Of a stretch of 64,000 bases of DNA, positions 1 through 64,000 are shown in pieces. Under the pieces are notes generated by a model. It searched no databases. It had not been told where the DNA came from and was given only the letters and a program-made list of their open reading frames with translations. This DNA comes from Acidobacterium sp. (GTDB lineage: Bacteria > Acidobacteriota > Vicinamibacteria > Vicinamibacterales > UBA2999): positions 124,001 through 188,000 of the forward strand of contig NSIL01000001.1 in the NCBI GenBank assembly GCA_002737365.1, read 5' to 3'. Numbering within the stretch: position 1 is the stretch's first letter; every line of letters begins with the position of its first letter. Both the position numbers and the translations under genes were made by a program.

Positions 1-419
1 TCGGCCTCAAGGCGCGGGTGTCGGTGCAGGCCAAACCGGGCCAGGCCTTCGACGGCGTGCTGGCGGCGATCGCCCCTGAAGTGGATGAGCGCAACCGTCA
101 TTTCATGATCGACGTGCGCGTGCCGAACCCCAATCGCGCCCTTCTCTCCGGCATGTATGCCACCGCGCGCATCGTCGAGTCGACGGTCGCCAATGCGGTC
201 CTCGTGCCGAAGGAAGCGGTGATCAGCAAGGACGGCAAGCGCGTGGTCCAGAAGGTCCAGGGCGACGTGCTCTTGACGGTGGTCGTGACCGAGGGCTTGT
301 CTGACGGCACGCTGGTGCAGATTGTCAGCGGCCTCGCCGCCGGCGACACCGTGATGGCGGACGCGCGCCGGCAAGTGCCGGCCGGCTCGACGGTCCGCGG
401 CATTGCCACCAAGAGTTAA
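1..419 (+). CDS. RND efflux periplasmic adaptor (membrane fusion protein), C-terminal part
   Basis: The reading frame is open from the left edge, so the N-terminus lies outside the window. The visible 139 residues match the end of HlyD/AcrA-type adaptors: the beta-barrel (roughly GQAFDGVLAAIAPEVDER onward), the LSGMYATARI strand and the membrane-proximal region with VPKEAVI and GLAAGDTV. Such adaptors are anchored at the inner membrane and bridge the RND pump and the TolC channel. The stop lies 17 bases before the RND-TolC gene, so the two are almost certainly co-transcribed and form one tripartite pump. The substrate cannot be told from this fragment. Confidence 0.9.
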   Translation, partial: GLKARVSVQAKPGQAFDGVLAAIAPEVDERNRHFMIDVRVPNPNRALLSGMYATARIVESTVANAVLVPKEAVISKDGKRVVQKVQGDVLLTVVVTEGLSDGTLVQIVSGLAAGDTVMADARRQVPAGSTVRGIATKS

Positions 420-436
420 GAGTTCAAAGCTGAGTC

Positions 437-3400
437 ATGTGGATATCTGATACGTCCATCAAACGGCCCGTCTTCGCGACGATGGTCATTGTGAGCCTGA
501 TGGTGCTCGGTGCGGTCTCGATGACGCGCCTCGGCATCGACCTCTTCCCGGAGGTCAACTTCCCGTTCGTCAACGTCTCGATCGTGTATCCCGGCGCCGG
601 GCCCGAAGAGGTCGAGACGCTGGTGACGCGGCCGGTTGAGGACGCGGTGGCCGGCATCGCCGGCGTCAAGCGCGTGGTCTCGACCTCGACCGAGGGATTC
701 TCTCGCGTCGGCATCGAGCTGCGGCTCGAGGTCGACCCGCAGGCTGCCGCCGCCGAAGTGCGCGAGAAGGTCGCGGCGATTCGTGAGCGGCTGCCCGAAC
801 AGATCAAGGACCCGACCATCCAGCGCTTCGACGTCTCGGCGCTGCCGATTGCCACCTACGCCGTCGGCTCGAACCTGTCGTCGGACGTGACCCGCCGCAT
901 GGTCGAAGACGACCTGAAGCCGCTGCTCGGCCAGATCGATGGCGTCGCCGCAGTGGAGGTGAACGGCGGCGAAGTGCGCGAGCTGCACGTCGACCTCGAC
1001 CCGCGCCGGCTCGAAGCCCTCAACCTGCCGCTGACGGAAGTGGCGGCCAAGCTGGCGGCCGACAACCTCGATGTCCCCGGCGGCCAGATCAAGCGCGCCG
1101 GCAAGGTCGTCTCGCTCCGTACGCAGGGCCAGTACCGCTCGGCGTCAGAAATCGAGAACGTCATCCTGCGGTCCGCCGCCGGTTCGACGGTTCGCGTCAA
1201 GGATGTCGGCGTCGTCGTCGACGGCTACGAAGACCGCCTGTCGACGACCCGGCTGAACGGCGCCGATGCAGTGTCGTTCTCGGTCCGCAAGCAGGCGGGC
1301 GCCAACACCGTCGACGTCCAGGACCAGATCGACGCGGCACTGGCGAAGGCCGCGCCGAGCTTCCCCGCGCTGCAGATCAAGACCGTCCACACGGATGCAG
1401 AAGCCATCAAGGAGAATGTCAGCGACGTCCGCGGCCACATCATCTTCGGCGGCCTCATGGCGGTGCTGGTGATCTTCGTGTTCATGCGCGACTGGCGCTC
1501 GACGCTGATCACCGCGCTCGCGCTCCCCACCTCGGTGATCGCGACGTTCTTCTTCATGTATCTGGTCGGCTTCACCATCAACATGATGACGTTAATGGCG
1601 CTGTCGCTGGTGATCGGCATCCTGATCGACGATGCGGTAGTGGTGCGCGAGAACATCTATCGCCATATGGAGCGGGGTGATGATCCGATGACGGCTGCGC
1701 AGCGCGGCACCTCGGAGATCGGCTTGGCCGTGATGGCGACGACCTTCACCATCCTGGCGGTATTCCTGCCGGTCGGCTTCATGACCGGCCTGGTCGGCCA
1801 GTTCTTCAAGTCGTTCGCGCTGACCATTGCCTTCGCGGTCAGCATTTCTCTGCTGGTCGCGTTCACGCTCGACCCGATGTTGTCGTCGCGCTTCGTGCGG
1901 TTCATCCCGCTTGAGGAGCGCACGCGCACCGCGACCGGCCGATTCCTGGAACGCGTGGGCGGCTACTACGACCGACTCGATCGCCAGTATCACCGCCTGC
2001 TCGCCTGGGCGGTCGAACATCCGTGGAAAATCGTGGCGACCGCTGCGGTGGTGTTCTTCGCCAGCATGTCGACGCTGACCATCATCGGCACCGAGTTCGT
2101 GCCGGTGGAAGACCGCGGCGAGTTCGTCGTCAACGTCGAAGTGCCGCCGGGCACGTCGTTCGAACAGACGGTGAGCCATGTCGCCGAGGTGGAGAAGGTC
2201 ATCACGGAGATGCCCGAAGTGCAGCAGATTTTCTCGACGGTCGGCGTCGAGGGCAACCCGATGAAGGCGGCGCTACGCGTCAAGGCCGGCAAGAAAAATG
2301 AACGTGAACGCGGCCTGCTCGCGCTCAAGGACGACATGCGCACGCGGCTGAAGGCCATTCCGCTGCTCAAGATGACCGTGGCTGATCCCGAGTTCATGCA
2401 GGGCGCGCCCAGCGAGGCGCCGCTCAACGTGTTCGTGCGCGGCGACGACATGGTGGCACTGCAGCGCCTGAACGAGGAGATCATCGCCAAGGTCAAGGCC
2501 GTGCCTGGTGCGGTCGACGTCGACAGCTCGCTCGAAACCGGTCAGCCGGAGATGGCGGCGCGCGTCAACCGCGAGCTAGCCGCTGATCTCGGCTTCGATG
2601 TCGGCACCGTGGCCAGGCAACTGCGTGGCATGGTCGAGGGCATGGTCCCGACCCGCCTGCGCGAGGACGACAAGGAGTACGACATCCGCGTGCGGCTGGC
2701 GCCTGAGTTCCGCAACGACTTCGAGGCGATTGCGCGCACGCCGCTCTACTCGCAGACCGGCGCCGTAATACGGACCCGCGACATTGTGCGCCTGGAGCCG
2801 GAGGTGGGCCCGGCGAGCATTGACCGCGAACAGCGCGTCCGCCAGGCCAAGATCAGCATCGAACTGGCCGACCGGCCGCTCGGTGACGTGACCAGTGACG
2901 TGACCACGGTCATGGCCGGCATCCCCATGCCGCCGGGGTTCGAATGGGGCTTCGCCGGCGACGTGGAGATGATGCAGGAATCGGCGGCGTCGATGGGCCT
3001 GGCCCTGCTGCTGGCGATTGCCTTTATCTACATCGTGCTGGCGTCGCAGTTCGAGTCGTTCCTTGAACCGTTCCTGATCATGATCTCCCTGCCGCTGGCA
3101 CTGGTCGGCGCGCTGCTCGCCATCCTGCTGACCGGGAAGAATCTTGGCATGCCGGCCATGATCGGGGTCGTCATGTTGATGGGACTGGTGACGAAGAACG
3201 CGATCCTGCTGGTGGACCTGACCAACCAGTACGTCCGCGACGGCATGAGCGTGAAGGACGCCATCCTCAAGGCGGGCCCGATTCGCCTGCGGCCCATCCT
3301 GATGACGACCATCGCCATGATTCTCGGCATGCTGCCGTCGGCCTTGGGCCGCGGCGAAGGCAGCGACTTCCGCGCGCCGATCTCGATTGCGACAATCGGC

Positions 3401-4891
3401 GGCTTGATCACCTCGACCTTGCTGACCCTGGTGGTCGTGCCAGTGGCCTACCTGCTGCTCGCCCGCATCGTCGAGCGGGTCAAGGCATGGCGCACCGAGC
3501 CGAATGCGCGCGTGCCGCAGGCGGTTCGCGTCGCCGGCGTCGTGATCGTCATCGCCATGGTCGGCTGGTTCCTGTCGACGACCAGCGCCTTCGCACAGGG
3601 CACCCCCAGCGTGGGGACGGACCTTCAGGTTCGTCCTTCCGACACGGTGACACTGACCTTCAACCAGGCACTCGAACGCGCCTTGTCGGCGAACGAAGGA
3701 CTGAAAGTGGCGCAGGAGAAGGTGGTCGAGACCCAGGCGCGCGTGCAAGAAGCGAAGACCAATTTCCTGCCGCAGATCAACCTGGGCTACAACTACCTGC
3801 CGTCCCAGCGATTCCCGGTGATCCGCATCCCGGCCGGCGTGTTTGGTCCCAACGAGCAAACGTTCCAGGCGGCGTTCAGCCGCGAGAACGCGATGCAGCT
3901 TGACATCAGCCAGTCGCTCTACACCGGCGGCCGGCTGAACAACGCCTACGGCATCACCACCTCCAGTCTCGATGCCTCGAAGCTGGAACTGGATCGCACG
4001 CGGGAGGAGATTGAATACCGCGTCGTCGAGACCTTCTACTCGGCGCTGATGAACGAACGTGGCGTGGCGGTTGCTCAAGAACAGGTGCAGCTCGGCGAGC
4101 GCCAATTGCAACTCGCCAAGGCGCGATTTGAATCGGGGACGGTGGCGAGGCTTGACGTGCTGCAGGCCGAAGTGGAACTGGCCAACGCCAAAGCGCGCCG
4201 CATCCAGACCCGCGCCCTCGTCCTCGGCGCGCTGCAGCAACTGCGCAACGTCCTGGCGATCCCGCAGAACCAGTCGTTGAAACTGGAGGGCTCACTCGAC
4301 GACCCGGTGGTCGGTCAGGCCCGCGAAGTGCTCGATGCCGAGTTGCCGAAGCGGCCCGACCTGCAGGCGTTTGCGGCGCGGCGCCAGGCCGCCGAGTACT
4401 CGTCCAACCTCGCCCAGGGTGAGTGGAAGCCCAGCCTCGCCTTGACCGGCAACATGCAGTATCAGCAGGATTCGCTGAACAATTTTCTATCGCGCGACAA
4501 TCAAAGCTACACCTTCGGGCTGGCGCTGAACGTACCCCTGTTCGCCGCGCCTGGCGCCGCGGCTCGCCGCAGCCAGGCCCAGTCGCAGATGCGGCAGGCC
4601 GAGCACGGCCTGCGCTATGCCACCGACAACGCGCGGCTAGAACTGGAATCGGCCTGGACTGCGCTGGAGGCGTCGGCAGAAGTAGTGACGACCCAAGAAA
4701 AGGCACTGGAGATGGCGCGTGAGAGCGTCACGATCGCGCAAGTGTCGTACGAGAACGGCGTGATCACCTCGGCCGAGCTGAACGACGCGCAGGTCCGCTT
4801 GCTGCAGACCGAGTGGCTGCTGATGCAGGCGAAATATGCCCGCATCACCGCTGCGGCCCGTGCCAGGGTGGCGGCGGGCGTGTCGTCCTAA
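437..4891 (+). CDS. RND efflux pump fused to TolC-family outer membrane channel
   Basis: A single 1484-residue frame. Residues 1 to about 1020 are a complete HAE1/AcrB-type RND transporter: N-terminal [10 protein letters not shown], the TM4 acidic pair in [13 protein letters not shown], two periplasmic loops and a TM12 ending near [10 protein letters not shown]. Residues 1032-1053 form a hydrophobic segment ending in AFA before Gln1054, like a signal peptide cleavage site. Residues 1054-1484 (431 residues, normal family length) are a full TolC-type outer membrane factor with two coiled-coil repeats ([11 protein letters not shown] and [18 protein letters not shown]). Pump and channel are normally separate proteins in different membranes. 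With RND topology the C-terminus of TM12 is cytoplasmic, so the extra helix would export the TolC half and signal peptidase could release it. The frame is as seen; cleavage is inferred. The start ATG follows the adaptor gene by 17 bases. Confidence 0.93.
3530..3595 (+). other. Internal signal-peptide-like segment at the RND/TolC junction
   Basis: Codes for residues 1032-1053 of the fusion: a 15-residue hydrophobic core ([15 protein letters not shown]), preceded by basic residues at RVPQAVR and followed by STTSAFA before Gln. This is the n-h-c layout of a signal peptide with an AxA cleavage site. It lies exactly where a free TolC gene would begin, which suggests the fusion arose by loss of the stop and start codons between two adjacent genes. 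Confidence 0.7.
3615..3636. repeat. REP-like imperfect palindrome, in frame inside the RND-TolC gene
   Basis: Two 10-base arms, GGACGGACCT and AGGTTCGTCC, pair around a TC loop with one G/U-type mismatch. It is translated as part of TDLQVRP just after the predicted signal peptide cleavage site, in the unstructured start of the mature TolC half. I recall the same peptide and palindrome recurring in related acidobacterial genomes, but that is memory rather than a search. Confidence 0.55.
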
Positions 4892-4908
4892 GGCCTGCCC
4901 TAAGCGAC

Positions 4909-4935
4909 GCGAGGCGCGCCGAAGGCGCGGCTCGC
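4909..4935. terminator. Hairpin between convergent genes
   Basis: Arms 4909-4920 and 4924-4935 (12 bases each, one mismatch) flank a GAA loop. The element lies between the RND-TolC stop at 4891 and the stop codon of the minus-strand cytochrome gene (4935-4937), so it could end transcription from both sides. There is no T-tract, so a strict rho-independent terminator is not shown. Confidence 0.5.
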
Positions 4936-5339
4936 TAGTCGAAGGGCTTCTCCATCACGATCGCACTCAGCGCGTCCTTCCCCACCGGTAGCTCCGTGTT
5001 GCCGGTGGGAAAGTTATTGAGCTTCAGCAGGTAGGCCATCACGTCGACGTACTCTTCCGGCTTCATGCTGGCGGGATTGTCCTCGGGCATCGTGTCACTG
5101 ATGACGTCGAACATTTCCCACAACGGCTTGCCGGCAAAGCTCGCATAGAACAAGTCGTCAGTAAAGCGATTGGGGGCGTGGCAGCTCGCGCACTTGCTGC
5201 GAAACAGCACCTGTCCGCGATCCGACTGGGCGGCCGTGTAGACACCCGCCTTCACTGATTTCGACGGGGCTTGTGCAACCAGCACAAGGCCGACCCAGGC
5301 CCAAGCCCCAAGTCCCAGGCCCCAAGCCTTGGCCGTCAC
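4935..5339 (-). CDS. Small exported c-type cytochrome
   Basis: 134 residues with one haem-binding CASCH motif and a C-terminal Met in DTMPEDNPASMKPEEYVDV that can serve as axial ligand, typical of class I monohaem cytochromes c. I chose the GTG start at 5339 because it overlaps the stop of the upstream cytochrome gene (GTGA) and gives a signal peptide, VTAKAWGLGLGAWAWVGLVL, ending at VAQA. It is about 45 percent similar by eye to its neighbour, so the pair probably arose by duplication. The hydrophobic core of the signal peptide is encoded by a G-rich heptamer-type repeat also found elsewhere in the window. It acts in the periplasm as an electron carrier or a subunit of an unidentified dehydrogenase. 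Confidence 0.82.
   Translation of the reverse strand: MTAKAWGLGLGAWAWVGLVLVAQAPSKSVKAGVYTAAQSDRGQVLFRSKCASCHAPNRFTDDLFYASFAGKPLWEMFDVISDTMPEDNPASMKPEEYVDVMAYLLKLNNFPTGNTELPVGKDALSAIVMEKPFD
5295..5332. repeat. CCCAAGC-type tandem repeat coding for a signal peptide core
   Basis: On the plus strand the stretch consists of variants of the unit CCCAAGC/CCCAGGC. Read on the minus strand it encodes AWGLGLGAWAWVG, the hydrophobic core of the cytochrome signal peptide. Relatives of the unit occur at 33433-33451 and 43311-43340. Confidence 0.6.
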
Positions 5340-5746
5340 TTCTTCGGCTTCTCGATCTTGATATTGGCCATGGCGCCGGCGTTGCCGGGCAACTCCGCTT
5401 CGCCGGCCGGAAACGCATTCAGGTTCAGGAAAAACGCCATGAGGTCGCCGTACTCTTGTGGCTTCAGGCTGCCCGGGTTGTCCTCGGGCATGGTGCCACT
5501 CGCGATGTCCCACACTTCCTTGAGCGCCTTGTTGTTGAACGCGTCAAAGAACGCATCGCCCGTGAATCGCGCCGGGTCGTGGCACGCCGCGCACTTTTCG
5601 CTGAAGGTGGCCTTGCCGCGCTCGGCCTGCGCCGTGGTGTACACGGCGTCGTTGGTGGTCTTCTGCGGCGCCTGGCCGTGAAGAACGGCCGCGCCCGTGG
5701 CAACGGCGAGAGTGGTCGCGGCGATGACGAGAAGTGAGCGAATCAT
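5336..5746 (-). CDS. Small exported c-type cytochrome
   Basis: 136 residues: a clear signal peptide (MIRSLLVIAATTLAVATGAA, cleavage near VLHGQA), a single CAACH haem motif and a downstream Met in GTMPEDNPGSLKPQEY. The ATG at 5746 is preferred over an in-frame start 99 bases upstream because it lies 4 bases after the PfkB kinase stop and opens directly into the signal peptide. It overlaps the next cytochrome gene by 4 bases. Both cytochromes carry the block TMPEDNP...KP.EY, so they are paralogues. The partner enzyme is not obvious, since the other genes in the operon encode cytoplasmic purine and acyl-CoA enzymes. Confidence 0.85.
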   Translation of the reverse strand: MIRSLLVIAATTLAVATGAAVLHGQAPQKTTNDAVYTTAQAERGKATFSEKCAACHDPARFTGDAFFDAFNNKALKEVWDIASGTMPEDNPGSLKPQEYGDLMAFFLNLNAFPAGEAELPGNAGAMANIKIEKPKK

Positions 5747-5750
5747 GTGG

Positions 5751-6692
5751 TTATGCCTGCAAGGGGCCAAAGTGTTGTTCGTAACGTTCGGTAAATTCTT
5801 TCCAAGTATACGCATGAGAGGTGCCGCCCAGGTGTTCGAGGGCATAGGTCGCCGCGACGCTGCCCAACTGGGCGCACACCGGGAATGGCACGCCCATCGC
5901 CAGCCCCTTCATGAACCCGCCGCGGAAGGCGTCGCCGACGCCAGTGGGGTCTGCAATCTGCGCCGGCGTCACGGCGGCCACGTCGGTAATGCCATCGCGG
6001 GTGTAGAGGGAGCAGCCCTTTTCACCCTTGGTGATCACGAGCAACGGCGCATGGGTCAGGATGTCGGCCTCGCTCATGCCGGTCTTCTGGCGGATCAGCT
6101 CGAACTCGTAATCGTTACAGATCACCATGAAGGCGCCCTTGACACCATCGGTGAGCTGGTCGCCTTCCATCCGCGCGCACTGTTGTCCCGGATCCCAGAT
6201 GTACTGCAGGCCGATGGCCGCGCACTCTTCCGCGTACTGCACCATGGCCCCTGGGTCGTTCGGTGAAATGATCACCAACCCGCTTTCGAGCCCAGGGATG
6301 CCGCGGAACGACAGCTCACCGGCGTTGGCCATGGCGCCGGTGTAGAACGACGCGATTTGGTTGCCCGCCAGGTCGCTACTGCAGAAGAACGAGGCGCAGA
6401 ACTTGCCGTCAACGACCTTCAGCAACGAGGTGTCGATGTTGGCCGCGTCCATCCAGGCCTTGTAGTCGCCGACGTCCTGGCCGGCGGTAGCCATCAGGTA
6501 CGGCCGCTCGCCAAGCAGCGCCAGCGTGTAGGCAATATTCGGCGCGCAGCCACCGCGGCGCTTGTCCATGGAGTCGACCAGGAAACTGAGCGACACCCGA
6601 TGCATGTGCTCCGGCAGGAAGTGCTCGGTGAACTTGCCGGGAAACGACATCAGGTAATCGAACGCGACGGAGCCGGTGACGATCAGTTTCAT
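5751..6692 (-). CDS. PfkB-family sugar/nucleoside kinase (adenosine kinase-like)
   Basis: 313 residues of the ribokinase/PfkB fold. The N-terminal signature (GGCAPNIAYTLALLGERPYL) and the C-terminal signature with catalytic Asp (DPTGVGDAFRGGF) are both present. The start ATG overlaps the stop of the MTA phosphorylase gene (ATGA, 6689-6692), so the two are translationally coupled. MTA phosphorylase releases adenine and methylthioribose-1-phosphate, so a nucleoside kinase beside it fits purine salvage; related proteins are often annotated as adenosine kinase or carbohydrate kinase. Substrate assignment is by context only. Confidence 0.85.
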   Translation of the reverse strand: MKLIVTGSVAFDYLMSFPGKFTEHFLPEHMHRVSLSFLVDSMDKRRGGCAPNIAYTLALLGERPYLMATAGQDVGDYKAWMDAANIDTSLLKVVDGKFCASFFCSSDLAGNQIASFYTGAMANAGELSFRGIPGLESGLVIISPNDPGAMVQYAEECAAIGLQYIWDPGQQCARMEGDQLTDGVKGAFMVICNDYEFELIRQKTGMSEADILTHAPLLVITKGEKGCSLYTRDGITDVAAVTPAQIADPTGVGDAFRGGFMKGLAMGVPFPVCAQLGSVAATYALEHLGGTSHAYTWKEFTERYEQHFGPLQA

Positions 6693-7549
6693 TTAATGTA
6701 CTTGCCGATGATGGGCGCAAGATCGCGCCTGGTCTTCTCGGGAATAGCGTCGGGCCGCGTGATGATGGCCGTGGCCAGGGCGCTGTGCGCCGGGTCGCTG
6801 GTCGCGACGTCGAGCTGCTCAACCACCGTGGCGATCAGCTGCTGCGCGGTCTTCGCGTTCTCGGTCAGGTTGTTGATGATCATCTCCACCGTCACCGAGT
6901 CGTGGTCGGGATGCCAGCAGTCGTAATCGGTCACGAGCGCCATGGTCGAGTAGGCGATCTCGGCCTCACGCGCCAGCTTCGCCTCCTGAAGGTTGGTCAT
7001 GCCGATGATGTCAGCGCCCCAGGTGCGATACAGCCTTGATTCGGCCAGCGTCGAAAACTGCGGGCCCTCCATGCACAGGTAGGTGCCGCCCCGGTGGACA
7101 CGCGCGCCGACGGCGTCGGCGCAGTCAGCCGCCAACGCCGACAGGTGGTGGCTGAACGGATGCGCGAAGCCGACATGCCCGACCACGCCATTGCCGAAGA
7201 ATGTGCTGATGCGGCCGCGGGTACGGTCGATGAACTGATCCGGGAACACCAGGTCCATGGGGCGGTACTGTTCCTGGAGGCTGCCCACCGCGCTCGCCGA
7301 CATGATCCACTCGACGCCGAGCATCTTCATGCCGAAGATGTTGGCGCGGTAGTTCAACTCGGTCGGGGTCAATCGATGGCCGGCGCCATGACGCGCCAGG
7401 AACGCCACGCGCTTGCCGCGCAGGGTGGCCAGCACGTACGGACCCGAGGGGTCGCCAAACGGCGTCGACAGTACTCGCTCTTCACGATCGGTCAGCTCGG
7501 CCATGTCGTACAGGCCGCTGCCGCCGATGATGCCAATCCGCACGGCCAT
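6689..7549 (-). CDS. mtnP: S-methyl-5'-thioadenosine phosphorylase
   Basis: 286 residues. The N-terminus IGIIGGSGLYDM, the phosphate-binding RHGAGHRLTPTELNYRANI block, MEGPQFSTLAESR and the purine-site GMTNLQEAKLAREAEIAY are those of the MTAP branch of trimeric purine nucleoside phosphorylases. The enzyme splits methylthioadenosine to adenine and methylthioribose-1-phosphate in the cytoplasm. The ATG at 7549 is chosen because AAGGAG lies 6 bases upstream; the TTG 15 bases earlier falls before that site. It is followed by a kinase gene with a 4-base overlap. A guanosine or inosine phosphorylase is less likely from the GMTNL and TDYDCW motifs. Confidence 0.93.
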   Translation of the reverse strand: MAVRIGIIGGSGLYDMAELTDREERVLSTPFGDPSGPYVLATLRGKRVAFLARHGAGHRLTPTELNYRANIFGMKMLGVEWIMSASAVGSLQEQYRPMDLVFPDQFIDRTRGRISTFFGNGVVGHVGFAHPFSHHLSALAADCADAVGARVHRGGTYLCMEGPQFSTLAESRLYRTWGADIIGMTNLQEAKLAREAEIAYSTMALVTDYDCWHPDHDSVTVEMIINNLTENAKTAQQLIATVVEQLDVATSDPAHSALATAIITRPDAIPEKTRRDLAPIIGKYIK

Positions 7550-7560
7550 CTCGGTCTCCT

Positions 7561-8826
7561 TCAAATCAGTCGCTCGACGAAACGCTTGCCGTCATTCTCG
7601 CGCAGGTAGCCGGCCGCGAGCGACGGCTCGTGCTCGAAGAACAGGAGGTACTCCTTCGCCACTGCCTCTTTCGCGAAGGCGCGCTTGAAGGTCAGCGTGT
7701 CCATGGGGTGCAGGTCATAGCCCATGATCCACGGGTCGGGGATGTGCAGCGTGGTCGGATACATGTCGGCCGTGAACACCGCCGTCTTGCCACCAGACTC
7801 GATCATCACCACTTGATGATTCGGCGTGTGGCCGCCCGACCATCGGAACCTGACGCCCGGCATGATCTCGGCGCCCTCATCCACCAGCGTCAGTACGCCG
7901 GCGTCCTTGAGCGGCACGAAGTTCTCCTGCAGGTAACTCGCCCGGCTCCGCTCGTGAGGATGGGTCGCGTCTTGCCACTCCCCGCGATGCGCGACGTAGC
8001 GTGCCTTGGGAAACCTCGGCACGGTCCCGCCATCCCTGGCCAGCGCCGTGAACCCGCCCACGTGATCGAAGTGGAGGTGGCTGGCCAGTACGATGTCGAT
8101 GTCATCGACCGACAGTCCGGCCTCGGCCAGCGAGTGGTCGAGGTGATAGCGGCGGTCGAGCCCGTAGATGGCCGCGTTCTTGGCGTCCATCTTGTCGCCG
8201 CAACCCGCATCAATCAGCAGGGTCTTCTCGCCGCGCACGATCAACGGCCGCACCCCCAGCGGGATGCGATTCGCATCGTCCGGCGGCAGCCGCTTGCTCC
8301 ACAGCGTCCGCGGGACTGTGCCGAACATGGCGCCGCCATCGAGGCGAATGAACCCGTCCGACAGCGACAGCAACTCGAGGTCGCCCAGCGTGTGGCGGCC
8401 AACGGTGCGAAACAGCGGCACGGCCGGGGCCGGCTGCTTCAATTCCACCAGCACGCCGTGCGCCGCGGCGGGATGAATGAACGCCACCAGCGCACCTTCG
8501 GCGCCGGGCCTGGCGTGCTCGTCAATCAGCCGCACGCCACGCGCCTTCAAGTGCGCCAGCGCGGCCGCAATGTCTTCCACGCGGAGAGCGAGGTGGTGAA
8601 TGCCAGGACCGCGCTTCTCCAGGTACTTGGCAATCGGCGAATCCGGGGCCGTCACCTCGAGGAGCTCGAGCGACGACTGGCCGGTCGACAGGAAATGCGC
8701 GCGCACGTTCTGCGAGGCGATCTCTTCGCTGGTCGCAAGATGCAGCCCAAGGGTGTCGCGAAAAAGCGCCAGCGAGGCCGGCAGGTCGCTGACGGCAATG
8801 CCGATGTGGTCGAGGACGGCTTTCAT
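7561..8826 (-). CDS. Methylmalonyl-CoA epimerase fused to a metallo-beta-lactamase domain
   Basis: 421 residues in two parts. Residues 1-131 are a complete methylmalonyl-CoA epimerase of the VOC/glyoxalase fold (LDHIGIAV, GIHHLALRV, GVLVELK), with metal ligands expected at His7, His77 or His78 and Glu128. Residues 145-421 are a metallo-beta-lactamase fold with HLHFDH at 250-255, GGHTPNHQVV and a late FEHEP, closest to the lactonase-like YtnP branch. Epimerases are usually free-standing proteins of about 135 residues. The gene starts inside the meaB stop (TGATG; a GTG one codon earlier is possible). The first domain converts (2S)- and (2R)-methylmalonyl-CoA; the second may hydrolyse an ester, lactone or thioester, which is inference. 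Confidence 0.88.
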   Translation of the reverse strand: MKAVLDHIGIAVSDLPASLALFRDTLGLHLATSEEIASQNVRAHFLSTGQSSLELLEVTAPDSPIAKYLEKRGPGIHHLALRVEDIAAALAHLKARGVRLIDEHARPGAEGALVAFIHPAAAHGVLVELKQPAPAVPLFRTVGRHTLGDLELLSLSDGFIRLDGGAMFGTVPRTLWSKRLPPDDANRIPLGVRPLIVRGEKTLLIDAGCGDKMDAKNAAIYGLDRRYHLDHSLAEAGLSVDDIDIVLASHLHFDHVGGFTALARDGGTVPRFPKARYVAHRGEWQDATHPHERSRASYLQENFVPLKDAGVLTLVDEGAEIMPGVRFRWSGGHTPNHQVVMIESGGKTAVFTADMYPTTLHIPDPWIMGYDLHPMDTLTFKRAFAKEAVAKEYLLFFEHEPSLAAGYLRENDGKRFVERLI

Positions 8827-9824
8827 CACGGCTTGGGCCTGAGCGCCCGCGACAGGATATCCGAGGCCGCGGTATGGGGGTCGACTTCGCGGGCCGCGAT
8901 GCGCGCGACCAAGGCGTCGAACTCACCAGCGCCGAGCAGCTCGTGCTCGACCAGCTCCATGAAGCGATGCGTCAGCAGGTCGCGCAGACGGAACTCGTTG
9001 CGGGCTTTCAAGCGGCGAGCCTGATTGGTTCGGCTGAAGCCGGACGCCACAGGCTGCGGCTCGCCTGCCGAAACCTGCTCGGAGTGGGCGCGAAACTGTT
9101 GGATGGTTGCCCACAACTCAGCCACGCCGCGTCCAGTCGTGGCCTCGGTCTTCACGATCGGCGGACGCCACTCGCCGGCGCCATACGCCTGCAAGGCCAA
9201 GTTCGACTCAATCGACGTCACCGCGCGGTCGGCACCGTCGCGGTCGCACTTGTTGACCACGAAAATGTCGGCGATCTCCATGATCCCCGCTTTCAACGCC
9301 TGCACATCATCACCGGTGCCGGGGACCAGCACGACAATCGAAATGTCGGCCGTCCGAACGATATCCACTTCGTCCTGGCCAACCCCGACGGTCTCGATCA
9401 TCACCAGCGACTTGCCGGCGGCGTCGAGCACGAGGGCGGCATCGCTCGTGGCGCGCGCCAGGCCACCCATGTGACCACGGGTCGCCATGCTACGGATGAA
9501 CACCTGCTGGTCGTGGGCATGCGCCTGCATGCGCAGCCGGTCGCCAAGAATGGCGCCACCGGTAAACGGGCTGGTCGGGTCGACACAGATCACGCCCACC
9601 GTTTCGCCGCTCTCACGAGTGGCGGCGGTCAGCCGGTCCACGAGCGTGCTCTTGCCCGCGCCAGGCGGCCCGGTGACGCCAACCAGGCAGGTGTGTCCGG
9701 TGTGTGGAAACAGATCACGCACGAGACCGGCGGCGCTGGCCGCCTCGTCTTCGATCAGCGAAATGGCGCGGGCCATGGCGCGAACGTCGCCAGCCCGGAC
9801 GCGCTCGGCAAGGGTGAGAGACAT
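8826..9824 (-). CDS. meaB: MeaB-type GTPase chaperone of B12 acyl-CoA mutase
   Basis: 332 residues of the ArgK/MeaB G3E family: Walker A GPPGAGKST, switch region DPTSPFTGGAILGDR, IETVGVGQDEVD (Walker B) and NKCD for guanine binding. These GTPases load and protect the adenosylcobalamin cofactor of methylmalonyl- or isobutyryl-CoA mutase. The ATG at 9824 is 2 bases after the acyl-CoA dehydrogenase stop; an upstream in-frame extension has no family similarity. About 15 residues (EPQPVASGFSRTNQAR) between the G domain and the C-terminal dimerisation arm are encoded by an inserted palindromic repeat. The mutase subunits lie about 30 kb away (39.2-41.3 kb). Confidence 0.94.
   Translation of the reverse strand: MSLTLAERVRAGDVRAMARAISLIEDEAASAAGLVRDLFPHTGHTCLVGVTGPPGAGKSTLVDRLTAATRESGETVGVICVDPTSPFTGGAILGDRLRMQAHAHDQQVFIRSMATRGHMGGLARATSDAALVLDAAGKSLVMIETVGVGQDEVDIVRTADISIVVLVPGTGDDVQALKAGIMEIADIFVVNKCDRDGADRAVTSIESNLALQAYGAGEWRPPIVKTEATTGRGVAELWATIQQFRAHSEQVSAGEPQPVASGFSRTNQARRLKARNEFRLRDLLTHRFMELVEHELLGAGEFDALVARIAAREVDPHTAASDILSRALRPKP
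9027..9048. repeat. REP-like palindrome inside meaB
   Basis: An imperfect palindrome around the core CGGCTGAAGCCG, read in frame as VASGFSRT on the coding strand and VRLKPDATG on the other strand. It lies in the linker before the C-terminal helices and lengthens that linker compared with what I know of MeaB. I remember both peptides as translated copies of a common acidobacterial dispersed repeat; this is unverified here. Confidence 0.55.
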
Positions 9825-9826
9825 CG

Positions 9827-10969
9827 TTAGGCAGCCAGCAACTGGCGCGCGATCACCAGGCGCTGTACTTCGCTCGTGCCTTCGCCAATCGTCAGCAGCT
9901 TGACGTCGCGATAGAACTTCTCCGCCGGATAATCCTTCACAAAGCCGTAGCCGCCGTGCAGCTGCACGCAGTCTTCCGACGCACGCACGGCAATCTCGCT
10001 GGCGTAGAGCTTGGCCATGGCCGACTCCAGGGTCATGCGCCGGCCCTGGTCTTTCAGCCACGCCGCGCGATAGGTAAGCAGCCGCGCCGCCTCGACGCGC
10101 GACGCATGTTCGGACAAACGTTCCTGGATCGACGGGAACGAACTGATGGCCCGGCCGAACTGCTTCCGTTGTGCGGTGTAGTGGACACTGGCCTCGTGCG
10201 CGCCTTGCGCCAGGCCGACTGCCAGCGCGGCAATGCCAATGCGGCCGGCGTCGAGCACTTTCAGCGTCTGGACAAAGCCCTGATTCAGTTCGCCGATCAG
10301 CTGCGAGCCGGACACGCGGCAGTTCTGGAAGATCACTTCGGCCGTCTCGCTCGCGCGCATGCCGAGCTTGTCTTCCTTCTTCCCGGCCTGAAGGCCCGGT
10401 GTCCCACGCGTCACGATGAACGCCGAAATGCCTTTCGGTCCCTTGGTCCGGTCGGTCACCGCCATCACGACGATGGTGTCGGCTGAGGTGCCGTGGGTGA
10501 TGAACGCCTTGGAACCGTTCAGCACGAAGTCGTGACCATCAGCGACGGCGTTTGTCCTCATCGCCGCCGCATCACTGCCCGAGCCCGGTTCGGTCAGACC
10601 CCAGGCCGCGAGCGCCTCGCCCCTGGCCAGCGGCACCAGGTAGGTCTGCTGCTGTGCCTCGTTGCCGAACATGGCGATGTGCGCCGCGCCGAGCCCGTTG
10701 TGGGCGGCTACCGACAACGACACACTCGGATCGACGCGCGCGAGTTCCTCGATGCAAATGCAGTAGTCCACAGCGCTCATACCGGCGCCGCCAAGGGCTT
10801 CGGGAAACTGGATGCCCATCAGGCCGAGCTCGGCGAGCTTGGGCAGCAGCTCTTTCGGGAAGTGCTGCGCGTTGTCCCACTCCATGATGTGGGGACGCAT
10901 CTCGGATTCAGCAAACTCGCGGACCGACTTGCGGAGCAACTCCTGCTCGTCGCTCAGGCGAAAATCCAT
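9827..10969 (-). CDS. Acyl-CoA dehydrogenase (short/branched-chain type)
   Basis: 380 residues with the full acyl-CoA dehydrogenase fold: N-terminal helices (FRLSDEQELLRKSVREFAE), the FAD-binding LTEPGSGSDAAAMRT, the middle beta domain (GKKEDKLGMRASETAEVIF) and the C-terminal QLHGGYGFVKDYPAEKFYRD followed by IGEGTSEVQ, whose Glu is the usual catalytic base. It oxidises an acyl-CoA to enoyl-CoA and passes electrons to ETF. The ATG at 10969 is preferred to a GTG two codons upstream. It heads the meaB / epimerase run, so its substrate is likely in branched-chain amino acid or propionate metabolism. Confidence 0.92.
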   Translation of the reverse strand: MDFRLSDEQELLRKSVREFAESEMRPHIMEWDNAQHFPKELLPKLAELGLMGIQFPEALGGAGMSAVDYCICIEELARVDPSVSLSVAAHNGLGAAHIAMFGNEAQQQTYLVPLARGEALAAWGLTEPGSGSDAAAMRTNAVADGHDFVLNGSKAFITHGTSADTIVVMAVTDRTKGPKGISAFIVTRGTPGLQAGKKEDKLGMRASETAEVIFQNCRVSGSQLIGELNQGFVQTLKVLDAGRIGIAALAVGLAQGAHEASVHYTAQRKQFGRAISSFPSIQERLSEHASRVEAARLLTYRAAWLKDQGRRMTLESAMAKLYASEIAVRASEDCVQLHGGYGFVKDYPAEKFYRDVKLLTIGEGTSEVQRLVIARQLLAA

Positions 10970-10987
10970 GATCACGATTATATCTCC

Positions 10988-11017
10988 CGGGATCCGGATC
11001 CCGGGTCCCGGATCCCG
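10988..11017. repeat. BamHI-site-rich palindrome between genes
   Basis: Arms CGGGATCCGG (10988-10997) and CCGGATCCCG (11008-11017) are perfectly complementary around a 10-base loop. It starts right after the stop of the minus-strand gene at 11018-11638 and lies 18 bases before the acyl-CoA dehydrogenase start, so it may end transcription of the former or belong to a dispersed REP family. Confidence 0.55.
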
Positions 11018-11638
11018 TCAGTAGTAAACCACCACCCGGAAGTTCCCCGAGTTATCGGTCAGTACGTCGTCATTGACCCCCAGTTGAAGCCGGCCGCTGT
11101 TGCGGATGCGGACGGGGCCCGTGTCGTCGCCAATGAAGAACATGTCGTTGCCAATCCGGCCAATCAAGGCAGCGGCATTGCGGTTGCCCATGGGGCGGTT
11201 CGGGTTCGACGGCGAGTTACGCTCCCCGGCCGGCCCATCGCGACGGTCCTTGCCCCAGCGGACCTGGCCGGTGGCTTCGAAATAGACCGATTGCCCCGCG
11301 CGCACATCGAGGCCCGTGTCGTTCCAGTCGACGTCGCCCGAGACGATGACCTGCTTCTCGCGCATGCCCGAGGGGCGGCCGTTGCCGTTCGCGAAATCGC
11401 TGCTGCTGTTGTTGCGATAGTCTTCGATCTCGATGCGCGCGACTTCGCCACGGTCGAAGCGCAAGGTACGCGAACCGCCAAAACTGCGGCGTTCCTCGAA
11501 CTCAATGGTGCCGTTTCTGACGGCAACCAGCTCGCCCTGGACGCGCGATCCGTTGCGCAAGATGAGCGTGTCAGCCTGCAGGCTGACGGGCAGGACCACG
11601 ATGAGGGCCACGCGAGCGAGCCAGCGTTGGGAAACCAT
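11018..11638 (-). CDS. Exported protein with LecA/PA-IL-like beta domain
   Basis: 206 residues. A signal peptide (MVSQRWLARVALIVVLPVSLQA) is followed by a short LRNGSRVQGELVAVRNGTIEFE module as in many acidobacterial exported proteins, then a C-terminal region, ALIGRIGNDMFFIG... LGVNDD...DNSGNFRV, resembling the galactophilic lectin PA-IL (LecA) fold. A strong GGAGG site lies 9 bases before the ATG. Sugar binding is only suggested by the fold; calcium-ligand residues cannot be judged with certainty. It stands alone on its strand, ending in a palindrome. Confidence 0.72.
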   Translation of the reverse strand: MVSQRWLARVALIVVLPVSLQADTLILRNGSRVQGELVAVRNGTIEFEERRSFGGSRTLRFDRGEVARIEIEDYRNNSSSDFANGNGRPSGMREKQVIVSGDVDWNDTGLDVRAGQSVYFEATGQVRWGKDRRDGPAGERNSPSNPNRPMGNRNAAALIGRIGNDMFFIGDDTGPVRIRNSGRLQLGVNDDVLTDNSGNFRVVVYY

Positions 11639-11804
11639 CTGTAACCTCCTCCGGACAGTCGTGCTCGATTAACCCGGACCACTGCGAAAATCGTGCCCGC
11701 CTTCGCCAAGGCTATGGCGGGACAAGCCCAAACGTCAGTACGTTCACGGACGAACCGGTTGTGGTCTTGCGCCAGGAACGTGGGATCATAGCACCGGAGG
11801 CGGC

Positions 11805-12308
11805 ATGTCACTTGGTTCGCATATTCGCAGGTTCGCGCGCATTTTCGCTGTCAGTCTCGGGCTCGTGGCCATGACAGCGCAACCGGCGCGGGCCGACATC
11901 ACGGCGTTTCTCGGCCTGTCCCCAACCCCGGAACGACACTCGGTCAAGGGCTTCAGCGGCGGGCTGTCGCTAGTCGTGGTGGGCTTCGAATTCGAATATA
12001 GCCACCTCGGTGAAGATACGCCTCAGTTCCTGCCGGGTCTGAAGACCTACTCGGGGAATGTGCTGGTCCAGACACCGGTTGAACTCAAGGGGACACAGTT
12101 CTACGCCACCGCGGGGGCCGGAGCCTACCAGGAGTATCTGGGACCTCGAGACCAAACCCACGCCACCCTCAACTTTGGCGGCGGCATCAAGGTGCGGATC
12201 CTTGGCCCGGTCCGACTGAGGCTGGACTACCGCGTATTCCAGCTGAAGGGCGAACCCCTGCATCCGACCTACCAGCGGTTTTTTGCCGGCGCGAACTTCG
12301 CTTTCTAG
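11805..12308 (+). CDS. Small outer-membrane beta-barrel protein
   Basis: 167 residues: signal peptide (RRFARIFAVSLGLVAMTAQPARA) then alternating hydrophobic strands (GLSLVVVGFEFEYSHL, QFYATAGAGAYQEYL, ATLNFGGGIKVRILGPVRLRLDYRVF) and a C-terminal Phe (FFAGANFAF), the usual sorting signal for outer membrane barrels. This is the OmpX/OmpA-barrel-like class of eight strands; no enzymatic motif is present. Its stop codon forms the first bases of a long perfect inverted repeat. Function unknown. Confidence 0.78.
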   Translation: MSLGSHIRRFARIFAVSLGLVAMTAQPARADITAFLGLSPTPERHSVKGFSGGLSLVVVGFEFEYSHLGEDTPQFLPGLKTYSGNVLVQTPVELKGTQFYATAGAGAYQEYLGPRDQTHATLNFGGGIKVRILGPVRLRLDYRVFQLKGEPLHPTYQRFFAGANFAF

Positions 12309-12355
12309 GTCACGCCAAGCTGCGTGACCTCGGTCACGCAGCTTGGCGTGACCTA
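12306..12355. terminator. Perfect 24-bp inverted repeat joining two convergent stop codons
   Basis: Positions 12306-12329 and 12332-12355 are exact reverse complements with a 2-base loop. The outermost triplet of each arm is the TAG stop of the gene on that side (12306-12308 plus strand, 12353-12355 minus strand). It would fold into a very stable hairpin in either transcript and probably acts as a bidirectional terminator; there is no T-tract. Confidence 0.75.
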
Positions 12356-12901
12356 GCGGCCGGGCTTCTTGGTGTCGGGCTTGGCCGTCTCGGGCGGCTT
12401 CGGCTCGGGCGGCAGAATCGGGGCGACGGCCATGTTGGCCAGCTCGGTCAGGTCAAGTTTTGAGGGCGGGCTGGCGAACGCGTCCTGGTATCTGGTGAGC
12501 AAATCCGGCGCGAGCTCCTTCACCAGGGCGTCCACCAGCAGCGACGGCCGGTAGTCAAAGCCCGGCACGGCCGGCAACATCATGTGGACATACAAGGCAT
12601 TGCCCTTGGCGTCGGTTGCCGACGCCTTGAAGACACGCCAATTCCGGGTCGCCGCCTTCCGCGTGGCATCCGTGTCGTTCGCCAAGGCGCCCTGCAGTAC
12701 CTGCATCGCCAACTCGTAGTCGGCCACGCCCAAGGGCTTGATGGCGACCAGAATCAGGCCCGCATCGGTGGTAAAGGCGGAATTGGCTGGATCAGGGGAC
12801 GGCGGCGCCAGCACGGGTGGCACGGCGGCCTGGGGCGTCGGCACGGCCTGAACGGCCAGCACGAGGAGAAGCGTCAGCGCAACGGTCACAGCAGACAGCA
12901 T
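12353..12901 (-). CDS. Exported hypothetical protein, paralogue of its upstream neighbour
   Basis: 182 residues with a signal peptide (MLSAVTVALTLLLVLAVQA), a proline-rich stretch, a globular part (GLILVAIKPLGVADYELAMQ to LTRYQDAFA) and a proline/lysine tail (PPEPKPPETAKPDTKKPGR). It aligns along its core with the gene at 12966-13409: both have an IL.AIK.. strand, a helix with ..VLQ/KYKEAL, W/F-K-A/S followed by GNALY or GNAMY, and a final YQDAF or YKDSFA. The tail is absent from the paralogue. I recognise no characterised family; context suggests a periplasmic function. Confidence 0.7.
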   Translation of the reverse strand: MLSAVTVALTLLLVLAVQAVPTPQAAVPPVLAPPSPDPANSAFTTDAGLILVAIKPLGVADYELAMQVLQGALANDTDATRKAATRNWRVFKASATDAKGNALYVHMMLPAVPGFDYRPSLLVDALVKELAPDLLTRYQDAFASPPSKLDLTELANMAVAPILPPEPKPPETAKPDTKKPGR

Positions 12902-12965
12902 ACCGCGCGACGTCGAAACGGTGGCCTGCCCTGGAGCGCAACAGCCCCAGGGCAGCCAGCGAGCG

Positions 12966-13409
12966 TTAGGGGACCTTGTTCAGCGAGATGATCTGGCGGC
13001 CGGCGAAGCTGTCCTTGTACTTCGCATAGACCTCCTGCACCTCGACCGGGAAGACCTCGGTCACGACGCGGGTGATGTCGTATTCCTCACCTTTGATGAC
13101 CGGATCGACCGAGATGATGTACATCGCGTTGCCCTGCACGGCCGTCGGCGACTTGAAGAACTTCATGCCGGCGAGCTGCTCCTTGCGCTTGGGATTGTCG
13201 CTTTTCGCCAGCGCTTCCTTGTATTTCGCGATGACGCTTTCAAAGTCAGCCGTCTTGTCGCCCTTGATCAAGATGGTCACCATGGCCGCATCACCGTCGA
13301 GCGCCATCACCGGCTTGGCCGGCTCCTGAGCCGCCGCCACGCCTGCCACTGCCAGCGTGAATACCGCCAGCCCAACTCCCGACACCAAAACCTGCAATCC
13401 TCGAAGCAT
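12966..13409 (-). CDS. Exported hypothetical protein
   Basis: 147 residues: signal peptide to VAAAQ, then a compact alpha/beta domain (AAMVTILIKGDKTADFESVIAKYKEALAKS, GNAMYIISVDP, VQEVYAKYKDSFAG). A strong GAAGGAGG site lies 7 bases before the ATG. It is the upstream member of a tandem pair with 12353-12901, which shares the domain but has a longer proline-rich N-terminus and tail. The fold resembles small ligand- or stress-related alpha/beta domains, but no family can be named safely. The 64-base gap between the pair suggests joint transcription. Confidence 0.75.
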   Translation of the reverse strand: MLRGLQVLVSGVGLAVFTLAVAGVAAAQEPAKPVMALDGDAAMVTILIKGDKTADFESVIAKYKEALAKSDNPKRKEQLAGMKFFKSPTAVQGNAMYIISVDPVIKGEEYDITRVVTEVFPVEVQEVYAKYKDSFAGRQIISLNKVP

Positions 13410-13442
13410 TAACCAGCCTCCTTCAAACGAAACCTCGATACT

Positions 13443-14588
13443 CTACCGTACTGTGCGCCCAATAAACACCGACATCACTTCGTTGGCCAGAAGCATGCCA
13501 GCCCTTGTGAGCGCCAGGCGCCGGCCCGGCTCATGGACCAGCAGCCCCGCTTGAGCGAACGGACGTAAGTCTTGCCCGTATCGTGCCCAAATATCAATGT
13601 CATGTCGCTGGCGCATCGCAAACAGGTCCAGGCCATCGACCAGCCGCAGGCCCATGAACAGGGCTTCTTCCAGGCGTTCCTGCGGACCGAGCGACCGCAA
13701 ATCGAGCCTGACGTCGGCCCCCGCGGCGATGCGATCGACATACTCGACGGTCGAATTCAGGGTGCGCCACCGTTCGCGGCCATAGGTGGAGTGCGCGCCG
13801 CAGCCAAAGCCGATCCACTCCCCTTCTTGCCAGTACTTCAGATTGTGTCGGGCCCGGCGCGCCGCCGGCCGAGCGACGTTCGAGATTTCATACTGCTGGT
13901 AGCCGGCTCGATCGAGGCGGCCGAGCCCTTCCAGGTACATCTCCGCCGCGTCATCGTCGGGCGCCACCGACCAGCCGGCGCGGGCCATCTCGTCCTTCAA
14001 CGGCGCGTTCGGGTAAATCTCCAGCAGGTAGAGCGACGCATGGTCGGGGGCGACCTCAATGAGGGCCTCGACCGAGGCCAGCCAGTCCGCCTTGCTCTGT
14101 CCCGGCAGCCACATCATGAGGTCGAGGCTCAGGTTGTTGAAGCCGGCAGCCCGCGCCCGCGCCACAGCGAGACGGGCGGTCGCGGACGAATGCAGGCGGC
14201 CGAGCCGTCTCAACTCGGCGTCGTGAAACGACTGCACGCCGAAGCTGAGCCGATTGATGCCGGCCTCGCGAAATCCCTGGAGGGCTTCGACTGACGCGGA
14301 CTCTGGATTAGCTTCAAGCGTGATCTCGGTGTCGCCAGCCAGCGCGAAGCTTTCGCGGCACGCCGCGAGGATCCGGCCCACTTCGCCGGGTTCGAGCAGC
14401 GACGGCGTGCCGCCGCCGAAGAAAATCGTGTCGGCGGCCACCGCGGGCAGCGCCTGCCGGCGGATGTCGGCGACGAGCGCGTCGACATAGCGGCGCCGTA
14501 GCCCTTCGTCATGCAGGCCGCGGTTAAAGTTGCAGTAGTTGCAGATCGCCGCGCAGAACGGGATGTGGAGGTAAATCCCGATTGGCAC
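13443..14588 (-). CDS. hemW: HemW-like radical SAM protein (haem chaperone)
   Basis: 381 residues. The N-terminus IYLHIPFCAAICNYCNF contains the CxxxCxxC cluster motif with the extra Cys/Phe pattern of the HemN/HemW family, followed by FFGGGTPSLL, EANPES and INRLSFGVQSF. HemW inserts haem into respiratory proteins and lacks oxidase activity, unlike HemN; the length near 380 fits HemW. The GTG start follows the stop of the DnaC-like gene without a gap (TAAGTG). A GIGCGAHS-type block (GFGCGAHSTYG) is present. It is the last gene of the heat-shock run. Confidence 0.9.
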   Translation of the reverse strand: MPIGIYLHIPFCAAICNYCNFNRGLHDEGLRRRYVDALVADIRRQALPAVAADTIFFGGGTPSLLEPGEVGRILAACRESFALAGDTEITLEANPESASVEALQGFREAGINRLSFGVQSFHDAELRRLGRLHSSATARLAVARARAAGFNNLSLDLMMWLPGQSKADWLASVEALIEVAPDHASLYLLEIYPNAPLKDEMARAGWSVAPDDDAAEMYLEGLGRLDRAGYQQYEISNVARPAARRARHNLKYWQEGEWIGFGCGAHSTYGRERWRTLNSTVEYVDRIAAGADVRLDLRSLGPQERLEEALFMGLRLVDGLDLFAMRQRHDIDIWARYGQDLRPFAQAGLLVHEPGRRLALTRAGMLLANEVMSVFIGRTVR

Positions 14589-15440
14589 TTACTTGCTACC
14601 GGCTTTACCGCCCGACCACTTCAGTTCGAATTGCGTGCCCGAATCCTTCAGCCGCGCGCGCGCCATGCCACCGGACTTGCCTGGCAGCGGGCCCTTCTTA
14701 GTGATGCGATCGGGTGGCTCTGGCAAGTGGCCCGACTTGGCCCCGGCCGTCACGCGTTCCACGTCGCGGACATCGGTGCCCTGCACTTCCACCCATTCGC
14801 ACATCTCCAGCAAACGCGATCGCGACCGCACCCCCAATTGCACCATGAACGAGTTCATGTCCGTGTTGTCGATTGGATCGCGCAAGTTGCTGGTGACGAT
14901 GGTGGCGCGGCGGGCGTTGTAGCGCGTGTTGATCACCAGGCCCAGCGTTTCCTGCACCCACTCGGAGGTCTTCTCGACGCCTAGGTCATCGAGCACCAGG
15001 ACGTCGGCTTCGAGCACGGGTCGCAGGACTTCCATTTCGGTCTCGTCGACCGATCGGTTGTAGGTCTCGCGGACCAGGCGCAGCAGTTCGGTGGTCTGGA
15101 AGAAGAACCCGCGCGCGCCCTTGTCGCGAATCACGGTGCGCAGCAGGCCAACGGCCAGGTGGGTCTTGCCGACCCCGGTCGGGCCGTAGAACACCAGGCC
15201 CTTTTGTTCCGCGGGAAACGCCTCAACAAACTTCTTGGCCAGCCGCAACGCATCGCGCTGCGAGTCGGTATCGGGGCGATAGTTGCCCAGGTCCGCCCTG
15301 GCGAACTTGGCCGGGATTCGCGATTCGGCCAGGTAGCGTTCTTTCACCACGTCGCGCCAACAGTCGCACCGAGTCAGGCGTTCGACGCCGTTGACTGCCA
15401 CGCTCTTCCAGCGTGATCCGTTGCAAATGGGGCACTCCAT
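14589..15440 (-). CDS. DnaC/DnaI-like AAA+ ATPase (helicase-loader family)
   Basis: 283 residues. An N-terminal zinc-finger-like CPIC...CDC module is followed by an AAA+ core: Walker A YGPTGVGKTH, Walker B ADVLVLDDLG, sensor region TIVTSNLRDP and an arginine-finger stretch RSRSRLLEMCEWVEV. The C-terminal 60 residues are basic and probably disordered. Members of this family load the replicative helicase; IstB transposition helpers have the same core, but no IstA-like gene is present. It follows the sigma-like gene by 21 bases and abuts hemW. Confidence 0.85.
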   Translation of the reverse strand: MECPICNGSRWKSVAVNGVERLTRCDCWRDVVKERYLAESRIPAKFARADLGNYRPDTDSQRDALRLAKKFVEAFPAEQKGLVFYGPTGVGKTHLAVGLLRTVIRDKGARGFFFQTTELLRLVRETYNRSVDETEMEVLRPVLEADVLVLDDLGVEKTSEWVQETLGLVINTRYNARRATIVTSNLRDPIDNTDMNSFMVQLGVRSRSRLLEMCEWVEVQGTDVRDVERVTAGAKSGHLPEPPDRITKKGPLPGKSGGMARARLKDSGTQFELKWSGGKAGSK

Positions 15441-15461
15441 GACCGGCGCTAACTGCTGCGG

Positions 15462-16103
15462 CTAGTTGAGATAGCTGCGCAGCACACTGTGCTGGCGGAG
15501 CCCGTGCAGGGCACCGGCCTCTAACTTGAGGGGTCCCTTGTTCGCCTTGCGGGCCTTGCGCTGCTTGCGGCCTTGGTTCTGGAGGTGCAGTTCCAGGTCT
15601 TCGACATCGCTCGTCGCCGGTTCCCGCCGGTCACCACCGGTCGCGGCGGAGTGGGCGTATTCGAGCGCGACGCGAATCGCTTCCACCTGTCGTCCGGTCA
15701 CCGCGGCGGCCATCAGCCCTTGCGAGCTCACCTCTGCTGTCCGTGACGCCTCGGCCAGCAAGTGCATCATCGCCTGGCGAATCCACCACAAGGCCGACGC
15801 CTGAAAGGTGTCTGACTGCGCCGGGTCAAAACGGCGAGCGGCCTCGATTAAACCGAGATTGCCTTCGTGAATCAGGTCGAGCAGCGGCACGCCGAGGCGT
15901 CGAAAGCGTTCGGCATACTGCACGACGACGCGCAGGTTCGACTGCACCAGCCGGCCGACCGCGTCTTCGTCGCCATGCTGCCGGATTTGCCGGCCGAGTT
16001 GCTGCTCATCATCCGGCGTGAGCGACGGGAAGGTGGAAATTTCTCGGAGGTATGCGTGCAGGGTTTCCGATTCGGACGCCAGCGATTCGAACTTCCTGAC
16101 CAC
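15462..16103 (-). CDS. Sigma-70-like protein with region 1.2 and region 2 only
   Basis: 213 residues. Residues 15-50 match region 1.2 (LHAYLREISTFPSLTPDDEQ) and 50-120 match region 2 (LVQSNLRVVVQYAERFRRLG, LLDLIHEGNLGLIEAARRFDP, ALWWIRQAMM), which binds core polymerase and the -10 element. Regions 3 and 4 are missing; after about residue 130 the sequence becomes unrelated and ends in a basic QGRKQRKARKANKGPLKLEAG tail. The reading frame is intact, so this is a reduced protein rather than an obvious pseudogene. It starts with GTG 39 bases after hspR in the heat-shock run. It could recognise extended -10 promoters or compete for core polymerase. Confidence 0.8.
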   Translation of the reverse strand: MVRKFESLASESETLHAYLREISTFPSLTPDDEQQLGRQIRQHGDEDAVGRLVQSNLRVVVQYAERFRRLGVPLLDLIHEGNLGLIEAARRFDPAQSDTFQASALWWIRQAMMHLLAEASRTAEVSSQGLMAAAVTGRQVEAIRVALEYAHSAATGGDRREPATSDVEDLELHLQNQGRKQRKARKANKGPLKLEAGALHGLRQHSVLRSYLN

Positions 16104-16142
16104 GGGCGAATCTTATCACCGTCCCATCGAACGGAAACTAAT

Positions 16143-16583
16143 TTAGCAGGGCTCGCGATTTTTTTTCGTGGTGCCAGCCTTGCTCACGGTCGCATCCGGG
16201 TGCACGGCGCGCACCAACTCTGTCGGCGATGCCTTGACGAGCGCGGTGCCCAGCCGCTGTTCCCAATCGTCGATGCCGCGCGCCAATTCGCGCTTCACGT
16301 ATTCCATGAACTCGTTCACTTCGCCTTGCATTTGCTCCATCTTGCCGCGCATATTCAAGATGATTTCCACGCCGGCCAGGTTGACCCCCAAATCTCGGGT
16401 AAGTGCCAAAATTGTTTCCAGCCGTTCCAGGTCGTCCTCCGAATAGAGGCGCGTGTTGCCTTCGGTGCGTGAAGGCTTGAGCAATCCTTCCCGTTCGTAC
16501 AGTCGCAGTGTCTGTGGGTGGATGTTGTAGCGCTGGGCGACCACGCTAATCATGAAATACGCCTTGCCCGGTCGCTTGGTCAT
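16143..16583 (-). CDS. hspR: MerR-type heat-shock repressor HspR
   Basis: 146 residues with an N-terminal winged helix-turn-helix of the MerR class (YFMISVVAQRYNIHPQTLRLYEREGLLKPSRT, NTRLYSEDDLERLETI) and a following coiled coil. The HPQTLR.YER.GLL.P.RT signature and the position right after dnaJ identify HspR, which represses dnaK operons in actinobacteria and others and uses DnaK as co-repressor. The start overlaps the dnaJ stop by 4 bases. I looked for its HAIR operator (CTTGAGT-N7-ACTCAAG) upstream of dnaK and did not find a good match. Confidence 0.88.
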   Translation of the reverse strand: MTKRPGKAYFMISVVAQRYNIHPQTLRLYEREGLLKPSRTEGNTRLYSEDDLERLETILALTRDLGVNLAGVEIILNMRGKMEQMQGEVNEFMEYVKRELARGIDDWEQRLGTALVKASPTELVRAVHPDATVSKAGTTKKNREPC

Positions 16584-17692
16584 TGTTTATCCGCCGGAGC
16601 TTTCGCGGCGGTGGACTCCCTGACGCTTTCACCGTTGATCCGGCCAAATTCCCGGAGCAATTCCTTCGACCGCTCGTCCAGCACCTTCGGCAACCGCATC
16701 CGCACGTCAGCCACCAGGTCGCCGCGCCGGCCGTTGCGTCCGACGGCGCCACGATCGCGCATCCGAAAGCGCTGTCCCGACTGTGTGCCAGGCGGTATCC
16801 GCAGGCGAACCGACCCATCCGGCGTTTCGATCTCGATCTTCGCGCCGAGCGCCGCCTCGTGCACGGCGATCGCCACCGTCAGGTGCAACTCATCGCCTTC
16901 GCGCCGGTAACTGGGGTGCTCGAGCACCTCGACATCGATCAGCAAATCGCCGGGGATGCCGCCGCGAACCCCTGCATGTCCCTTCCCGCCAATGCGCACG
17001 CGCGAACCAGACGCCACGCCGGCCGGAATGCGGACCTGCAGAGTCTCGGACCGCGCCGCCACGCCCTGGCCGTGACACGGCGCGCACTCTTCCTGTTTCA
17101 GACGGCCGGATCCGCCGCAGGTCTGACAGTTCTTGGCAAACACCATATGGCCGCGAACCGAGCGCACGGCGCCAGTGCCCTCGCACCCGACGCAACGCGT
17201 TTCGGCCACGCGTTGAAAGCCACTGCCCGCGCACGCCTGGCAGGTGTCCTGGCGCATCACGATGACGGCGCGCTGCACGCCGTGCCACGCTTCTTCAAAG
17301 GTGAGTAAGGCGCGCGCGTGGATGTCGGCGCCGTGGTCGGCGCCCTCAGACGACTCGCGCCCGCCGCGCCGCGAGAACACCTCCTCGAACAGCTCGCCGA
17401 ACGTCGTCGTGCGCTCCGCATGCACCCGGCTGGAAAAATCAAAGCCGGCGAATCCGAAGGACGCGGCTTCCTCTTCGGTGACGCCGTTCAACTGGCCGGC
17501 GTCATAGCGGCGCCGGCGATCGGGGTCGATCAACGTCTCGTAAGCATCGAGCACCTGGCGAAATCGCGTCTCGGCCTCGCGGTCGCCGGGATTAATGTCG
17601 GGGTGCAGGCGGCGCGCCAGCCGGCGATAGGCTTTCTTGATATCGCCTGACGGCGCCGCACGCTCCACTCCGAGAACGATGTACAGGTCCAT
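16580..17692 (-). CDS. dnaJ: Chaperone DnaJ
   Basis: 370 residues: J domain with HPD at 30-32, a linker with a modest G/F character (FGFAGFDFSSRV), four zinc-binding repeats (CQACAGSG, CVGCEGTG, CQTCGGSG, CAPCHGQG), then the client-binding beta domains and a short C-terminus. It stimulates DnaK ATPase and delivers unfolded clients. It starts 19 bases after dnaK and overlaps hspR. The linker is less glycine-rich than in E. coli DnaJ, but all zinc ligands are present. Confidence 0.95.
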   Translation of the reverse strand: MDLYIVLGVERAAPSGDIKKAYRRLARRLHPDINPGDREAETRFRQVLDAYETLIDPDRRRRYDAGQLNGVTEEEAASFGFAGFDFSSRVHAERTTTFGELFEEVFSRRGGRESSEGADHGADIHARALLTFEEAWHGVQRAVIVMRQDTCQACAGSGFQRVAETRCVGCEGTGAVRSVRGHMVFAKNCQTCGGSGRLKQEECAPCHGQGVAARSETLQVRIPAGVASGSRVRIGGKGHAGVRGGIPGDLLIDVEVLEHPSYRREGDELHLTVAIAVHEAALGAKIEIETPDGSVRLRIPPGTQSGQRFRMRDRGAVGRNGRRGDLVADVRMRLPKVLDERSKELLREFGRINGESVRESTAAKAPADKQ

Positions 17693-17711
17693 CGTGGTGC
17701 CTCTCGACTCT

Positions 17712-19631
17712 CTAATTGCTCACTTCTGACTTCTCATTTTTTTCGTCTTCTACCACTTCGGCGTCGATGACATCGCCGTTCTCGGGCTGCCTGCCGTCGG
17801 CCGCACCTGACGTACCCGCCGCACCTGCATCAGCTTGGTTCTTATAAAGCGCTTCCGACGCCTTGTGCTGCGCCGTCATCAACACGTCCATCGCCTTGCT
17901 CATGCCGGGGGTGTCGTTGCCCTCGATCGCCTTCTTCAAGTCGGCCATGGCGTTCTCGATGGCGCTCTTGTCGCTACTCGGGATCTTGTCGCCGGTATCC
18001 TTCAGCATCCGCTCCGCGGTGTAGATCGACTGGTCGGCGCGGTTGCGAATCTCGATCTCCTCACGGCGCTTCTTGTCTTCATCCGAGTGGGCCTCGGCTT
18101 CGCGCATCATGCGGTCTACTTCGTCCTTGCTGAGACCGGACGAGGCGGTGATGGTCATCTTCTGTTCCTTCTGCGTCGCCAGGTCCTTGGCCGAGACGTT
18201 GACAATGCCGTTGGCATCGATGTCGAACGCCACTTCGATCTGCGGCACACCGCGCGGCGCGGGCGGCAGGCCGGTCAGGTGGAACCGGCCGAGCGTGCGG
18301 TTGTCGCGGGCCAGCGGACGCTCGCCTTGCACCACGTGCACCTCGACGCTGGTCTGGCTGTCGGCGGCCGTCGAGAAGATCTCCGTCTTCTTGGTCGGGA
18401 TCGTCGTATTGCGCTGAATCAGCGGTGTCATCACGCCGCCCATGGTCTCGATGCCCAGTGACAGCGGCGTCACGTCCAGCAACAGCAGGTCTTTGACCTC
18501 GCCCGCGAGCACGCCGGCCTGGATGGCGGCGCCGATCGCCACCACTTCATCCGGATTCACACCCTTGTGCGGTTCCTTGCCGAAGATCTCCTTGACGATC
18601 GCCTGAACGCGCGGGATGCGCGTTGAACCGCCGACCAGCACGACCTCATCGATCTTCGACGGATCGAGGCCCGCATCGGTCAACGCCGTCCTGGTCGGGC
18701 CAACCGTCTTCTGCAGCAGTTCCTCGACCAGCGACTCGAACTTCGCGCGCGACAGTTTCATGGCCAGGTGCTTCGGCCCGCTGGCGTCGGCGGTGATAAA
18801 CGGCAGATTGATTTCCGTCTCCATCACCGTCGACAGTTCCATCTTGGCCTTCTCGGCCGCCTCGCGCAGCCGCTGCAAGGCCATGCGGTCCTTGCCGAGG
18901 TCAATGCCGTCGGTCTTGCGGAACTCATCGATGATCCACTCGATCACGCGCTGATCGAGGTTGTCGCCACCCAGGTGGGTGTCGCCGTTGGTCGACTTGA
19001 CCTCAACCACGCCCTCGCCCACTTCGAGAATCGAAATGTCGAAGGTGCCGCCGCCGAAGTCGTAGACCGCGATGGTCTCGTCCTTCTTCTTATCGAGACC
19101 GTAGGCCAGCGCCGCGGCCGTCGGCTCGTTGACGATGCGCATGACTTCGAGGCCGGCGATTTGGCCGGCTTCCTTGGTGGCCTGGCGTTGGGCGTCGTTG
19201 AAGTACGCCGGCACCGTGATCACCGCCTTGGTGACCGGCTGACCCAAGTAATCTTCCGCGGCCTGCTTCAGCTTCTGCAGGATCATCGCCGACAGTTGCG
19301 GCGGCGCCAGGTCTTGCTCCTGCGCCTTGACGCGCACGTCGCCGTTACCGGCGCGTTCCACGCGGTACGGCACCATCTTCATTTCTTCGTTCACTTCGTC
19401 GAAGCGCCGGCCCATGAAGCGCTTGATCGAGAAGATGGTGTTTTCGGGATTGGTCACGGCCTGGCGCTTGGCGACTTGGCCGACGAGACGTTCGCCGGTC
19501 TTGCTGAAGGCCACGACCGACGGCGTGATCCGGCTTCCTTCCGCGCTCTGAATGACGGTGGGCTGATCGCCTTCCATCACAGCCACGACGGAATTGGTGG
19601 TGCCCAAATCGATACCGATGATTTTGCTCAT
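17712..19631 (-). CDS. dnaK: Chaperone DnaK (Hsp70)
   Basis: 639 residues starting [18 protein letters not shown] at 19631; a 60-base in-frame extension upstream overlaps the promoter and lacks family similarity. The nucleotide domain ([57 protein letters not shown]), the linker [12 protein letters not shown] and the substrate-binding domain are complete; the acidic tail ends NEKSEVSN. First gene of dnaK-dnaJ-hspR-sigma-like-dnaC-like-hemW, so its own level can be controlled by HspR. Confidence 0.98.
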
Positions 19632-19637
19632 GGTCTT

Positions 19638-19666
19638 AGTATGAAATGTGAGTGTAGTACTGTCAA
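19638..19666 (-). promoter_or_regulatory. Sigma-70 type promoter of dnaK
   Basis: On the minus strand TTGACA (19666-19661) is separated by 17 bases from CATACT (19643-19638). The match to the -35 consensus is perfect and to -10 is four of six. The start site expected 6-7 bases downstream would fall at or beside the dnaK ATG at 19631, so this transcript would be leaderless or nearly so. Confidence 0.55.
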
Positions 19667-19757
19667 TCCGAAGTTCACGCCGGCTCGGCACCTCATGGCG
19701 AACTGACCGGTATACTGAGAGTTAGCCCTTCAAATTGGCTCAGGGCGAGCGCCACGC

Positions 19758-22028
19758 ATGACCATCGCCACCCACTACGCACGCCACGCCGGCATCGCCG
19801 CCCTCTTTGTCGCGGCCGCCCTGCTGGGCACCCTCGCGGGCGTGCTGTTTGCGTATTCCGACGACCTGCCCGAGGTCAGCGCCCTCGACAACTACTCACC
19901 CAACACAATCACGCGCGTCCTCGGGAGAGACAATCAACTGGTCGGCGAGTTCGCGGTCGAACGGCGCGTCGTCATTCATTACGACGACATTCCTGAGAAC
20001 CTTCGCCAGGCCATCCTGGCCGCGGAAGACGGTGATTTCTTCCAGCATGCCGGGCTCAGTATTTCTCGCATGATGCTGGCCCTCGTCCGCGACGTCGTCT
20101 CGAGCGGCCGCGTGCCCGGTGGCAGCACCCTGACCCAGCAGCTTGCCCGCAACCTGTTTGCCACCAACATCGGTTTCACCACGGGCGATCGCTCGTGGGA
20201 ACGCAAGATCAAGGAGTCACTGGTCGCCGTCCAGATCGAGAAGCGATACACGAAACCTGAAATCTTCACGATGTATTGCAACCAGATCTACTTCGGCCAC
20301 GGCGCCTACGGCGTCGAAGCGGCGTCGCAGTTGTACTTCCGAAAGCCTGCCAAGGATCTGGCGCTGGAAGAGGCGGCGACCATTGCCGGAATCATCCAGG
20401 GCAACGTTCGGCAGAGCCCGTTTGTCAATCCAGAAGCGACACGCCGCCGCCGGAATTACGCGCTCGATCGCATGGCGGTCGAGGGATTCATCACCGACGC
20501 CGTGGCGACAGAGACCAAGGAAAAGCCGATTGTCGTGGCCGGCGACCCGGTCGCCGAGACCAGTCAGGCCCCCTACTTCCTTGAAGAAGTCCGCAAGCAC
20601 CTGGAGGCCAGCTATGGCGCGAAGGCGCTGTATGAAAGCGGCCTCACAGTGCGCACGGCCCTCGACCTGCGCCTGCAGCAGGCCGCCAACCGTGCCATCG
20701 ACCAGGGACTGCGCCGTGTCGATAAGCGGCGCGGGTTCCGCAAACCGCGCCGCAACGTCGTGGCCGAAGGCCGCACGGTTGACAACTTCAAACACGACCG
20801 CTGGGCCCGGCGCATGGCCGCGGGCGACATCGTGCCAGCGATCGTTCGCTCGGCCAACGCGACCAGCGCACAGTTGCGAATCGGCGCGCTTCAGGGCGAA
20901 CTGACCAAGACCGGCATCACGTGGACGCGTCGGACTTCCCCGGCCGAACTCTTCAAGGCCGGCGACCTGATCGATGTCGAGCTGACCACGGTCGAGGGCG
21001 GCACCGCCAGCGTCACCCTCGAGCAAACGCCCGTACTCGAGGGCGCGCTCGTCGCCATCGATAACCACACGGGCCAGGTACTGGCCATGGTCGGCGGCTA
21101 CAGCTTCGGACGCAGCAAGTTCAACCGCGCCACGCAGGCCTATCGCCAGATGGGCTCAACGGTGAAGCCCATTCTCTATACCGCCGCCATCGATCGCGGT
21201 CTGACGCCGACCACTATCCTGGTGGATGAACCGACCAGTTTCGACGCCGGCACCGGACAACCGGCCTACCAGCCGCGCAACTACGACCGCAAGTTCGCGG
21301 GCCGCATTACCCTGCGCCACGCCCTGGAACAGTCGCGCAATATTCCTTCAGTCAAGATCATCGAGATGCTGGGGCCGAGCCAGGTGGCGTCCTATGCCAA
21401 GAAGTTCGGCTTCGCCCAGGAGTTCAGGCCGTTCCTGTCGATGGCACTCGGCGCGCAGGAGGTGACGCTGATGGAGATCACCAGCGCGTTCTCGGCGTTT
21501 CCAAATCACGGCATCCGCATGCAGCCGTTCCTGGCCCATGCCATCACCGATCGCGATGGCGGACTGCTCGAAGAGACGCGGCCCCAACCGAAGGACGCCA
21601 TCCGTGCCGACACTGCCTATGTCATGACCAACCTGCTGCAAGGCGTGGTGCAGCGCGGCACGTCGACGGCGGCACTCGCCCTCAAGTGGCCGCTGGCCGG
21701 CAAGACCGGCACCGTCGACGACAACACCGATGCCTGGTTCATCGGCTTTGATCCCAACATCACCGTCGGGGTCTGGATTGGCCACGACGAGAAAAAGCCG
21801 ATCGGCGGCAACGAGACCGGTGCTACCGCCGCGTTGCCGATGTGGATCGACTTCATGAGGACCTACCTCGATCTCTACGCCGATCGCGAGCATCCGCCAA
21901 CCTTCGACCCGCCAGGCAATATCGTCTTCATGACTGTCGATCGCGACACCGGCGATGTCACAAGCGACGCCAACGTCCGTGCCATCCACGAAGCGTTCAT
22001 TTCCGGCACCCAACCGTCCCGGCAATAA
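19758..22028 (+). CDS. Class A penicillin-binding protein (PBP1A-like)
   Basis: 756 residues: one N-terminal membrane helix (residues 12-33), a GT51 glycosyltransferase domain with catalytic Glu90 in AAEDGDFFQHAG and the GGSTLTQQLARNLF motif, then a transpeptidase domain with Ser467-T-V-K470, Ser526-R-N528 and Lys649-T-G651. It polymerises and cross-links peptidoglycan at the cytoplasmic membrane. A TATACT -10-like hexamer at 19711-19716 may drive it, divergent from dnaK. It is shorter than E. coli PBP1A (850), lacking part of the extra loop domain. Confidence 0.95.
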   Translation: MTIATHYARHAGIAALFVAAALLGTLAGVLFAYSDDLPEVSALDNYSPNTITRVLGRDNQLVGEFAVERRVVIHYDDIPENLRQAILAAEDGDFFQHAGLSISRMMLALVRDVVSSGRVPGGSTLTQQLARNLFATNIGFTTGDRSWERKIKESLVAVQIEKRYTKPEIFTMYCNQIYFGHGAYGVEAASQLYFRKPAKDLALEEAATIAGIIQGNVRQSPFVNPEATRRRRNYALDRMAVEGFITDAVATETKEKPIVVAGDPVAETSQAPYFLEEVRKHLEASYGAKALYESGLTVRTALDLRLQQAANRAIDQGLRRVDKRRGFRKPRRNVVAEGRTVDNFKHDRWARRMAAGDIVPAIVRSANATSAQLRIGALQGELTKTGITWTRRTSPAELFKAGDLIDVELTTVEGGTASVTLEQTPVLEGALVAIDNHTGQVLAMVGGYSFGRSKFNRATQAYRQMGSTVKPILYTAAIDRGLTPTTILVDEPTSFDAGTGQPAYQPRNYDRKFAGRITLRHALEQSRNIPSVKIIEMLGPSQVASYAKKFGFAQEFRPFLSMALGAQEVTLMEITSAFSAFPNHGIRMQPFLAHAITDRDGGLLEETRPQPKDAIRADTAYVMTNLLQGVVQRGTSTAALALKWPLAGKTGTVDDNTDAWFIGFDPNITVGVWIGHDEKKPIGGNETGATAALPMWIDFMRTYLDLYADREHPPTFDPPGNIVFMTVDRDTGDVTSDANVRAIHEAFISGTQPSRQ

Positions 22029-22317
22029 GTGCATGACATTCGTGCGCCATGGACGGCCGCCACCGTTCGGACACCGAGTACACGACTAGGGCGGCGGAGC
22101 ATTTCGCTACGCGAGTCCCGAGCCACTGAAGAGTGCCGCCGTCAGTACCAGCAGGGAACGCTGACGACCTTCGATGCGGATGGCACACCCAGGGAGCCGG
22201 TGATCTTCGGCACACCCAGCGATGTATTCACCGAGGCATCCGCTCAGTTCAAAGTCGACATGGCAACGGAATTCGGTAAGTTTCGCGTCACTCTGATTGA
22301 ATGCGACGCCGCACTGC
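22029..22317 (+). other. Unassigned stretch between convergent genes
   Basis: About 290 bases between the PBP stop and the prfB stop. A plus-strand frame (22119-22310) gives GTLTTFDADGTPREPVIF and DVFTEASAQFKVDMATEFGK, which has a protein-like composition, but it has no clear start, runs into the antisense of prfB, and matches nothing I know. It may be the remnant of a short gene. No clear hairpin was seen. Confidence 0.3.
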
Positions 22318-23461
22318 TCAATCGTCGTTATCGTCGTCCGCCGCCGCCTGGCCGAGCGTGCCGGTGGCCTTCTGCATCAGGTAAGTCTTGATGAACGCGT
22401 CGAGGTCGCCGTTCAGCACCTTGTCGACCTGCCCCTCGGAATACTTCGTCCGGTGGTCCTTGATCATCTGATACGGCTGCAGCACGTAGCTGCGAATCTG
22501 CGAGCCGAAGGCAATGTCTTTCTTGGTGCCGCCAATCTGCGACAGCTTGTCCTTCTGCTCTTTCTCCTTCAGGTCGTACAGCTTGGCCTTCAGCACCTTC
22601 ATGGCCACGTCCTTGTTCTTGTGCTGCGACCGCTCGTTCTGACACGACGTCACGATGCCCGTCGGCAGATGCGTGATGCGCACCGCGGAGTCGGTGACGT
22701 TGACGTGCTGACCGCCGGCGCCACTCGACCGGAAGGTGTCAATGCGCAGGTCCTTGTCGGGAATGTCGATCGCGACCTCATCGTCAAACTCCGGCCACAC
22801 ATACAAGGACGCGAACGAGGTGTGGCGGCGAGCGGCCTGGTCGAACGGCGAAATGCGCACGAGGCGATGCACACCGGCCTCTGCGGCCATCAGGCCAAAC
22901 GCATACTCACCAGTCAGCGTGAAGGTCACGCTCTTCAATCCCGCCTCTTCGCCCGGTTGATACTCCAGCATCTCGCGCTTGAAGCCGCGACGCTCGGCCC
23001 ACTTCAAATACATGCGCAGCAACATTTCAGCCCAGTCCTGCGACTCGACCCCGCCAGCGCCAGGATGAATGGTGACGATGGCGTTGGCGAGATCATGCTC
23101 GCCGCTCAGCATCTTCTTCGTCTCAGCCGCTTCGACCTGCTGGTCGAGCGCGTCGAGGGCGCGAGCCAGGTCGGCCAGCACGTCTTCCCCACCGCGCGCC
23201 CATTCCAGCAGCACGCCAATGTCGTCGGCCTTCGCGGCCAGGCTGGTGCCGAGCTCGATGTCTTGCGCCAAACGGCGTTGGCGCAGCAACGTCTTCTGTG
23301 CGTCGGCCTGGTTGTCCCAGAAGTTGGCCGCGGCGACCTTCTGTTCTAGCTGCGCGAGCTCACCCGGATCATGCGCATCGTCAAAGATAGCTCCGCATGT
23401 CGGCGGCCCGTTTCAACAGGTCGGTGGCGCGGCGGACGAGGTCATCAATCACGAGTGCCAA
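22318..23461 (-). CDS. prfB: Peptide chain release factor 2 (programmed frameshift)
   Basis: Two frames joined by +1 frameshifting. The first runs from a TTG at 23461 (AAGGAG 7 bases upstream) for 26 codons to CTT TGA C at 23386-23380; the second continues DDAHDPGELAQLEQKVAAAN to 22318, giving about 380 residues. Domain features: the SPF anticodon-like tripeptide (RISPFDQ) that reads UGA and UAA, and GGQ in GAGGQHVNVTDSAVR for peptidyl-tRNA hydrolysis. The UGA at codon 27 lets RF2 control its own synthesis. The gene follows lnt by 22 bases. Treating only the second frame as the gene would lose the N-terminal helices. Confidence 0.95.
23380..23386 (-). promoter_or_regulatory. RF2 +1 frameshift site CTTTGAC
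   Basis: The sequence GCGGAGCTATCTTTGAC on the minus strand has the Shine-Dalgarno-like GGAG spaced just before the CTT TGA C slip site, the arrangement known from E. coli prfB. Shifting skips the T of 23383 and continues at GAC. The site lies after codon 26, the same codon position as in E. coli. Confidence 0.92.
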
Positions 23462-23483
23462 GCGGAGTCTCCTTGCGGCGAAG

Positions 23484-25019
23484 TCAGCGTCCTGCCCTGA
23501 GCCATGCGGCCACGCCGAGAGCCAGGACCGTTGACACGGTGGCCAGCAGCGCAACCAAGTCTCCAATTCTGGCATAGAGCGTTCGCTCTTGCACGAACCG
23601 AGCCTCGCCGACGACGGCGACGGTCTCGAAGAGGTCGGTGCGGACCAGCACGCGGCCGTACGGGTCGATGATGCCGCTGACGCCGGTATTGGCGGCGCGC
23701 ACCATGTAGCGGCCCTGCTCCACCGCGCGCATGCTCGCCATCTCAAAGTGCTGGTAGGCCGCAGACGACTGTCCGTACCAGGCGTCGTTGGTAATCGTGG
23801 TCAGCAGCTCGCTGCCCTGGCGCACAGCCTCGCGCGACTGGCTGGGAAAGGTCACCTCGTAACAAATCGCGGTGCTGACCATGTGCTCGCGCACCGGCAA
23901 CATGATCACCCGTTCGCCAGGCGTGAATGCCGAGACCGCCTCGACCAGTGGCGCGACGAAGAACAAGGCCCACTGAAACGGCACGTACTCGCCAAACGGC
24001 ACCAGGTGCATCTTGCGATAGACCGCCGCCGTCGTGCCGGCGCTATCGAGCATGAATGCGGAGTTGTAGATCCGATTGGGCGTTCCGCGCTCGACTTCGT
24101 CGCTGCCAAACAGCAGGGGTGTGCCAAGCTGCCGGACCATCGCCCGAATCTGGTCGGCGCCCGGGTCTTCGTGGAAGAAGAACGGCGTCGCCGACTCTGG
24201 CCATAACACGAACTGAGCACCATTGGCCGAGGCTTGCCGCGTCAGTTGCTGATAGCGGTTGACAATCATGTCGGCGCGGGACGGGTTCCACTTGTCGACC
24301 TGGGCGATGTTCCCCTGGATCAACCCGACGCGAATCGGCTCGCCCTGGGTCAGGCGATTGGCGGCCATCCGTTGCCCCCCCCAGATCGACGTGCCGGCGA
24401 TGAGGGCGAGCGTAGCGATGAGCGCCACGGCCCGGGCGCGGCCCGTGGCGAGTGCGGTCGCGGCAAACCCGGCATTCACCAGCGCCACAAAAGCCGACAG
24501 CCCAAAGACGCCGATCAGGCTGGCCAACTGCACAATCGGCAGCAGCGTCACCATGGTGTTGCCAAGCGGAATCCAGGGGAAGCCGCCGATCAGAAATCCG
24601 CGCGTGTATTCCGTCGCGACCCAGGCGGCCGGCGCTAGCGTCAGTCCGGCGAAGCCAAAGCGTCGAATGAAGATGGCCGAAGCTGCCGACGCTAACGCCG
24701 TGTACGTGGCCATGTAGAGGACGAGCAGGCTCGTGACCACGACCGCGACCGGCCACGGCAGTCCGCCAAAGGTCTGCACCGTGGCGCCAGTCCAATAGAC
24801 CGTGCCGGCAAAGTGGATGAAGCCGGTGACGAGCCCCAGACGAAATCCCCTGCCGGTCGAGACGCCCGGCGCCTTGCCCGGTTGACCATTCCAGCCACAG
24901 AGGGCCACGTAGAGCGGCACCAGCGCAATGAACGCGACGGCCGGGTGTCCGTACTTCGGGAATGACAGGGCCAGCAGCACGCCCGAGGCGAGGGCGGCCA
25001 CCGTGGATGACGACAGCAT
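23484..25019 (-). CDS. lnt: Apolipoprotein N-acyltransferase
   Basis: 511 residues: six to seven N-terminal membrane helices, a periplasmic nitrilase-type domain and a C-terminal helix. The catalytic triad is visible as Glu in FVLWPESATPF, Lys in YRKMHLVPFGEYVPF and Cys in AICYEVTFP. The enzyme adds the third acyl chain to lipoproteins in the inner membrane of didermic bacteria. It lies between the pyrophosphatase gene and prfB, all on the minus strand with short gaps. Confidence 0.95.
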   Translation of the reverse strand: MLSSSTVAALASGVLLALSFPKYGHPAVAFIALVPLYVALCGWNGQPGKAPGVSTGRGFRLGLVTGFIHFAGTVYWTGATVQTFGGLPWPVAVVVTSLLVLYMATYTALASAASAIFIRRFGFAGLTLAPAAWVATEYTRGFLIGGFPWIPLGNTMVTLLPIVQLASLIGVFGLSAFVALVNAGFAATALATGRARAVALIATLALIAGTSIWGGQRMAANRLTQGEPIRVGLIQGNIAQVDKWNPSRADMIVNRYQQLTRQASANGAQFVLWPESATPFFFHEDPGADQIRAMVRQLGTPLLFGSDEVERGTPNRIYNSAFMLDSAGTTAAVYRKMHLVPFGEYVPFQWALFFVAPLVEAVSAFTPGERVIMLPVREHMVSTAICYEVTFPSQSREAVRQGSELLTTITNDAWYGQSSAAYQHFEMASMRAVEQGRYMVRAANTGVSGIIDPYGRVLVRTDLFETVAVVGEARFVQERTLYARIGDLVALLATVSTVLALGVAAWLRAGR

Positions 25020-25030
25020 CGAAATAACGG

Positions 25031-25720
25031 CTAGGCCTTCAGCGCCGCATCGAGCAGCGATTCGAGGGAGCCAAACTTCTCGTGATAGTCGGCTTGTGCG
25101 CGGCGAATCACGTCGAAGGCCTCGTCGCGCCCGTAGACGTGGGTGATCTCACAGGGATTCTCGTCGGTGCCCGGCGCCAGCTTGTAGGTCTCGAAATAGT
25201 GCACCAACCGGGTGAGCAGGGCATCGGGACAATCCGTGATGTCACGGAAGCCGCCGTAGGCCGAGTCGCCGACCAGCACGGCCACGATCTTGTCGTCCGC
25301 TTCGCGGCCATCGATCATGCGGAGCCCGCCGATCGGAATGGCCTGCAGCAGGATGTCGCCGTGCGACACCGGCCGTTCCGACAAGACACACACGTCAAGC
25401 GGGTCGAGGTCGCCGCTAATGGCCGGGCGCCCCGTCTTCTCGGCGCTCAGCTCGGCGACCCGCGTCCCGCAATAGGTTTGCGGCAGCAGGCCGTAGAGTG
25501 CCGGGCAGACATTCGAGAATCGCTGCGGACGATCGAGCTTCAGCAGGCCGGTGGCCTTGTCGAGTTCGTACTTGACGGTGTCGGACGGCGTGATCTCGAT
25601 GTAGCAGGTGACGACGGCCGCGCCCTTCTCGCCCAGCCGCACGCCGTGCCACGGATGGGCCCGGAACAAGCGACCCATTAATTGCCAAATCGGCTGCCGA
25701 GTCTTGGTCGTGGCTCCCAT
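25031..25720 (-). CDS. ppa: Inorganic pyrophosphatase, family I
   Basis: 229 residues. The metal-binding signature DLDPLDVCVL, the RFSNVCPALYGLLPQTYCGT stretch and FETYK near the end are family I features. It hydrolyses diphosphate in the cytoplasm. It is longer than E. coli PPase (176) mainly at the N-terminus, which carries 35 extra residues before the first strand. A later start is possible, but no better ribosome site was seen. Confidence 0.9.
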   Translation of the reverse strand: MGATTKTRQPIWQLMGRLFRAHPWHGVRLGEKGAAVVTCYIEITPSDTVKYELDKATGLLKLDRPQRFSNVCPALYGLLPQTYCGTRVAELSAEKTGRPAISGDLDPLDVCVLSERPVSHGDILLQAIPIGGLRMIDGREADDKIVAVLVGDSAYGGFRDITDCPDALLTRLVHYFETYKLAPGTDENPCEITHVYGRDEAFDVIRRAQADYHEKFGSLESLLDAALKA

Positions 25721-25729
25721 CGGGCCTCT

Positions 25730-26395
25730 CTAGCGAACGACCCACGGCTTGAACTGTTCTTCCTTCTGCAGGCGCGCGGCCACGGTATCGGCTTCGCGGC
25801 GTTCCTTGTACTTGCCGACGCGCACGCGAAACACGGCTGGCGCGCCCTTCGCTGGAGCCAGCACGTAGGCCGGATAGCCCTTACCCGCCAAGCGCTTCAC
25901 GATCGTGTCGGCTTCGCTGCGCTCACGCAGTGCCGCCACCTGGATGGCATAGCCAGTTCCAGCCGGCTCGGTGGAGACCGCCGCGGCTGGTGCCGCTGGC
26001 GCGGGTGCCGGTGGGGGCGCCGTGACCGGTGCCTCGGCCTTGGGGGTCGGCGCTTCTGCCGGCGGGGCCGGCTCGGTGTCCTTCTTCAGCGCCTCGCCGT
26101 CGATGTTGCCGGTCAGCCGCTCGGCGTAGCTCAGCTTCTCACCCGCCGTCACCGGCGCGGTGGTCGACCCATGGTTGACGGAGGGCGGTGGCAGTGGCGG
26201 TTCCGTCTCGGTGGTGGTCGCGGCGACCACGTCGGCGCCGTCCGACAGTCCGCGCTCACCGCGCACCCCGCGGCCCACCTGCACGCCCATCAAGAAGATG
26301 GCCACTGCAATCACGACCACAGCCATGCCCATGAAGACGAGCTGCTTGCCGTTGAGCTGAATCTCGCGAAATGCGTCGCCTTGAGTCGTAGCCAT
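25730..26395 (-). CDS. SPOR-domain membrane protein
   Basis: 221 residues: a short cytoplasmic N-terminus, one membrane helix (LVFMGMAVVVIAVAIFLMGV, about residues 19-38), a long Pro/Ala-rich periplasmic linker, and a C-terminal SPOR domain (GYAIQVAALRERSEADTIVKRL ... FRVRVGKYKERREADTVAARL). SPOR domains bind denuded peptidoglycan strands at division septa. It sits 9 bases upstream of ppa and 22 bases after the TPR gene. A role in division is inferred. Confidence 0.85.
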   Translation of the reverse strand: MATTQGDAFREIQLNGKQLVFMGMAVVVIAVAIFLMGVQVGRGVRGERGLSDGADVVAATTTETEPPLPPPSVNHGSTTAPVTAGEKLSYAERLTGNIDGEALKKDTEPAPPAEAPTPKAEAPVTAPPPAPAPAAPAAAVSTEPAGTGYAIQVAALRERSEADTIVKRLAGKGYPAYVLAPAKGAPAVFRVRVGKYKERREADTVAARLQKEEQFKPWVVR

Positions 26396-26417
26396 CAGTG
26401 CAGAACCGGGCGGAATT

Positions 26418-28064
26418 TTACCACGGGCTCCCGCCGATCTTCGCCTTCAATGCCCGCGCGTCCACCGATTGGGGATCGAGGGCCAGCGCCCGGTCCACTT
26501 CCTGCCGAGCCAACGCCGTGTCCTGCATTTCCAGGTAGGCCTCAGCCAGCGCCAGGTGCGCGGCCACGGTCTCGTCACTCCACAGGGCGATCTTCAAGGC
26601 TTCGACCGCTTCGTCGGGGCGGCCCCGTCGCAAGTGCAGGCGGCCCATCAGCAGGTGGGCTTCGGCGAGATACGGCGAGAGATACAGGGCCCGGCGCAGC
26701 TCCTCGATTGCTTCCCGATCGGCCTCGCGCTGATAGGCTCGCCGGCCGGCAGCGAGGTGAAACGCCGCCAGCGTGTCGTGGTCGCGCTGACCGGCCACCG
26801 AGAGAATGGTGTCGGTGCGCGGCGTCAACGGCATCAGTTCTTCATTCAGCCGCTCGAGGCCGCGCGGCACCTGGTCACCGGCGACCGCCCGCGATTCCCA
26901 CTCCCCGGACTTCGACGATAGGCGGGTGGCCAATTCGCGCTCGCGCGTGGCTTCGGCCACGGCGCCCGTCTGCTGCAACGCCGCACCGAGAATAAAATGC
27001 GCATCGCCGTCAGCAGAATTGCGACGCACCGCTTCGCGTAACCAATAGATCGCCGCCCCGGGATCCCGGTCGAGCCAGTAGGCGTAGCCCAGGTTAAAGA
27101 ACAGGTCGCCATCGGCAGGGTCGATCTCGCTGGCCAGGCTGAAGTAGTAGGTGGCGCGGCCCGGCTGCGGGGTCGCGGTCCGGCGCAGCTCGGCGACGCC
27201 AATGGCGTTGGCGACCGAGGCCGAACGCTCTTCGCTTTGCATGGCGCGAAGGGTCTGCAGCGCCTCATCAAAACGCGTCAGGCTCATCAGTGACAACGAC
27301 CGACGGAAGCGCGCCTCGCGCGCATAGCGGCCCTCAGCGCGAATGCCGGTCAGTGCCTCGAGCGCACGCTGATACTCGGACGCGTCAGTGCGCAGATCCC
27401 AAATCGCCAGCCGGGCGGGATCGAACTGCGGGGCGGCCTTGAGCGCCTGCTCGAGCAATGCGATCGCGGTGGCGGGCGTCTCGGCAATCAAGCCCTTGAT
27501 GTAGAGCTCGAACACCTGCGTGGACGGCGGCAGACGCTCGGTCGGCACCGCGGGGGGCGCCGCGCCGATACCGCGAACCAGGTGAGCCAGCCGGCTGAAG
27601 ATCCCGAAGGCATCGCCCAGCGCGCCTGAGGCCTGCACCTCGGGCAACCATCGCCCGGCGTCGAGGCGCACCACGCGACCGCGCGCCACCAACTGGTCGC
27701 CGTTCACTTCGAGTGTGCCAATCACTATGACGCTGGCGCCGACCGCGTGACCAACCCTGATGGACGACGCCCGGCTCAGGGCGGCACTGGCGGGCCACTG
27801 CAGGCGAGCGAACGCGCGCCGGCGCTCCTCCCGGCCGATCACGCGCTCGCCGCTCGCGGCCAGCAGGTCGGTCATCAGCACGGCTGCGCCTTCGCGCAGC
27901 CAGGCCAGGCGTGGCTCCTGTCCAGGGTTCTCGAATGGGAGGACGAGGACCGCCGCCCCGGGCGGCAATTGCGCCGCCCCCGGCGGCACCTGCGCCACGC
28001 TGACCGACGGCCAGGCCAGGGTGCAGGCGACGAGGAACACGAGGACCCAGCGCGCCGCGCTCAC
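26418..28064 (-). CDS. Exported TPR-repeat protein
   Basis: 548 residues. The GTG at 28064 overlaps the previous stop (GTGA) and opens directly into a signal peptide (VSAARWVLVFLVACTLAWP ... VAQ), so it is preferred to an ATG 57 bases upstream. Residues about 35-150 (VLVLPFENPGQEPRLAWLREG, IVIGTLEVNGDQLVARGRVV) resemble the FlgO/TolB-N-like domain that often precedes TPRs; the rest holds eight or more TPR units, including PADGDLFFNLGYAYWLDRDP and SPYLAEAHLLMGRLHLRRG. Probably a periplasmic scaffold for protein assembly. The following SPOR gene suggests envelope biogenesis. Confidence 0.82.
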   Translation of the reverse strand: MSAARWVLVFLVACTLAWPSVSVAQVPPGAAQLPPGAAVLVLPFENPGQEPRLAWLREGAAVLMTDLLAASGERVIGREERRRAFARLQWPASAALSRASSIRVGHAVGASVIVIGTLEVNGDQLVARGRVVRLDAGRWLPEVQASGALGDAFGIFSRLAHLVRGIGAAPPAVPTERLPPSTQVFELYIKGLIAETPATAIALLEQALKAAPQFDPARLAIWDLRTDASEYQRALEALTGIRAEGRYAREARFRRSLSLMSLTRFDEALQTLRAMQSEERSASVANAIGVAELRRTATPQPGRATYYFSLASEIDPADGDLFFNLGYAYWLDRDPGAAIYWLREAVRRNSADGDAHFILGAALQQTGAVAEATRERELATRLSSKSGEWESRAVAGDQVPRGLERLNEELMPLTPRTDTILSVAGQRDHDTLAAFHLAAGRRAYQREADREAIEELRRALYLSPYLAEAHLLMGRLHLRRGRPDEAVEALKIALWSDETVAAHLALAEAYLEMQDTALARQEVDRALALDPQSVDARALKAKIGGSPW

Positions 28065-28654
28065 GCGGCGTCCGCCGCCCCCGGAGGAAGCGACCCGTTC
28101 ACCGTAATCGACAGACGCCAACCACCCGGCCGCTCGTCCGCCAGGCCGACCGTGGCGTCCACGTGACAGCGCGCGAACAGGCGTTGCAGCGCCGCGGCAT
28201 AGAAGCCACGCATGGGCACGGTCGCCGGGTCGCGCAGTTGCTTGCAGAGTTCCGACTGGATCTCAACGACCGCAGTGGAGCCAGACATCCGCTTCTTTAC
28301 TTTGGATTGCCGGACCGTGGCGAACACCAGGCGCTTGCCCAGGCCGAGCACCGCACGCGCACGCAGGCCAAGCGGTAGGCGATGGATGTACCATCGGCGC
28401 AGCCCGGAGAGTTCCTGATAAGTCCAGTCGGCGGCACACACGCCGGCGCGGTTGGCGATCTGGTCGTTCGACGGCGGGTCTTCGCGATGGAGAAAGCTGA
28501 GCACGGCACCAAGCGGCGCCAGGCCAATGCGGCTGTCCCGCATGCCGGACGGGCTCAACCAGTTTTCATAGAAATCGAGCCGTGTTGGTGACACATCGGC
28601 GATGCCCTGATGCAGACTCGAGATCAGCAGACGGCCGATTCCAGCGTCAACCAT
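28061..28654 (-). CDS. Conserved hypothetical protein
   Basis: About 197 residues from the ATG at 28654; a longer frame reaching 29125 runs antisense to argS and is rejected. The product is a mixed alpha/beta protein (MVDAGIGRLLISSLHQGIADVSPTR, FYENWLSPSGMRDSRIGLAPL, RGFYAAALQRLFARCHVDATVGLA, GGWRLSITVNG). It faintly recalls V4R-type ligand-binding domains, but I cannot assign it. It is divergent from argS across a 69-base gap and overlaps the TPR gene by 4 bases. Confidence 0.65.
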   Translation of the reverse strand: MVDAGIGRLLISSLHQGIADVSPTRLDFYENWLSPSGMRDSRIGLAPLGAVLSFLHREDPPSNDQIANRAGVCAADWTYQELSGLRRWYIHRLPLGLRARAVLGLGKRLVFATVRQSKVKKRMSGSTAVVEIQSELCKQLRDPATVPMRGFYAAALQRLFARCHVDATVGLADERPGGWRLSITVNGSLPPGAADAA

Positions 28655-28723
28655 GACGAAGGCGTGGTGAAATGATAACGTGAGCGTACCGCTTCGCTTC
28701 GATCGAGTCAACGAACCAGCATC

Positions 28724-30727
<2,004 letters not shown>

Positions 30728-30741
30728 CACCCTGAGGGTAT

Positions 30742-31434
30742 ATGGCCGTAATTGCGATCGCTCAGAACCGCCGGATGTCCGATTACCTGGAATCCGTGCG
30801 CCGTAGCGGAGGGGAGCCCCTCGAGGTGGCCGCCGGCGGTGAATCGCCCGAACACATCCTGGCGCGCGTCGATGGCGTCATGCTGACCGGCGGCGGTGAC
30901 GTCGACCCCATGCTCTACGGCGAAGCGCCGCACGCCACGTTTCAGGCGGCCGAAGCCGATCGCGATCAGTTTGAGATTGCCCTGACCCGCGCCGCCATCG
31001 CTGCCAACATCCCGTTTTTCGCGATTTGCCGCGGCATGCAACTGGCCAACGTCGCCATGGGCGGCACGCTCATCCAGGACATCCCCAGCGAGGTCCCGGG
31101 CGCCCTCGAGCACTCGGTGCCAGAGCCGCGGGCGCACGTCGCCCACGAAGTGTGGGTGGCCAAGGGCTCACGGTTGTCGGCGCTGCTGGCCGATCACATG
31201 GAAGATGGTGAGACCTGCCACGTCAACAGCCGGCACCACCAGTCGGTGGCCACTGCCGCCCCCGGCTTCGAGGTCACGGCGACCTCGCCCGACGGGGTCA
31301 TTGAAGCGATGGAGAAAACCGGCGCCGCGTTCTGCATCGGCGTACAGTGGCACCCCGAGAACTTCTGGCGCACGGGCGAGTTCCGCTCGCTGTTCGAGGG
31401 CTTCGTACAGGCCGCTAACGCGCGAAAGCGATGA
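30742..31434 (+). CDS. Gamma-glutamyl-gamma-aminobutyrate hydrolase family protein (class I amidotransferase fold)
   Basis: 230 residues of the PuuD/peptidase C26 family: oxyanion TGGGDVDPMLYGE, nucleophile Cys in FAICRGMQLANVAMGG, and the His/Glu pair in GVQWHPENFW. PuuD hydrolyses gamma-glutamyl-GABA in putrescine breakdown; other members act on gamma-glutamyl compounds or folate tails. It follows argS by 14 bases and overlaps the convergent methyltransferase gene by 20 bases. The natural substrate here is not known. Confidence 0.87.
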   Translation: MAVIAIAQNRRMSDYLESVRRSGGEPLEVAAGGESPEHILARVDGVMLTGGGDVDPMLYGEAPHATFQAAEADRDQFEIALTRAAIAANIPFFAICRGMQLANVAMGGTLIQDIPSEVPGALEHSVPEPRAHVAHEVWVAKGSRLSALLADHMEDGETCHVNSRHHQSVATAAPGFEVTATSPDGVIEAMEKTGAAFCIGVQWHPENFWRTGEFRSLFEGFVQAANARKR

Positions 31435-32677
31435 CCGTCTCGACGTGCGCCGTGTTCGGGAAGAGATCGAACGCGCGCACGCTCGCCAGTCGATACCCCG
31501 CATCCAGCAACCATCGTGCATCACGCGCCAGCGTCGCGAGGTCGCATGACACGTAGATCAAGTGCGGGGCCTGCACGGCAATCGCCCCCGCCAAGGCGTC
31601 TTTCGACAGTCCCGTGCGTGGCGGATCCATGATGATGGTCGACGCCTTGGTGGCGTGGGGCAAGTAGTCCTCCACCGCCTCGCTCCGCACGCGTACATCC
31701 TGGCGGGCCGACGCATTGCGCCGGAGGTCGGTCGCAGAGAACCGCTCGCCCTCGACGGCGACCACCGGACCATGGCCGGCGTGCGATGCCGCGAGACTGA
31801 ACAAACCCACGCCGGCATAGAGGTCGAGCACCGGGCCCGCGGTGACATGCGACAGCACGTGATCGACCAGCGGCTGCAGCAGGAAGCGATTACCCTGGAA
31901 AAACGACCGTGCGTGGCGCGACAGCTTCGCGCCAGAGACCACGTCCGACACCACCGCCGAGCCCCACAACTCGATCGTCCGCGTCGTATCAGGCGGCGCG
32001 CACGTGGCGCCGGTCAGGCCGGCGAGGGTCGTCACCGCCGCCAGGCGCGAGGGATCGCCATTGGGCAACAGTTCGAGATGCAGGGCGCGCTCGGTCGCCG
32101 CCAGGTTCTCCGACAGCTCGATCGCCCCGATCGTGTCGCGCCCGAGTGACTTCAGCGATTGCTCCAGCGCCTGCAACACCGCCAGCGTGTCTGGCCGTAG
32201 CTGGCGGGTCGGCCCGGCATCGCACAGCGAATGCGTGCCCTCACGGAAGAAGCCGATGCGGCCGTTGCGCACGTGAAGCCGCGCGCGCATCCGGTAGCCA
32301 TCAATCGGCGAGGCCACGACTTCAACCGGCGACTCCAGCGTGATGCGGCCCAGACGCCGGAACGCGTCGTCGATGATTGCGGCCTTGATGCCACGCTGCC
32401 GGTCGTAGGCAATGTGCGCAAACACGTTGCCGCCACAGCCGCCGTCCGACGGCGACGTGCCATCGGCCAGGTCCGGTACGCGATCGGGCGACCGCTCGAG
32501 TACGGCGCGGGTGATCGCCCAGCCGGTGCCTCGTTGCACCTTCTCGACTTCCGCCTCGACCACCTCGCCTGGAATGGCGCCGGCCACGAAGACGATCGCG
32601 CCGTCGTGGCGAGCAATCATCCGGCCACCCGCGGCCGGCCGTTCGATCGTGAGAGTAAGTCGCTCGCCTCTATGCAT
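31415..32677 (-). CDS. TrmA/RlmC/RlmD-family RNA (uracil-5-)-methyltransferase
   Basis: 420 residues from the ATG at 32677; an in-frame extension to 32848 overlaps the next gene and is rejected. Domains: N-terminal TRAM (ERLTLTIERPAAGGRMIARHDG), a central insert, and a Rossmann methyltransferase with FFQGNRFLLQ, LDLYAGVGLFSL, IMDPPRTGLSKDAL and the catalytic Cys in YVSCDLATLARD. RlmD and RlmC carry a four-cysteine iron-sulfur site (CGGC...); here the equivalent stretch reads DGGCGGNVFAHIAY and too few cysteines remain, so a cluster is unlikely. The target (23S rRNA or tRNA uridine) is undetermined. Confidence 0.86.
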   Translation of the reverse strand: MHRGERLTLTIERPAAGGRMIARHDGAIVFVAGAIPGEVVEAEVEKVQRGTGWAITRAVLERSPDRVPDLADGTSPSDGGCGGNVFAHIAYDRQRGIKAAIIDDAFRRLGRITLESPVEVVASPIDGYRMRARLHVRNGRIGFFREGTHSLCDAGPTRQLRPDTLAVLQALEQSLKSLGRDTIGAIELSENLAATERALHLELLPNGDPSRLAAVTTLAGLTGATCAPPDTTRTIELWGSAVVSDVVSGAKLSRHARSFFQGNRFLLQPLVDHVLSHVTAGPVLDLYAGVGLFSLAASHAGHGPVVAVEGERFSATDLRRNASARQDVRVRSEAVEDYLPHATKASTIIMDPPRTGLSKDALAGAIAVQAPHLIYVSCDLATLARDARWLLDAGYRLASVRAFDLFPNTAHVETVIAFAR

Positions 32678-32693
32678 GTCTTCTCCGCCGGGG

Positions 32694-33416
32694 TCAGACC
32701 CCGATGTCGGGTAAGCCGAAGTGCAGGCGCACCAGCCGGTCGAGCGCGGCACGCCGTGATTGCGCATAGGCGTCTGGCGCCATGCGCGTGCGGAAGGGCG
32801 CCAGCTCGGCGTCCGCTTCCCGTTCCAAGTCCGCCAGACCGGCGGCATCTAATGCGGCCGCCGCTGCCGCGACCAGATCGGCGCCGATGGCCGCAACGCA
32901 CAGCAGTAACGCGTCGCGGGCATCCCCGCGGGCACGCGCGGCTTCCGGCTGCAGCGCGTCCAAGGAGCGAACCGCGGCCTCGAGCGCCGCCCCCAGCAAG
33001 GGACCCGCCTGGCCACTGCCGCGCAGCACCGTCAGCCGCGACACTGCCGCCGCGATTTGGGAGGCGAGCGATCGTCGCGCTCGGCCGGCCGCCGGCGCGG
33101 ACTCGTCCACCTCTGGGCCACCGGCCGCATCGGGCACGACGGCGGCAATCCCGAGAGCCCGGCGCCAGTCGTCGAACGCGTCAAAGACGTCGGCCTCGCA
33201 GAAGTCGATGCGCACCGGCCGCCGCCGCGGGCCTTTTCGGTAGTAGCGCTCGAAATAGCGATCGATGCCCGCTTCGGCCACCTTGAGAGGAATGCCCTGG
33301 TGAGCCCATGCGACCACGCGTTCAAACGCCGGCCCCGTGATGCGAATCAGGTGACCGTCATTCTTGCGACATAGATAGGCTTCGAGCTCGCGGCAGTAGG
33401 CCTCGACATCGGTCAC
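32694..33416 (-). CDS. Conserved hypothetical protein (alanine-rich)
   Basis: 240 residues from a GTG at 33416 (VTDVEAYCRELEAYLCRKNDG). The first 90 residues form a structured alpha/beta region with an aromatic basic motif (IDRYFERYYRKGPRRRPVRIDFCEADVFDAFDDWR); the rest is helical and Ala/Arg-rich. No enzyme motif or membrane segment is visible. An extension to 33506 would translate the tandem repeat at 33433-33451 and is less likely. It lies between coaX and the methyltransferase gene, same strand. No family recognised. Confidence 0.65.
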   Translation of the reverse strand: MTDVEAYCRELEAYLCRKNDGHLIRITGPAFERVVAWAHQGIPLKVAEAGIDRYFERYYRKGPRRRPVRIDFCEADVFDAFDDWRRALGIAAVVPDAAGGPEVDESAPAAGRARRSLASQIAAAVSRLTVLRGSGQAGPLLGAALEAAVRSLDALQPEAARARGDARDALLLCVAAIGADLVAAAAAALDAAGLADLEREADAELAPFRTRMAPDAYAQSRRAALDRLVRLHFGLPDIGV

Positions 33417-33432
33417 GGTGTTGTTCTTCGGC

Positions 33433-33451
33433 GTGGGGCTTGGGGCCTGGG
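33433..33451. repeat. GGGGCTT-type tandem repeat, third copy
   Basis: GTGGGGCTTGGGGCCTGGG upstream of the hypothetical gene; same heptamer family as 5295-5332 and 43311-43340. Here it is probably noncoding. Next to it (33454-33475) an 11-base unit, ATCTGCGGCTA, occurs twice in tandem with one change. Confidence 0.5.
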
Positions 33452-33462
33452 CATATCTGCGG

Positions 33463-34254
33463 CTAATCTGCGGCTGTCTTCTCGGTGGCCCGGCGCTCCC
33501 ACACAAGGCGCAGGCCGTACAGGGTCAGCTCGACGTCCACGTGATCGATCAGCGACGACTCTGGCGCCACTACGACCGCTAGGCCACCGGTCGCGATCAC
33601 CAGCGCCTTGCCGCCGAGCTCGGCCTTCATGCGCCGCACCAGGCCTTCGACCATGTCGACGTAGCCCCAGAACAACCCCGACTGCATTGACGCCACCGTG
33701 TTCGTGCCGATCACTTTTTCCGGCTTCTTGACCTCGATGCGAGGCAGGCGCGCCGCCCGCTGAAACAGCGCGTCCGCGGAGATCTGCGGGCCTGGGCAAA
33801 TCACGCCGCCCAGGTATTCTCCCTTCGCTGAGATCGCGTCAAAGGTGGTGGCCGTGCCAAAGTCCACGACGATGATCGGCGTGCCAACGCCCCATTGATC
33901 AAGGGCTGCCAACGCATTGACGACGCGATCGGCGCCGACCTCGGCAGGGTGGTCATACAAGATCGGCATGCCGCCATTCACCGCCGGCTCGAACAGGAGC
34001 GGTGTACGCTCGAAGTACTTGACCGCCATCAGCTGCAGTGTGCCAGTCAGCGGCGGCACCACCGAGGCGATGACGATGCCTGAGATCTGCTGGTGCGTGA
34101 TGCCATGGTGATCGCAGAGGTCGGTCACCAGGATACCCAGCTCATCAGCCGTGCGCTCACGAATCGTCGTCAGCCGCCAGCTGTGAACCAGCTCGCGTCC
34201 CTGGAAGACGCCGATCACGATGTTCGTGTTCCCGACATCGATCGCCAACAACAT
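33463..34254 (-). CDS. coaX: Type III pantothenate kinase
   Basis: 263 residues of the ASKHA fold: phosphate-1 motif LLAIDVGNTNIVIGV, the GADRVVNALAALDQ helix, phosphate-2 IVVDFGTATTFDAIS, CPGPQISADALFQRAARLP and adenosine motif ALVIATGG. CoaX phosphorylates pantothenate in the first step of coenzyme A synthesis and needs a monovalent cation. It follows birA by 8 bases, an arrangement common in many bacteria. Confidence 0.95.
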   Translation of the reverse strand: MLLAIDVGNTNIVIGVFQGRELVHSWRLTTIRERTADELGILVTDLCDHHGITHQQISGIVIASVVPPLTGTLQLMAVKYFERTPLLFEPAVNGGMPILYDHPAEVGADRVVNALAALDQWGVGTPIIVVDFGTATTFDAISAKGEYLGGVICPGPQISADALFQRAARLPRIEVKKPEKVIGTNTVASMQSGLFWGYVDMVEGLVRRMKAELGGKALVIATGGLAVVVAPESSLIDHVDVELTLYGLRLVWERRATEKTAAD

Positions 34255-34262
34255 AAATGTGC

Positions 34263-35042
34263 CTATAGATACCAGGACAGTTCGCCGGCGATGACCCGCT
34301 CGACACCAGACGCGGTCCGAATCATCAGTGCGCCAGAATCATCGACGCCGGCGGTCGTGCCGGATCGGCCATCCCACTCGACTCGCGTGCCGTTCGCGCT
34401 CGGTGACGCGGCGCGCCACGCCCGCAGAATATCACCGGGGGTTCGTTCGAGCGTGGCCAGATGGTCACTGAGCGCCGCTAATACTTCGGCCAATAGGGAT
34501 CCCCGCTCGACCGCTCTCCCCAACTCCCCTGCGAGCGACGTCGCGCGAGCCGCCACCTCTGGCGGATACGACGAGGGCTGCAGGTTCAGGCCGACGCCAA
34601 TCACCACGGCTTGCGAGGCCGTGCCGACCGCCTGGCCCTCGGCCAGAATGCCGGCCAGCTTCCGTCCGCCCACCATCACGTCGTTGGGCCACTTGAGATC
34701 AGGCGCAAACCCCACTGCCGCGTGGATGCCGTGCCGAACCGCTACGCCCGCAGCCAACGTGAGCAACGGCAGCGAGGCATTGGCGTGGGCCGGCGGACGC
34801 GCCACGAACGAGAAATAGAGACCGGCGCCCGGTGGCGACGCCCACCCGCGCCCGCGGCGGCCGCGACCGGCGGTTTGCTGATCGGCCCCCACCACGGCAC
34901 CAGCGTCCGCTCCTGCCGATGCCAGCGCCGACGCCACATCCATGGTCGACTCCACTGCCGCGTGCCAGCGCACGTCCAGACGCAAGTCGGGACGACGACC
35001 GCGCAGGGCGCCGAGCGCCGCCGTCAGGTCGTCGGGCATCAT
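34263..35042 (-). CDS. birA: Biotin-[acetyl-CoA-carboxylase] ligase
   Basis: 259 residues, catalytic part only, with no N-terminal DNA-binding domain, so it should act as ligase but not as repressor. Key blocks: ADQQTAGRGRRGRGWASPPG (ATP/biotin loop), LYFSFVARP, DLKWPNDVMVGGRKLAGILAE and VIGVGLNL. It attaches biotin to the carboxylase carrier protein. The ATG at 35042 overlaps the nadC stop; a GTG one codon earlier is an alternative. Confidence 0.93.
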   Translation of the reverse strand: MMPDDLTAALGALRGRRPDLRLDVRWHAAVESTMDVASALASAGADAGAVVGADQQTAGRGRRGRGWASPPGAGLYFSFVARPPAHANASLPLLTLAAGVAVRHGIHAAVGFAPDLKWPNDVMVGGRKLAGILAEGQAVGTASQAVVIGVGLNLQPSSYPPEVAARATSLAGELGRAVERGSLLAEVLAALSDHLATLERTPGDILRAWRAASPSANGTRVEWDGRSGTTAGVDDSGALMIRTASGVERVIAGELSWYL

Positions 35043-35884
35043 CACGCCGGCTCGAGTTCGAAGCTAAGATCCGCGGACGGTGCCGAATGCGTGAGCGCAC
35101 CCACCGAGACGTACTGCGCGCCCGTGGTCGCGAGCTCCGGAATGCGCGCGAGGGTGACACCCCCGGAAATCTCGATCTCGGCGCGGCCGGCAATACGGGT
35201 GATGGCTTCGCGGATATCGTAGGTGGTGAAGTTATCGAGCAGGATGCGCGGCACGCCCACCTTCAGGACTTCGTCCAGTTCCTCGAGCGTCTCGACTTCG
35301 ATCTCCACCGGCAGGCCATGCGCAGCGCGCATGGCACGTTCGGCCACCGCTCGCACGCCACCGGCAAGACGCTTGTGGTTGTCCTTGATCAGAATGCCGT
35401 CATCGAGCCGTTGGCGATGATTGCTCCCACCGCCGCACCGCACCGCGTACTTCTCGAGTGCCCGGAAGCCCGGCGTCGTCTTACGCGTATCCAGAATCGT
35501 GATGGCGCCGGCCGCCGCGTCGACATACGCCGCCGTCACTGTGGCGATGCCGCAGAGTCGCTGCAGGAAGTTCAGCGCCGTGCGCTCGGCCGCCAGCAAC
35601 GCGCGCGCGTCGCCGGTCACTGACGCCACGGCCTCCCCCGCCTGCATCCGCGCACCGTCCGACCAACGCACTTCGAACACGGCCGACGGATCGGCCTGGC
35701 GAAACGCCTCCGCCGCGATATCCAGCCCGGCGATCACGATCGCAGCCTTCGCGAGGATCACCCCGCGGGCGCGCTGCCCGGCAGTGATGGTGCCGGCGCT
35801 GGTGACCTCACCGCGTCCGCGATCTTCCGCGAGCGCGCCGCGAACCAGGTCGCGATACACCTCAGGCTGGAGCGGTGCCACCAT
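35042..35884 (-). CDS. nadC: Nicotinate-nucleotide pyrophosphorylase (carboxylating)
   Basis: 280 residues. Conserved blocks: LAEDRGRGEVTSAGTI, FLQRLCGIAT, ILDTRKTTPGFRALEKYAVRCGGGSNHRQRL and ILIKDNH, then the TIM-barrel repeats with VEVETLEELDE and LLDNFTTYDIREA. The enzyme converts quinolinate and PRPP to nicotinate mononucleotide in NAD synthesis. Its ATG shares one base with the valS stop (TGATG). Confidence 0.95.
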   Translation of the reverse strand: MVAPLQPEVYRDLVRGALAEDRGRGEVTSAGTITAGQRARGVILAKAAIVIAGLDIAAEAFRQADPSAVFEVRWSDGARMQAGEAVASVTGDARALLAAERTALNFLQRLCGIATVTAAYVDAAAGAITILDTRKTTPGFRALEKYAVRCGGGSNHRQRLDDGILIKDNHKRLAGGVRAVAERAMRAAHGLPVEIEVETLEELDEVLKVGVPRILLDNFTTYDIREAITRIAGRAEIEISGGVTLARIPELATTGAQYVSVGALTHSAPSADLSFELEPA

Positions 35885-38430
35885 CAGGCTTCAGCCGGCG
35901 TCAGCGTGATCTCAACGTGCGGCTCACCGGTCCTGAGGACCAAACCATCGGCGCGGCACGCCGCCTTCAGGTCGCGTTCAACCAGGGCCAGGCTGGTCAC
36001 CACGTTCTCTGCGGCGAAGTAGATCACTTGCCGGACTGGCGTGCCGACCGAGACTTTCTGATCGGTCTTGGCCTTGCGAATCGCGTTCAACGCGTCGGTC
36101 AGGTGGAACACCGACTGCTGCGCCGCGGCGTCAGTCCCCGACACCGCGATGACCTCGACCCGCGTCGGCCAGGCCGCCCGGTGGACCGACCCCTCCTGTG
36201 ACCACGACCAGACCGATTCGGTGACAAACGACAGATACGGCGCCAACAGACGCAGCAGCACCGAGAGCGCCAGGCGCATGGCCGTGGACGCCGACGCCGC
36301 GGCGTCGGGACCGAAGTCACCGTAGCGGCGCGACTTGGCGGCTTCCACGTAGTTATCGCAGAAGTCCCAGAAGAACGACTCGACCTTGGCCAGGGCCTTT
36401 GCATACTCGTAGTGCTCGAGTTCCGCGGTGGCCTCGTCCACGAGGCCGGCGAGGTTCTGCAGCATGCCGCGGTCGAGCGCCGCGGTCACCGCACCGGCCG
36501 GCTGGTCGCCCGCGAGCACGAACTTCGAGACGTTCATCACCTTCATGGCCAGCTTGCGGCCAATCTTCATCTGACCGACATCAAACGCCGTATCGACACC
36601 TGGGCCGCCGCGGGCCGCCCAGTAGCGCACGCCGTCGGAGCCGTACTCCTGCAACAAGGCCAGCGGCGTGACCACGTTGCCTTTGGACTTCGACATCTTC
36701 TTGCGGTCGGGATCCAGCACCCATCCCGAAATCGAGGCGTGGGTCCATGGCACCGAGTCGTTCTCGAAGTGAGCGCGCACCACCGACGAGAACAACCACG
36801 TGCGAATGATGTCGTGCGCCTGCGGCCGCAGGTCCATCGGGAAAGTCCGCGCAAAGACGTCGGCGTCGGTCTGCCACTGGCTGACCAGTTGCGGCGAGAC
36901 CGAGGAAGTCGCCCAGGTATCCATCACATCAGGATCGGCTACGAAGCCACCCGGCTTGCCACGCTGATCGGCGGTGTAGCCCTCGGGCAGGTCGGTCGAC
37001 GGATCGATCGGCAGCCGCGATTCATCCGGCACCAGCGGCCGGTTGTAGTCGATCGTGCCGTCAGCACGCAGCGAATACCACAGCGGGAACGGCACACCGA
37101 AGAAGCGCTGGCGACTCACGCACCAGTCGCCGTTCAGGCCGTTGACCCAGTTCTCATAGCGCGCCTGCATATACTCCGGGTGCCACGCCATCTCACGTCC
37201 GCGCGCAATGAAGGCCTCGCGGTAGTCCATGGTCTTGATGAACCACTGACGGCTGGTCACGATTTCGAGCGGACGGTCGCCCTTCTCGTAGAACTTCACG
37301 TGGTGCGTAATCGGCTTCGGGTCGCCCTGCAAGTCGCCGCTTTCGCGCAGCAACTCGACGATCTTGACCTGCGCCTTCTTGGCCGAGAGCCCGGCCAGTT
37401 GGTCGTAGGCCTGCTGCGCACGCGCCACGTGGGCGGTTTCCCACCCCGGCTCGCCCCAGGTCACGGGACCGAGCGTGCCGTTGGTCTGCACGATCGCACG
37501 CACCGGCAGCTTGAGCTCGCGCCACCAGATCACGTCGGTGGTGTCACCGAACGTGCAGATCATCGCAATGCCGCTGCCCTTGTCCGGATCCGCCAGCGCA
37601 TGCGCCAGCACGGGGACCGTCACGCCGAACATCGGCGTCACCACCTCGGTCCCAAACAGCGGCTGAAACCGGACATCGTCTGGATGCGCAACCAGCGCCA
37701 CGCAGGCGGGAATCAGTTCGGGGCGCGTCGTCTCAATCGCGACCATGCCGCTGCCGTCAGCCTTCGCGAAATGAATCCGGTGGTACGCACCCGGCTGCTC
37801 GCGGTCTTCGAGTTCGGCCTGCGCCACGGCGGTGCGGAAGTCGACATCCCACAGCGTGGGCGCTTCCACCTGGTAGGCGAGCTTCCTGGCTAGCAGGCGC
37901 AGGAACATCAGTTGCGAGACGCGCTGCGCCGGACGGGCAATGGTGGCGTAGGTCATCGACCAGTCCACGGACAGGCCGAGATAGCGCCACAGGTCCTCGA
38001 AGATCTTTTCGTCCTCGATCGTCAACTTGACGCACAGCTCAATGAAGTTGGGCCGCGACACCGAGATCGGCTGCTTCTCTGGTTTCTCTGGCGGCACGAA
38101 CGACGGGTTGTACGGCAGCGACGAATCGCAGCGCACGCCGAAGTAGTTCTGCACCCGACGCTCGGTCGGCAGGCCGTTGTCGTCCCACCCCATCGGATAG
38201 AACACTTCCTTGCCGCGCATGCGCTGAAAGCGCGCCACGATGTCGGTATGGGTGTACGAGAAGACGTGCCCGACATGGAGTGACCCGCTGACGGTGGGCG
38301 GCGGCGTGTCGATGGAATAGATCTGGTCGCGGGACTTGGTGCGGTCGAAGCGGTAGGTGCCTTCACGCTCCCAGCGCGCGGACAGCGCCTCTTCCAGGCC
38401 TTCCAGTGCGGGCTTTTCCGGGACGGACAT
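35884..38430 (-). CDS. valS: Valyl-tRNA synthetase
   Basis: 848 residues of the class Ia editing synthetases: HVGH in TVSGSLHVGHVFSYTHTD, the CP1 editing domain (ETTRPELIPACVALVAHPDD), KMSKS in DRKKMSKSKGNVVTPLALLQ and an anticodon-binding helical domain. The AIETTRPEL and DVMDTWATSS blocks and the GSGIAMICTFGD editing loop favour valine over isoleucine. The C-terminal tRNA-binding coiled coil found in E. coli ValRS is mostly missing. Second half of a minus-strand run shared with the B12 mutase genes. Confidence 0.94.
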   Translation of the reverse strand: MSVPEKPALEGLEEALSARWEREGTYRFDRTKSRDQIYSIDTPPPTVSGSLHVGHVFSYTHTDIVARFQRMRGKEVFYPMGWDDNGLPTERRVQNYFGVRCDSSLPYNPSFVPPEKPEKQPISVSRPNFIELCVKLTIEDEKIFEDLWRYLGLSVDWSMTYATIARPAQRVSQLMFLRLLARKLAYQVEAPTLWDVDFRTAVAQAELEDREQPGAYHRIHFAKADGSGMVAIETTRPELIPACVALVAHPDDVRFQPLFGTEVVTPMFGVTVPVLAHALADPDKGSGIAMICTFGDTTDVIWWRELKLPVRAIVQTNGTLGPVTWGEPGWETAHVARAQQAYDQLAGLSAKKAQVKIVELLRESGDLQGDPKPITHHVKFYEKGDRPLEIVTSRQWFIKTMDYREAFIARGREMAWHPEYMQARYENWVNGLNGDWCVSRQRFFGVPFPLWYSLRADGTIDYNRPLVPDESRLPIDPSTDLPEGYTADQRGKPGGFVADPDVMDTWATSSVSPQLVSQWQTDADVFARTFPMDLRPQAHDIIRTWLFSSVVRAHFENDSVPWTHASISGWVLDPDRKKMSKSKGNVVTPLALLQEYGSDGVRYWAARGGPGVDTAFDVGQMKIGRKLAMKVMNVSKFVLAGDQPAGAVTAALDRGMLQNLAGLVDEATAELEHYEYAKALAKVESFFWDFCDNYVEAAKSRRYGDFGPDAAASASTAMRLALSVLLRLLAPYLSFVTESVWSWSQEGSVHRAAWPTRVEVIAVSGTDAAAQQSVFHLTDALNAIRKAKTDQKVSVGTPVRQVIYFAAENVVTSLALVERDLKAACRADGLVLRTGEPHVEITLTPAEA

Positions 38431-38474
38431 ATCCCGCCATTATCTCGCGGAAGGGCGACCCTCGTCCGGTGGAC

Positions 38475-39224
38475 TTATCGGGTGTCGCGTTCGGCCCTGG
38501 CCTTGACCCGGCCAATTTCATCGCGGATCAGGCGCTCCGAGGTATCGGCGACGACGGTTCGCACGGTGTCGCGAATCGCGGCGGCCATCGCCGTTCGCAA
38601 CTCGGCGCCAAAGTTGCTGGAATTGAGCCGGTCGGCCACGCGTTGCGCAATCTGGTCGAGTATCACGTCGGTGATCTCAGGTGCCCCGGCCTGGACCACG
38701 ATCGGTGCGGACGCTGCCGCAGACGCCGGAACGGGAGGTGGTTCGACGACGTCGCCGGTCTCGAAGGCGAGTAGCGCCGCGAAGTCGTCGGCTACGGAAC
38801 TAAGTGCCAAGGGTGCCTGGGGTGCCACGGGTGCCAGCCGTACGGCCGGGCTGGTGTCCTTCAAGCCGAGCAATTCTCGCACTCGACTAATCACGGCAGT
38901 TGGCTCTAACGGTTTCTCAATAAACCCACGGGCGCCGCTCGCCTCGAGCCGCGCCGCATCCACAGATTCAAACGCCCCCGACAACAGCAACACCGGCACG
39001 CTGCGCAGCGCCGCGCGGCCCTGCATCTGCTGCGCCAGATCGTAGCCGCTGATCCGGGGCAGCACGGTGCTGGCCAGCACGATATCGGGCGGCGGCCCGG
39101 CCATGGCATCCAGCGCCTGCTGGCCGTCCGAGGCGGTCACCACGCGAAACGACTCCTCGGCGAACGTCAAGGCGATGACGCGCTGGGTCGTGACGCTGTC
39201 GTCGGCGAGCAGCAGGGTGAGCAT
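38475..39224 (-). CDS. Pseudo-receiver protein with C-terminal helical domain
   Basis: 249 residues. Residues 1-120 form a response-regulator receiver: acidic pair Asp8-Asp9 (LLLADDS), the switch Ser82 (VLLLSGAFES) and Lys104 (GFIEKPLEP) are present, but the phosphorylated Asp is Ser52 (DIVLASTVLP). The domain therefore cannot be activated by the usual aspartyl phosphate. A linker (LAPVAPQAPLA) is encoded by a 9-base tandem repeat. The C-terminus (DVILDQIAQRVADRLNS ... SERLIRDEIGRVKARAERD) resembles the helical tail of receiver proteins in gliding and motility systems of myxobacteria and acidobacteria. It lies 7 bases after the B12 subunit gene. Confidence 0.8.
   Translation of the reverse strand: MLTLLLADDSVTTQRVIALTFAEESFRVVTASDGQQALDAMAGPPPDIVLASTVLPRISGYDLAQQMQGRAALRSVPVLLLSGAFESVDAARLEASGARGFIEKPLEPTAVISRVRELLGLKDTSPAVRLAPVAPQAPLALSSVADDFAALLAFETGDVVEPPPVPASAAASAPIVVQAGAPEITDVILDQIAQRVADRLNSSNFGAELRTAMAAAIRDTVRTVVADTSERLIRDEIGRVKARAERDTR
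38804..38837. repeat. Four 9-base tandem units GTGCCNNGG
   Basis: Units read GTGCCAAGG, GTGCCTGGG, GTGCCACGG, GTGCCAGCC. On the coding (minus) strand they give LAPVAPQAPLA in the linker between the receiver and the C-terminal domain, another case of a short repeat in a protein linker. Confidence 0.6.
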
Positions 39225-39231
39225 CAATACC

Positions 39232-39633
39232 TCAGACCCTGGCCCGCGCGTTGGCGGCGATGTAATCGACAATGTGCTGCATGGGCGTGCCCGGGAGAAA
39301 GATGCCGTGGATGCCCATGCCGTTCAGCTTGGGCACGTCGACGTCGGGAATAATCCCGCCAATCACGACCTGCACGTCATCAAGGCCCTTGGCTTTCAAC
39401 AATTCCATGATGCGTGGGCAGATGTGCATGTGCGCGCCCGACAGGATCGACAAGCCAATCACGTCAGCGTCTTCCTGCAACGCCGCGGAGACAATCATCT
39501 CCGGCGTCTGGCGCAGGCCGGTGTAGATCACTTCCATGCCGGCGTCACGCAACGCGCGGGCAATTACCTTGGCGCCACGATCGTGGCCATCGAGGCCCGG
39601 CTTCGCAATCACGACCCGAATCTTTTGACTCAT
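39232..39633 (-). CDS. B12-binding subunit of acyl-CoA mutase
   Basis: 133 residues, only the cobalamin-binding domain: the base-off/His-on motif is DGHDRGAKV with the cobalt-coordinating His, followed by GLSILSGAH and GGIIPDVDV. The start at 39633 overlaps the large-subunit stop (ATGA). A separate small subunit of this size is the layout of isobutyryl-CoA mutase IcmB and of archaeal-type split methylmalonyl-CoA mutase. An earlier in-frame start lies inside the large-subunit gene and is rejected. Confidence 0.93.
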
Positions 39634-41294
39634 ATCACCGGTACTTCTTCGTATTCGCCCCACACCTCGCGCAGGGCATCGCACATTTCGCCCACGGTCG
39701 CATAGGCGCGGACGCATTCAAGCAGCGGCACCATGGTGTTGCCGCGGCCCCGGGCCACCTCCTGCAGCGCCGCCAGCGCGCGCCGCACGCGGCCGTTGTC
39801 GCGCGCCTGCTTGAGCTCGGCGAGACGCTTCAACTGCACGCCCGCCGCGGTGTCGTCGATGTAGAGAATCTCGATCGGTTTCTCGTCGGCCTGGATGAAG
39901 TCGTTGACGCCGACCACGATTTTCTCCTTGCGCTCGACGGCCTGCTGGAACTGGTACGACGCCTCGGCCAGTTCCTTCTGTGGATAGCCGCGCTCGATCG
40001 CCGCGACCATGCCGCCCATGCCGTCAATGGTCTCCCAGTACTTCAGCGTGCCGTCAATCATGTCCTGGGTCAGCTTCTCGATGAAATACGACCCGCCGAG
40101 CGGATCGACGACGTTGGTCACGCCACTTTCGTGCGCGATGATCTGCTGGGTCCGCAGGGCGATGGTCGCGGTCTCCTTGGTCGGCAGCGCCAGCGCCTCG
40201 TCCAGCGAGTTAGTGTGCAGTGAGTTGGTCCCACCGAGCACGGCGGCCAGCGCCTGCAGGGCGGTGCGAACCACGTTGTTGTACGGCTGCTGCGCAGTCA
40301 GCGACACCCCGGCCGTCTGGGTGTGGAACCGCAGCGCCCACGAGCGGGGGTTCCTGGCGCCGAAGCGGTTCTTCATCGCCTCGGCCCACAGCTTGCGCGC
40401 CGCGCGGTACTTCGCGATCTCTTCAAAGAAGTCGCTGTGCGAGTTGAAGAAGAACGACATGCGCGGCACGAAGTCGTCCACGTCGAGGCCGGCATCGACG
40501 CCGTACTGGACATACTCCAGGCCGTCACGCAGCGTGAACGCCAGCTCCTGCAGCGCGGTCGAGCCCGCCTCGCGGATGTGATACCCGCTGACCGAAATGG
40601 TGTTCCACCTGGGCACCTCCTTCGCACAGAACGCAAAAATGTCGGTGATCAGGCGCATCGAGGGGCGCGGCGGGAAGATGTATTCTTTCTGCGCGATGAA
40701 TTCCTTGAGGATGTCGTTCTGAATCGTGCCGGAGATCGTCCTCCAGTCGGCCCCCTGCTGCTCGGCGACCACGAGATACATCGCAAAGATCATCGGCGCC
40801 GGCGAGTTGATCGTCATCGACGTCGTGATGTCGGCGAGCGAGATGCCGTCGAACAGCCGCTCCATGTCGGCGAGCGACATGATGCTGACGCCGCACTTGC
40901 CCACTTCTCCGAGGCACAGCTCATGGTCGGGATCGCGGCCCATCAGCGTCGGCAGGTCGAAGGCCACGCTCAGGCCGGTGCCGCCCGCCGCAATCAGCTC
41001 CTGGTAGCGCTGGTTGGTCTCCTCCGGCGTCCCGAACCCGGCGAACTGGCGCATGGTCCAGAGCTTGCCGCGGTAGCCGGTCGGGTGAATGCCGCGGAGG
41101 TAGGGAAACTCACCCGGATGGTTGGTGTCGTCGAGGCCTCCGAGATCGTCGGCGGTATAGAGGCGCTCGATCAGGCGGCCGGAGATGGTCGTGAACGGAC
41201 CCTTGCGCTCGGGAGACTTGCCCAGGGCCGGCTCGACCACTTCGCGTTCCCAGCGCTGCTTTCGGGTGCCTGCCGGGTCAGCCACGCTTTTCAT
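39630..41294 (-). CDS. Acyl-CoA mutase large subunit (isobutyryl-CoA mutase-like)
   Basis: 554 residues, the TIM-barrel half of an adenosylcobalamin acyl-CoA mutase without B12 domain: [65 protein letters not shown] and [26 protein letters not shown]. Most such genes are labelled methylmalonyl-CoA mutase. In well-studied methylmalonyl enzymes the substrate carboxylate is held by Tyr89 and Arg207; here these positions are Phe84 and Gln202, the pair known from isobutyryl-CoA mutase. It may therefore interconvert isobutyryl- and n-butyryl-CoA (or a related branched acyl-CoA). The next genes are its B12 subunit and a pseudo-receiver. Confidence 0.88.
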
Positions 41295-41380
41295 ATCGCC
41301 CCTAATTATAAGACTGCCCGGCAGTTTCGGTCCCTGAGCGGGTGTAATTCAGTGTCCCGAGCCTCCGGCGTTGGCCGGAG

Positions 41381-43507
41381 TCAGGTGCCAATCCTGAAGG
41401 CCACGAGTTCGGTGACAGGTTTGTGGCCTTCACCATTTGCGCTCAACTCCAACAAGAACTGGCCGGTCGAATAGCTTGCGAGCGGCAGGTCGACCGTGTG
41501 GGCGGCGCCGGGCGTCGCGGGCGGCGTCACGACGATGTCGTTCATCTTGTTGCCTTGTTGATTCAGCAGGCGCGCCATCACGGTCGGCGGCTCCGCACCA
41601 GGTCCAAACGCCTCGACCCGAATCAGCAAGCGGTCGGTGCGGCGGAACTCACGCGTCGCCGTGGGCGGGGCCTCAACGGTAGCGGCCAGCGCCGTGAACT
41701 CGCGCGCACTTCGGGCAAACCACAACTTCGGCGTCCCGAGCATCAACTCTGGCGTCGACAGGTCTGGCACCATCAGCTCGCGATCTTCCGTGTCGAGCGT
41801 GCCCGTCCCGTCGCCCTCGATCGTCAGTCGCAGGTCCAGCTTCCCCGGCTTGGCGTCGAAGCTGATCGCCGCGCCCTGCCCCGTCGGCGCCAGCGTCACG
41901 GGCAGACGGCCGCGATAGACGATGTCGCCGGCCAGGGTGGTGGCGAGCAGGGTGACGCGGCGGGCCTCGTCGCGCCTGATGCCCGGCGTTGGCGGCAACG
42001 GTTCCCACAAGAACGTCACTCTGGCCAGGCCATTGGCGCCGCGCCCGGTGCCCATCCACGTGCGCACGTAGCGCCGGTTGGTGAGCGGCGTGATGGTGGC
42101 TAACGCCTTCGCGACGGCGGTCGGCGGTCCGGTCCTCGGTCCGGCCTCGGCGCGCCTGGCATCGGCCTCGGTGTACGCCCAGTAGCCCTTCCGCGCCCGC
42201 ACTTGCACACCGGGGCGCTTCACCCGCACGCGAATCGCATGGAACTTGCCGTCCATTGGCGCCTGCGTCGAGGTGTAGCCGATCAGGTAATAGGCGCTGG
42301 CGTCCCTGACGATCTGCTTGAGCCCTGGGCCCAGGTCATTCTGGTTGACGATAGCGCGGCCGTCGGTGTTCTCGGCCAGCGACCGCAAGCTATCGGTGGA
42401 GCTGGCCAAGTACCCCTGACTGGTCGAACCAGAAATATTGGCGGTGATGTCGAACTCGCCGGTCGACAGGCGACGCGGATCGACCGGGTAAATGGAGGTG
42501 TTGTGGCGGTTGGCGGCGTTGAAGACATCCTGCAGTTCGCTCAGCAGATCGAGGCTCGCGGTGAATTGCACCCGATCTTCCATCGGGTTGTTGTCTCCGG
42601 CGAATGGGTCGCGGGTGGCCCGGCCGGAATCGCCGAAGCCACCCGGCTGATCGCTGCGCATCTGCGGCGGCAAGGTGGCCGAGTAGCCCTCACTCACCAT
42701 GATCAAGGACTTGCGGCCCTCACGCAGCGAACCCAGCTTGGTGACGATGCCGCGAATGGCACCCAGTGACACCTGCCGGCGCAGCCGTTCGATGACGTCT
42801 GGCGTCAGCTTGTAGACATACTGCCGCTCGACCTCGTTAATCGGATCGTAGTTGTACTTGCGGCCTTCGAACTTCTCGATCGCGTTGATCACGCCCTGGT
42901 GATTGCGCGTCAGCGTCACGGCGTCAATCGGCGTCAGTGGATACATCACGGAGATCAGGTCGTTGGGGGCCAGCTCGGTGGTGATGAAGTCGATCAAGGG
43001 CTTGCGCACCGCCATGCTGTTCTCGCGGCGCACGGCATAGTCGTCCAGAAAGAACACGAAGATGCGTGAGGTTTCATCGCTGGCCGCCGTCTCTTCGTCC
43101 AGCCGCGTCCTGATGGTTCGCTGGGTGTAACTCGGCCCGGTGGTAGCGTCAATCTTCACCAGGCGCAGCGTCTCGGGCTTCTGCGGCTTGCCGTCCTCAC
43201 TGATCTCGAAGTCCTCGATCTTGAGGTCGGTGACCGGGTTGCCCTTGTTGTCGCTGACGATGGCATCGACGCGGATGAAGTTGATGCCGGTGCGGAACAC
43301 CGGTTGTTCCGGGCTTGGGGCTTGGGGCTTGGGGCTTGAGCCAGCCTGCGTCGCCGGCTTCTCCTGCCCGGCGGGCGGCTTCTCCTGCCTGTCCGCCGAA
43401 GCCGAGGCAGCGGGCGTCTCGGCGAAGGTCGAGGCGCGCAGACCCACCACGGCCGTCAGCACGGTGGCCGTCAGCAGGAGAACCGCGCGCGAAGGCGTGA
43501 GGCACAT
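41381..43507 (-). CDS. Exported VWFA-domain protein of acidobacterial type
   Basis: 708 residues from the ATG at 43507, which opens into a signal peptide (MCLTPSRAVLLLTATVLTAVVG); a longer frame upstream is antisense to the acyl-CoA dehydrogenase gene. After a linker (SPKPQAPSPEQ, repeat-encoded), residues 75-420 form a divergent von Willebrand A-like domain: INFIRVDAIVSDNKGNPVTD, IFVFFLDDYAV (in place of MIDAS DxSxS), MVSEGYSATLP and YYLIGYTSTQAPMDGKFHAIRVRVKRPGVQVRARKGYW. This matches the acidobacterial VWFA-related family, abundant in this phylum with unknown function. The C-terminal 280 residues are beta-rich. Its canonical metal-binding Ser residues are not evident. Confidence 0.88.
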   Translation of the reverse strand: MCLTPSRAVLLLTATVLTAVVGLRASTFAETPAASASADRQEKPPAGQEKPATQAGSSPKPQAPSPEQPVFRTGINFIRVDAIVSDNKGNPVTDLKIEDFEISEDGKPQKPETLRLVKIDATTGPSYTQRTIRTRLDEETAASDETSRIFVFFLDDYAVRRENSMAVRKPLIDFITTELAPNDLISVMYPLTPIDAVTLTRNHQGVINAIEKFEGRKYNYDPINEVERQYVYKLTPDVIERLRRQVSLGAIRGIVTKLGSLREGRKSLIMVSEGYSATLPPQMRSDQPGGFGDSGRATRDPFAGDNNPMEDRVQFTASLDLLSELQDVFNAANRHNTSIYPVDPRRLSTGEFDITANISGSTSQGYLASSTDSLRSLAENTDGRAIVNQNDLGPGLKQIVRDASAYYLIGYTSTQAPMDGKFHAIRVRVKRPGVQVRARKGYWAYTEADARRAEAGPRTGPPTAVAKALATITPLTNRRYVRTWMGTGRGANGLARVTFLWEPLPPTPGIRRDEARRVTLLATTLAGDIVYRGRLPVTLAPTGQGAAISFDAKPGKLDLRLTIEGDGTGTLDTEDRELMVPDLSTPELMLGTPKLWFARSAREFTALAATVEAPPTATREFRRTDRLLIRVEAFGPGAEPPTVMARLLNQQGNKMNDIVVTPPATPGAAHTVDLPLASYSTGQFLLELSANGEGHKPVTELVAFRIGT
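43311..43340. repeat. Heptamer GGGGCTT tandem repeat, in frame in the VWFA gene
   Basis: About four units of GGGGCTT / GGCTTGG. Read on the minus strand it encodes KPQAPSP in the linker after the signal peptide of the VWFA protein. Same family as 5295-5332 (signal peptide core) and 33433-33451 (noncoding). Confidence 0.65.
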
Positions 43508-43540
43508 GCCCGTGAACTCGATGATAGCATTCTCATCGGC

Positions 43541-44704
43541 ATGAACCAGACAATCGCCACGGTCCCTGCACTGACCAGGCTGGCCGAAGATGAGACCATT
43601 TTTCGCGACAGCGTCTACGAGTTTGCCGACAAAGAAGTGCGGCCGCTGGCGCGCGAAATGGACGAGCACGCGAAGCTGTCCCCGGCCCTGCTCGAGAAGC
43701 TGTTCACCATGGGCCTGCTGAGTGTCGAGGTGCCCGAAAGCTATGGCGGCGCCGGCGGCACGTTCTTTCACTCGGTCCTCGCCGTTGAAAGCCTGTCGCG
43801 CGTCGATCCGTCGGTCGGCGTGCTGGTGGACGTGCAGAACACGCTGGTCGTCAACGCCGTCATGCGGTGGGGCACCGACGCCATCAAGAAGACCTATCTC
43901 ACCAGACTCGCCACCAACACCATTGGCGCCTACTGCCTGTCGGAGGCCGGCTCGGGCAGCGACGCCTTCGCCTTGACGACCCGCGCGGTGGAACAAGGCG
44001 ACGGCTTCGCCATCACCGGCCGCAAGCTGTGGATTACGAACGGTAACGAAGCCGACATGTTCATCGTCTTCGCCACCATCAATCCCGAAGCCGGCTACCG
44101 CGGCATCACCGCCTTCATCGTCGATCGCGGCACGCCAGGCTTCACCGTCGGCAAGAAGGAAGACAAGCTCGGCATCCGCGCCAGCAGCACCTGCGAGCTG
44201 CTCTTCGACAACTGCATCGTCCCCAAGTCGCACATCCTCGGCGAGATCGGCAAGGGCTACAAGGTGGCCATCGAGACGCTGAACGAGGGACGCATCGGCA
44301 TCGGCGCGCAGATGCTCGGCCTGGCGCAGGGCGCGCTGGACCACACCGTGAAGTACATCAAGGCACGCAAGCAGTTCGGCAAGGCGATCGCCGATTTCCA
44401 GGGCGTGCAGTTCCAGATTGCGCGCATGGCGATGGACGTCGAAACTACTCGCCTCCTGGTCTACAACTCCGCGCGCCTGCGCGACGCGGGACTGCCCTTC
44501 CTGACGGAAGCAGCGATGTGCAAGGTGTATTCGTCGGAAGTCGCCGAACGCGTCGCCTCGATGGCGATCAACCTGTTCGGTGGCAACGGCTTCGTGAAGG
44601 AATATCCGGTCGAGAAGCTCTACCGCGATGCGAAGATCGGCCAGATCTACGAAGGCACAACCAACATGCAGTTGATGACCATCGCCAAGAACATTTTGGG
44701 CTAG
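43541..44704 (+). CDS. Acyl-CoA dehydrogenase
   Basis: 387 residues, complete: CLSEAGSGSDAFALTT (FAD), ITGRKLWITNGNEADMF, GKKEDKLGIRASSTCELLFDNC, QMLGLAQGALDHTVKYIKARKQFGKAI, and NLFGGNGFVKEYPVEKLYRDAK before IYEGTTNMQLMTIA, with the catalytic Glu. The strong match in the IRASSTCEL and IYEGTTNMQ region suggests short- or branched-chain substrates, as in amino acid breakdown. Divergent from the VWFA gene across 33 bases. Its stop codon overlaps the stop of the convergent gene (CTAG). Confidence 0.93.
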   Translation: MNQTIATVPALTRLAEDETIFRDSVYEFADKEVRPLAREMDEHAKLSPALLEKLFTMGLLSVEVPESYGGAGGTFFHSVLAVESLSRVDPSVGVLVDVQNTLVVNAVMRWGTDAIKKTYLTRLATNTIGAYCLSEAGSGSDAFALTTRAVEQGDGFAITGRKLWITNGNEADMFIVFATINPEAGYRGITAFIVDRGTPGFTVGKKEDKLGIRASSTCELLFDNCIVPKSHILGEIGKGYKVAIETLNEGRIGIGAQMLGLAQGALDHTVKYIKARKQFGKAIADFQGVQFQIARMAMDVETTRLLVYNSARLRDAGLPFLTEAAMCKVYSSEVAERVASMAINLFGGNGFVKEYPVEKLYRDAKIGQIYEGTTNMQLMTIAKNILG

Positions 44705-45351
44705 GCCAGAATCACCGCAAGGGTTCGGGAGTCTCGCGTGAGGCGCTCGAGCACTCCGCCGCGAACGTAACCTCCCGGTCCTTCAATGCGAATCGCCGCG
44801 TCCGCCGCGTGCTCAGCCGCATTGGCCGCAAACGCCTTCGCTCGCGCGACCAGCACGGCCGCACCACTCTCGTTGTGATCGACCGCCTGTGCCGCCCGGT
44901 ACGTCACCATTCGAGCGGCTTCCATTTCCGTCGCGCTGTCGGCAATTACCCAGTGCGGCGCCTGCTCGTCCGGACCCGGGCGCACGCCTGCGGACTTCAT
45001 GGCGGCCAGCGCATGCGCAATCGCGGCGCGTCCGACGCCGAGCGCCACCGCCGCCGCTACCAACCGGGCGCGAATCGGGTGTTCGGCGCCAACCGCCGCC
45101 AACGCGCTCTCGCTTCCCAGCAGTCCAGGCAGCGCGAGCACGGCTCCCGACGTTGTGCCTGCAAGGGCTGAGAAGCCCAACTGCGCACCAAGGCCCGCAT
45201 CGGTCATCGATACTTCTTCAACGACCAGCGTCGTCGGTACCGCCTCGCGCTGGAGCAGGGCTGTGAGTGATTCAAGCGTTGGACCGGCGGCTACGGCGGC
45301 GCGGACACGGTCAACGAGGGCTTGTTGTTCGGGGGTCAGGTCGAAAGTCAT
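44701..45351 (-). CDS. Reduced acyl-CoA dehydrogenase-like protein
   Basis: 216 residues: an N-terminal helix like those opening acyl-CoA dehydrogenases (MTFDLTPEQQALVDRVRAAV) followed directly by a C-terminal four-helix part (RARLVAAAVALGVGRAAIAHALAAM ... EMEAARMVTYRAAQAVD ... AIRIEGPGGYVRGGVLERLTRDSR). The FAD-binding and beta domains are missing and no catalytic Glu motif is seen, so the usual activity is unlikely. It could be a non-catalytic partner or a gene in decay. It overlaps the HIT gene start by 4 bases (ATGA) and the convergent dehydrogenase stop by 3 bases. Confidence 0.65.
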   Translation of the reverse strand: MTFDLTPEQQALVDRVRAAVAAGPTLESLTALLQREAVPTTLVVEEVSMTDAGLGAQLGFSALAGTTSGAVLALPGLLGSESALAAVGAEHPIRARLVAAAVALGVGRAAIAHALAAMKSAGVRPGPDEQAPHWVIADSATEMEAARMVTYRAAQAVDHNESGAAVLVARAKAFAANAAEHAADAAIRIEGPGGYVRGGVLERLTRDSRTLAVILA

Positions 45352-45833
45352 CTTAGTCTTTGAAAAATCGGCCGCAGCCGCTCAGCAGTGCGCGGGAGCT
45401 CTTCCGGTAAGACTCGCACTTCCCCAACCACGGTCATGAAATTCGTGTCGCCGTTCCAGCGCGGCACGAGGTGGGTGTGCAGGTGGTCGACGATGCCGGC
45501 CCCTGCCGGGCGGCCCAGGTTGATGCCGACGTTGATGCCCTGTGGATTGAACGCCTCGGTGATCACGCGTTCCGATAGCTGCGTCTGCAGCGCCATCTCG
45601 GTGAGTTCATCGCGCTCAAGCAGCGCCAGCGTCGCGACGTGGCGGCGCGGCACCACCATCAGGTGGCCGACATTGTAAGGATAGAGATTGAGGATGACGT
45701 AGGTGAGCACGCCTTCGTGGACAACCAGCGCGCGGCCTTCGTCGGACGAAGAGGCGGCGCAGAAGACACAACCGTCAGCTTCTCTACCGCGCGTCACGTA
45801 GGCATGTCTCCAAGGAGACCAGATGCGCTCCAT
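45348..45833 (-). CDS. HIT-family hydrolase
   Basis: 161 residues: CVFC zinc-type start (GCVFCAASSSDEGRALVV), ILNLYPYNVGHLMVVPRRHVATL and the histidine triad HLHTHLVPRW with FMTVVGEVRVLPEEL after it. The pattern fits the AP4A-phosphorylase-like/Hit-like branch, which hydrolyses nucleoside 5'-phosphoramidates or dinucleoside polyphosphates. Separated from the HU gene by a 42-base spacer with a hairpin. Confidence 0.9.
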   Translation of the reverse strand: MERIWSPWRHAYVTRGREADGCVFCAASSSDEGRALVVHEGVLTYVILNLYPYNVGHLMVVPRRHVATLALLERDELTEMALQTQLSERVITEAFNPQGINVGINLGRPAGAGIVDHLHTHLVPRWNGDTNFMTVVGEVRVLPEELPRTAERLRPIFQRLR

Positions 45834-45847
45834 TCAGTGCCCCACCA

Positions 45848-45867
45848 GGCAACCCGAAAGGGTTGCC
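45848..45867. terminator. Hairpin between HU and HIT genes
   Basis: A perfect 8-bp stem, GGCAACCC/GGGTTGCC, with a 4-base loop (GAAA on plus, TTTC on minus). It lies between the HU stop (45876) and the HIT start (45833), so it probably ends or attenuates transcription from the rpsA-HU unit. No T-tract follows. Confidence 0.55.
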
Positions 45868-45875
45868 GCCACATC

Positions 45876-46214
45876 TTAGCGCGGACCGGAGAGGCCGTCG
45901 GCGGGCGGGGCCGTGGTGCCGTCGGCCGGCTCCCCCGTCTCCCGGTTGATCAGGTCTTTCAATTCCTTGCCCGGCTTGAAATACGGGACGCGCTTGGGCG
46001 GCACGTCCACCTTGTCGCCGGTCTTCGGATTGCGGCCCTTGCGGGGCTCGCGCTTGCGAAGGCGGAAACTGCCGAATCCGCGCAGCTCGATCTTTTCACC
46101 GCGCTTGAGCGCCACGATGATGCTCTCGAACACGGTGTCGACGATGACCTCAGAGTGCTTCTTGGTGAGGTCCGAGACACGCGAGACTTCTTCGACCAGT
46201 TCCGCCTTCGTCAT
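45876..46214 (-). CDS. HU/IHF-family DNA-binding protein
   Basis: 112 residues. Dimerisation helices (MTKAELVEEVSRVSDLTKKHSEVIVDTVFESI), the GEKIELRGFGSFRLRKREPRKGRNPKTGD beta-arm with the intercalating-Pro region (VDVPPKRVPYFKPGKELKDLIN), then an acidic, Pro-rich tail of 20 residues. It bends and organises DNA. It lies 1 base after rpsA, matching the rpsA-ihfB order of proteobacteria, so an IHF-beta-like role is possible. Confidence 0.93.
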   Translation of the reverse strand: MTKAELVEEVSRVSDLTKKHSEVIVDTVFESIIVALKRGEKIELRGFGSFRLRKREPRKGRNPKTGDKVDVPPKRVPYFKPGKELKDLINRETGEPADGTTAPPADGLSGPR

Positions 46215-46215
46215 G

Positions 46216-47994
46216 TTATTTGTGCTTCAGGTGATCGCCCAGGGTCGCGCCACCCTGGCCCTGCGCCTCCGAGAACGACTCGTAGTCGGCCTTGTAGTTG
46301 GCGTTGGTCAGGGCGCGAATGCTGAGGCCGATCTTCCGTTCCACCGGGCTGAGCTTGATGATCTTCATCTGGTAGCTCTTCTCGACTTCCAGATCGATCT
46401 TCTCGCCGCCCTGCGAATCGTCGAACTCGCTGACGTGGATCAGACCCTCGATGCCTTCGTCGAGCTCGACGAACGCGCCGAAGTTGGTCATGCGGACCAC
46501 CTTACCCTCAATCGTGCTGCCGACCTGGTGCCGAGAGAAGAAGTCTTCCCAAATGTCGGTGGCGAGCTGCTTGAGGCCGAGCGACAGGCGCTGGTTTTCG
46601 GCGTCGATGCTGAGCACCATCGCCTCGACGACATCACCCTTCTTCAGCACTTCGCTCGGGTGCTTGACGCGCTTGCTCCACGACATGTCCGAGATGTGGA
46701 TCAGGCCGTCGATGTCTTCTTCGACTTCCACGAACGCACCGAACTCAGTCAGGTTGCGGACCTTGCCCTTGATCTTCGTGCCGACCGGGTACTTCTCGCC
46801 CAGCTCGTGCCACGGGTTGCTCTCGACCTGCTTCAGGCCGAGCGAGATGCGGCGCGCCGCGGGATCGACGCCGAGCACCATGGCGTCCACCGAATCCCCC
46901 ACGTTGAGGATCTTCGACGGGTGCTTCACGCGCTTGCTCCACGACATTTCGCTGACGTGGATCAGGCCTTCGACGCCCGGCTCCAGCTCAATGAACGCGC
47001 CGTAGTCGGTCAGGCTCACCACTTTGCCGGCCATGCGGGCGCCGGCCGGGAAGCGGTCCATCACCGTCGTCCATGGGTCGGCCAGCAACTGCTTGTGACC
47101 GAGCGAGACGCGCTCGGTGGCTTGGTCGTACTTGAGCACCACCACGTCGATTTCGTCGTTGACCTTGAACAGCTCCGACGGATGACCGACGCGGCCCCAC
47201 GACATGTCCGTGATGTGCAGCAGGCCGTCGATGCCGCCGAGGTCGATGAACGCACCGTAGTCGGTGAGGTTCTTGACCACGCCGCGCAGGACCTTGCCCT
47301 CGGCGAGCGTCTCGAGCGTCGACTTCTTCTTCTCGGCGTTCTCCTCTTCGAGCAGAACCTTGCGCGAGAGCACGATGTTGCCGCGCTTCTTGTTGACCTT
47401 GATCACGCGCATGCGCAGTTCCTGGCCCTTGAGGGCGTCCAGGTTGCGCACCGGGCGAACGTCGATCTGGCTGCCGGGCAGGAACGCGCGAACGCCGATG
47501 TCCACCGCGAGACCGCCCTTGATCCGCTCGACGACGCGGCCGATCACGACCTTCCGTTCCTGGAAGGCACGCTCGACTTCATCCCAAATCTTCATCTTCT
47601 CGGCTTTTTCGCGCGAGAGGACGATGTGGCCTTCGCGGTCTTCGGTGCGCTCGAGCAGCACGTCGACGACGTCGCCCTCACGAACGATGACCTGGCCGGT
47701 TTCGTCGAGGAACTCTTCGACGGCGATGACGCCTTCTGACTTGTAGCCGACGTCGATGACGACTTCGTTGGCGGTCACCCTGAGAACGGTGCCCTTGACG
47801 ACTTCACCTTCCGCGAGATTGCGGAAGCTGCTATCGTACAGGTCGAGCAGGCGGGCAAACTCTTCGGGGTCGGTCTCGTCGTCACGACCCCAGGGTGACG
47901 TGGTCTTCAGCGCCTGCTTCCCCGGTACCCGAACCGCGGGGGTCGCCGCGTCTGGTTCTGTGACGGGGGTTTGTTGGTCCTGCGAAATTGCCAT
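46216..47994 (-). CDS. rpsA: 30S ribosomal protein S1
   Basis: 592 residues with six S1 (OB-fold) repeats: two divergent N-terminal ones that bind the ribosome and four canonical RNA-binding ones (GKVLRGVVKNLTDYGAFIDL, GARMAGKVVSLTDYGAFIEL, GTKIKGKVRNLTEFGAFVEV, GSTIEGKVVRMTNFGAFVEL). An N-terminal 60-residue extension (TPVTEPDAATPAVRVPGKQA) is disordered. S1 brings mRNA to the 30S subunit. Divergent from the histone-H1-like gene across 159 bases. cmk, often its upstream neighbour, is 3.6 kb away. Confidence 0.96.
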   Translation of the reverse strand: MAISQDQQTPVTEPDAATPAVRVPGKQALKTTSPWGRDDETDPEEFARLLDLYDSSFRNLAEGEVVKGTVLRVTANEVVIDVGYKSEGVIAVEEFLDETGQVIVREGDVVDVLLERTEDREGHIVLSREKAEKMKIWDEVERAFQERKVVIGRVVERIKGGLAVDIGVRAFLPGSQIDVRPVRNLDALKGQELRMRVIKVNKKRGNIVLSRKVLLEEENAEKKKSTLETLAEGKVLRGVVKNLTDYGAFIDLGGIDGLLHITDMSWGRVGHPSELFKVNDEIDVVVLKYDQATERVSLGHKQLLADPWTTVMDRFPAGARMAGKVVSLTDYGAFIELEPGVEGLIHVSEMSWSKRVKHPSKILNVGDSVDAMVLGVDPAARRISLGLKQVESNPWHELGEKYPVGTKIKGKVRNLTEFGAFVEVEEDIDGLIHISDMSWSKRVKHPSEVLKKGDVVEAMVLSIDAENQRLSLGLKQLATDIWEDFFSRHQVGSTIEGKVVRMTNFGAFVELDEGIEGLIHVSEFDDSQGGEKIDLEVEKSYQMKIIKLSPVERKIGLSIRALTNANYKADYESFSEAQGQGGATLGDHLKHK

Positions 47995-48153
47995 TATCGG
48001 TGCGTGTCCTTTACTCTCAGATTTGCTACTGTCAGGGCGCCGGCGGCGTGATCACAGCGTTGCTTGTGAAGTGAACTGGAAACAGGCGTCCCGCGTAACC
48101 GATTGAGGTTACGTTACTTAGCGCAAACTGTCAAGAATCCGGGAGGATTTTGC

Positions 48154-48687
48154 ATGGCCCGCAAGAAGCCCGCACGGCCCACCAAGAAGGCTGCCAGGAA
48201 GGCCAAAAAGAAGCCAGCGCCCAAAGCTGCCGCCCGCAAGGCCGTGAAGAAAACGGCCAAGAAAACAGCCAAGAAAGCGGCCCGCAAGCCCGGCAGGAAG
48301 GTCACCAAGAAGGTCGCCAAGCCCGTGAAAAAGGCCGCCAAGAAGGTGGTCAAGAAGGCCCCAAAGGTGGCGGCGACCAAGAAGCCCAACCTCGACCGGC
48401 CGCGTAAGACCGTGGCCGACATCCACGGCATTCCATCCAGTTTGGGAATGGCGAGCCTCGCCTCGGCCGCACACTCCGGTGGCGAGGAACTGCGCGACAC
48501 CCTCAAGAAGAACAACAGTGCCAGCCCCCGGCTCCCCGACGGTGACGTCGTCGACGAAATCGGCCGCGCGCTTGGCGTGGAATACGCAGACGACGAACTG
48601 CAGGGCGGCGCGGAGATCGCCGAGCGCGACGCCCACCGATGGGAGCTCGATCCGAGTTCGAAAGACGACTTCGAAGACGAAGAGTAG
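48154..48687 (+). CDS. Histone-H1-like lysine-rich protein with C-terminal DUF6335-type domain
   Basis: 177 residues from the ATG at 48154, which has GGGAGG 8 bases upstream; an earlier in-frame start lacks a site. Residues 1-88 consist of AKK/PKK/ARK repeats (RKKPARPTKKAARKAKKKPA ...), resembling eukaryotic H1 tails and chlamydial HC1/HC2. Residues 89-177 are acidic and globular (IPSSLGMASLASAAHSGGEEL, GDVVDEIGRALGVEYADDEL, ERDAHRWELDPSSKDDFEDEE), matching the small DUF6335-type domain as I remember it. The tail should bind DNA; the domain's role is unknown. It is divergent from rpsA-HU. Confidence 0.8.
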   Translation: MARKKPARPTKKAARKAKKKPAPKAAARKAVKKTAKKTAKKAARKPGRKVTKKVAKPVKKAAKKVVKKAPKVAATKKPNLDRPRKTVADIHGIPSSLGMASLASAAHSGGEELRDTLKKNNSASPRLPDGDVVDEIGRALGVEYADDELQGGAEIAERDAHRWELDPSSKDDFEDEE

Positions 48688-48698
48688 CGTGCCAGAAG

Positions 48699-48718
48699 GG
48701 CGGAACTTTAGTGCCGCC
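48699..48718. terminator. Hairpin between convergent genes
   Basis: GGCGGAAC and GTGCCGCC pair with one mismatch around a TTTA loop, between the H1-like gene stop and the aldehyde dehydrogenase stop codon (48718-48720). A modest but well-placed bidirectional terminator candidate. Confidence 0.4.
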
Positions 48719-50094
48719 TAAGGCAGTGCAATCGACACGTACTTCACATCGAGGTACTCCTCGAGGCCCCAGCGCCCGCCCTCACGACCAACGCCCGACG
48801 CCTTCACGCCGCCAAACGGCGCGTGGGGCGTCGCCGGCAAGCCGTCGTTGACCCCGACAATCCCGTAGTCCAATGCCTCGGAGACGCGAAACGCGCGACC
48901 GAGATCGCGGGTCCAGAGGTACGCGGCCAGGCCGTACGGCGTGTTGTTGGCGGCCGCGATCACATCAGCCTCTGACGTAAAGCCGACCACCGGCGCGACG
49001 GGGCCAAACGTTTCCTCATCGAGGATGCGCATGCCGGCCGCAACATCCACCAGCAGCGTCGGTGCGAAGAACAGGCCCTGCCCCGCCTGGCCACCGACGA
49101 CCGCACGCGCGCCCTTCGCGACGGCATCGGCGACGTGCGCTGCCACCTTGTCCAATCCGGCGCGATCGACGAGGGGACCGACTTGCGTCGTGTCGTCTGT
49201 CGGGTCACCGACGCGCAGCGCACGCACGGCGTCGGACATTTTCGCGACAAAGGCGTCGCGAATCGATTCGTGCACGTAGATGCGATTGGCGCACACGCAG
49301 GTCTGCCCGGCGTTGCGGAATTTGGTGGCCATGACCTGCGCCACGGCGGCAGCGATCTCAGCGTCCTCGAACACGAGGAAGGGCGCATGGCCACCGAGCT
49401 CGAGCGAGACGCGCTTCACCGTGCGCGCGGCCTGCGCGTAGAGCAGCTTCCCCACTTCGGTGCTGCCGGTGAAGGTCAGCTTGCGCACACGCGCGTCAGC
49501 GAAGAACGGCTCAGAGACCGCGACCGGATCGGCGGTGGTCAGCACCTGGAACACGTCCGCGGGTCCGCCGGCTTCGATCCATAGCTCGGCGAGCAACACT
49601 GCGGTAAGCGGTGACTGCTCGGCGGGCTTCAGTACCACGGTGCATCCGGCGGCCAGCGCCGGTGCGACTTTGCGCGTGACCATCGCCGCGGGAAAGTTCC
49701 ACGGCGTCACCGCGTAGACCGGGCCGACCGGCTGACGGATCACGAGCAGGCGTTTGTTCGCTACGTGACTCGGCACGATGTCGCCGTAGGCGCGCTTGCC
49801 TTCCTCGGCGTACCAGTCGACGAACCCGGCGGCGTACTTCACCTCGCCGCGCGACTCGGTAATGGGCTTCCCCATCTCGCTCGTCATCAGGCGGGCGATC
49901 GCGTCTTCGTTCTTCAGGATGAGATCACGCCAGCGGCGCAGAAGGTTGGAGCGCTCGAACGCGGTCTTGGCCTTCCAAAGAGGAAAGGCGGCGACTGCCC
50001 CCTCGATCGCGTTGCGCGCATCGTCGGCGTTGGCGTTAAGGACCGTGCCGACGCTGGCGCCGGTCGCAGGGTTGATAACGTCGAATGAAGCCAT
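48718..50094 (-). CDS. gabD: NAD(P)-dependent aldehyde dehydrogenase (succinate-semialdehyde dehydrogenase-like)
   Basis: 458 residues from the ATG at 50094. The ALDH fold is complete: TPWNFPAAMVTRKVAPALAAGC, LKPAEQSPLTA, FTGSTEVGKLL, Glu in SLELGGHAPFLVF and nucleophile Cys in NAGQTCVCANRIY. The GGHAPFLVF / NAGQTCVCANRI / PFGGVKASGVGREGG combination is typical of succinate-semialdehyde dehydrogenase. A GabD role would fit if the upstream PLP enzyme makes an amine whose aldehyde is oxidised here, but that link is inference. Separated from it by a 115-base spacer holding a long inverted repeat. Confidence 0.88.
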   Translation of the reverse strand: MASFDVINPATGASVGTVLNANADDARNAIEGAVAAFPLWKAKTAFERSNLLRRWRDLILKNEDAIARLMTSEMGKPITESRGEVKYAAGFVDWYAEEGKRAYGDIVPSHVANKRLLVIRQPVGPVYAVTPWNFPAAMVTRKVAPALAAGCTVVLKPAEQSPLTAVLLAELWIEAGGPADVFQVLTTADPVAVSEPFFADARVRKLTFTGSTEVGKLLYAQAARTVKRVSLELGGHAPFLVFEDAEIAAAVAQVMATKFRNAGQTCVCANRIYVHESIRDAFVAKMSDAVRALRVGDPTDDTTQVGPLVDRAGLDKVAAHVADAVAKGARAVVGGQAGQGLFFAPTLLVDVAAGMRILDEETFGPVAPVVGFTSEADVIAAANNTPYGLAAYLWTRDLGRAFRVSEALDYGIVGVNDGLPATPHAPFGGVKASGVGREGGRWGLEEYLDVKYVSIALP

Positions 50095-50121
50095 GTTGGT
50101 CTCGATTCTAGTCCACGACGT

Positions 50122-50207
50122 TGGCCACAGAGAACACCGCGACACAGAGAACACGACCCCGCCACTGTCCGAACTGTCTTCTCTGTGAACTCTGTGTTCT
50201 CAGTGAC
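50122..50207. repeat. Long inverted repeat of CACAGAGAAC units
   Basis: The left arm (50122-50153) holds two CACAGAGAACAC units; the right arm (50178-50207) is their imperfect reverse complement (TTCTCTGTG and GTGTTCTCAGTG). Stem about 30 bp, loop about 25. It fills most of the spacer between the decarboxylase stop (50210) and the aldehyde dehydrogenase start. It looks like a dispersed intergenic hairpin element and may end the decarboxylase transcript or stabilise its 3' end. Confidence 0.55.
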
Positions 50208-50209
50208 CT

Positions 50210-51628
50210 TTACGATTTCGTGGTCGCAGCTTGCTGCATCAGCGCCCAGAGTTGTTCGACATGGACGCGTTCGGTCTGCTCTGCGCCGATCGACACGCGC
50301 ACCATCCAGCGGCCGTCGAGCATGGCCGGTGTCAGGTACGCCGCGCCAGATTGATTCACGCGGGCCACCCAGGCTTGCGTATGCAAGTCGAGTGCTTCAT
50401 CAGTGAGCCAACCAGGCTCGTGACGGACACACAACGTTTGCAGCGGCACCGGCGCCAGAACTTTCCAACCGGGCGTGGCCTTGATCTGTCCCTCGAGCCA
50501 CTCGGCGTTGGCGAGGTCGCGGCGCAAGCGTGACTGCAGCCCTTCCACCCCCTGCTCGCGAATCAGGAACCACAGCTTCAGCGCGCGGAAGCGCCGGCCG
50601 AGCGGCAGGCCCCAGTCACGGTAGTTCTTGACGCGGCCATCGGCAGCGGTCTGCAGATAACTCGGGTTGGTCGACATCACCCGCACCAGGTGTTCCGGAT
50701 CTCGAACGAAATAGAGCGTGCAGTCGAACACGGCGCCCAGCCACTTGTGCGCGTTGACGATCAGCGAGTCGGCCTGCTCGACGCCGTCCCACATGAAGCG
50801 GCACTCCGGCAGGATCATCGCTGAGCCGGCCATGGCAGCATCGACATGCAGCCAGAGACCATGCTTCGTCGTGATCGGCGCGATCGCGGCGATCGGGTCC
50901 AGCGCCGTCGAGGTCGTCGTCCCCGTCGTGAGGACCACGGCGCAGGGTTGATTGCCGGCGGCAAGGTCGGCCTGGATCAGCGCATCGAGCGCGTACGGCC
51001 GCATGGCGTAGGCCGTGTCGTGGGGCACCATGCGCACGTGCTCGCGGCCGAAACCGGTGAGTAGCGCGGCCTTTTCCACCGAGCTGTGACTGTGCGCCGA
51101 GGTGTAGACGATCAACGGCTTGGCTTCAGCCTGCAGGCCGCCGCGGCTGAGGCTGTAGTGCGTCGTTCGCTCGCGCGCGCACAGCAGTGCCACCAGCGAA
51201 CTGGTCGAGGCGGTGTCATTCAGCACGCCGCTCCACGCCGGTGACAGGCCAAGCATCTGGCGCATCCAGTCGACGGTGACCTCTTCCACTTCGGTCAGCG
51301 CCGGACTCGACTGCCAGGCGAGGCCGATCACGCCGAGGCCGGAACTGAGCAGGTCGCCCAGCAGGCTGGCGAACGTGCCATTCGACGGAAAGTAGCCGAA
51401 GAACCGGGGATGCTGCCAGTGCGTAATGCCCGGCATCACGACGCGATCGATGTCCGCCGCAATCGCCGCGAACGGCTCGCCCTGCTTGGGCGGCGCCGGT
51501 GGCAGCATCGCCTTGATCTCACCAGGCGCCGACTGCGCCATGACCGGGCGCGACTCGACGGTGGCCCGATAGTCGGCAATCCAGTCGATCAGCGCGTGGC
51601 CGGCCTGGCGGAACTCTTCGGGGGTCAT
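50210..51628 (-). CDS. PLP-dependent aromatic-L-amino-acid decarboxylase-like enzyme (group II)
   Basis: 472 residues. Landmarks: THWQHPRFFGYFPSNGTFASLLGDLLSSG, HSHSSVEKAALLTGFG (His over PLP), GTTTSTALDPI, LHVDAAMAGSAMI (Asp) and the PLP Lys in NAHKWLGAVFDCTLYFVRD. The family includes DOPA, tyrosine and tryptophan decarboxylases. The FFGYFPSN and NAHKW blocks are those of the AADC type rather than of glutamate decarboxylase. It follows cmk by a 4-base overlap, and the aldehyde dehydrogenase lies downstream. The amine formed cannot be predicted safely. Confidence 0.9.
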   Translation of the reverse strand: MTPEEFRQAGHALIDWIADYRATVESRPVMAQSAPGEIKAMLPPAPPKQGEPFAAIAADIDRVVMPGITHWQHPRFFGYFPSNGTFASLLGDLLSSGLGVIGLAWQSSPALTEVEEVTVDWMRQMLGLSPAWSGVLNDTASTSSLVALLCARERTTHYSLSRGGLQAEAKPLIVYTSAHSHSSVEKAALLTGFGREHVRMVPHDTAYAMRPYALDALIQADLAAGNQPCAVVLTTGTTTSTALDPIAAIAPITTKHGLWLHVDAAMAGSAMILPECRFMWDGVEQADSLIVNAHKWLGAVFDCTLYFVRDPEHLVRVMSTNPSYLQTAADGRVKNYRDWGLPLGRRFRALKLWFLIREQGVEGLQSRLRRDLANAEWLEGQIKATPGWKVLAPVPLQTLCVRHEPGWLTDEALDLHTQAWVARVNQSGAAYLTPAMLDGRWMVRVSIGAEQTERVHVEQLWALMQQAATTKS

Positions 51629-52290
51629 CAGATCTCGATCTTGTCGAGCAGCAACATCATCACGTGATTGACGACCACCTCGATCGGCATCTCGGTGGTG
51701 TCGATGTAGACGGCATCGGGCGCGAGCGTGAGCGGTGCGACCGCACGGGTCGAATCGGTCTTGTCGCGCGCCACCAGCTCACTTTGCACGTTGGCCAGTG
51801 TGTCCTGGCCTCCGGTGTGCGCCGTATCCGACGACCGACGCCGGGCCCGCTCCTCGGCCGAGGCATCTAGATAGATCTTCATGTCGGCGGTGGGGAACAC
51901 CACGGTCCCAATGTCGCGGCCTTCCATTACCACGTTGCCGTTGGCGCCAAGCGCCCGCTGGCGGGCGACCAGCACCTCGCGCACGCGCGGCAGGCGGGCG
52001 ACGGCGGCCGCAGCCTTGTCAGCCTCCGGGGTGCGGATGGCCCGGGTGACATCCTGGCCGTCGATCGTGACGGTGCCGCCGTGCTGCTCCAGCACGGCGC
52101 GCTCGGCCATGGCCGCAACGGCGTCTTCGTCATCGAGCGACAGCCCGTCGTGGGCAGCCTTCCACGCCACCGAGCGATACATCGCCCCGGTGTCGACGTG
52201 CAAATAGCCCAGGCGCGTCGCGAGCGTGCGGGCCAGGGTGCCCTTGCCGGCGCCCGACGGCCCATCAATCGCAATGATCAAGTTCTTCAA
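51628..52290 (-). CDS. cmk: Cytidylate kinase
   Basis: 220 residues. P-loop IAIDGPSGAGKGTLARTLA, LHVDTGAMYRSVAW, GRDIGTVVFPTADMKIYLDASAEERARRR (lid) and TIDGQDVTRAIRTPEAD as in CMP kinases. It phosphorylates CMP and dCMP. Many genomes place cmk directly before rpsA; here it is followed by the decarboxylase gene (ATGA overlap). No gene with similar direction precedes it, and a decayed region begins at its 5' side. Confidence 0.95.
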   Translation of the reverse strand: MKNLIIAIDGPSGAGKGTLARTLATRLGYLHVDTGAMYRSVAWKAAHDGLSLDDEDAVAAMAERAVLEQHGGTVTIDGQDVTRAIRTPEADKAAAAVARLPRVREVLVARQRALGANGNVVMEGRDIGTVVFPTADMKIYLDASAEERARRRSSDTAHTGGQDTLANVQSELVARDKTDSTRAVAPLTLAPDAVYIDTTEMPIEVVVNHVMMLLLDKIEI

Positions 52291-52645
52291 GCGAGTTCAG
52301 AACCTTCGTGATTGAAGGACCAGTTCATAGATCGGTGCCGACGCGTTGTTGGGGCGCGTGAAGGTGGCCAGCTTCAGGACGCACGTGTCAAGACCGACTC
52401 TCAAGATCCGGCAGCGCCGTGGCATACATGGCCTCAGGGTAAGCGATGCCGCAGCCGTAGGCAAGCTGTCGATCATCGACTACTTACCTTCGCCACCCTT
52501 GCTGAAGGCAGTGTCAACTGCAGGTCCCCTCTTTTCCCCGGTGTCCGGCGGAGGGCATTGACGGTCCCCACTTCGCTATCACCCCTATCGATAGGAGCCG
52601 CGCGGATCAGCCGTCTCCTCGCGCTGTGCCGTAAGGACGCCGCCG
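52291..52645. other. Region without a recognisable gene upstream of cmk
   Basis: About 350 bases between the cmk start and the HEPN fragment. No frame has a plausible start, ribosome site and protein-like sequence together. The cmk promoter should lie at its left end. The adjoining fragments (HEPN, M20) suggest this is eroded remnant DNA from former genes. No inverted terminal repeats were noticed. Confidence 0.4.
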
Positions 52646-52981
52646 GTGGTGGAGATGTTCGACCGCGCGGAACGCCTTGGGCTCGTTTCATCCGCCGACG
52701 CGTTCATCACCGCGCGCAAACTGCGCAACCGACTGGGACACGAATACGTCGAGGACCGGGCTGAACTGGCCGACAATCTCAACGCCGCGCGGGTGGCGAG
52801 CACGTTGCTGACGGCGACGTTGGCGCGGGTTGCCGAAGCCATCAGCAGGCCCGTTCTCAGACCCAGCGCCGACCAGACCGTTTCTCAGCCCCAGCCTTCG
52901 CCGCTTCATGACCGCTACGAACGAGCAGATGCACGACACCGTCGACGCGCAGTTCGCGTGGCGATTGCCGGTGGGCTTTGA
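52646..52981 (+). pseudogene. HEPN/HepT-like fragment
   Basis: The frame gives VVEMFDRAERLGLVSSADAF then ARKLRNRLGHEYVEDRAEL and a helical stretch to about residue 70. RNRLGHEY fits the R-x4-H-x-Y signature of HEPN ribonucleases such as HepT toxins. The in-frame sequence before 52646 soon reaches a stop, so the first helices are missing; after residue 70 the frame leaves the family. No cognate MNT nucleotidyltransferase lies next to it. Most likely the 3' half of a decayed toxin or nucleotidyltransferase-associated gene. Confidence 0.5.
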
Positions 52982-53240
52982 CGCCGACCAGTTCATGAAC
53001 GAGCTGGCGGCACAGGTCGTCAGGCCGTCAGGACGAAATTCGGCCTCAAGTTCCGGGGCTGCGAAAAAGCGTGGCGAAGCGAACGCAACAACGTGGGCCT
53101 GGCAACGCCCGATCGTCGCGTACGGGCCAGGCGACAGCTCGCTCGACCACACGCCGAACGAACACCTACCCATCGATGAATATTGGAAGGCCGTCAACCT
53201 GATCGAGCAGACATTGGCCGCGTTCGGTCGGGCGGACTAA
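52908..53240 (+). pseudogene. Remnant of an M20-family (LysK/ArgE-like) hydrolase
   Basis: Pieces of the C-terminal half of a metallopeptidase M20 protein in two frames: FAWRLPVGFDADQFMNEL (dimerisation domain), then in another frame LKFRGCEKAWRSERNN, then back in the first frame RPIVAYGPGDSSLDHTPNEH with a final helix. This is the order found in [amino-group carrier protein]-lysine/ornithine hydrolase, where the middle piece normally runs on through about 30 residues (including a KTGTSDMN-type motif) that are absent here. So it carries frameshifts and an internal deletion and lacks the catalytic N-terminal half. Confidence 0.72.
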
Positions 53241-53249
53241 GGCCCGCGC

Positions 53250-54758
53250 CTACTTCGACATCGTCAGCAAGGCTGCAAAGATATCGATCGCTTCCCAGAA
53301 GTGGCCGACGCGAATGTTTTCATTCGCGGCGTGCTGGTTGTTGTCGAAGTTCACCACCGCCAGCCCGATCGTCGGCATGGCCAGCGTCTCGCTGAAGGTC
53401 GAGAACGGCAGGCTGCCGCCGATCGTCGGCATCTGCACCAGCCGCTGATCGAGCGCGCGGATCGCGTTGGCGGCGATCGCCGTGCGCGGATCCTCCATCG
53501 AAGTCTTGGCGATGCCGTAGCCGCCGGCACTGCGCGTCAGGCGCGCGATCAACGGATACTTTCGCCGCGTCGCGGCATCCGGCTCCTGGGTGATGACGTG
53601 GAAGCCCTGCTCACGCACGTGAGCTTCGAGACGATCGAGCTGTTTCGCGGCGCTCAAGCCATTGACGAGACGCATCTCGATGCGCGCGGACGCCGATCCC
53701 GGAATCGCCGACCGGGTCCCGGTGTAGACATTGCCTGATTCGATACCCAGCACGCTGAGTGTCGGGCGATTGTGCTGCAGCTCGATCCGGCTCTCCGGAT
53801 GCTCCTGACGCATTAATCCGAATTCCTCGAGCAGCTTCGCATCCACGTTCGGGATATCGCCAACCGCGCGCTGCTCCGCCACGGTCAGCGGCACCACGTC
53901 GTCGTAAAAGTTCTTGATGACGACGTGGTTCTTGTTGTCCTTCATCGACGCCAGTAGCTTCGCCAGTGCCATGGTCGGATCGGTGACGAAGTTGCCGTAG
54001 TTGCCGCTGTGCAAGTCGCCGTTGGCGCCGTAGACCTTGATCACGGCGCTCGCGCCGCCGCGGCTGCCGTAATAGACCGTTGGCAGGCCGCTTGGATGGC
54101 GCGGACTGTCGACAATCACCGCCAGATCAGCGCGCACCTTGTCAGCATGCTCCTTCATCGCGGGCGTGAAGTTCGGTGAACCGCCTTCCTCTTCGCCATC
54201 AAGCACGACAGTGACGTTCCACGGCAGGATGACCTTCGCCGACGCGAGTCCATCGATGGCCGCGAGAAACGCGACGATCGGTCCTTTGTCGTCAGAGGTG
54301 GAGCGACCATAGATCCGCAAGTCGGGATCGATCGGCCCGGTGATCGACTGCAGATCCACGCGCGTGTCTCCCCGGTACGCGGCAGGAACGTACGGCGCAC
54401 CGCGGGTCCATTCTTTCGGATCGCTCGCCTGGCCGTCGTAGTGGATATAGAACGTCAGCGTTCCCTTCGCCGCCGCCGCGGTCTTGCGGGCGTAAACGAC
54501 CGGGTTGCCTTTGGTCTCGAACAGCGTCACTGCGAACCCACGCTGCTCGAACATCGTGGTCAACAGCTCTGCGTTCTTCCGGATGTCGGCGCGATTCGCG
54601 GCGAGGTTTGGCAACGCGATCAGCTGCATCAATTCGGCGAGGATCTGCTGCTCGTTCTTCGCCCGCCATTCACGGACGCGAAGCACTTCCGCGGATGGAG
54701 CCGCCAACATTGACGCCGTCGTCGAGATCGCGATCAGGAGCGCAAGAGCGTGACGCAT
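53250..54758 (-). CDS. Exported M20-family dipeptidase
   Basis: 502 residues from the ATG at 54758 with a signal peptide (MRHALALLIAISTTASMLAAPSA); the frame extends further upstream without support. Catalytic features of dinuclear zinc peptidases: FYIHYDGQASDP, STSDDKGPIVAFLAA (bridging Asp), VLDGEEEGGSPNF (Glu general base plus ligand), VDSPRHPSGLPTVYYGSRG and a terminal NNQHAANENIRVGHF His ligand. It resembles carnosinase-like Xaa-His/CNDP dipeptidases, here periplasmic. The neighbouring M20 pseudogene belongs to a different branch. Confidence 0.92.
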   Translation of the reverse strand: MRHALALLIAISTTASMLAAPSAEVLRVREWRAKNEQQILAELMQLIALPNLAANRADIRKNAELLTTMFEQRGFAVTLFETKGNPVVYARKTAAAAKGTLTFYIHYDGQASDPKEWTRGAPYVPAAYRGDTRVDLQSITGPIDPDLRIYGRSTSDDKGPIVAFLAAIDGLASAKVILPWNVTVVLDGEEEGGSPNFTPAMKEHADKVRADLAVIVDSPRHPSGLPTVYYGSRGGASAVIKVYGANGDLHSGNYGNFVTDPTMALAKLLASMKDNKNHVVIKNFYDDVVPLTVAEQRAVGDIPNVDAKLLEEFGLMRQEHPESRIELQHNRPTLSVLGIESGNVYTGTRSAIPGSASARIEMRLVNGLSAAKQLDRLEAHVREQGFHVITQEPDAATRRKYPLIARLTRSAGGYGIAKTSMEDPRTAIAANAIRALDQRLVQMPTIGGSLPFSTFSETLAMPTIGLAVVNFDNNQHAANENIRVGHFWEAIDIFAALLTMSK

Positions 54759-54796
54759 GGCGTGAGTATAAAGAAAATACAAAATACAGCCACCGA

Positions 54797-55297
54797 TTAA
54801 ACACCGATTAAATGCCTGCAGGGCCCGCGGGTGGTGCCCAGCAGCTCGCCGGCCTTCACCGCGATGTTGACGGTCGGAATCTGGCGTTCTTCGTAGTCGA
54901 TGACTGGCGTGACCGACAGGTCCGGGGCCGGCAGCGATCCGAAACCATACGCGGCCTTGAGGTCGGGACGCGGATCGGTAGTGTGATTGAAGCGGAATTG
55001 CGAGTCCCGCTCGACGGGGCGAGCGGGGTCGCACGCCGCCAGGAAGATCAGGTCGAAGTCGTCGCTGGGGAAAATCGGCAGGTTCGGCGCCTTGTGCTGG
55101 ATCTTGATCACCACCCCGTCCGCCGGCGCGTAGACGTTGATCGACGCGCCGCGATTCTTGATCCAGGCATACGAGAAGCGCGGGTCGTTGGTCTCCACAC
55201 CGTTGGTGATGATCGCCACGTCAGCGACGTCGAACGGCGCGTGGGTGAAGGCGCCGGTCGCCGAGGTGCGGCCGACGGAGACCAGGCGGTCGCCCAC
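54797..55297 (-). CDS. Hypothetical protein, apparently truncated at the N-terminus
   Basis: 166 residues from a GTG at 55297. The frame is open back to a TAG near 55400 and would add a proline/threonine-rich stretch (PTPTPVTPTQ), but it has no ATG/GTG and no signal peptide there. The body (VGRTSATGAFTHAPFDVADVA, GASINVYAPADGVVIKI, LIFLAACDPARPVERD, DLSVTPVIDYEERQIPTVNI) has the beta-rich look of exported acidobacterial proteins and slightly recalls M23-type beta domains, but zinc ligands are not evident. The C-terminus ends abruptly. Possibly a gene that lost its leader. A short direct repeat ACCGATTAAA x2 (54791-54812) covers its stop. Confidence 0.45.
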   Translation of the reverse strand: MGDRLVSVGRTSATGAFTHAPFDVADVAIITNGVETNDPRFSYAWIKNRGASINVYAPADGVVIKIQHKAPNLPIFPSDDFDLIFLAACDPARPVERDSQFRFNHTTDPRPDLKAAYGFGSLPAPDLSVTPVIDYEERQIPTVNIAVKAGELLGTTRGPCRHLIGV

Positions 55298-55469
55298 CGT
55301 GCGGCACTGGGTCGGCGTGACAGGCGTGGGCGTCGGCGCGGACGGCGGCGACCGCGCAGCGTGTTCGGTGACTGGGGTGCTGAAGAGCCGACGGATCGGC
55401 TACACTTTCGGCGCTGAGTGACTGGCGACCCGGCCCTCGTGGCCAGGCGCGCTTCAAGGGAGCACGCAT

Positions 55470-56912
55470 ATGATCAAGCAACAGGCGCGGGCGGACGAAC
55501 AACAGACTGGCACTAGTCGCCGCCACTTTTTCAAGATGCTGGCCGGGAGTCCCCTGCTGGCGATGGCCTACCCTGGCCTGTCGCCCGCCTGGCAGCGGGA
55601 AGTCGACCGGGTATTGGCGCGTGACCAGAGCGCCAGCGGGCGGGCCACGCGGATGGTCTGTGCCGACTGCGGCCAGGCGTTCCAGCTGCCAGCGATGCGG
55701 CCGATGCGATCGTCTATGCCGCAGGCCGGCGCGCCGCAATCGCCGACGCCCAATGCGCTCGATGTGCATCTGACCGGACAGTTGATCGACGCGCCCGGTG
55801 ACGCGAGCAACGTCTGGGATTTCGAGGCGGTCGCCCATGCCAATACACTGCCGCAGCACTGGAACTACATCCACATGGGCGTCGACGACTTCGAGACGCG
55901 CTACGCGAATCGAGCGGGCTACCAGCGGCTGTCGCTTCGTCCGAAACGGCTGGGCCCGGACGTCCCCAAGCTCGACACGTCGGTGTCGCTGTTCGGCAAA
56001 CGCTGGGCGACGCCGCTGTTCCTGTGTCCGGTCGCGGCGCTCGAGGCGTATCACACCGAAGGCGAAAGCGGCGCGGCGCGTGCGGCCCGGGCGCGCGGCG
56101 TCCTGCAGATCCAGTCGCACCAGAGTTCGCAGTCCTACGAGGCGATTGCCGAAGCCCGTGGCGAGCCGCACTGGTTCCAGCTCTATGCGAATCAGGACTG
56201 GGACGTCAACAAGCGCACGATCGAGAAAGTGGCCGCCGCAGGCTGCCCCGTCCTGGTCTGGACCATCGATCTGATTGGCGGCAGCAACCGCGAGCTGTCG
56301 CGTCGCTCGCAAGGCAGCGAGGGCTACAACCGGCCGCTCTGCCAGAGCTGCCACAACCATCAGCCGGGCTACCAGCGCCCGATGCATCGCGGCGTGCAGG
56401 GCCCGCCGGGACCGCGCCCGGCCTTCGACTGGGACTACGTCAAGCGCCTGAAGGACGCCGGAAAGATGAAGGTCGTGCTGAAGGGCATCGTCACGCGCGA
56501 GGACGCGGAACTCGCTGTGCTCCACGGCGCCGACGGCGTGCTGGTCTCGAACCACGGCGGGCGCGCCGAGAACAGCCTGCGCGGCACGATCGACAGTCTG
56601 CCCGAGGTCGTCGCAGGCGTGAAGGGCCGCGTGCCGGTGATGTTCGACAGCGGCGTGCGACGTGGCGCGGACATCTTCAAGGCGCTTGCGCTTGGCGCCA
56701 CCGCCGTGGGCGTCGGCCGGCCGTACGTGTGGGGCCTCGGCGCGTTTGGCCAGCAAGGCGTCGACAAGGTGATCGCGCTGCTGCTGGAGGAGTTCACGAT
56801 GGTCATGCGGCAGGCCCGTACGGCGACGCTCGCTCAGATCGGGCCGCAGTCCGTCATGCCGGGAGCCACGCCAATCATGATGCGCGACAACCGTCAGGGG
56901 TTCGGGCTATGA
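55470..56912 (+). CDS. Tat-exported FMN-dependent alpha-hydroxyacid oxidase/dehydrogenase with CxxCH motif
   Basis: 480 residues. A twin-arginine signal, TSRRHFFKMLAG (Arg17-Arg18), is followed by a CADC pair (Cys64, Cys67) and the FMN TIM barrel: TPLFLCPVAA, IQSHQSSQSYEAIAEA, KMKVVLKGIVTREDAE, catalytic His362 in VSNHGGRAENSL, FDSGVRRGADIFKALALGATAVGVGRP. The enzyme oxidises a 2-hydroxyacid such as lactate; most relatives are cytoplasmic or membrane-bound. An insertion carries CQSCHNH (Cys291-Cys294-His295), a c-type haem signature, suggesting a periplasmic flavocytochrome. A zinc knuckle is the alternative. AAGGGAG lies 9 bases before the ATG. Coupled to the YceI gene (ATGA). Confidence 0.83.
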   Translation: MIKQQARADEQQTGTSRRHFFKMLAGSPLLAMAYPGLSPAWQREVDRVLARDQSASGRATRMVCADCGQAFQLPAMRPMRSSMPQAGAPQSPTPNALDVHLTGQLIDAPGDASNVWDFEAVAHANTLPQHWNYIHMGVDDFETRYANRAGYQRLSLRPKRLGPDVPKLDTSVSLFGKRWATPLFLCPVAALEAYHTEGESGAARAARARGVLQIQSHQSSQSYEAIAEARGEPHWFQLYANQDWDVNKRTIEKVAAAGCPVLVWTIDLIGGSNRELSRRSQGSEGYNRPLCQSCHNHQPGYQRPMHRGVQGPPGPRPAFDWDYVKRLKDAGKMKVVLKGIVTREDAELAVLHGADGVLVSNHGGRAENSLRGTIDSLPEVVAGVKGRVPVMFDSGVRRGADIFKALALGATAVGVGRPYVWGLGAFGQQGVDKVIALLLEEFTMVMRQARTATLAQIGPQSVMPGATPIMMRDNRQGFGL

Positions 56913-57463
56913 CCCGGCGGGCCCTCGTCTTCGGCGTCGCGTTCGTCGTCTTTCACGGCGCGGGCGCGGCGGCACAGTCGTCCACCGTGGAGTTCACGGT
57001 GTCGGGTAGTTCGACCGTGCGCAACTGGACGTGCACGGCGCAGGGCGTGATCGCGGTCACGCCGGCGACATCCGCCGCGCCGGTGCCGGGATTCGCCACC
57101 GGCGTGCAGGCCGCCACGGTCACCGTGCCGCTCACGGCCTTCAAGTGCCCCAACGACGAGATGACGCAGCACCTGAACGAGACAATGAAGTCGGGTGAAT
57201 TCCCCGAGATCGTCTATCGCCTCGAGAAGTATGCCGTAGCCGGCGCACAAGCGCAGGCCACCGGTACGATGACGATCACCGGTGTATCGAAGCCCGTGAA
57301 CATGCCGGTGACACTCACGTCCTCCGACAAGGGCGTGCTGGTCGAGGGCAACACGCGTCTCGAGTTCGCGACATTCAACCTGGAACCGCCGGCCGTGTTC
57401 CTGGGCATGCTGAAGGTCGGACCCCAGATTCGCATCAGCTTCAAGGGCACGATCGCGCGTTAA
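56909..57463 (+). CDS. YceI-family periplasmic lipocalin-like protein
   Basis: 184 residues: signal peptide to GAGAAAQ, then the YceI beta-barrel (VEFTVSGSSTVRNWTCTAQG, KSGEFPEIVYRLEKY, GTMTITGVSKPVNMPVTLTS, LEFATFNLEPPAVFLGMLKVGPQIRI). YceI barrels hold a long hydrophobic ligand; known crystal structures contain polyprenyl chains. Its start overlaps the oxidase stop, so the two are made together. It ends 235 bases before the rhodopsin gene. A role in carrying a quinone, isoprenoid or retinal is a hypothesis from position only. Confidence 0.85.
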   Translation: MTRRALVFGVAFVVFHGAGAAAQSSTVEFTVSGSSTVRNWTCTAQGVIAVTPATSAAPVPGFATGVQAATVTVPLTAFKCPNDEMTQHLNETMKSGEFPEIVYRLEKYAVAGAQAQATGTMTITGVSKPVNMPVTLTSSDKGVLVEGNTRLEFATFNLEPPAVFLGMLKVGPQIRISFKGTIAR

Positions 57464-57698
57464 GGCCTTCATTATGAGGTTGACGACGATGGCGGCTTCG
57501 GCGCCGGTGAGCGCGCCCACGACGCTTCCTTTCCCACGTTAGCCCTCGAATTCATTCCGCCGGTTTACCGCCCGATTCCTCAGGCGTCACCGCCTGTGCT
57601 GCCAGGGTTCCCGCTGAACCTGACCTCGTAGCGTCGGCGTCCTAACAGGCAGCTCACAGCGTAGTTCGTCATCACGTCTCATCACTGGAGTATCCACA

Positions 57699-58481
57699 AT
57701 GGCTGTTCTCATTCGAGGAGTCGCCTGCCTGGCGGCCCTCGCCACGCCTGGTATTGCCTACGCCGAAGTCGGAACCGTCCTGCGCCCCGACGACTTTGTC
57801 GGTATTTCGTTCTGGCTCATTTCCATGGCCCTGATCGCGGCCACCGCCTTCTTTTTCCTCGAGACACAGCGGGTTGCGGGAAAGTGGAAGACGTCGCTGA
57901 CCGTCTCTGGCCTGGTCACGCTGGTTGCCGCCGTGCACTACTTTTACATGCGCGAAGTGTGGGTCACGACCGGCAGCACGCCGACGGTGTTTCGCTACAT
58001 CGACTGGCTGATTACCGTGCCGCTGCTGATCACGGAGTTCTACCTGATTCTGTCGGCGATCGCGAAGCCGCCGGTTGGCATTTTCTGGCGATTGATGGTC
58101 GGCATCTTCGTCATGTTGGTATTCGGCTACCTCGGCGAAACCGGCTACATGAGCGTGTGGCCGGCTTTTATCGTGAGCATGGGCGGCTGGCTCTTCGTGA
58201 TTTATGAGATCTTCGCGGGCGAGGCGAGCCGGATGAGTGCCGCCCACGCGCCGGCCTCGGTGCAGTCCGCTTACCAGACCATGCGGCTGATCGTGGTGTT
58301 TGGCTGGGCGGTCTATCCGATTGGCTATTTCCTTGGGTATCTGACGGGGGGCAACCCGGCAGACAGTTCGAACGCCCTGAACATCGTCTACAACCTCGCC
58401 GACGTGCTCAACAAGATCGCGTTTGGCGTCGTCATCTGGTCGGTGGCGGTTAGTGAGTCCGAGGCGGCAGCGGCCAAGTAA
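57699..58481 (+). CDS. Proteorhodopsin-type light-driven proton pump
   Basis: 260 residues, seven helices after a cleavable-looking leader (MAVLIRGVACLAALATPGIAYA). Against the marine green proteorhodopsin the alignment is nearly gapless: proton acceptor Asp102 in RYIDWLITVP, Thr106, proton donor Glu113 in LLITEFYLIL, so the helix C motif is D-T-E of an outward proton pump; His80 (VAAVHYFYMR) partners Asp102 and Lys239 (NLADVLNKIAFG) holds retinal. The tuning residue is Leu110, predicting green absorption. Phe157 (WPAFIVS) occupies the site that is Gly in antenna-binding rhodopsins, so a carotenoid antenna is unlikely. GGAG lies 8 bases before the ATG. blh follows after 3 bases. Confidence 0.96.
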   Translation: MAVLIRGVACLAALATPGIAYAEVGTVLRPDDFVGISFWLISMALIAATAFFFLETQRVAGKWKTSLTVSGLVTLVAAVHYFYMREVWVTTGSTPTVFRYIDWLITVPLLITEFYLILSAIAKPPVGIFWRLMVGIFVMLVFGYLGETGYMSVWPAFIVSMGGWLFVIYEIFAGEASRMSAAHAPASVQSAYQTMRLIVVFGWAVYPIGYFLGYLTGGNPADSSNALNIVYNLADVLNKIAFGVVIWSVAVSESEAAAAK

Positions 58482-58484
58482 GCC

Positions 58485-59372
58485 ATGCCGCCGAAACTGG
58501 AACGCGCCGCTCGGATTCAGGGCCTGGTGTTCTGCATCTTGGCGGCTTGTACCAGTGTGGCCTCCTGGGGGTTGCCGCGCCTGGCGCCGCCGGTCGAGTT
58601 GGGCCTCCTGGTCGGTCTGATCGTGACCGTCGGCGTTCCCCACGGGGCGGTTGATTCCGCCTACCTGTCGCTGTCGTTCCAGATGTCGCGCTGGCGCGAG
58701 TGGGCGGCCTTTGCGGCCCGCTACCTGGCTCTTGCTGCCGCCGTGCTGGCACTGTGGGTCGTGTGGCCCGCCGTTGGTCTTGGCGCGTTCCTGTTCATGT
58801 CGGCGGTCCATTTTTCCGGGGACCCGGTTCGCGGCGCCACCATGGCCACCCGAGCACTGCAGGGCAGCGCCGTGATCGTGCTGCCGGCGCTGTGGCATTC
58901 GGTCGAGACCGAAATGATGCTCGGATACCTGGCGGGGGCGTCGGCCGCTGCCCGGTGCCTGAGTGTGCTTCAACCCTTGGCGCTCCCGCTGGCACTCGGT
59001 CTTGGCCTGGCTGCAGTGGTCGAACTGCGCCGTGGCCGCGTGTTCGTCGCGGCCGAAGCCGCTGCCACTGTCATGGTGGCCATTGCGGCACCACCGCTCG
59101 TCGGCTTCACCGTGTATTTTTGTGGCATGCACAGCGCTCGGCACCTGTTGCGCACGGCTGAGCGCGCGCGCCTGTCGTGGCTGCGGTTGGCGCTGGTGGC
59201 CTGTGTGCCCATGCTCGGTACGGTCGCGACTGGCTTCGTGGCCTGGCGCCTAATGGCCCAACTGCCGGTGGATGCCGTGGCGATCCGGATCGTCTTCATC
59301 GGCCTGGCCGCGCTCACTGTGCCCCACATGGTCATCGTGGAGCGCGTGCGGTTCGCCCGGCTGGCAGCCTGA
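58485..59372 (+). CDS. blh: Beta-carotene 15,15'-dioxygenase, Brp/Blh family
   Basis: 295 residues, a polytopic membrane protein. The iron ligand/active-site histidines of the family are all visible: His53 in VGVPHGAVD, His109 in SAVHFSGD, His138 in ALWHSVE, His216 and His220 in YFCGMHSARH and His281 in VPHMVIVE. It splits beta-carotene into two retinals, which the opsin gene 3 bases upstream would bind. The tight spacing implies one transcript. Carotene itself must come from enzymes mostly outside the window (the polyprenyl synthase at 61.3 kb is one step). Confidence 0.92.
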   Translation: MPPKLERAARIQGLVFCILAACTSVASWGLPRLAPPVELGLLVGLIVTVGVPHGAVDSAYLSLSFQMSRWREWAAFAARYLALAAAVLALWVVWPAVGLGAFLFMSAVHFSGDPVRGATMATRALQGSAVIVLPALWHSVETEMMLGYLAGASAAARCLSVLQPLALPLALGLGLAAVVELRRGRVFVAAEAAATVMVAIAAPPLVGFTVYFCGMHSARHLLRTAERARLSWLRLALVACVPMLGTVATGFVAWRLMAQLPVDAVAIRIVFIGLAALTVPHMVIVERVRFARLAA

Positions 59373-59465
59373 GTCGGCCGTCTTCAGTCGATCTTGAGCA
59401 GTGGCCGCGTGGGACAGTGGCCGCGAAACCGGTGCTCCAGTTCCTGCGTCATAATCGTGGAAAAA

Positions 59466-60191
59466 ATGGCTGTGCCCGACATCTCCTTCATCGTTCCGGC
59501 CCATAACGAAGCGCAGTTGCTGGGGCAGACCCTGACTGCCCTGCACGTCGCGGCGCGCGCGGCGGAAGTGTCGTACGAGATCGTGGTCGCCGACGACGCG
59601 TCCACCGACCGCACGTCCGCCATTGCCTCGGCGCACGGCGCCACCGTCGTCCGTGTGGCACATCGCCAGATTGCGCTGACCCGGAACGCCGGTGCGTCAG
59701 TGGCGCGCGGCACGCTGCTGGTGTTTGTGGATGCCGACACCATCGTCCCGGCCGAGACACTGCGGGCGACACTGACGGTGTGGCGGGCAGGGGCGATTGG
59801 CGGTGGCGCCAGCGTGCACCTGAACGGACGCCTGCCGTGGTCGGCGCGGCTGGCGCTGCATCCGTTCCGGTTTGGCATGCGCGTGGCGCGGCTCGCCGCC
59901 GGCTGCTACGTGTTCTGCACGCGCCAGGCATTCGACGCCGTCGGTGGCTTCGACGCCCGGCTCTTCGCTGGCGAGGAACTCGCCTTCAGCCGCTCGCTAT
60001 GGACGCAGGGCCGCTTCATCGTGCTCCGCGAACGCGTGGTTTCGTCCGGCCGTAAGTTGCGGACCCACTCCGCCTGGGAGGTGTTCACGCTCGTGCTCAG
60101 CAGCGTCATCCGCGGCCCAGCGGTGGTGCGCAGCCGAAAGCATCTCGACCTCTGGTACGGCGACCGGCGCCATGACCCCGACGCTGCCTGA
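59466..60191 (+). CDS. Glycosyltransferase family 2 protein
   Basis: 241 residues from the ATG at 59466 (MAVPDISFIVPAHNEAQLL); a 72-base in-frame extension upstream looks unlike the family. GT-A features: FIVPAHNE, VVADDASTDRTS, TRNAGASVARG, metal-binding DAD in LLVFVDADT, and GGFDARLFAGEELAFSRSL. A hydrophobic stretch (FGMRVARLAAGCYVFC) may touch the membrane. It transfers a sugar to an unknown acceptor; beside the carotene/retinal genes a carotenoid or lipid acceptor is possible but unproven. It lies 93 bases after blh, which may still be the same unit. Confidence 0.83.
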   Translation: MAVPDISFIVPAHNEAQLLGQTLTALHVAARAAEVSYEIVVADDASTDRTSAIASAHGATVVRVAHRQIALTRNAGASVARGTLLVFVDADTIVPAETLRATLTVWRAGAIGGGASVHLNGRLPWSARLALHPFRFGMRVARLAAGCYVFCTRQAFDAVGGFDARLFAGEELAFSRSLWTQGRFIVLRERVVSSGRKLRTHSAWEVFTLVLSSVIRGPAVVRSRKHLDLWYGDRRHDPDAA

Positions 60192-60272
60192 GGTGCATCA
60201 CTCCCTGCCGCGCTGATGCTCGCAAAGAGCGCCGCGATTGCCGCCCTGCGCTAGTTCTGCGTACCGAACGTT

Positions 60273-60851
60273 TCAGCGGCCCTGGCCACGAAGCACCCTG
60301 ACCCACGCTACTTCCAGCACGAACGGGCCTGGTCTCTTCTCGGCCAGCAGGAAACCGATCGACATGACGCTGCGGGGATCGACTGCGCCCGCTCCCCGCA
60401 CGACCTCGCCGAACGAGGTGGCCTCGAACCGGTCCATCGGGATAGCCACCTCGATCCACTCGCCCGCGCGGGTCGGCACCGGCGCCCGATATGATAAGGC
60501 CCTCATCTGCCTTGCCGTGTAGAGGTTCAACTGATACTCACGCCCGTCGCCACGCACGCGCGACACGAGAGTGTCGCCAGCCTGCAGGCCGAGCGTCCGG
60601 GGCCGCGACCGCACCGAGGCGAAGCCGCCGTTGTTCTCCAGCGACAGCGTCCCGTAAAACTCCAGGGTCTGGCGTTCGGTCATCCTGAATCGGCCGTCGG
60701 ACACGCCGCCCATGACGCCGTCGTTTACGGCCTGCCACCCTGCGGCCGCGTCGGGCGACACGAACGCAAAAAGCGGGAGTTGTGGCGCCTGAGCGATCAA
60801 CGAAATACCCATCAGAGCGACCACCGCTGAAACCAACATCACGCGACTCAT
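60273..60851 (-). CDS. CIA30-family exported protein
   Basis: 192 residues: signal peptide MSRVMLVSAVVALMGISLIAQA, then the CIA30 beta-sandwich with its signature WQAVNDGVMGGVSDGRF, LENNGGFASVRSRP, GDTLVSRVRGDGREYQLNLYT and IGFLLAEKRPGPFVLEVAWVRV. The family is named for a mitochondrial complex I assembly factor; bacterial copies are often periplasmic and also occur near photosynthesis and flavin genes. A GTG three codons upstream is an alternative start. Convergent with the glycosyltransferase gene. Confidence 0.85.
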   Translation of the reverse strand: MSRVMLVSAVVALMGISLIAQAPQLPLFAFVSPDAAAGWQAVNDGVMGGVSDGRFRMTERQTLEFYGTLSLENNGGFASVRSRPRTLGLQAGDTLVSRVRGDGREYQLNLYTARQMRALSYRAPVPTRAGEWIEVAIPMDRFEATSFGEVVRGAGAVDPRSVMSIGFLLAEKRPGPFVLEVAWVRVLRGQGR

Positions 60852-61322
60852 CCAAATCACCCCGTACTAAAAACACGATGCGGAGTTTACATTTCGCAGA
60901 CCTGAGTAGTCGGACGCTGGCGGGCCCCCACCAGGTCCATGGCCAGCAAGCCCACCCGGCCGGGGATAGACTTCAGGACGTGACCCTGGAGTTTGGACCG
61001 ACGGTCACCGATGAGCGCGCCTGACTGCTGTTCGCGCACGCGCACGAACTGGCGACGGGGCCGGAGTTCGAGCGGTGTTTCCGCTTGCTCACCGATCGGC
61101 ACCCTTACCTCGACACGTTCGTCCGCGCCGTCTCCTGCGGTCTCTTTCGCATCGACATCGTGCGGTACTTTCACGTCATCCGCTTCCAAGAGGTCCGGCA
61201 GTGGGTTCCGAGGAGCCACGCTGAGCCACGGCGCCTAGCGAGATCTGCCCACGGACATCGTCGGCGTGCCGGCGAATCGCCCCCACGTCGGCAGCCGCGA
61301 ACGGCTCGCACGCCGGGCCATC
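60852..61322. other. Gene-poor stretch with a possible decayed reading frame
   Basis: 470 bases between CIA30 and the polyprenyl synthase stop. A plus-strand frame from about 60878 reads through SLHFADLSSRTLAGPHQVHG, meets a TGA at 61022-61024 and goes on as LLFAHAHELATGPEFERCFR then HPYLDTFVRAVSCGLFRIDI. The protein-like part after the stop suggests a gene broken by a stop codon, but I cannot name it. The promoter of CIA30 should lie near its left end. No RNA gene was recognised. Confidence 0.3.
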
Positions 61323-62336
61323 TCAGCAGCGTCGCTCGACCACCCAGCGGGCGATGTTCATCAGGTGACCGCTCGGCAGGCCCGCGCTGACCAGGGCGTG
61401 CTCGGCGCGCGCGATGCTGTCTGCCGCCATCTCGCGCGAGCGGTCGAGACCATGCATCGCCGGGTAGGTGACTTTCCCCGTCGCGCGATCCTTGCCTGCC
61501 GTCTTGCCGAGGTCAACCGAGCTGCCTTGCACGTCGAGAATGTCGTCGACGATCTGGAACGCGAGGCCGATCTCTCCGGCGAAAGCGTCAATCGCGTCCA
61601 CCTGCGCCGGCGTCGCACCCGCCATGATGGCCCCGGAGGTGGCCGCGGCGCGGATCAGCGCGCCCGTCTTGCGCGCGTGCATGTCGCGCAGCGTGTCCGC
61701 GTCGAGCGGCGGCAACGGGTGGTGCGGCGCCGTGATGCGCCCGGTGTATTCCAGGTCCATCGCCTGTCCGCCCAGCATGCCGCCGGCGCCCACCGCCTGT
61801 CCCACGCGGCCCATGACGCGCAGCTTGCGTTCGGTGAGCTGCGGCCGGCCGGCATCGCACGGCTCGTGGGCCAGCAGGGCGAACGCTTCGGCCAGCAGAC
61901 CGTCGCCGGCCAGGATGGCCAGGCCATCGCCGTAGATCACGTGCAGGGTGGGGCGGCCGCGCCGCATGCTGTCGTTGTCCATCGCCGGCAGATCGTCGTG
62001 CACCAGCGAGTAGGTGTGAATGAGCTCCACGGCACAGGCCGCGGGCATCGCCTGCAGCCAGGCTTCCTGAACGGCCGCCTCTGATGCGGGCCGCGCGGCG
62101 CTGGCCACCGCGTCGGCGGCGGCCAGCGTCAGGATCGGACGCAACCGCTTGCCGCCGCTGCCGACGGCGTAGCGCATGGCCTCGGCGACCAGGGCGGGAC
62201 AGACGGGCGGTCGCGGCAGCACGCGGTCGAGTGCCGCCTCGATCTCGACGCGTCGGGCCGCGACATAGTCCGTGAAGCTTTCGCTGCCGGTGTGTGTGTC
62301 CGTTGTCATGATCGTCCCATTGTCGTGCACGGTCAT
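61323..62336 (-). CDS. Polyprenyl diphosphate synthase (farnesyl/geranylgeranyl type)
   Basis: 337 residues (328 if the ATG at 62309 is used). First Asp-rich motif [10 protein letters not shown], second VDDILD, plus [24 protein letters not shown] and [14 protein letters not shown]. It joins isopentenyl diphosphate units in the cytoplasm to give C15-C20 diphosphates. The helix before the first motif reads [15 protein letters not shown], with small residues that would allow FPP or GGPP; the exact chain length is uncertain. The start overlaps the ABC permease stop (ATGA). GGPP would feed carotene and thus retinal synthesis for the rhodopsin 3 kb away. Confidence 0.9.
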
Positions 62337-63565
62337 ACCGTTTCCCACCGCCGCGCCAGGAGGCGCGCGGCAGCCCATCCCGCAAGTCCGACGATCGTGA
62401 GTGTCATGGCCGCCGGCAGTACCGCTGTCCAGGCGCCGCCTGCGTGCAGCGCGCGATCGAATCCCTCGATGGCCCATGCATTCGGCGTGGCCCAGCCCGC
62501 CTGCTGCAGCCACGGCGGCATCAGGAAGCGGGGCACCATCGAGCCACCGATCGCCGACACCACTAGTACGGCCACGTTCGAGACGGTGTGCGACTGCCGT
62601 GCCGTCTGGCACAGCGTGGCCACGAGCAACGTGAGTCCCGCCGAGGCCAGGGCCAGGCTCGCGGTGACGATCGCCCACGGTCCGACCCGCGCCGGCAGGT
62701 CCACTCCGTATGCGAGCCACGCCACGCCGAAGATGAGGGCAACCTGCGCCAGGCCCTGCGCCACCAGGAACAGCGCGCGGCCATCCACCAGGGGACCCAT
62801 GCCGCCTGGTCCGGCCAGCACGCGGTCGACGATGCCCGAATCGCGATCGTCGTGCAGGCTGCTGGCGCCATGGACGGCCGAGAGCAGGACGAACATCGCC
62901 GCCACCGCGCCCGCGTAGTACGCCACCTGATCGAGCGCGGCGCCGCCGGAGGACGACTGGCGCTGCTCGACCAGCGCCGCGAACGGCCCCAGGTCGTCAC
63001 TGGCGTCGTCGCCAGGTTCGGGCGCGAGCTGGTCGAGCTGCGCGTCGGCCTCGACGCGCTGCTCGCCGGTCAGTTCGACAATCGACTCGTCCACCAGCGT
63101 CACGACGCCGCGCAGGGCCGCGTCTGGCAGTCGTGAGAAATAGAGCCGCTGGACCGTGCCGGTGAGCAAGGCGCCCGCGACGGCGCGGGCCGGATGCGTG
63201 ACCACGACGATCGGTGCCGGGCCCTCGCCAACCAGCTCGTCCAGACCCCGCCCGCCTCGCCGGATTACCAGTCCAGCGTCGGCCGCGCCACTGGCGACCG
63301 CGGCGTCCACGGCCGCCGCGTCTGCTCCGCGCGCGACCACCCGCAGGTTCGCGCTCGAGGTCACCGCCTCGATGAGCCTCATGGAGAGCGCCGAGCCCAC
63401 TTCGTCGGCCAGCGCCACGCGCAGCCGCAACTGTTCGCCCGTCGCGCCGCCAAAGATGGCCGCGAAGATCGCAAACACGATCACCGGCAGCGCGAAGCTC
63501 ATGACGAGCGCGCCGCGATCCCGCCACAGGGCCAGCGCCAACGATTGCAGCACCGCGCGCCTCAC
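62333..63565 (-). CDS. ABC-2 type transporter permease
   Basis: 410 residues: an N-terminal helix ([20 protein letters not shown]), a large periplasmic domain of about 170 residues and five or six C-terminal helices ([41 protein letters not shown]). This is the YhfB/YbhS-NatB shape of exporter permeases. The GTG at 63565 overlaps the ATPase stop (GTGA), and its stop overlaps the polyprenyl synthase start. So the order is ATPase, permease, synthase in one transcript. The exported compound is unknown; a lipid or drug is typical. Confidence 0.88.
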
Positions 63566-64000
63566 GACACCTCCGCTGTGCCGGTGAGCACGGCGATGGC
63601 GCCGCGCAGGCTGGGTTCACGCAGCCGCGCTTCGGCCACCCGCACGCCGGCCGCCAGCAGGCGCTGTTCGGTGGCGCCGAGGTCGGCCAGGCTGTGGCTC
63701 GCGGACCGGACCCAGGTATGCCCGCCGGCCTGCCTGAACCCCTCGGCCTCGAGCGCGCGAGCCGAGCCGTCTGGTCCGGCCTCCACCGAGACCGCCAGCT
63801 CGCGGCCGTCGCTGAAGGCGCGGGTGACGATCTCGGCCAGGGACCCGTGGGCGAGCACTCGCCCCTGGTGCATGACCACCACGTCGTCACAGATGGCGGC
63901 GGCTTCATCGAGGTTGTGCGTGGAAACCAGCAGGCCCATTCCGTTATCCCGCAAGCTTCTGAGCAGCGTGTGCAGGCGCGATTCCGACTCCGCGTCGACA
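63562..64000 (-). CDS. ABC transporter ATP-binding protein, C-terminal part
   Basis: The frame is open to the right edge, so Walker A, signature and Walker B lie outside. The visible 145 residues start just after Walker B with the D-loop region ([19 protein letters not shown]), then the H-loop [12 protein letters not shown] and [18 protein letters not shown], followed by a 75-residue C-terminal domain seen in ABC-2 exporter ATPases. Coupled to the permease by a 4-base overlap. An internal TTG at 63954 is not the real start. Confidence 0.88.

Follow-up and report, generated by a model that had tools for sequence, protein, structure and literature searches.

The window analysed here (the whole 64,000-nucleotide stretch, G000:C1:124001-188000, from a contig, C1, of 223,387 bp), taken together with the next 4.6 kb of that contig, probably encodes a working acidobacterial retinal photosystem assembled from an imported opsin-blh pair and the family's own carotenoid module, a reading to which we assign a probability of roughly 0.87. 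The imported unit would consist of a proteorhodopsin gene followed by blh, and the family's own unit of a CrtE-like synthase gene with two ABC genes, arranged divergently from crtY-crtI-crtB and a CrtZ-like gene (Table 1). Judged from sequence, these ~11 kb hold a likely enzyme for each step from prenyl diphosphate to retinal, plus the pump. In the scheme that we propose, CrtE, CrtB, CrtI and CrtY would produce beta-carotene, Blh would convert this to retinal, and retinal would bind Lys239 of the opsin, with green light then driving proton export via Asp102 (acceptor), Glu113 (donor) and His80; presumably, beta-carotene would reach Blh before the CrtZ-like enzyme consumes it. We expect the system to be expressed, and its most likely role is to support a heterotroph as a green-light proton pump that contributes to the proton motive force and whose retinal supply is encoded in the same genome. 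Acidobacteriota are mostly thought of as dark-living soil bacteria. The initial annotation had called the source a probable acidobacterium, and this assignment holds; the genome (G000) comprises 3.05 Mb in 54 contigs and is 97.08% complete and 0.69% contaminated.

Table 1. Features of the locus and its edges, in window coordinates unless prefixed C1; window-equivalent (w.e.) positions lie beyond the right end of the window.
Feature	Position	Strand	Evidence or remark
cmk, last gene of conserved left flank	51628..52290	-	Pfam, NCBIfam, synteny
GAACCTTCGTG, island left edge	52300..52310	+	By-eye motif, then counted
M20 peptidase, island passenger	53250..54764	-	Pfam; relatives elsewhere in congeners
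FMN-dependent (lactate-type) dehydrogenase, island passenger	55470..56912	+	Pfam, NCBIfam
YceI-like protein, island passenger	56909..57463	+	Pfam
Proteorhodopsin, 260 aa	57699..58481	+	ORF list, Pfam, tree, residue mapping
Blh, predicted beta-carotene dioxygenase, 295 aa	58485..59372	+	ORF list, Pfam, NCBIfam, alignment, AlphaFold
Glycosyltransferase family 2, in island, outside pump	59394..60191	+	Pfam, NCBIfam
CIA30-domain protein, in island	60273..60860	-	Pfam; 79% relative elsewhere in congener G348
Short-chain polyprenyl diphosphate synthase, CrtE candidate	61323..62309	-	Pfam, NCBIfam; start codon approximate
ABC-2 type permease	62333..63565	-	NCBIfam, family module comparison
ABC ATPase	63565..64000, on to about w.e. 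64617	-	Module comparison
crtY-crtI-crtB-crtZ-like	w.e. 64489-68579	+	Divergent from ABC ATPase
crtY	C1:188489-189631	+	Lycopene beta-cyclase equivalog model
crtB	C1:191186-191962	+	Best NCBIfam model CrtB
CrtZ-like ORF	w.e. 68103-68579	+	Histidine clusters, relatives in family modules
GAACCCTCGTG, right-edge partner motif	w.e. 69490-69500		Motif count

The opsin matches the Pfam family Bac_rhodopsin (E 1.5e-42), whereas a profile scan against NCBIfam returned no match for it; its N-terminus looks, by eye, like a signal peptide. Its best relatives of solved structure are green proteorhodopsins (E 1e-85; PDB 8cnk, 2l6x and 7b03, i.e. GPR), and alignment places H80, R99, D102, T106, L110, E113, D235 and K239 on GPR H75, R94, D97, T101, L105, E108, D227 and K231, respectively, such that each of the eight diagnostic residues checked in GPR numbering is also present in the window opsin. 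The DTE motif of helix C is thus formed by D102, T106 and E113, H80 is the equivalent of His75, and the residue at GPR position 105 is the leucine of the green type. The Schiff-base lysine K239 lies in helix G with the aspartate D235 four residues before it, and both are kept in 86/86 aligned rows. The initial annotation, made from the letters alone, had listed D-T-E, His80, Lys239 and a leucine at the tuning site; these readings are confirmed, and the numbering of His80 and Lys239 proved exact, since the two residues map onto GPR H75 and K231. Its description of a complete green-type proteorhodopsin with an accompanying Blh is likewise supported by the residues and by the Pfam and NCBIfam results. 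The further statement that the opsin is a very close match to marine proteorhodopsin was, however, too strong: despite the shared diagnostic residues only 133 of 227 aligned residues (58.6%) are identical to marine GPR, compared with up to 78% for rows from other phyla, and the nearest named relatives are mostly metagenome-assembled genomes (MAGs) of other phyla.

The blh gene starts three bases beyond the opsin gene on the same strand. Its product matches Pfam BCD (E 2e-38) and passes the NCBIfam model blh_monoox (TIGR03753) with 159 bits against a cut-off of 95.25. Histidines 53, 109, 216 and 281 are kept in 48/48 aligned rows and His 220 in 47/48 (47 of these rows are distinct, L031 and L097 being one contig), in agreement with the earlier statement that all expected histidines are there; we take the conserved histidines to be the iron ligands. 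An AlphaFold model, computed from an alignment of 36 rows (the window Blh and 35 of 46 listed), is helical and confident (pLDDT 93.6, pTM 0.91). A profile search with Blh found no relative among PDB sequences, and a fold search with the model against the PDB gave 283 matches at E up to 10, of which none had E <= 0.001. Cleavage of beta-carotene to retinal is the predicted activity of this protein.

The claim that the pump would have its own retinal supply is borne out at the level of the genes, and more fully than the window itself reveals, as crtY, crtI and crtB begin 0.5 kb past its right end and reach to ~4 kb, on the strand of the opsin. CrtY scores 409 bits against the cut-off of 215 of the lycopene beta-cyclase equivalog, and CrtI 700 bits against 238 for the phytoene desaturase family; for CrtB the top model is CrtB, but the score lies below its cut-off (319 versus 480). 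Neither Pfam nor NCBIfam gave a match for the CrtZ-like gene; its product has histidine clusters that are presumably of CrtZ type, and four family genomes (G213, G385, G401 and G325) encode 71-80% relatives in their modules. The synthase passes the FPPS model (299 versus 275 bits) and falls below the cut-off of the CrtE model (291 versus 460). Two other prenyl synthases are encoded in the genome, an FPPS-like copy on contig C15 and one of long-chain type on C51, and the synthase resembles the C15 copy in having a tyrosine five residues before the first Asp-rich motif. Its identity is accordingly unsure, but CrtE of the carotenoid module is the most likely one, because the synthase recurs in crt modules of the family and a separate FPPS-like copy exists on C15. 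The synthase is present in seven of the eight family modules examined, the eighth (G399) being cut by a contig end, and the permease adjoins it in six of these seven; the exception is G420, the only one of the seven in which the ABC genes do not accompany the synthase.

The phylogenetic positions of the two units differ. In a tree of 86 opsins, whose named rows are the best 80 of at least 579 relatives (L031 was dropped as the same contig as L097, from genome G385), the opsins of G000, of a second genome of the genus (G213) and of another member of the family (G385) form a clade with that of a contig titled Oligoflexia (L041; support 100/99); this clade is nested in a wider group that also takes in Proteobacteria, Verrucomicrobiota, Gemmatimonadota and others (93/91). 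As L041 is only 3,994 bp long, its Oligoflexia label may be a binning error. The clade recurs at 98 SH-aLRT in a reduced tree of 57 rows (29 of the 86 left out), and on this 57-row set a single clade of the three acidobacterial opsins was not rejected (p-AU 0.179). A placement with sensory types had been named as grounds for doubt; the opsin lies among proteorhodopsins with the pump residues, in a tree without sensory opsins. In the tree of Blh sequences (47 rows, after removal of L031 and of L038, which is short), the G000 Blh groups with those of G213, G385 and one MAG (97/89), near Burkholderiales and Verrucomicrobiota rows, a placement touched by long-branch and composition warnings for the G000 sequence. 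CrtI behaves differently: in a tree of 57 rows built by a quick method, excluding matches shorter than ~380 residues, L048, and the loci L031, L097, L004 and L005, which gave no CrtI match, the eight sequences of the family fall into a single starred clade, separate from the remaining 49.

Gene order agrees with this division. Among the best 80 named loci, blh was found in 46, and in 43 of these crt genes stand between opsin and blh; the opsin is directly followed by blh in L016, in L022 and in L031, which is from G385. What G000 has in common with other phyla thus appears to be confined to opsin-blh and, since opsin and Blh group with the cassettes of other phyla whilst CrtI stands apart, the imported pair seems to have been plugged onto the carotenoid module of the family. 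Of the earlier suggestion of transfer from another phylum, the grouping with other-phylum opsins therefore stands, and the direction is one that we infer.

Comparison with congeners places both units in an island. The rpsA-ALDH-AADC-cmk block (window 46216-52289 at least) is syntenic in four of them (G398, G348, G107 and G285; 74-92% identity). In G285 this block is followed, after 196 bp, by a block of a hydrolase-like ORF and rluB, which in G000 begins only at window-equivalent 69531; with the flanks so close together in G285, G000 carries ~17.2 kb that are absent there. In G107 the two blocks are separated by ~7 kb of different DNA; in G348, a search of the 8.7 kb beyond the cmk block did not recover the right block, and the G398 contig stops 2.3 kb past cmk, before the right block is reached. 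We consider it probable that the 17.2 kb were gained in G000 rather than lost in G285. The cargo consists of the M20 peptidase, the FMN dehydrogenase-YceI pair (a pairing also seen in opsin-less genomes), opsin-blh, the glycosyltransferase, the CIA30 protein and the carotenoid module, and because the M20 peptidase, FMN dehydrogenase-YceI and CIA30 protein have relatives elsewhere in congeners the island is a mosaic. No integrase or transposase was found among those island genes that were scanned with Pfam, a scan that passed over some small ORFs. Within 82.4 kb of C1 the short motif GAACCNTCGTG has exactly two copies, at 52300 and 69490, i.e. at both edges of the island; it was first spotted there by eye and tested afterwards, with one copy in the 64-kb window against 0.13 expected and an occurrence in 13 of 100 shuffles. 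At the same junction G348 has nine copies, G285 six and G107 one, and the G398 contig none; stray copies are a seventh, elsewhere in L214, and one on contig C45 of G000 (L096).

Carriage on a mobile replicon was also considered for this region, and no phage match was obtained; of eight plasmid records none exceeded 37% identity. Elsewhere in the window, a 1,484-residue ORF (437-4891, plus strand) combines an RND pump (PF00873, residues 3-1008) with a PF02321 outer-membrane efflux domain from residue 1075, a fusion believed to be unusual, and a 987-residue ORF (41381-44344, minus strand) has no Pfam match at E 1e-8.

Both units show unequal divergence between acidobacteria when set against core genes (for rpoB, DNA identities and frame-checked codon distances). 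G213 and G385 belong to different genera, with 82% DNA identity and dS 0.66 in rpoB, whereas their opsin-blh regions are 89.8% identical over 1,850 bp, from 58 bp before the opsin to 17 bp after blh, and their crt modules 89.3% over 7,384 bp; dS is 0.24 for the opsin, 0.38 for blh, 0.24 for crtI and 0.30 for crtY, lies at 0.24-0.40 for seven genes, and reaches 0.59 for crtB. In G385 the two units are on different contigs. Between G000 and G398 the crt module is 98.5% identical over 5,688 bp, with dS of 0.02-0.04 for five of its genes as against 0.22-0.87 for four core genes, and the match ends at window position 61204. There G398 continues with a gene (L145, 3-1100) encoding a photolyase FAD domain, and this gene stands in place of the CIA30, glycosyltransferase, blh and opsin genes of G000; over 242 bp it matches a proteorhodopsin locus of Verrucomicrobiota (L047) at 74% DNA identity. 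The G398 contig could be misbinned, the difference then lying within the species of G000. Taken together, these codon distances suggest that both units have moved between acidobacteria by transfer.

A history of a different kind would make the photosystem an ancient possession of the family that most members have lost, and the empty site of G285 a deletion, and would involve no recent import into the G000 lineage; it is in our view rather unlikely, though it accounts for several observations. In both G000 and G213, opsin-blh lies in one neighbourhood with the crt module and FMN dehydrogenase-YceI, and the opsins of the two genomes (dS 0.95) are about as distant as the FMN dehydrogenase (0.81) and YceI (0.93) genes (Blh 1.64, near saturation; rpoB 0.42), so that for the opsin descent within the genus serves as well as transfer; the p-AU value given above is also compatible with common descent. 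Yet 40 of the 43 genomes of the family (26 of the 29 of good quality) gave no opsin match, which would necessitate many losses, and the opsin-blh pairs of G000 and G213 are oppositely oriented. Moreover, the crt genes of G000 and G398 and both units of G213 and G385 are far closer than core genes, which argues for transfer at least within the family.

That the opsin-blh stretch came from another bacterium by a binning or assembly artefact is barely credible. The genome is in 54 contigs, the nearest named opsins are mostly from other phyla, and the opsin has the lowest total GC (0.605) of 15 genes measured; against this, GC3 of the pair is ordinary (opsin 0.81, blh 0.80, versus 0.817 +/- 0.036 across 30 ORFs, a crude reference set to which both genes belong), so the proposed check of base composition against the neighbours gave a divided answer. 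The initial annotation had also named a contig break near 55-57 kb as a possible sign of contamination; there is none, the stretch lying inside the 223-kb contig with a left flank syntenic with four congeners and a right flank syntenic with two, at 74-92% identity, and contamination was judged unlikely on these grounds. Two other genomes of the family have this pair as well; in one of these the neighbouring genes are also shared and the pair is in reverse orientation. We regard it as quite improbable, too, that the opsin acts as a light sensor, or as a weak pump for signalling rather than energy. Function is predicted from sequence, which leaves room for such a role; nevertheless the opsin retains both Glu113 as donor and Asp102 as acceptor, it groups with proteorhodopsins that keep both, and no transducer was seen among the neighbouring proteins scanned.

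Beyond the assembled photosystem that we favour for G000, a wider proposition, to which we give about even odds, is that retinal phototrophy in this family is a removable two-part kit. The carotenoid module and the opsin-blh pair would travel separately between species and genera, and a lineage would become photoheterotrophic when both meet, as here in an island edged by the motif; the island would occupy an insertion hot spot between cmk and rluB, which is vacant in G285, holds other DNA in G107 and contains the whole photosystem in G000.

The distribution of the genes was surveyed across the phylum and the family. Ten of 396 genomes sampled across the phylum gave an opsin match. One of the ten is G000 itself, and the close opsins are those of G213 and G385, at 76-77%; four more, in G182, G324, G238 and G315, are distant, those of G182 and G324 (genomes of 1.2 Mb) at 35-36%; and three matches (G237, G136 and G381) are fragments or chance, those in G136 and G381 looking like chance on inspection. 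The distant opsins of G238 and G315 (L006/L007), from other families, have lysine in place of the donor glutamate (DTK), so that at least three types of opsin seem to be present in the phylum. In G237, of the same order and another family, 42 columns (L008, 1501-1626) are 67% like helix C of the opsin and are interrupted by a stop and a one-residue insertion; this stretch is perhaps the relic of a lost proteorhodopsin.

Within the family, opsin and Blh occur in the identical 3 of 43 genomes (for the opsin, 3 of 29 with completeness >=90% and contamination <=5%), and a full-length crtY match in eight of the 43, all three opsin-blh carriers included; two more crtY rows, short and weak matches, stand outside the eight. 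Co-occurrence of opsin-blh with crtY gives a Fisher p of 0.0045 over the 43 genomes, which are not independent. G398 gave no opsin or blh match, but it is 80% complete and its contig ends near the site. The carriers G000, G213 and G385 have genomes of 3.05, 4.0 and 3.1 Mb; those of the opsin-less congeners G107, G167, G285, G348 and G396 are larger, at 4.7-5.9 Mb, and the less complete opsin-less G397 and G398 measure 3.2 and 2.8 Mb. Of the earlier remark that such a pump is uncommon in this group, rarity within the family is upheld, whereas for the phylum a proteorhodopsin of another acidobacterial genus was published in 2024, according to the available part of that report (PMC11561045).

An acidobacterial proteorhodopsin is thus already known, and G000 is a better-equipped new case. 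Among the literature matches listed, that 2024 report is the one devoted to this subject. Rhodopsin genes from Arctic lake mats have also been assigned to Acidobacteria, as far as the consulted portions of the sources go (PMC6288179; cited in PMC8071047). The available part of PMC5459899 contains no acidobacterial rhodopsin, the main texts of a rhodopsin survey (PMC9601134) and of a Lake Tanganyika paper (PMC8245535) do not contain the string 'acidobacteri', and Vicinamibacter together with rhodopsin gave no match in the literature searched; neither an acidobacterial opsin-blh pair nor this island appears among the matches listed, which cover few subscription journals.

Proteorhodopsin photosystems spread between phyla, and in most of the loci compared (43 of 46 with blh) they take the form of whole cassettes. 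G000 allows a photosystem to be compared with the unoccupied site of a congener; the part that it shares with other phyla appears to be the opsin and the last enzyme only, and beta-carotene would come from the family's own pathway, so that the steps of gaining light use become testable. The canonical opsin-crtE-crtI-crtB-crtY-blh cassette of Proteobacteria and Verrucomicrobiota (the opsin-crt-blh order is described for the latter in the accessible text of PMC10284914) has the same opsin type, Blh family and expected chemistry, and its members group with the window opsin and Blh in the trees. However, its crt genes, of the same origin as the opsin, form one run between opsin and blh, whereas in G000 opsin and blh are adjacent, and a module native to the family and set apart from the pair contains the crt genes, in a divergent E-ABC-ABC / Y-I-B-Z-like layout and with a CrtI of a separate clade. 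The 2024 case, Acidiparvus (UBA12189, Holophagaceae), shares with G000 the phylum, the DTE motif and Leu105 (PMC11561045, as available); its opsins belong to a different clade, probably that of the distant opsins of G182 and G324. Whilst the accessible text of the same report states that crtY, crtI, crtB and crtE are absent from all Acidiparvus MAGs, G000 has crtY-crtI-crtB and a CrtE candidate, and would thereby provide the Acidobacteriota with a proteorhodopsin accompanied by its own encoded retinal supply.
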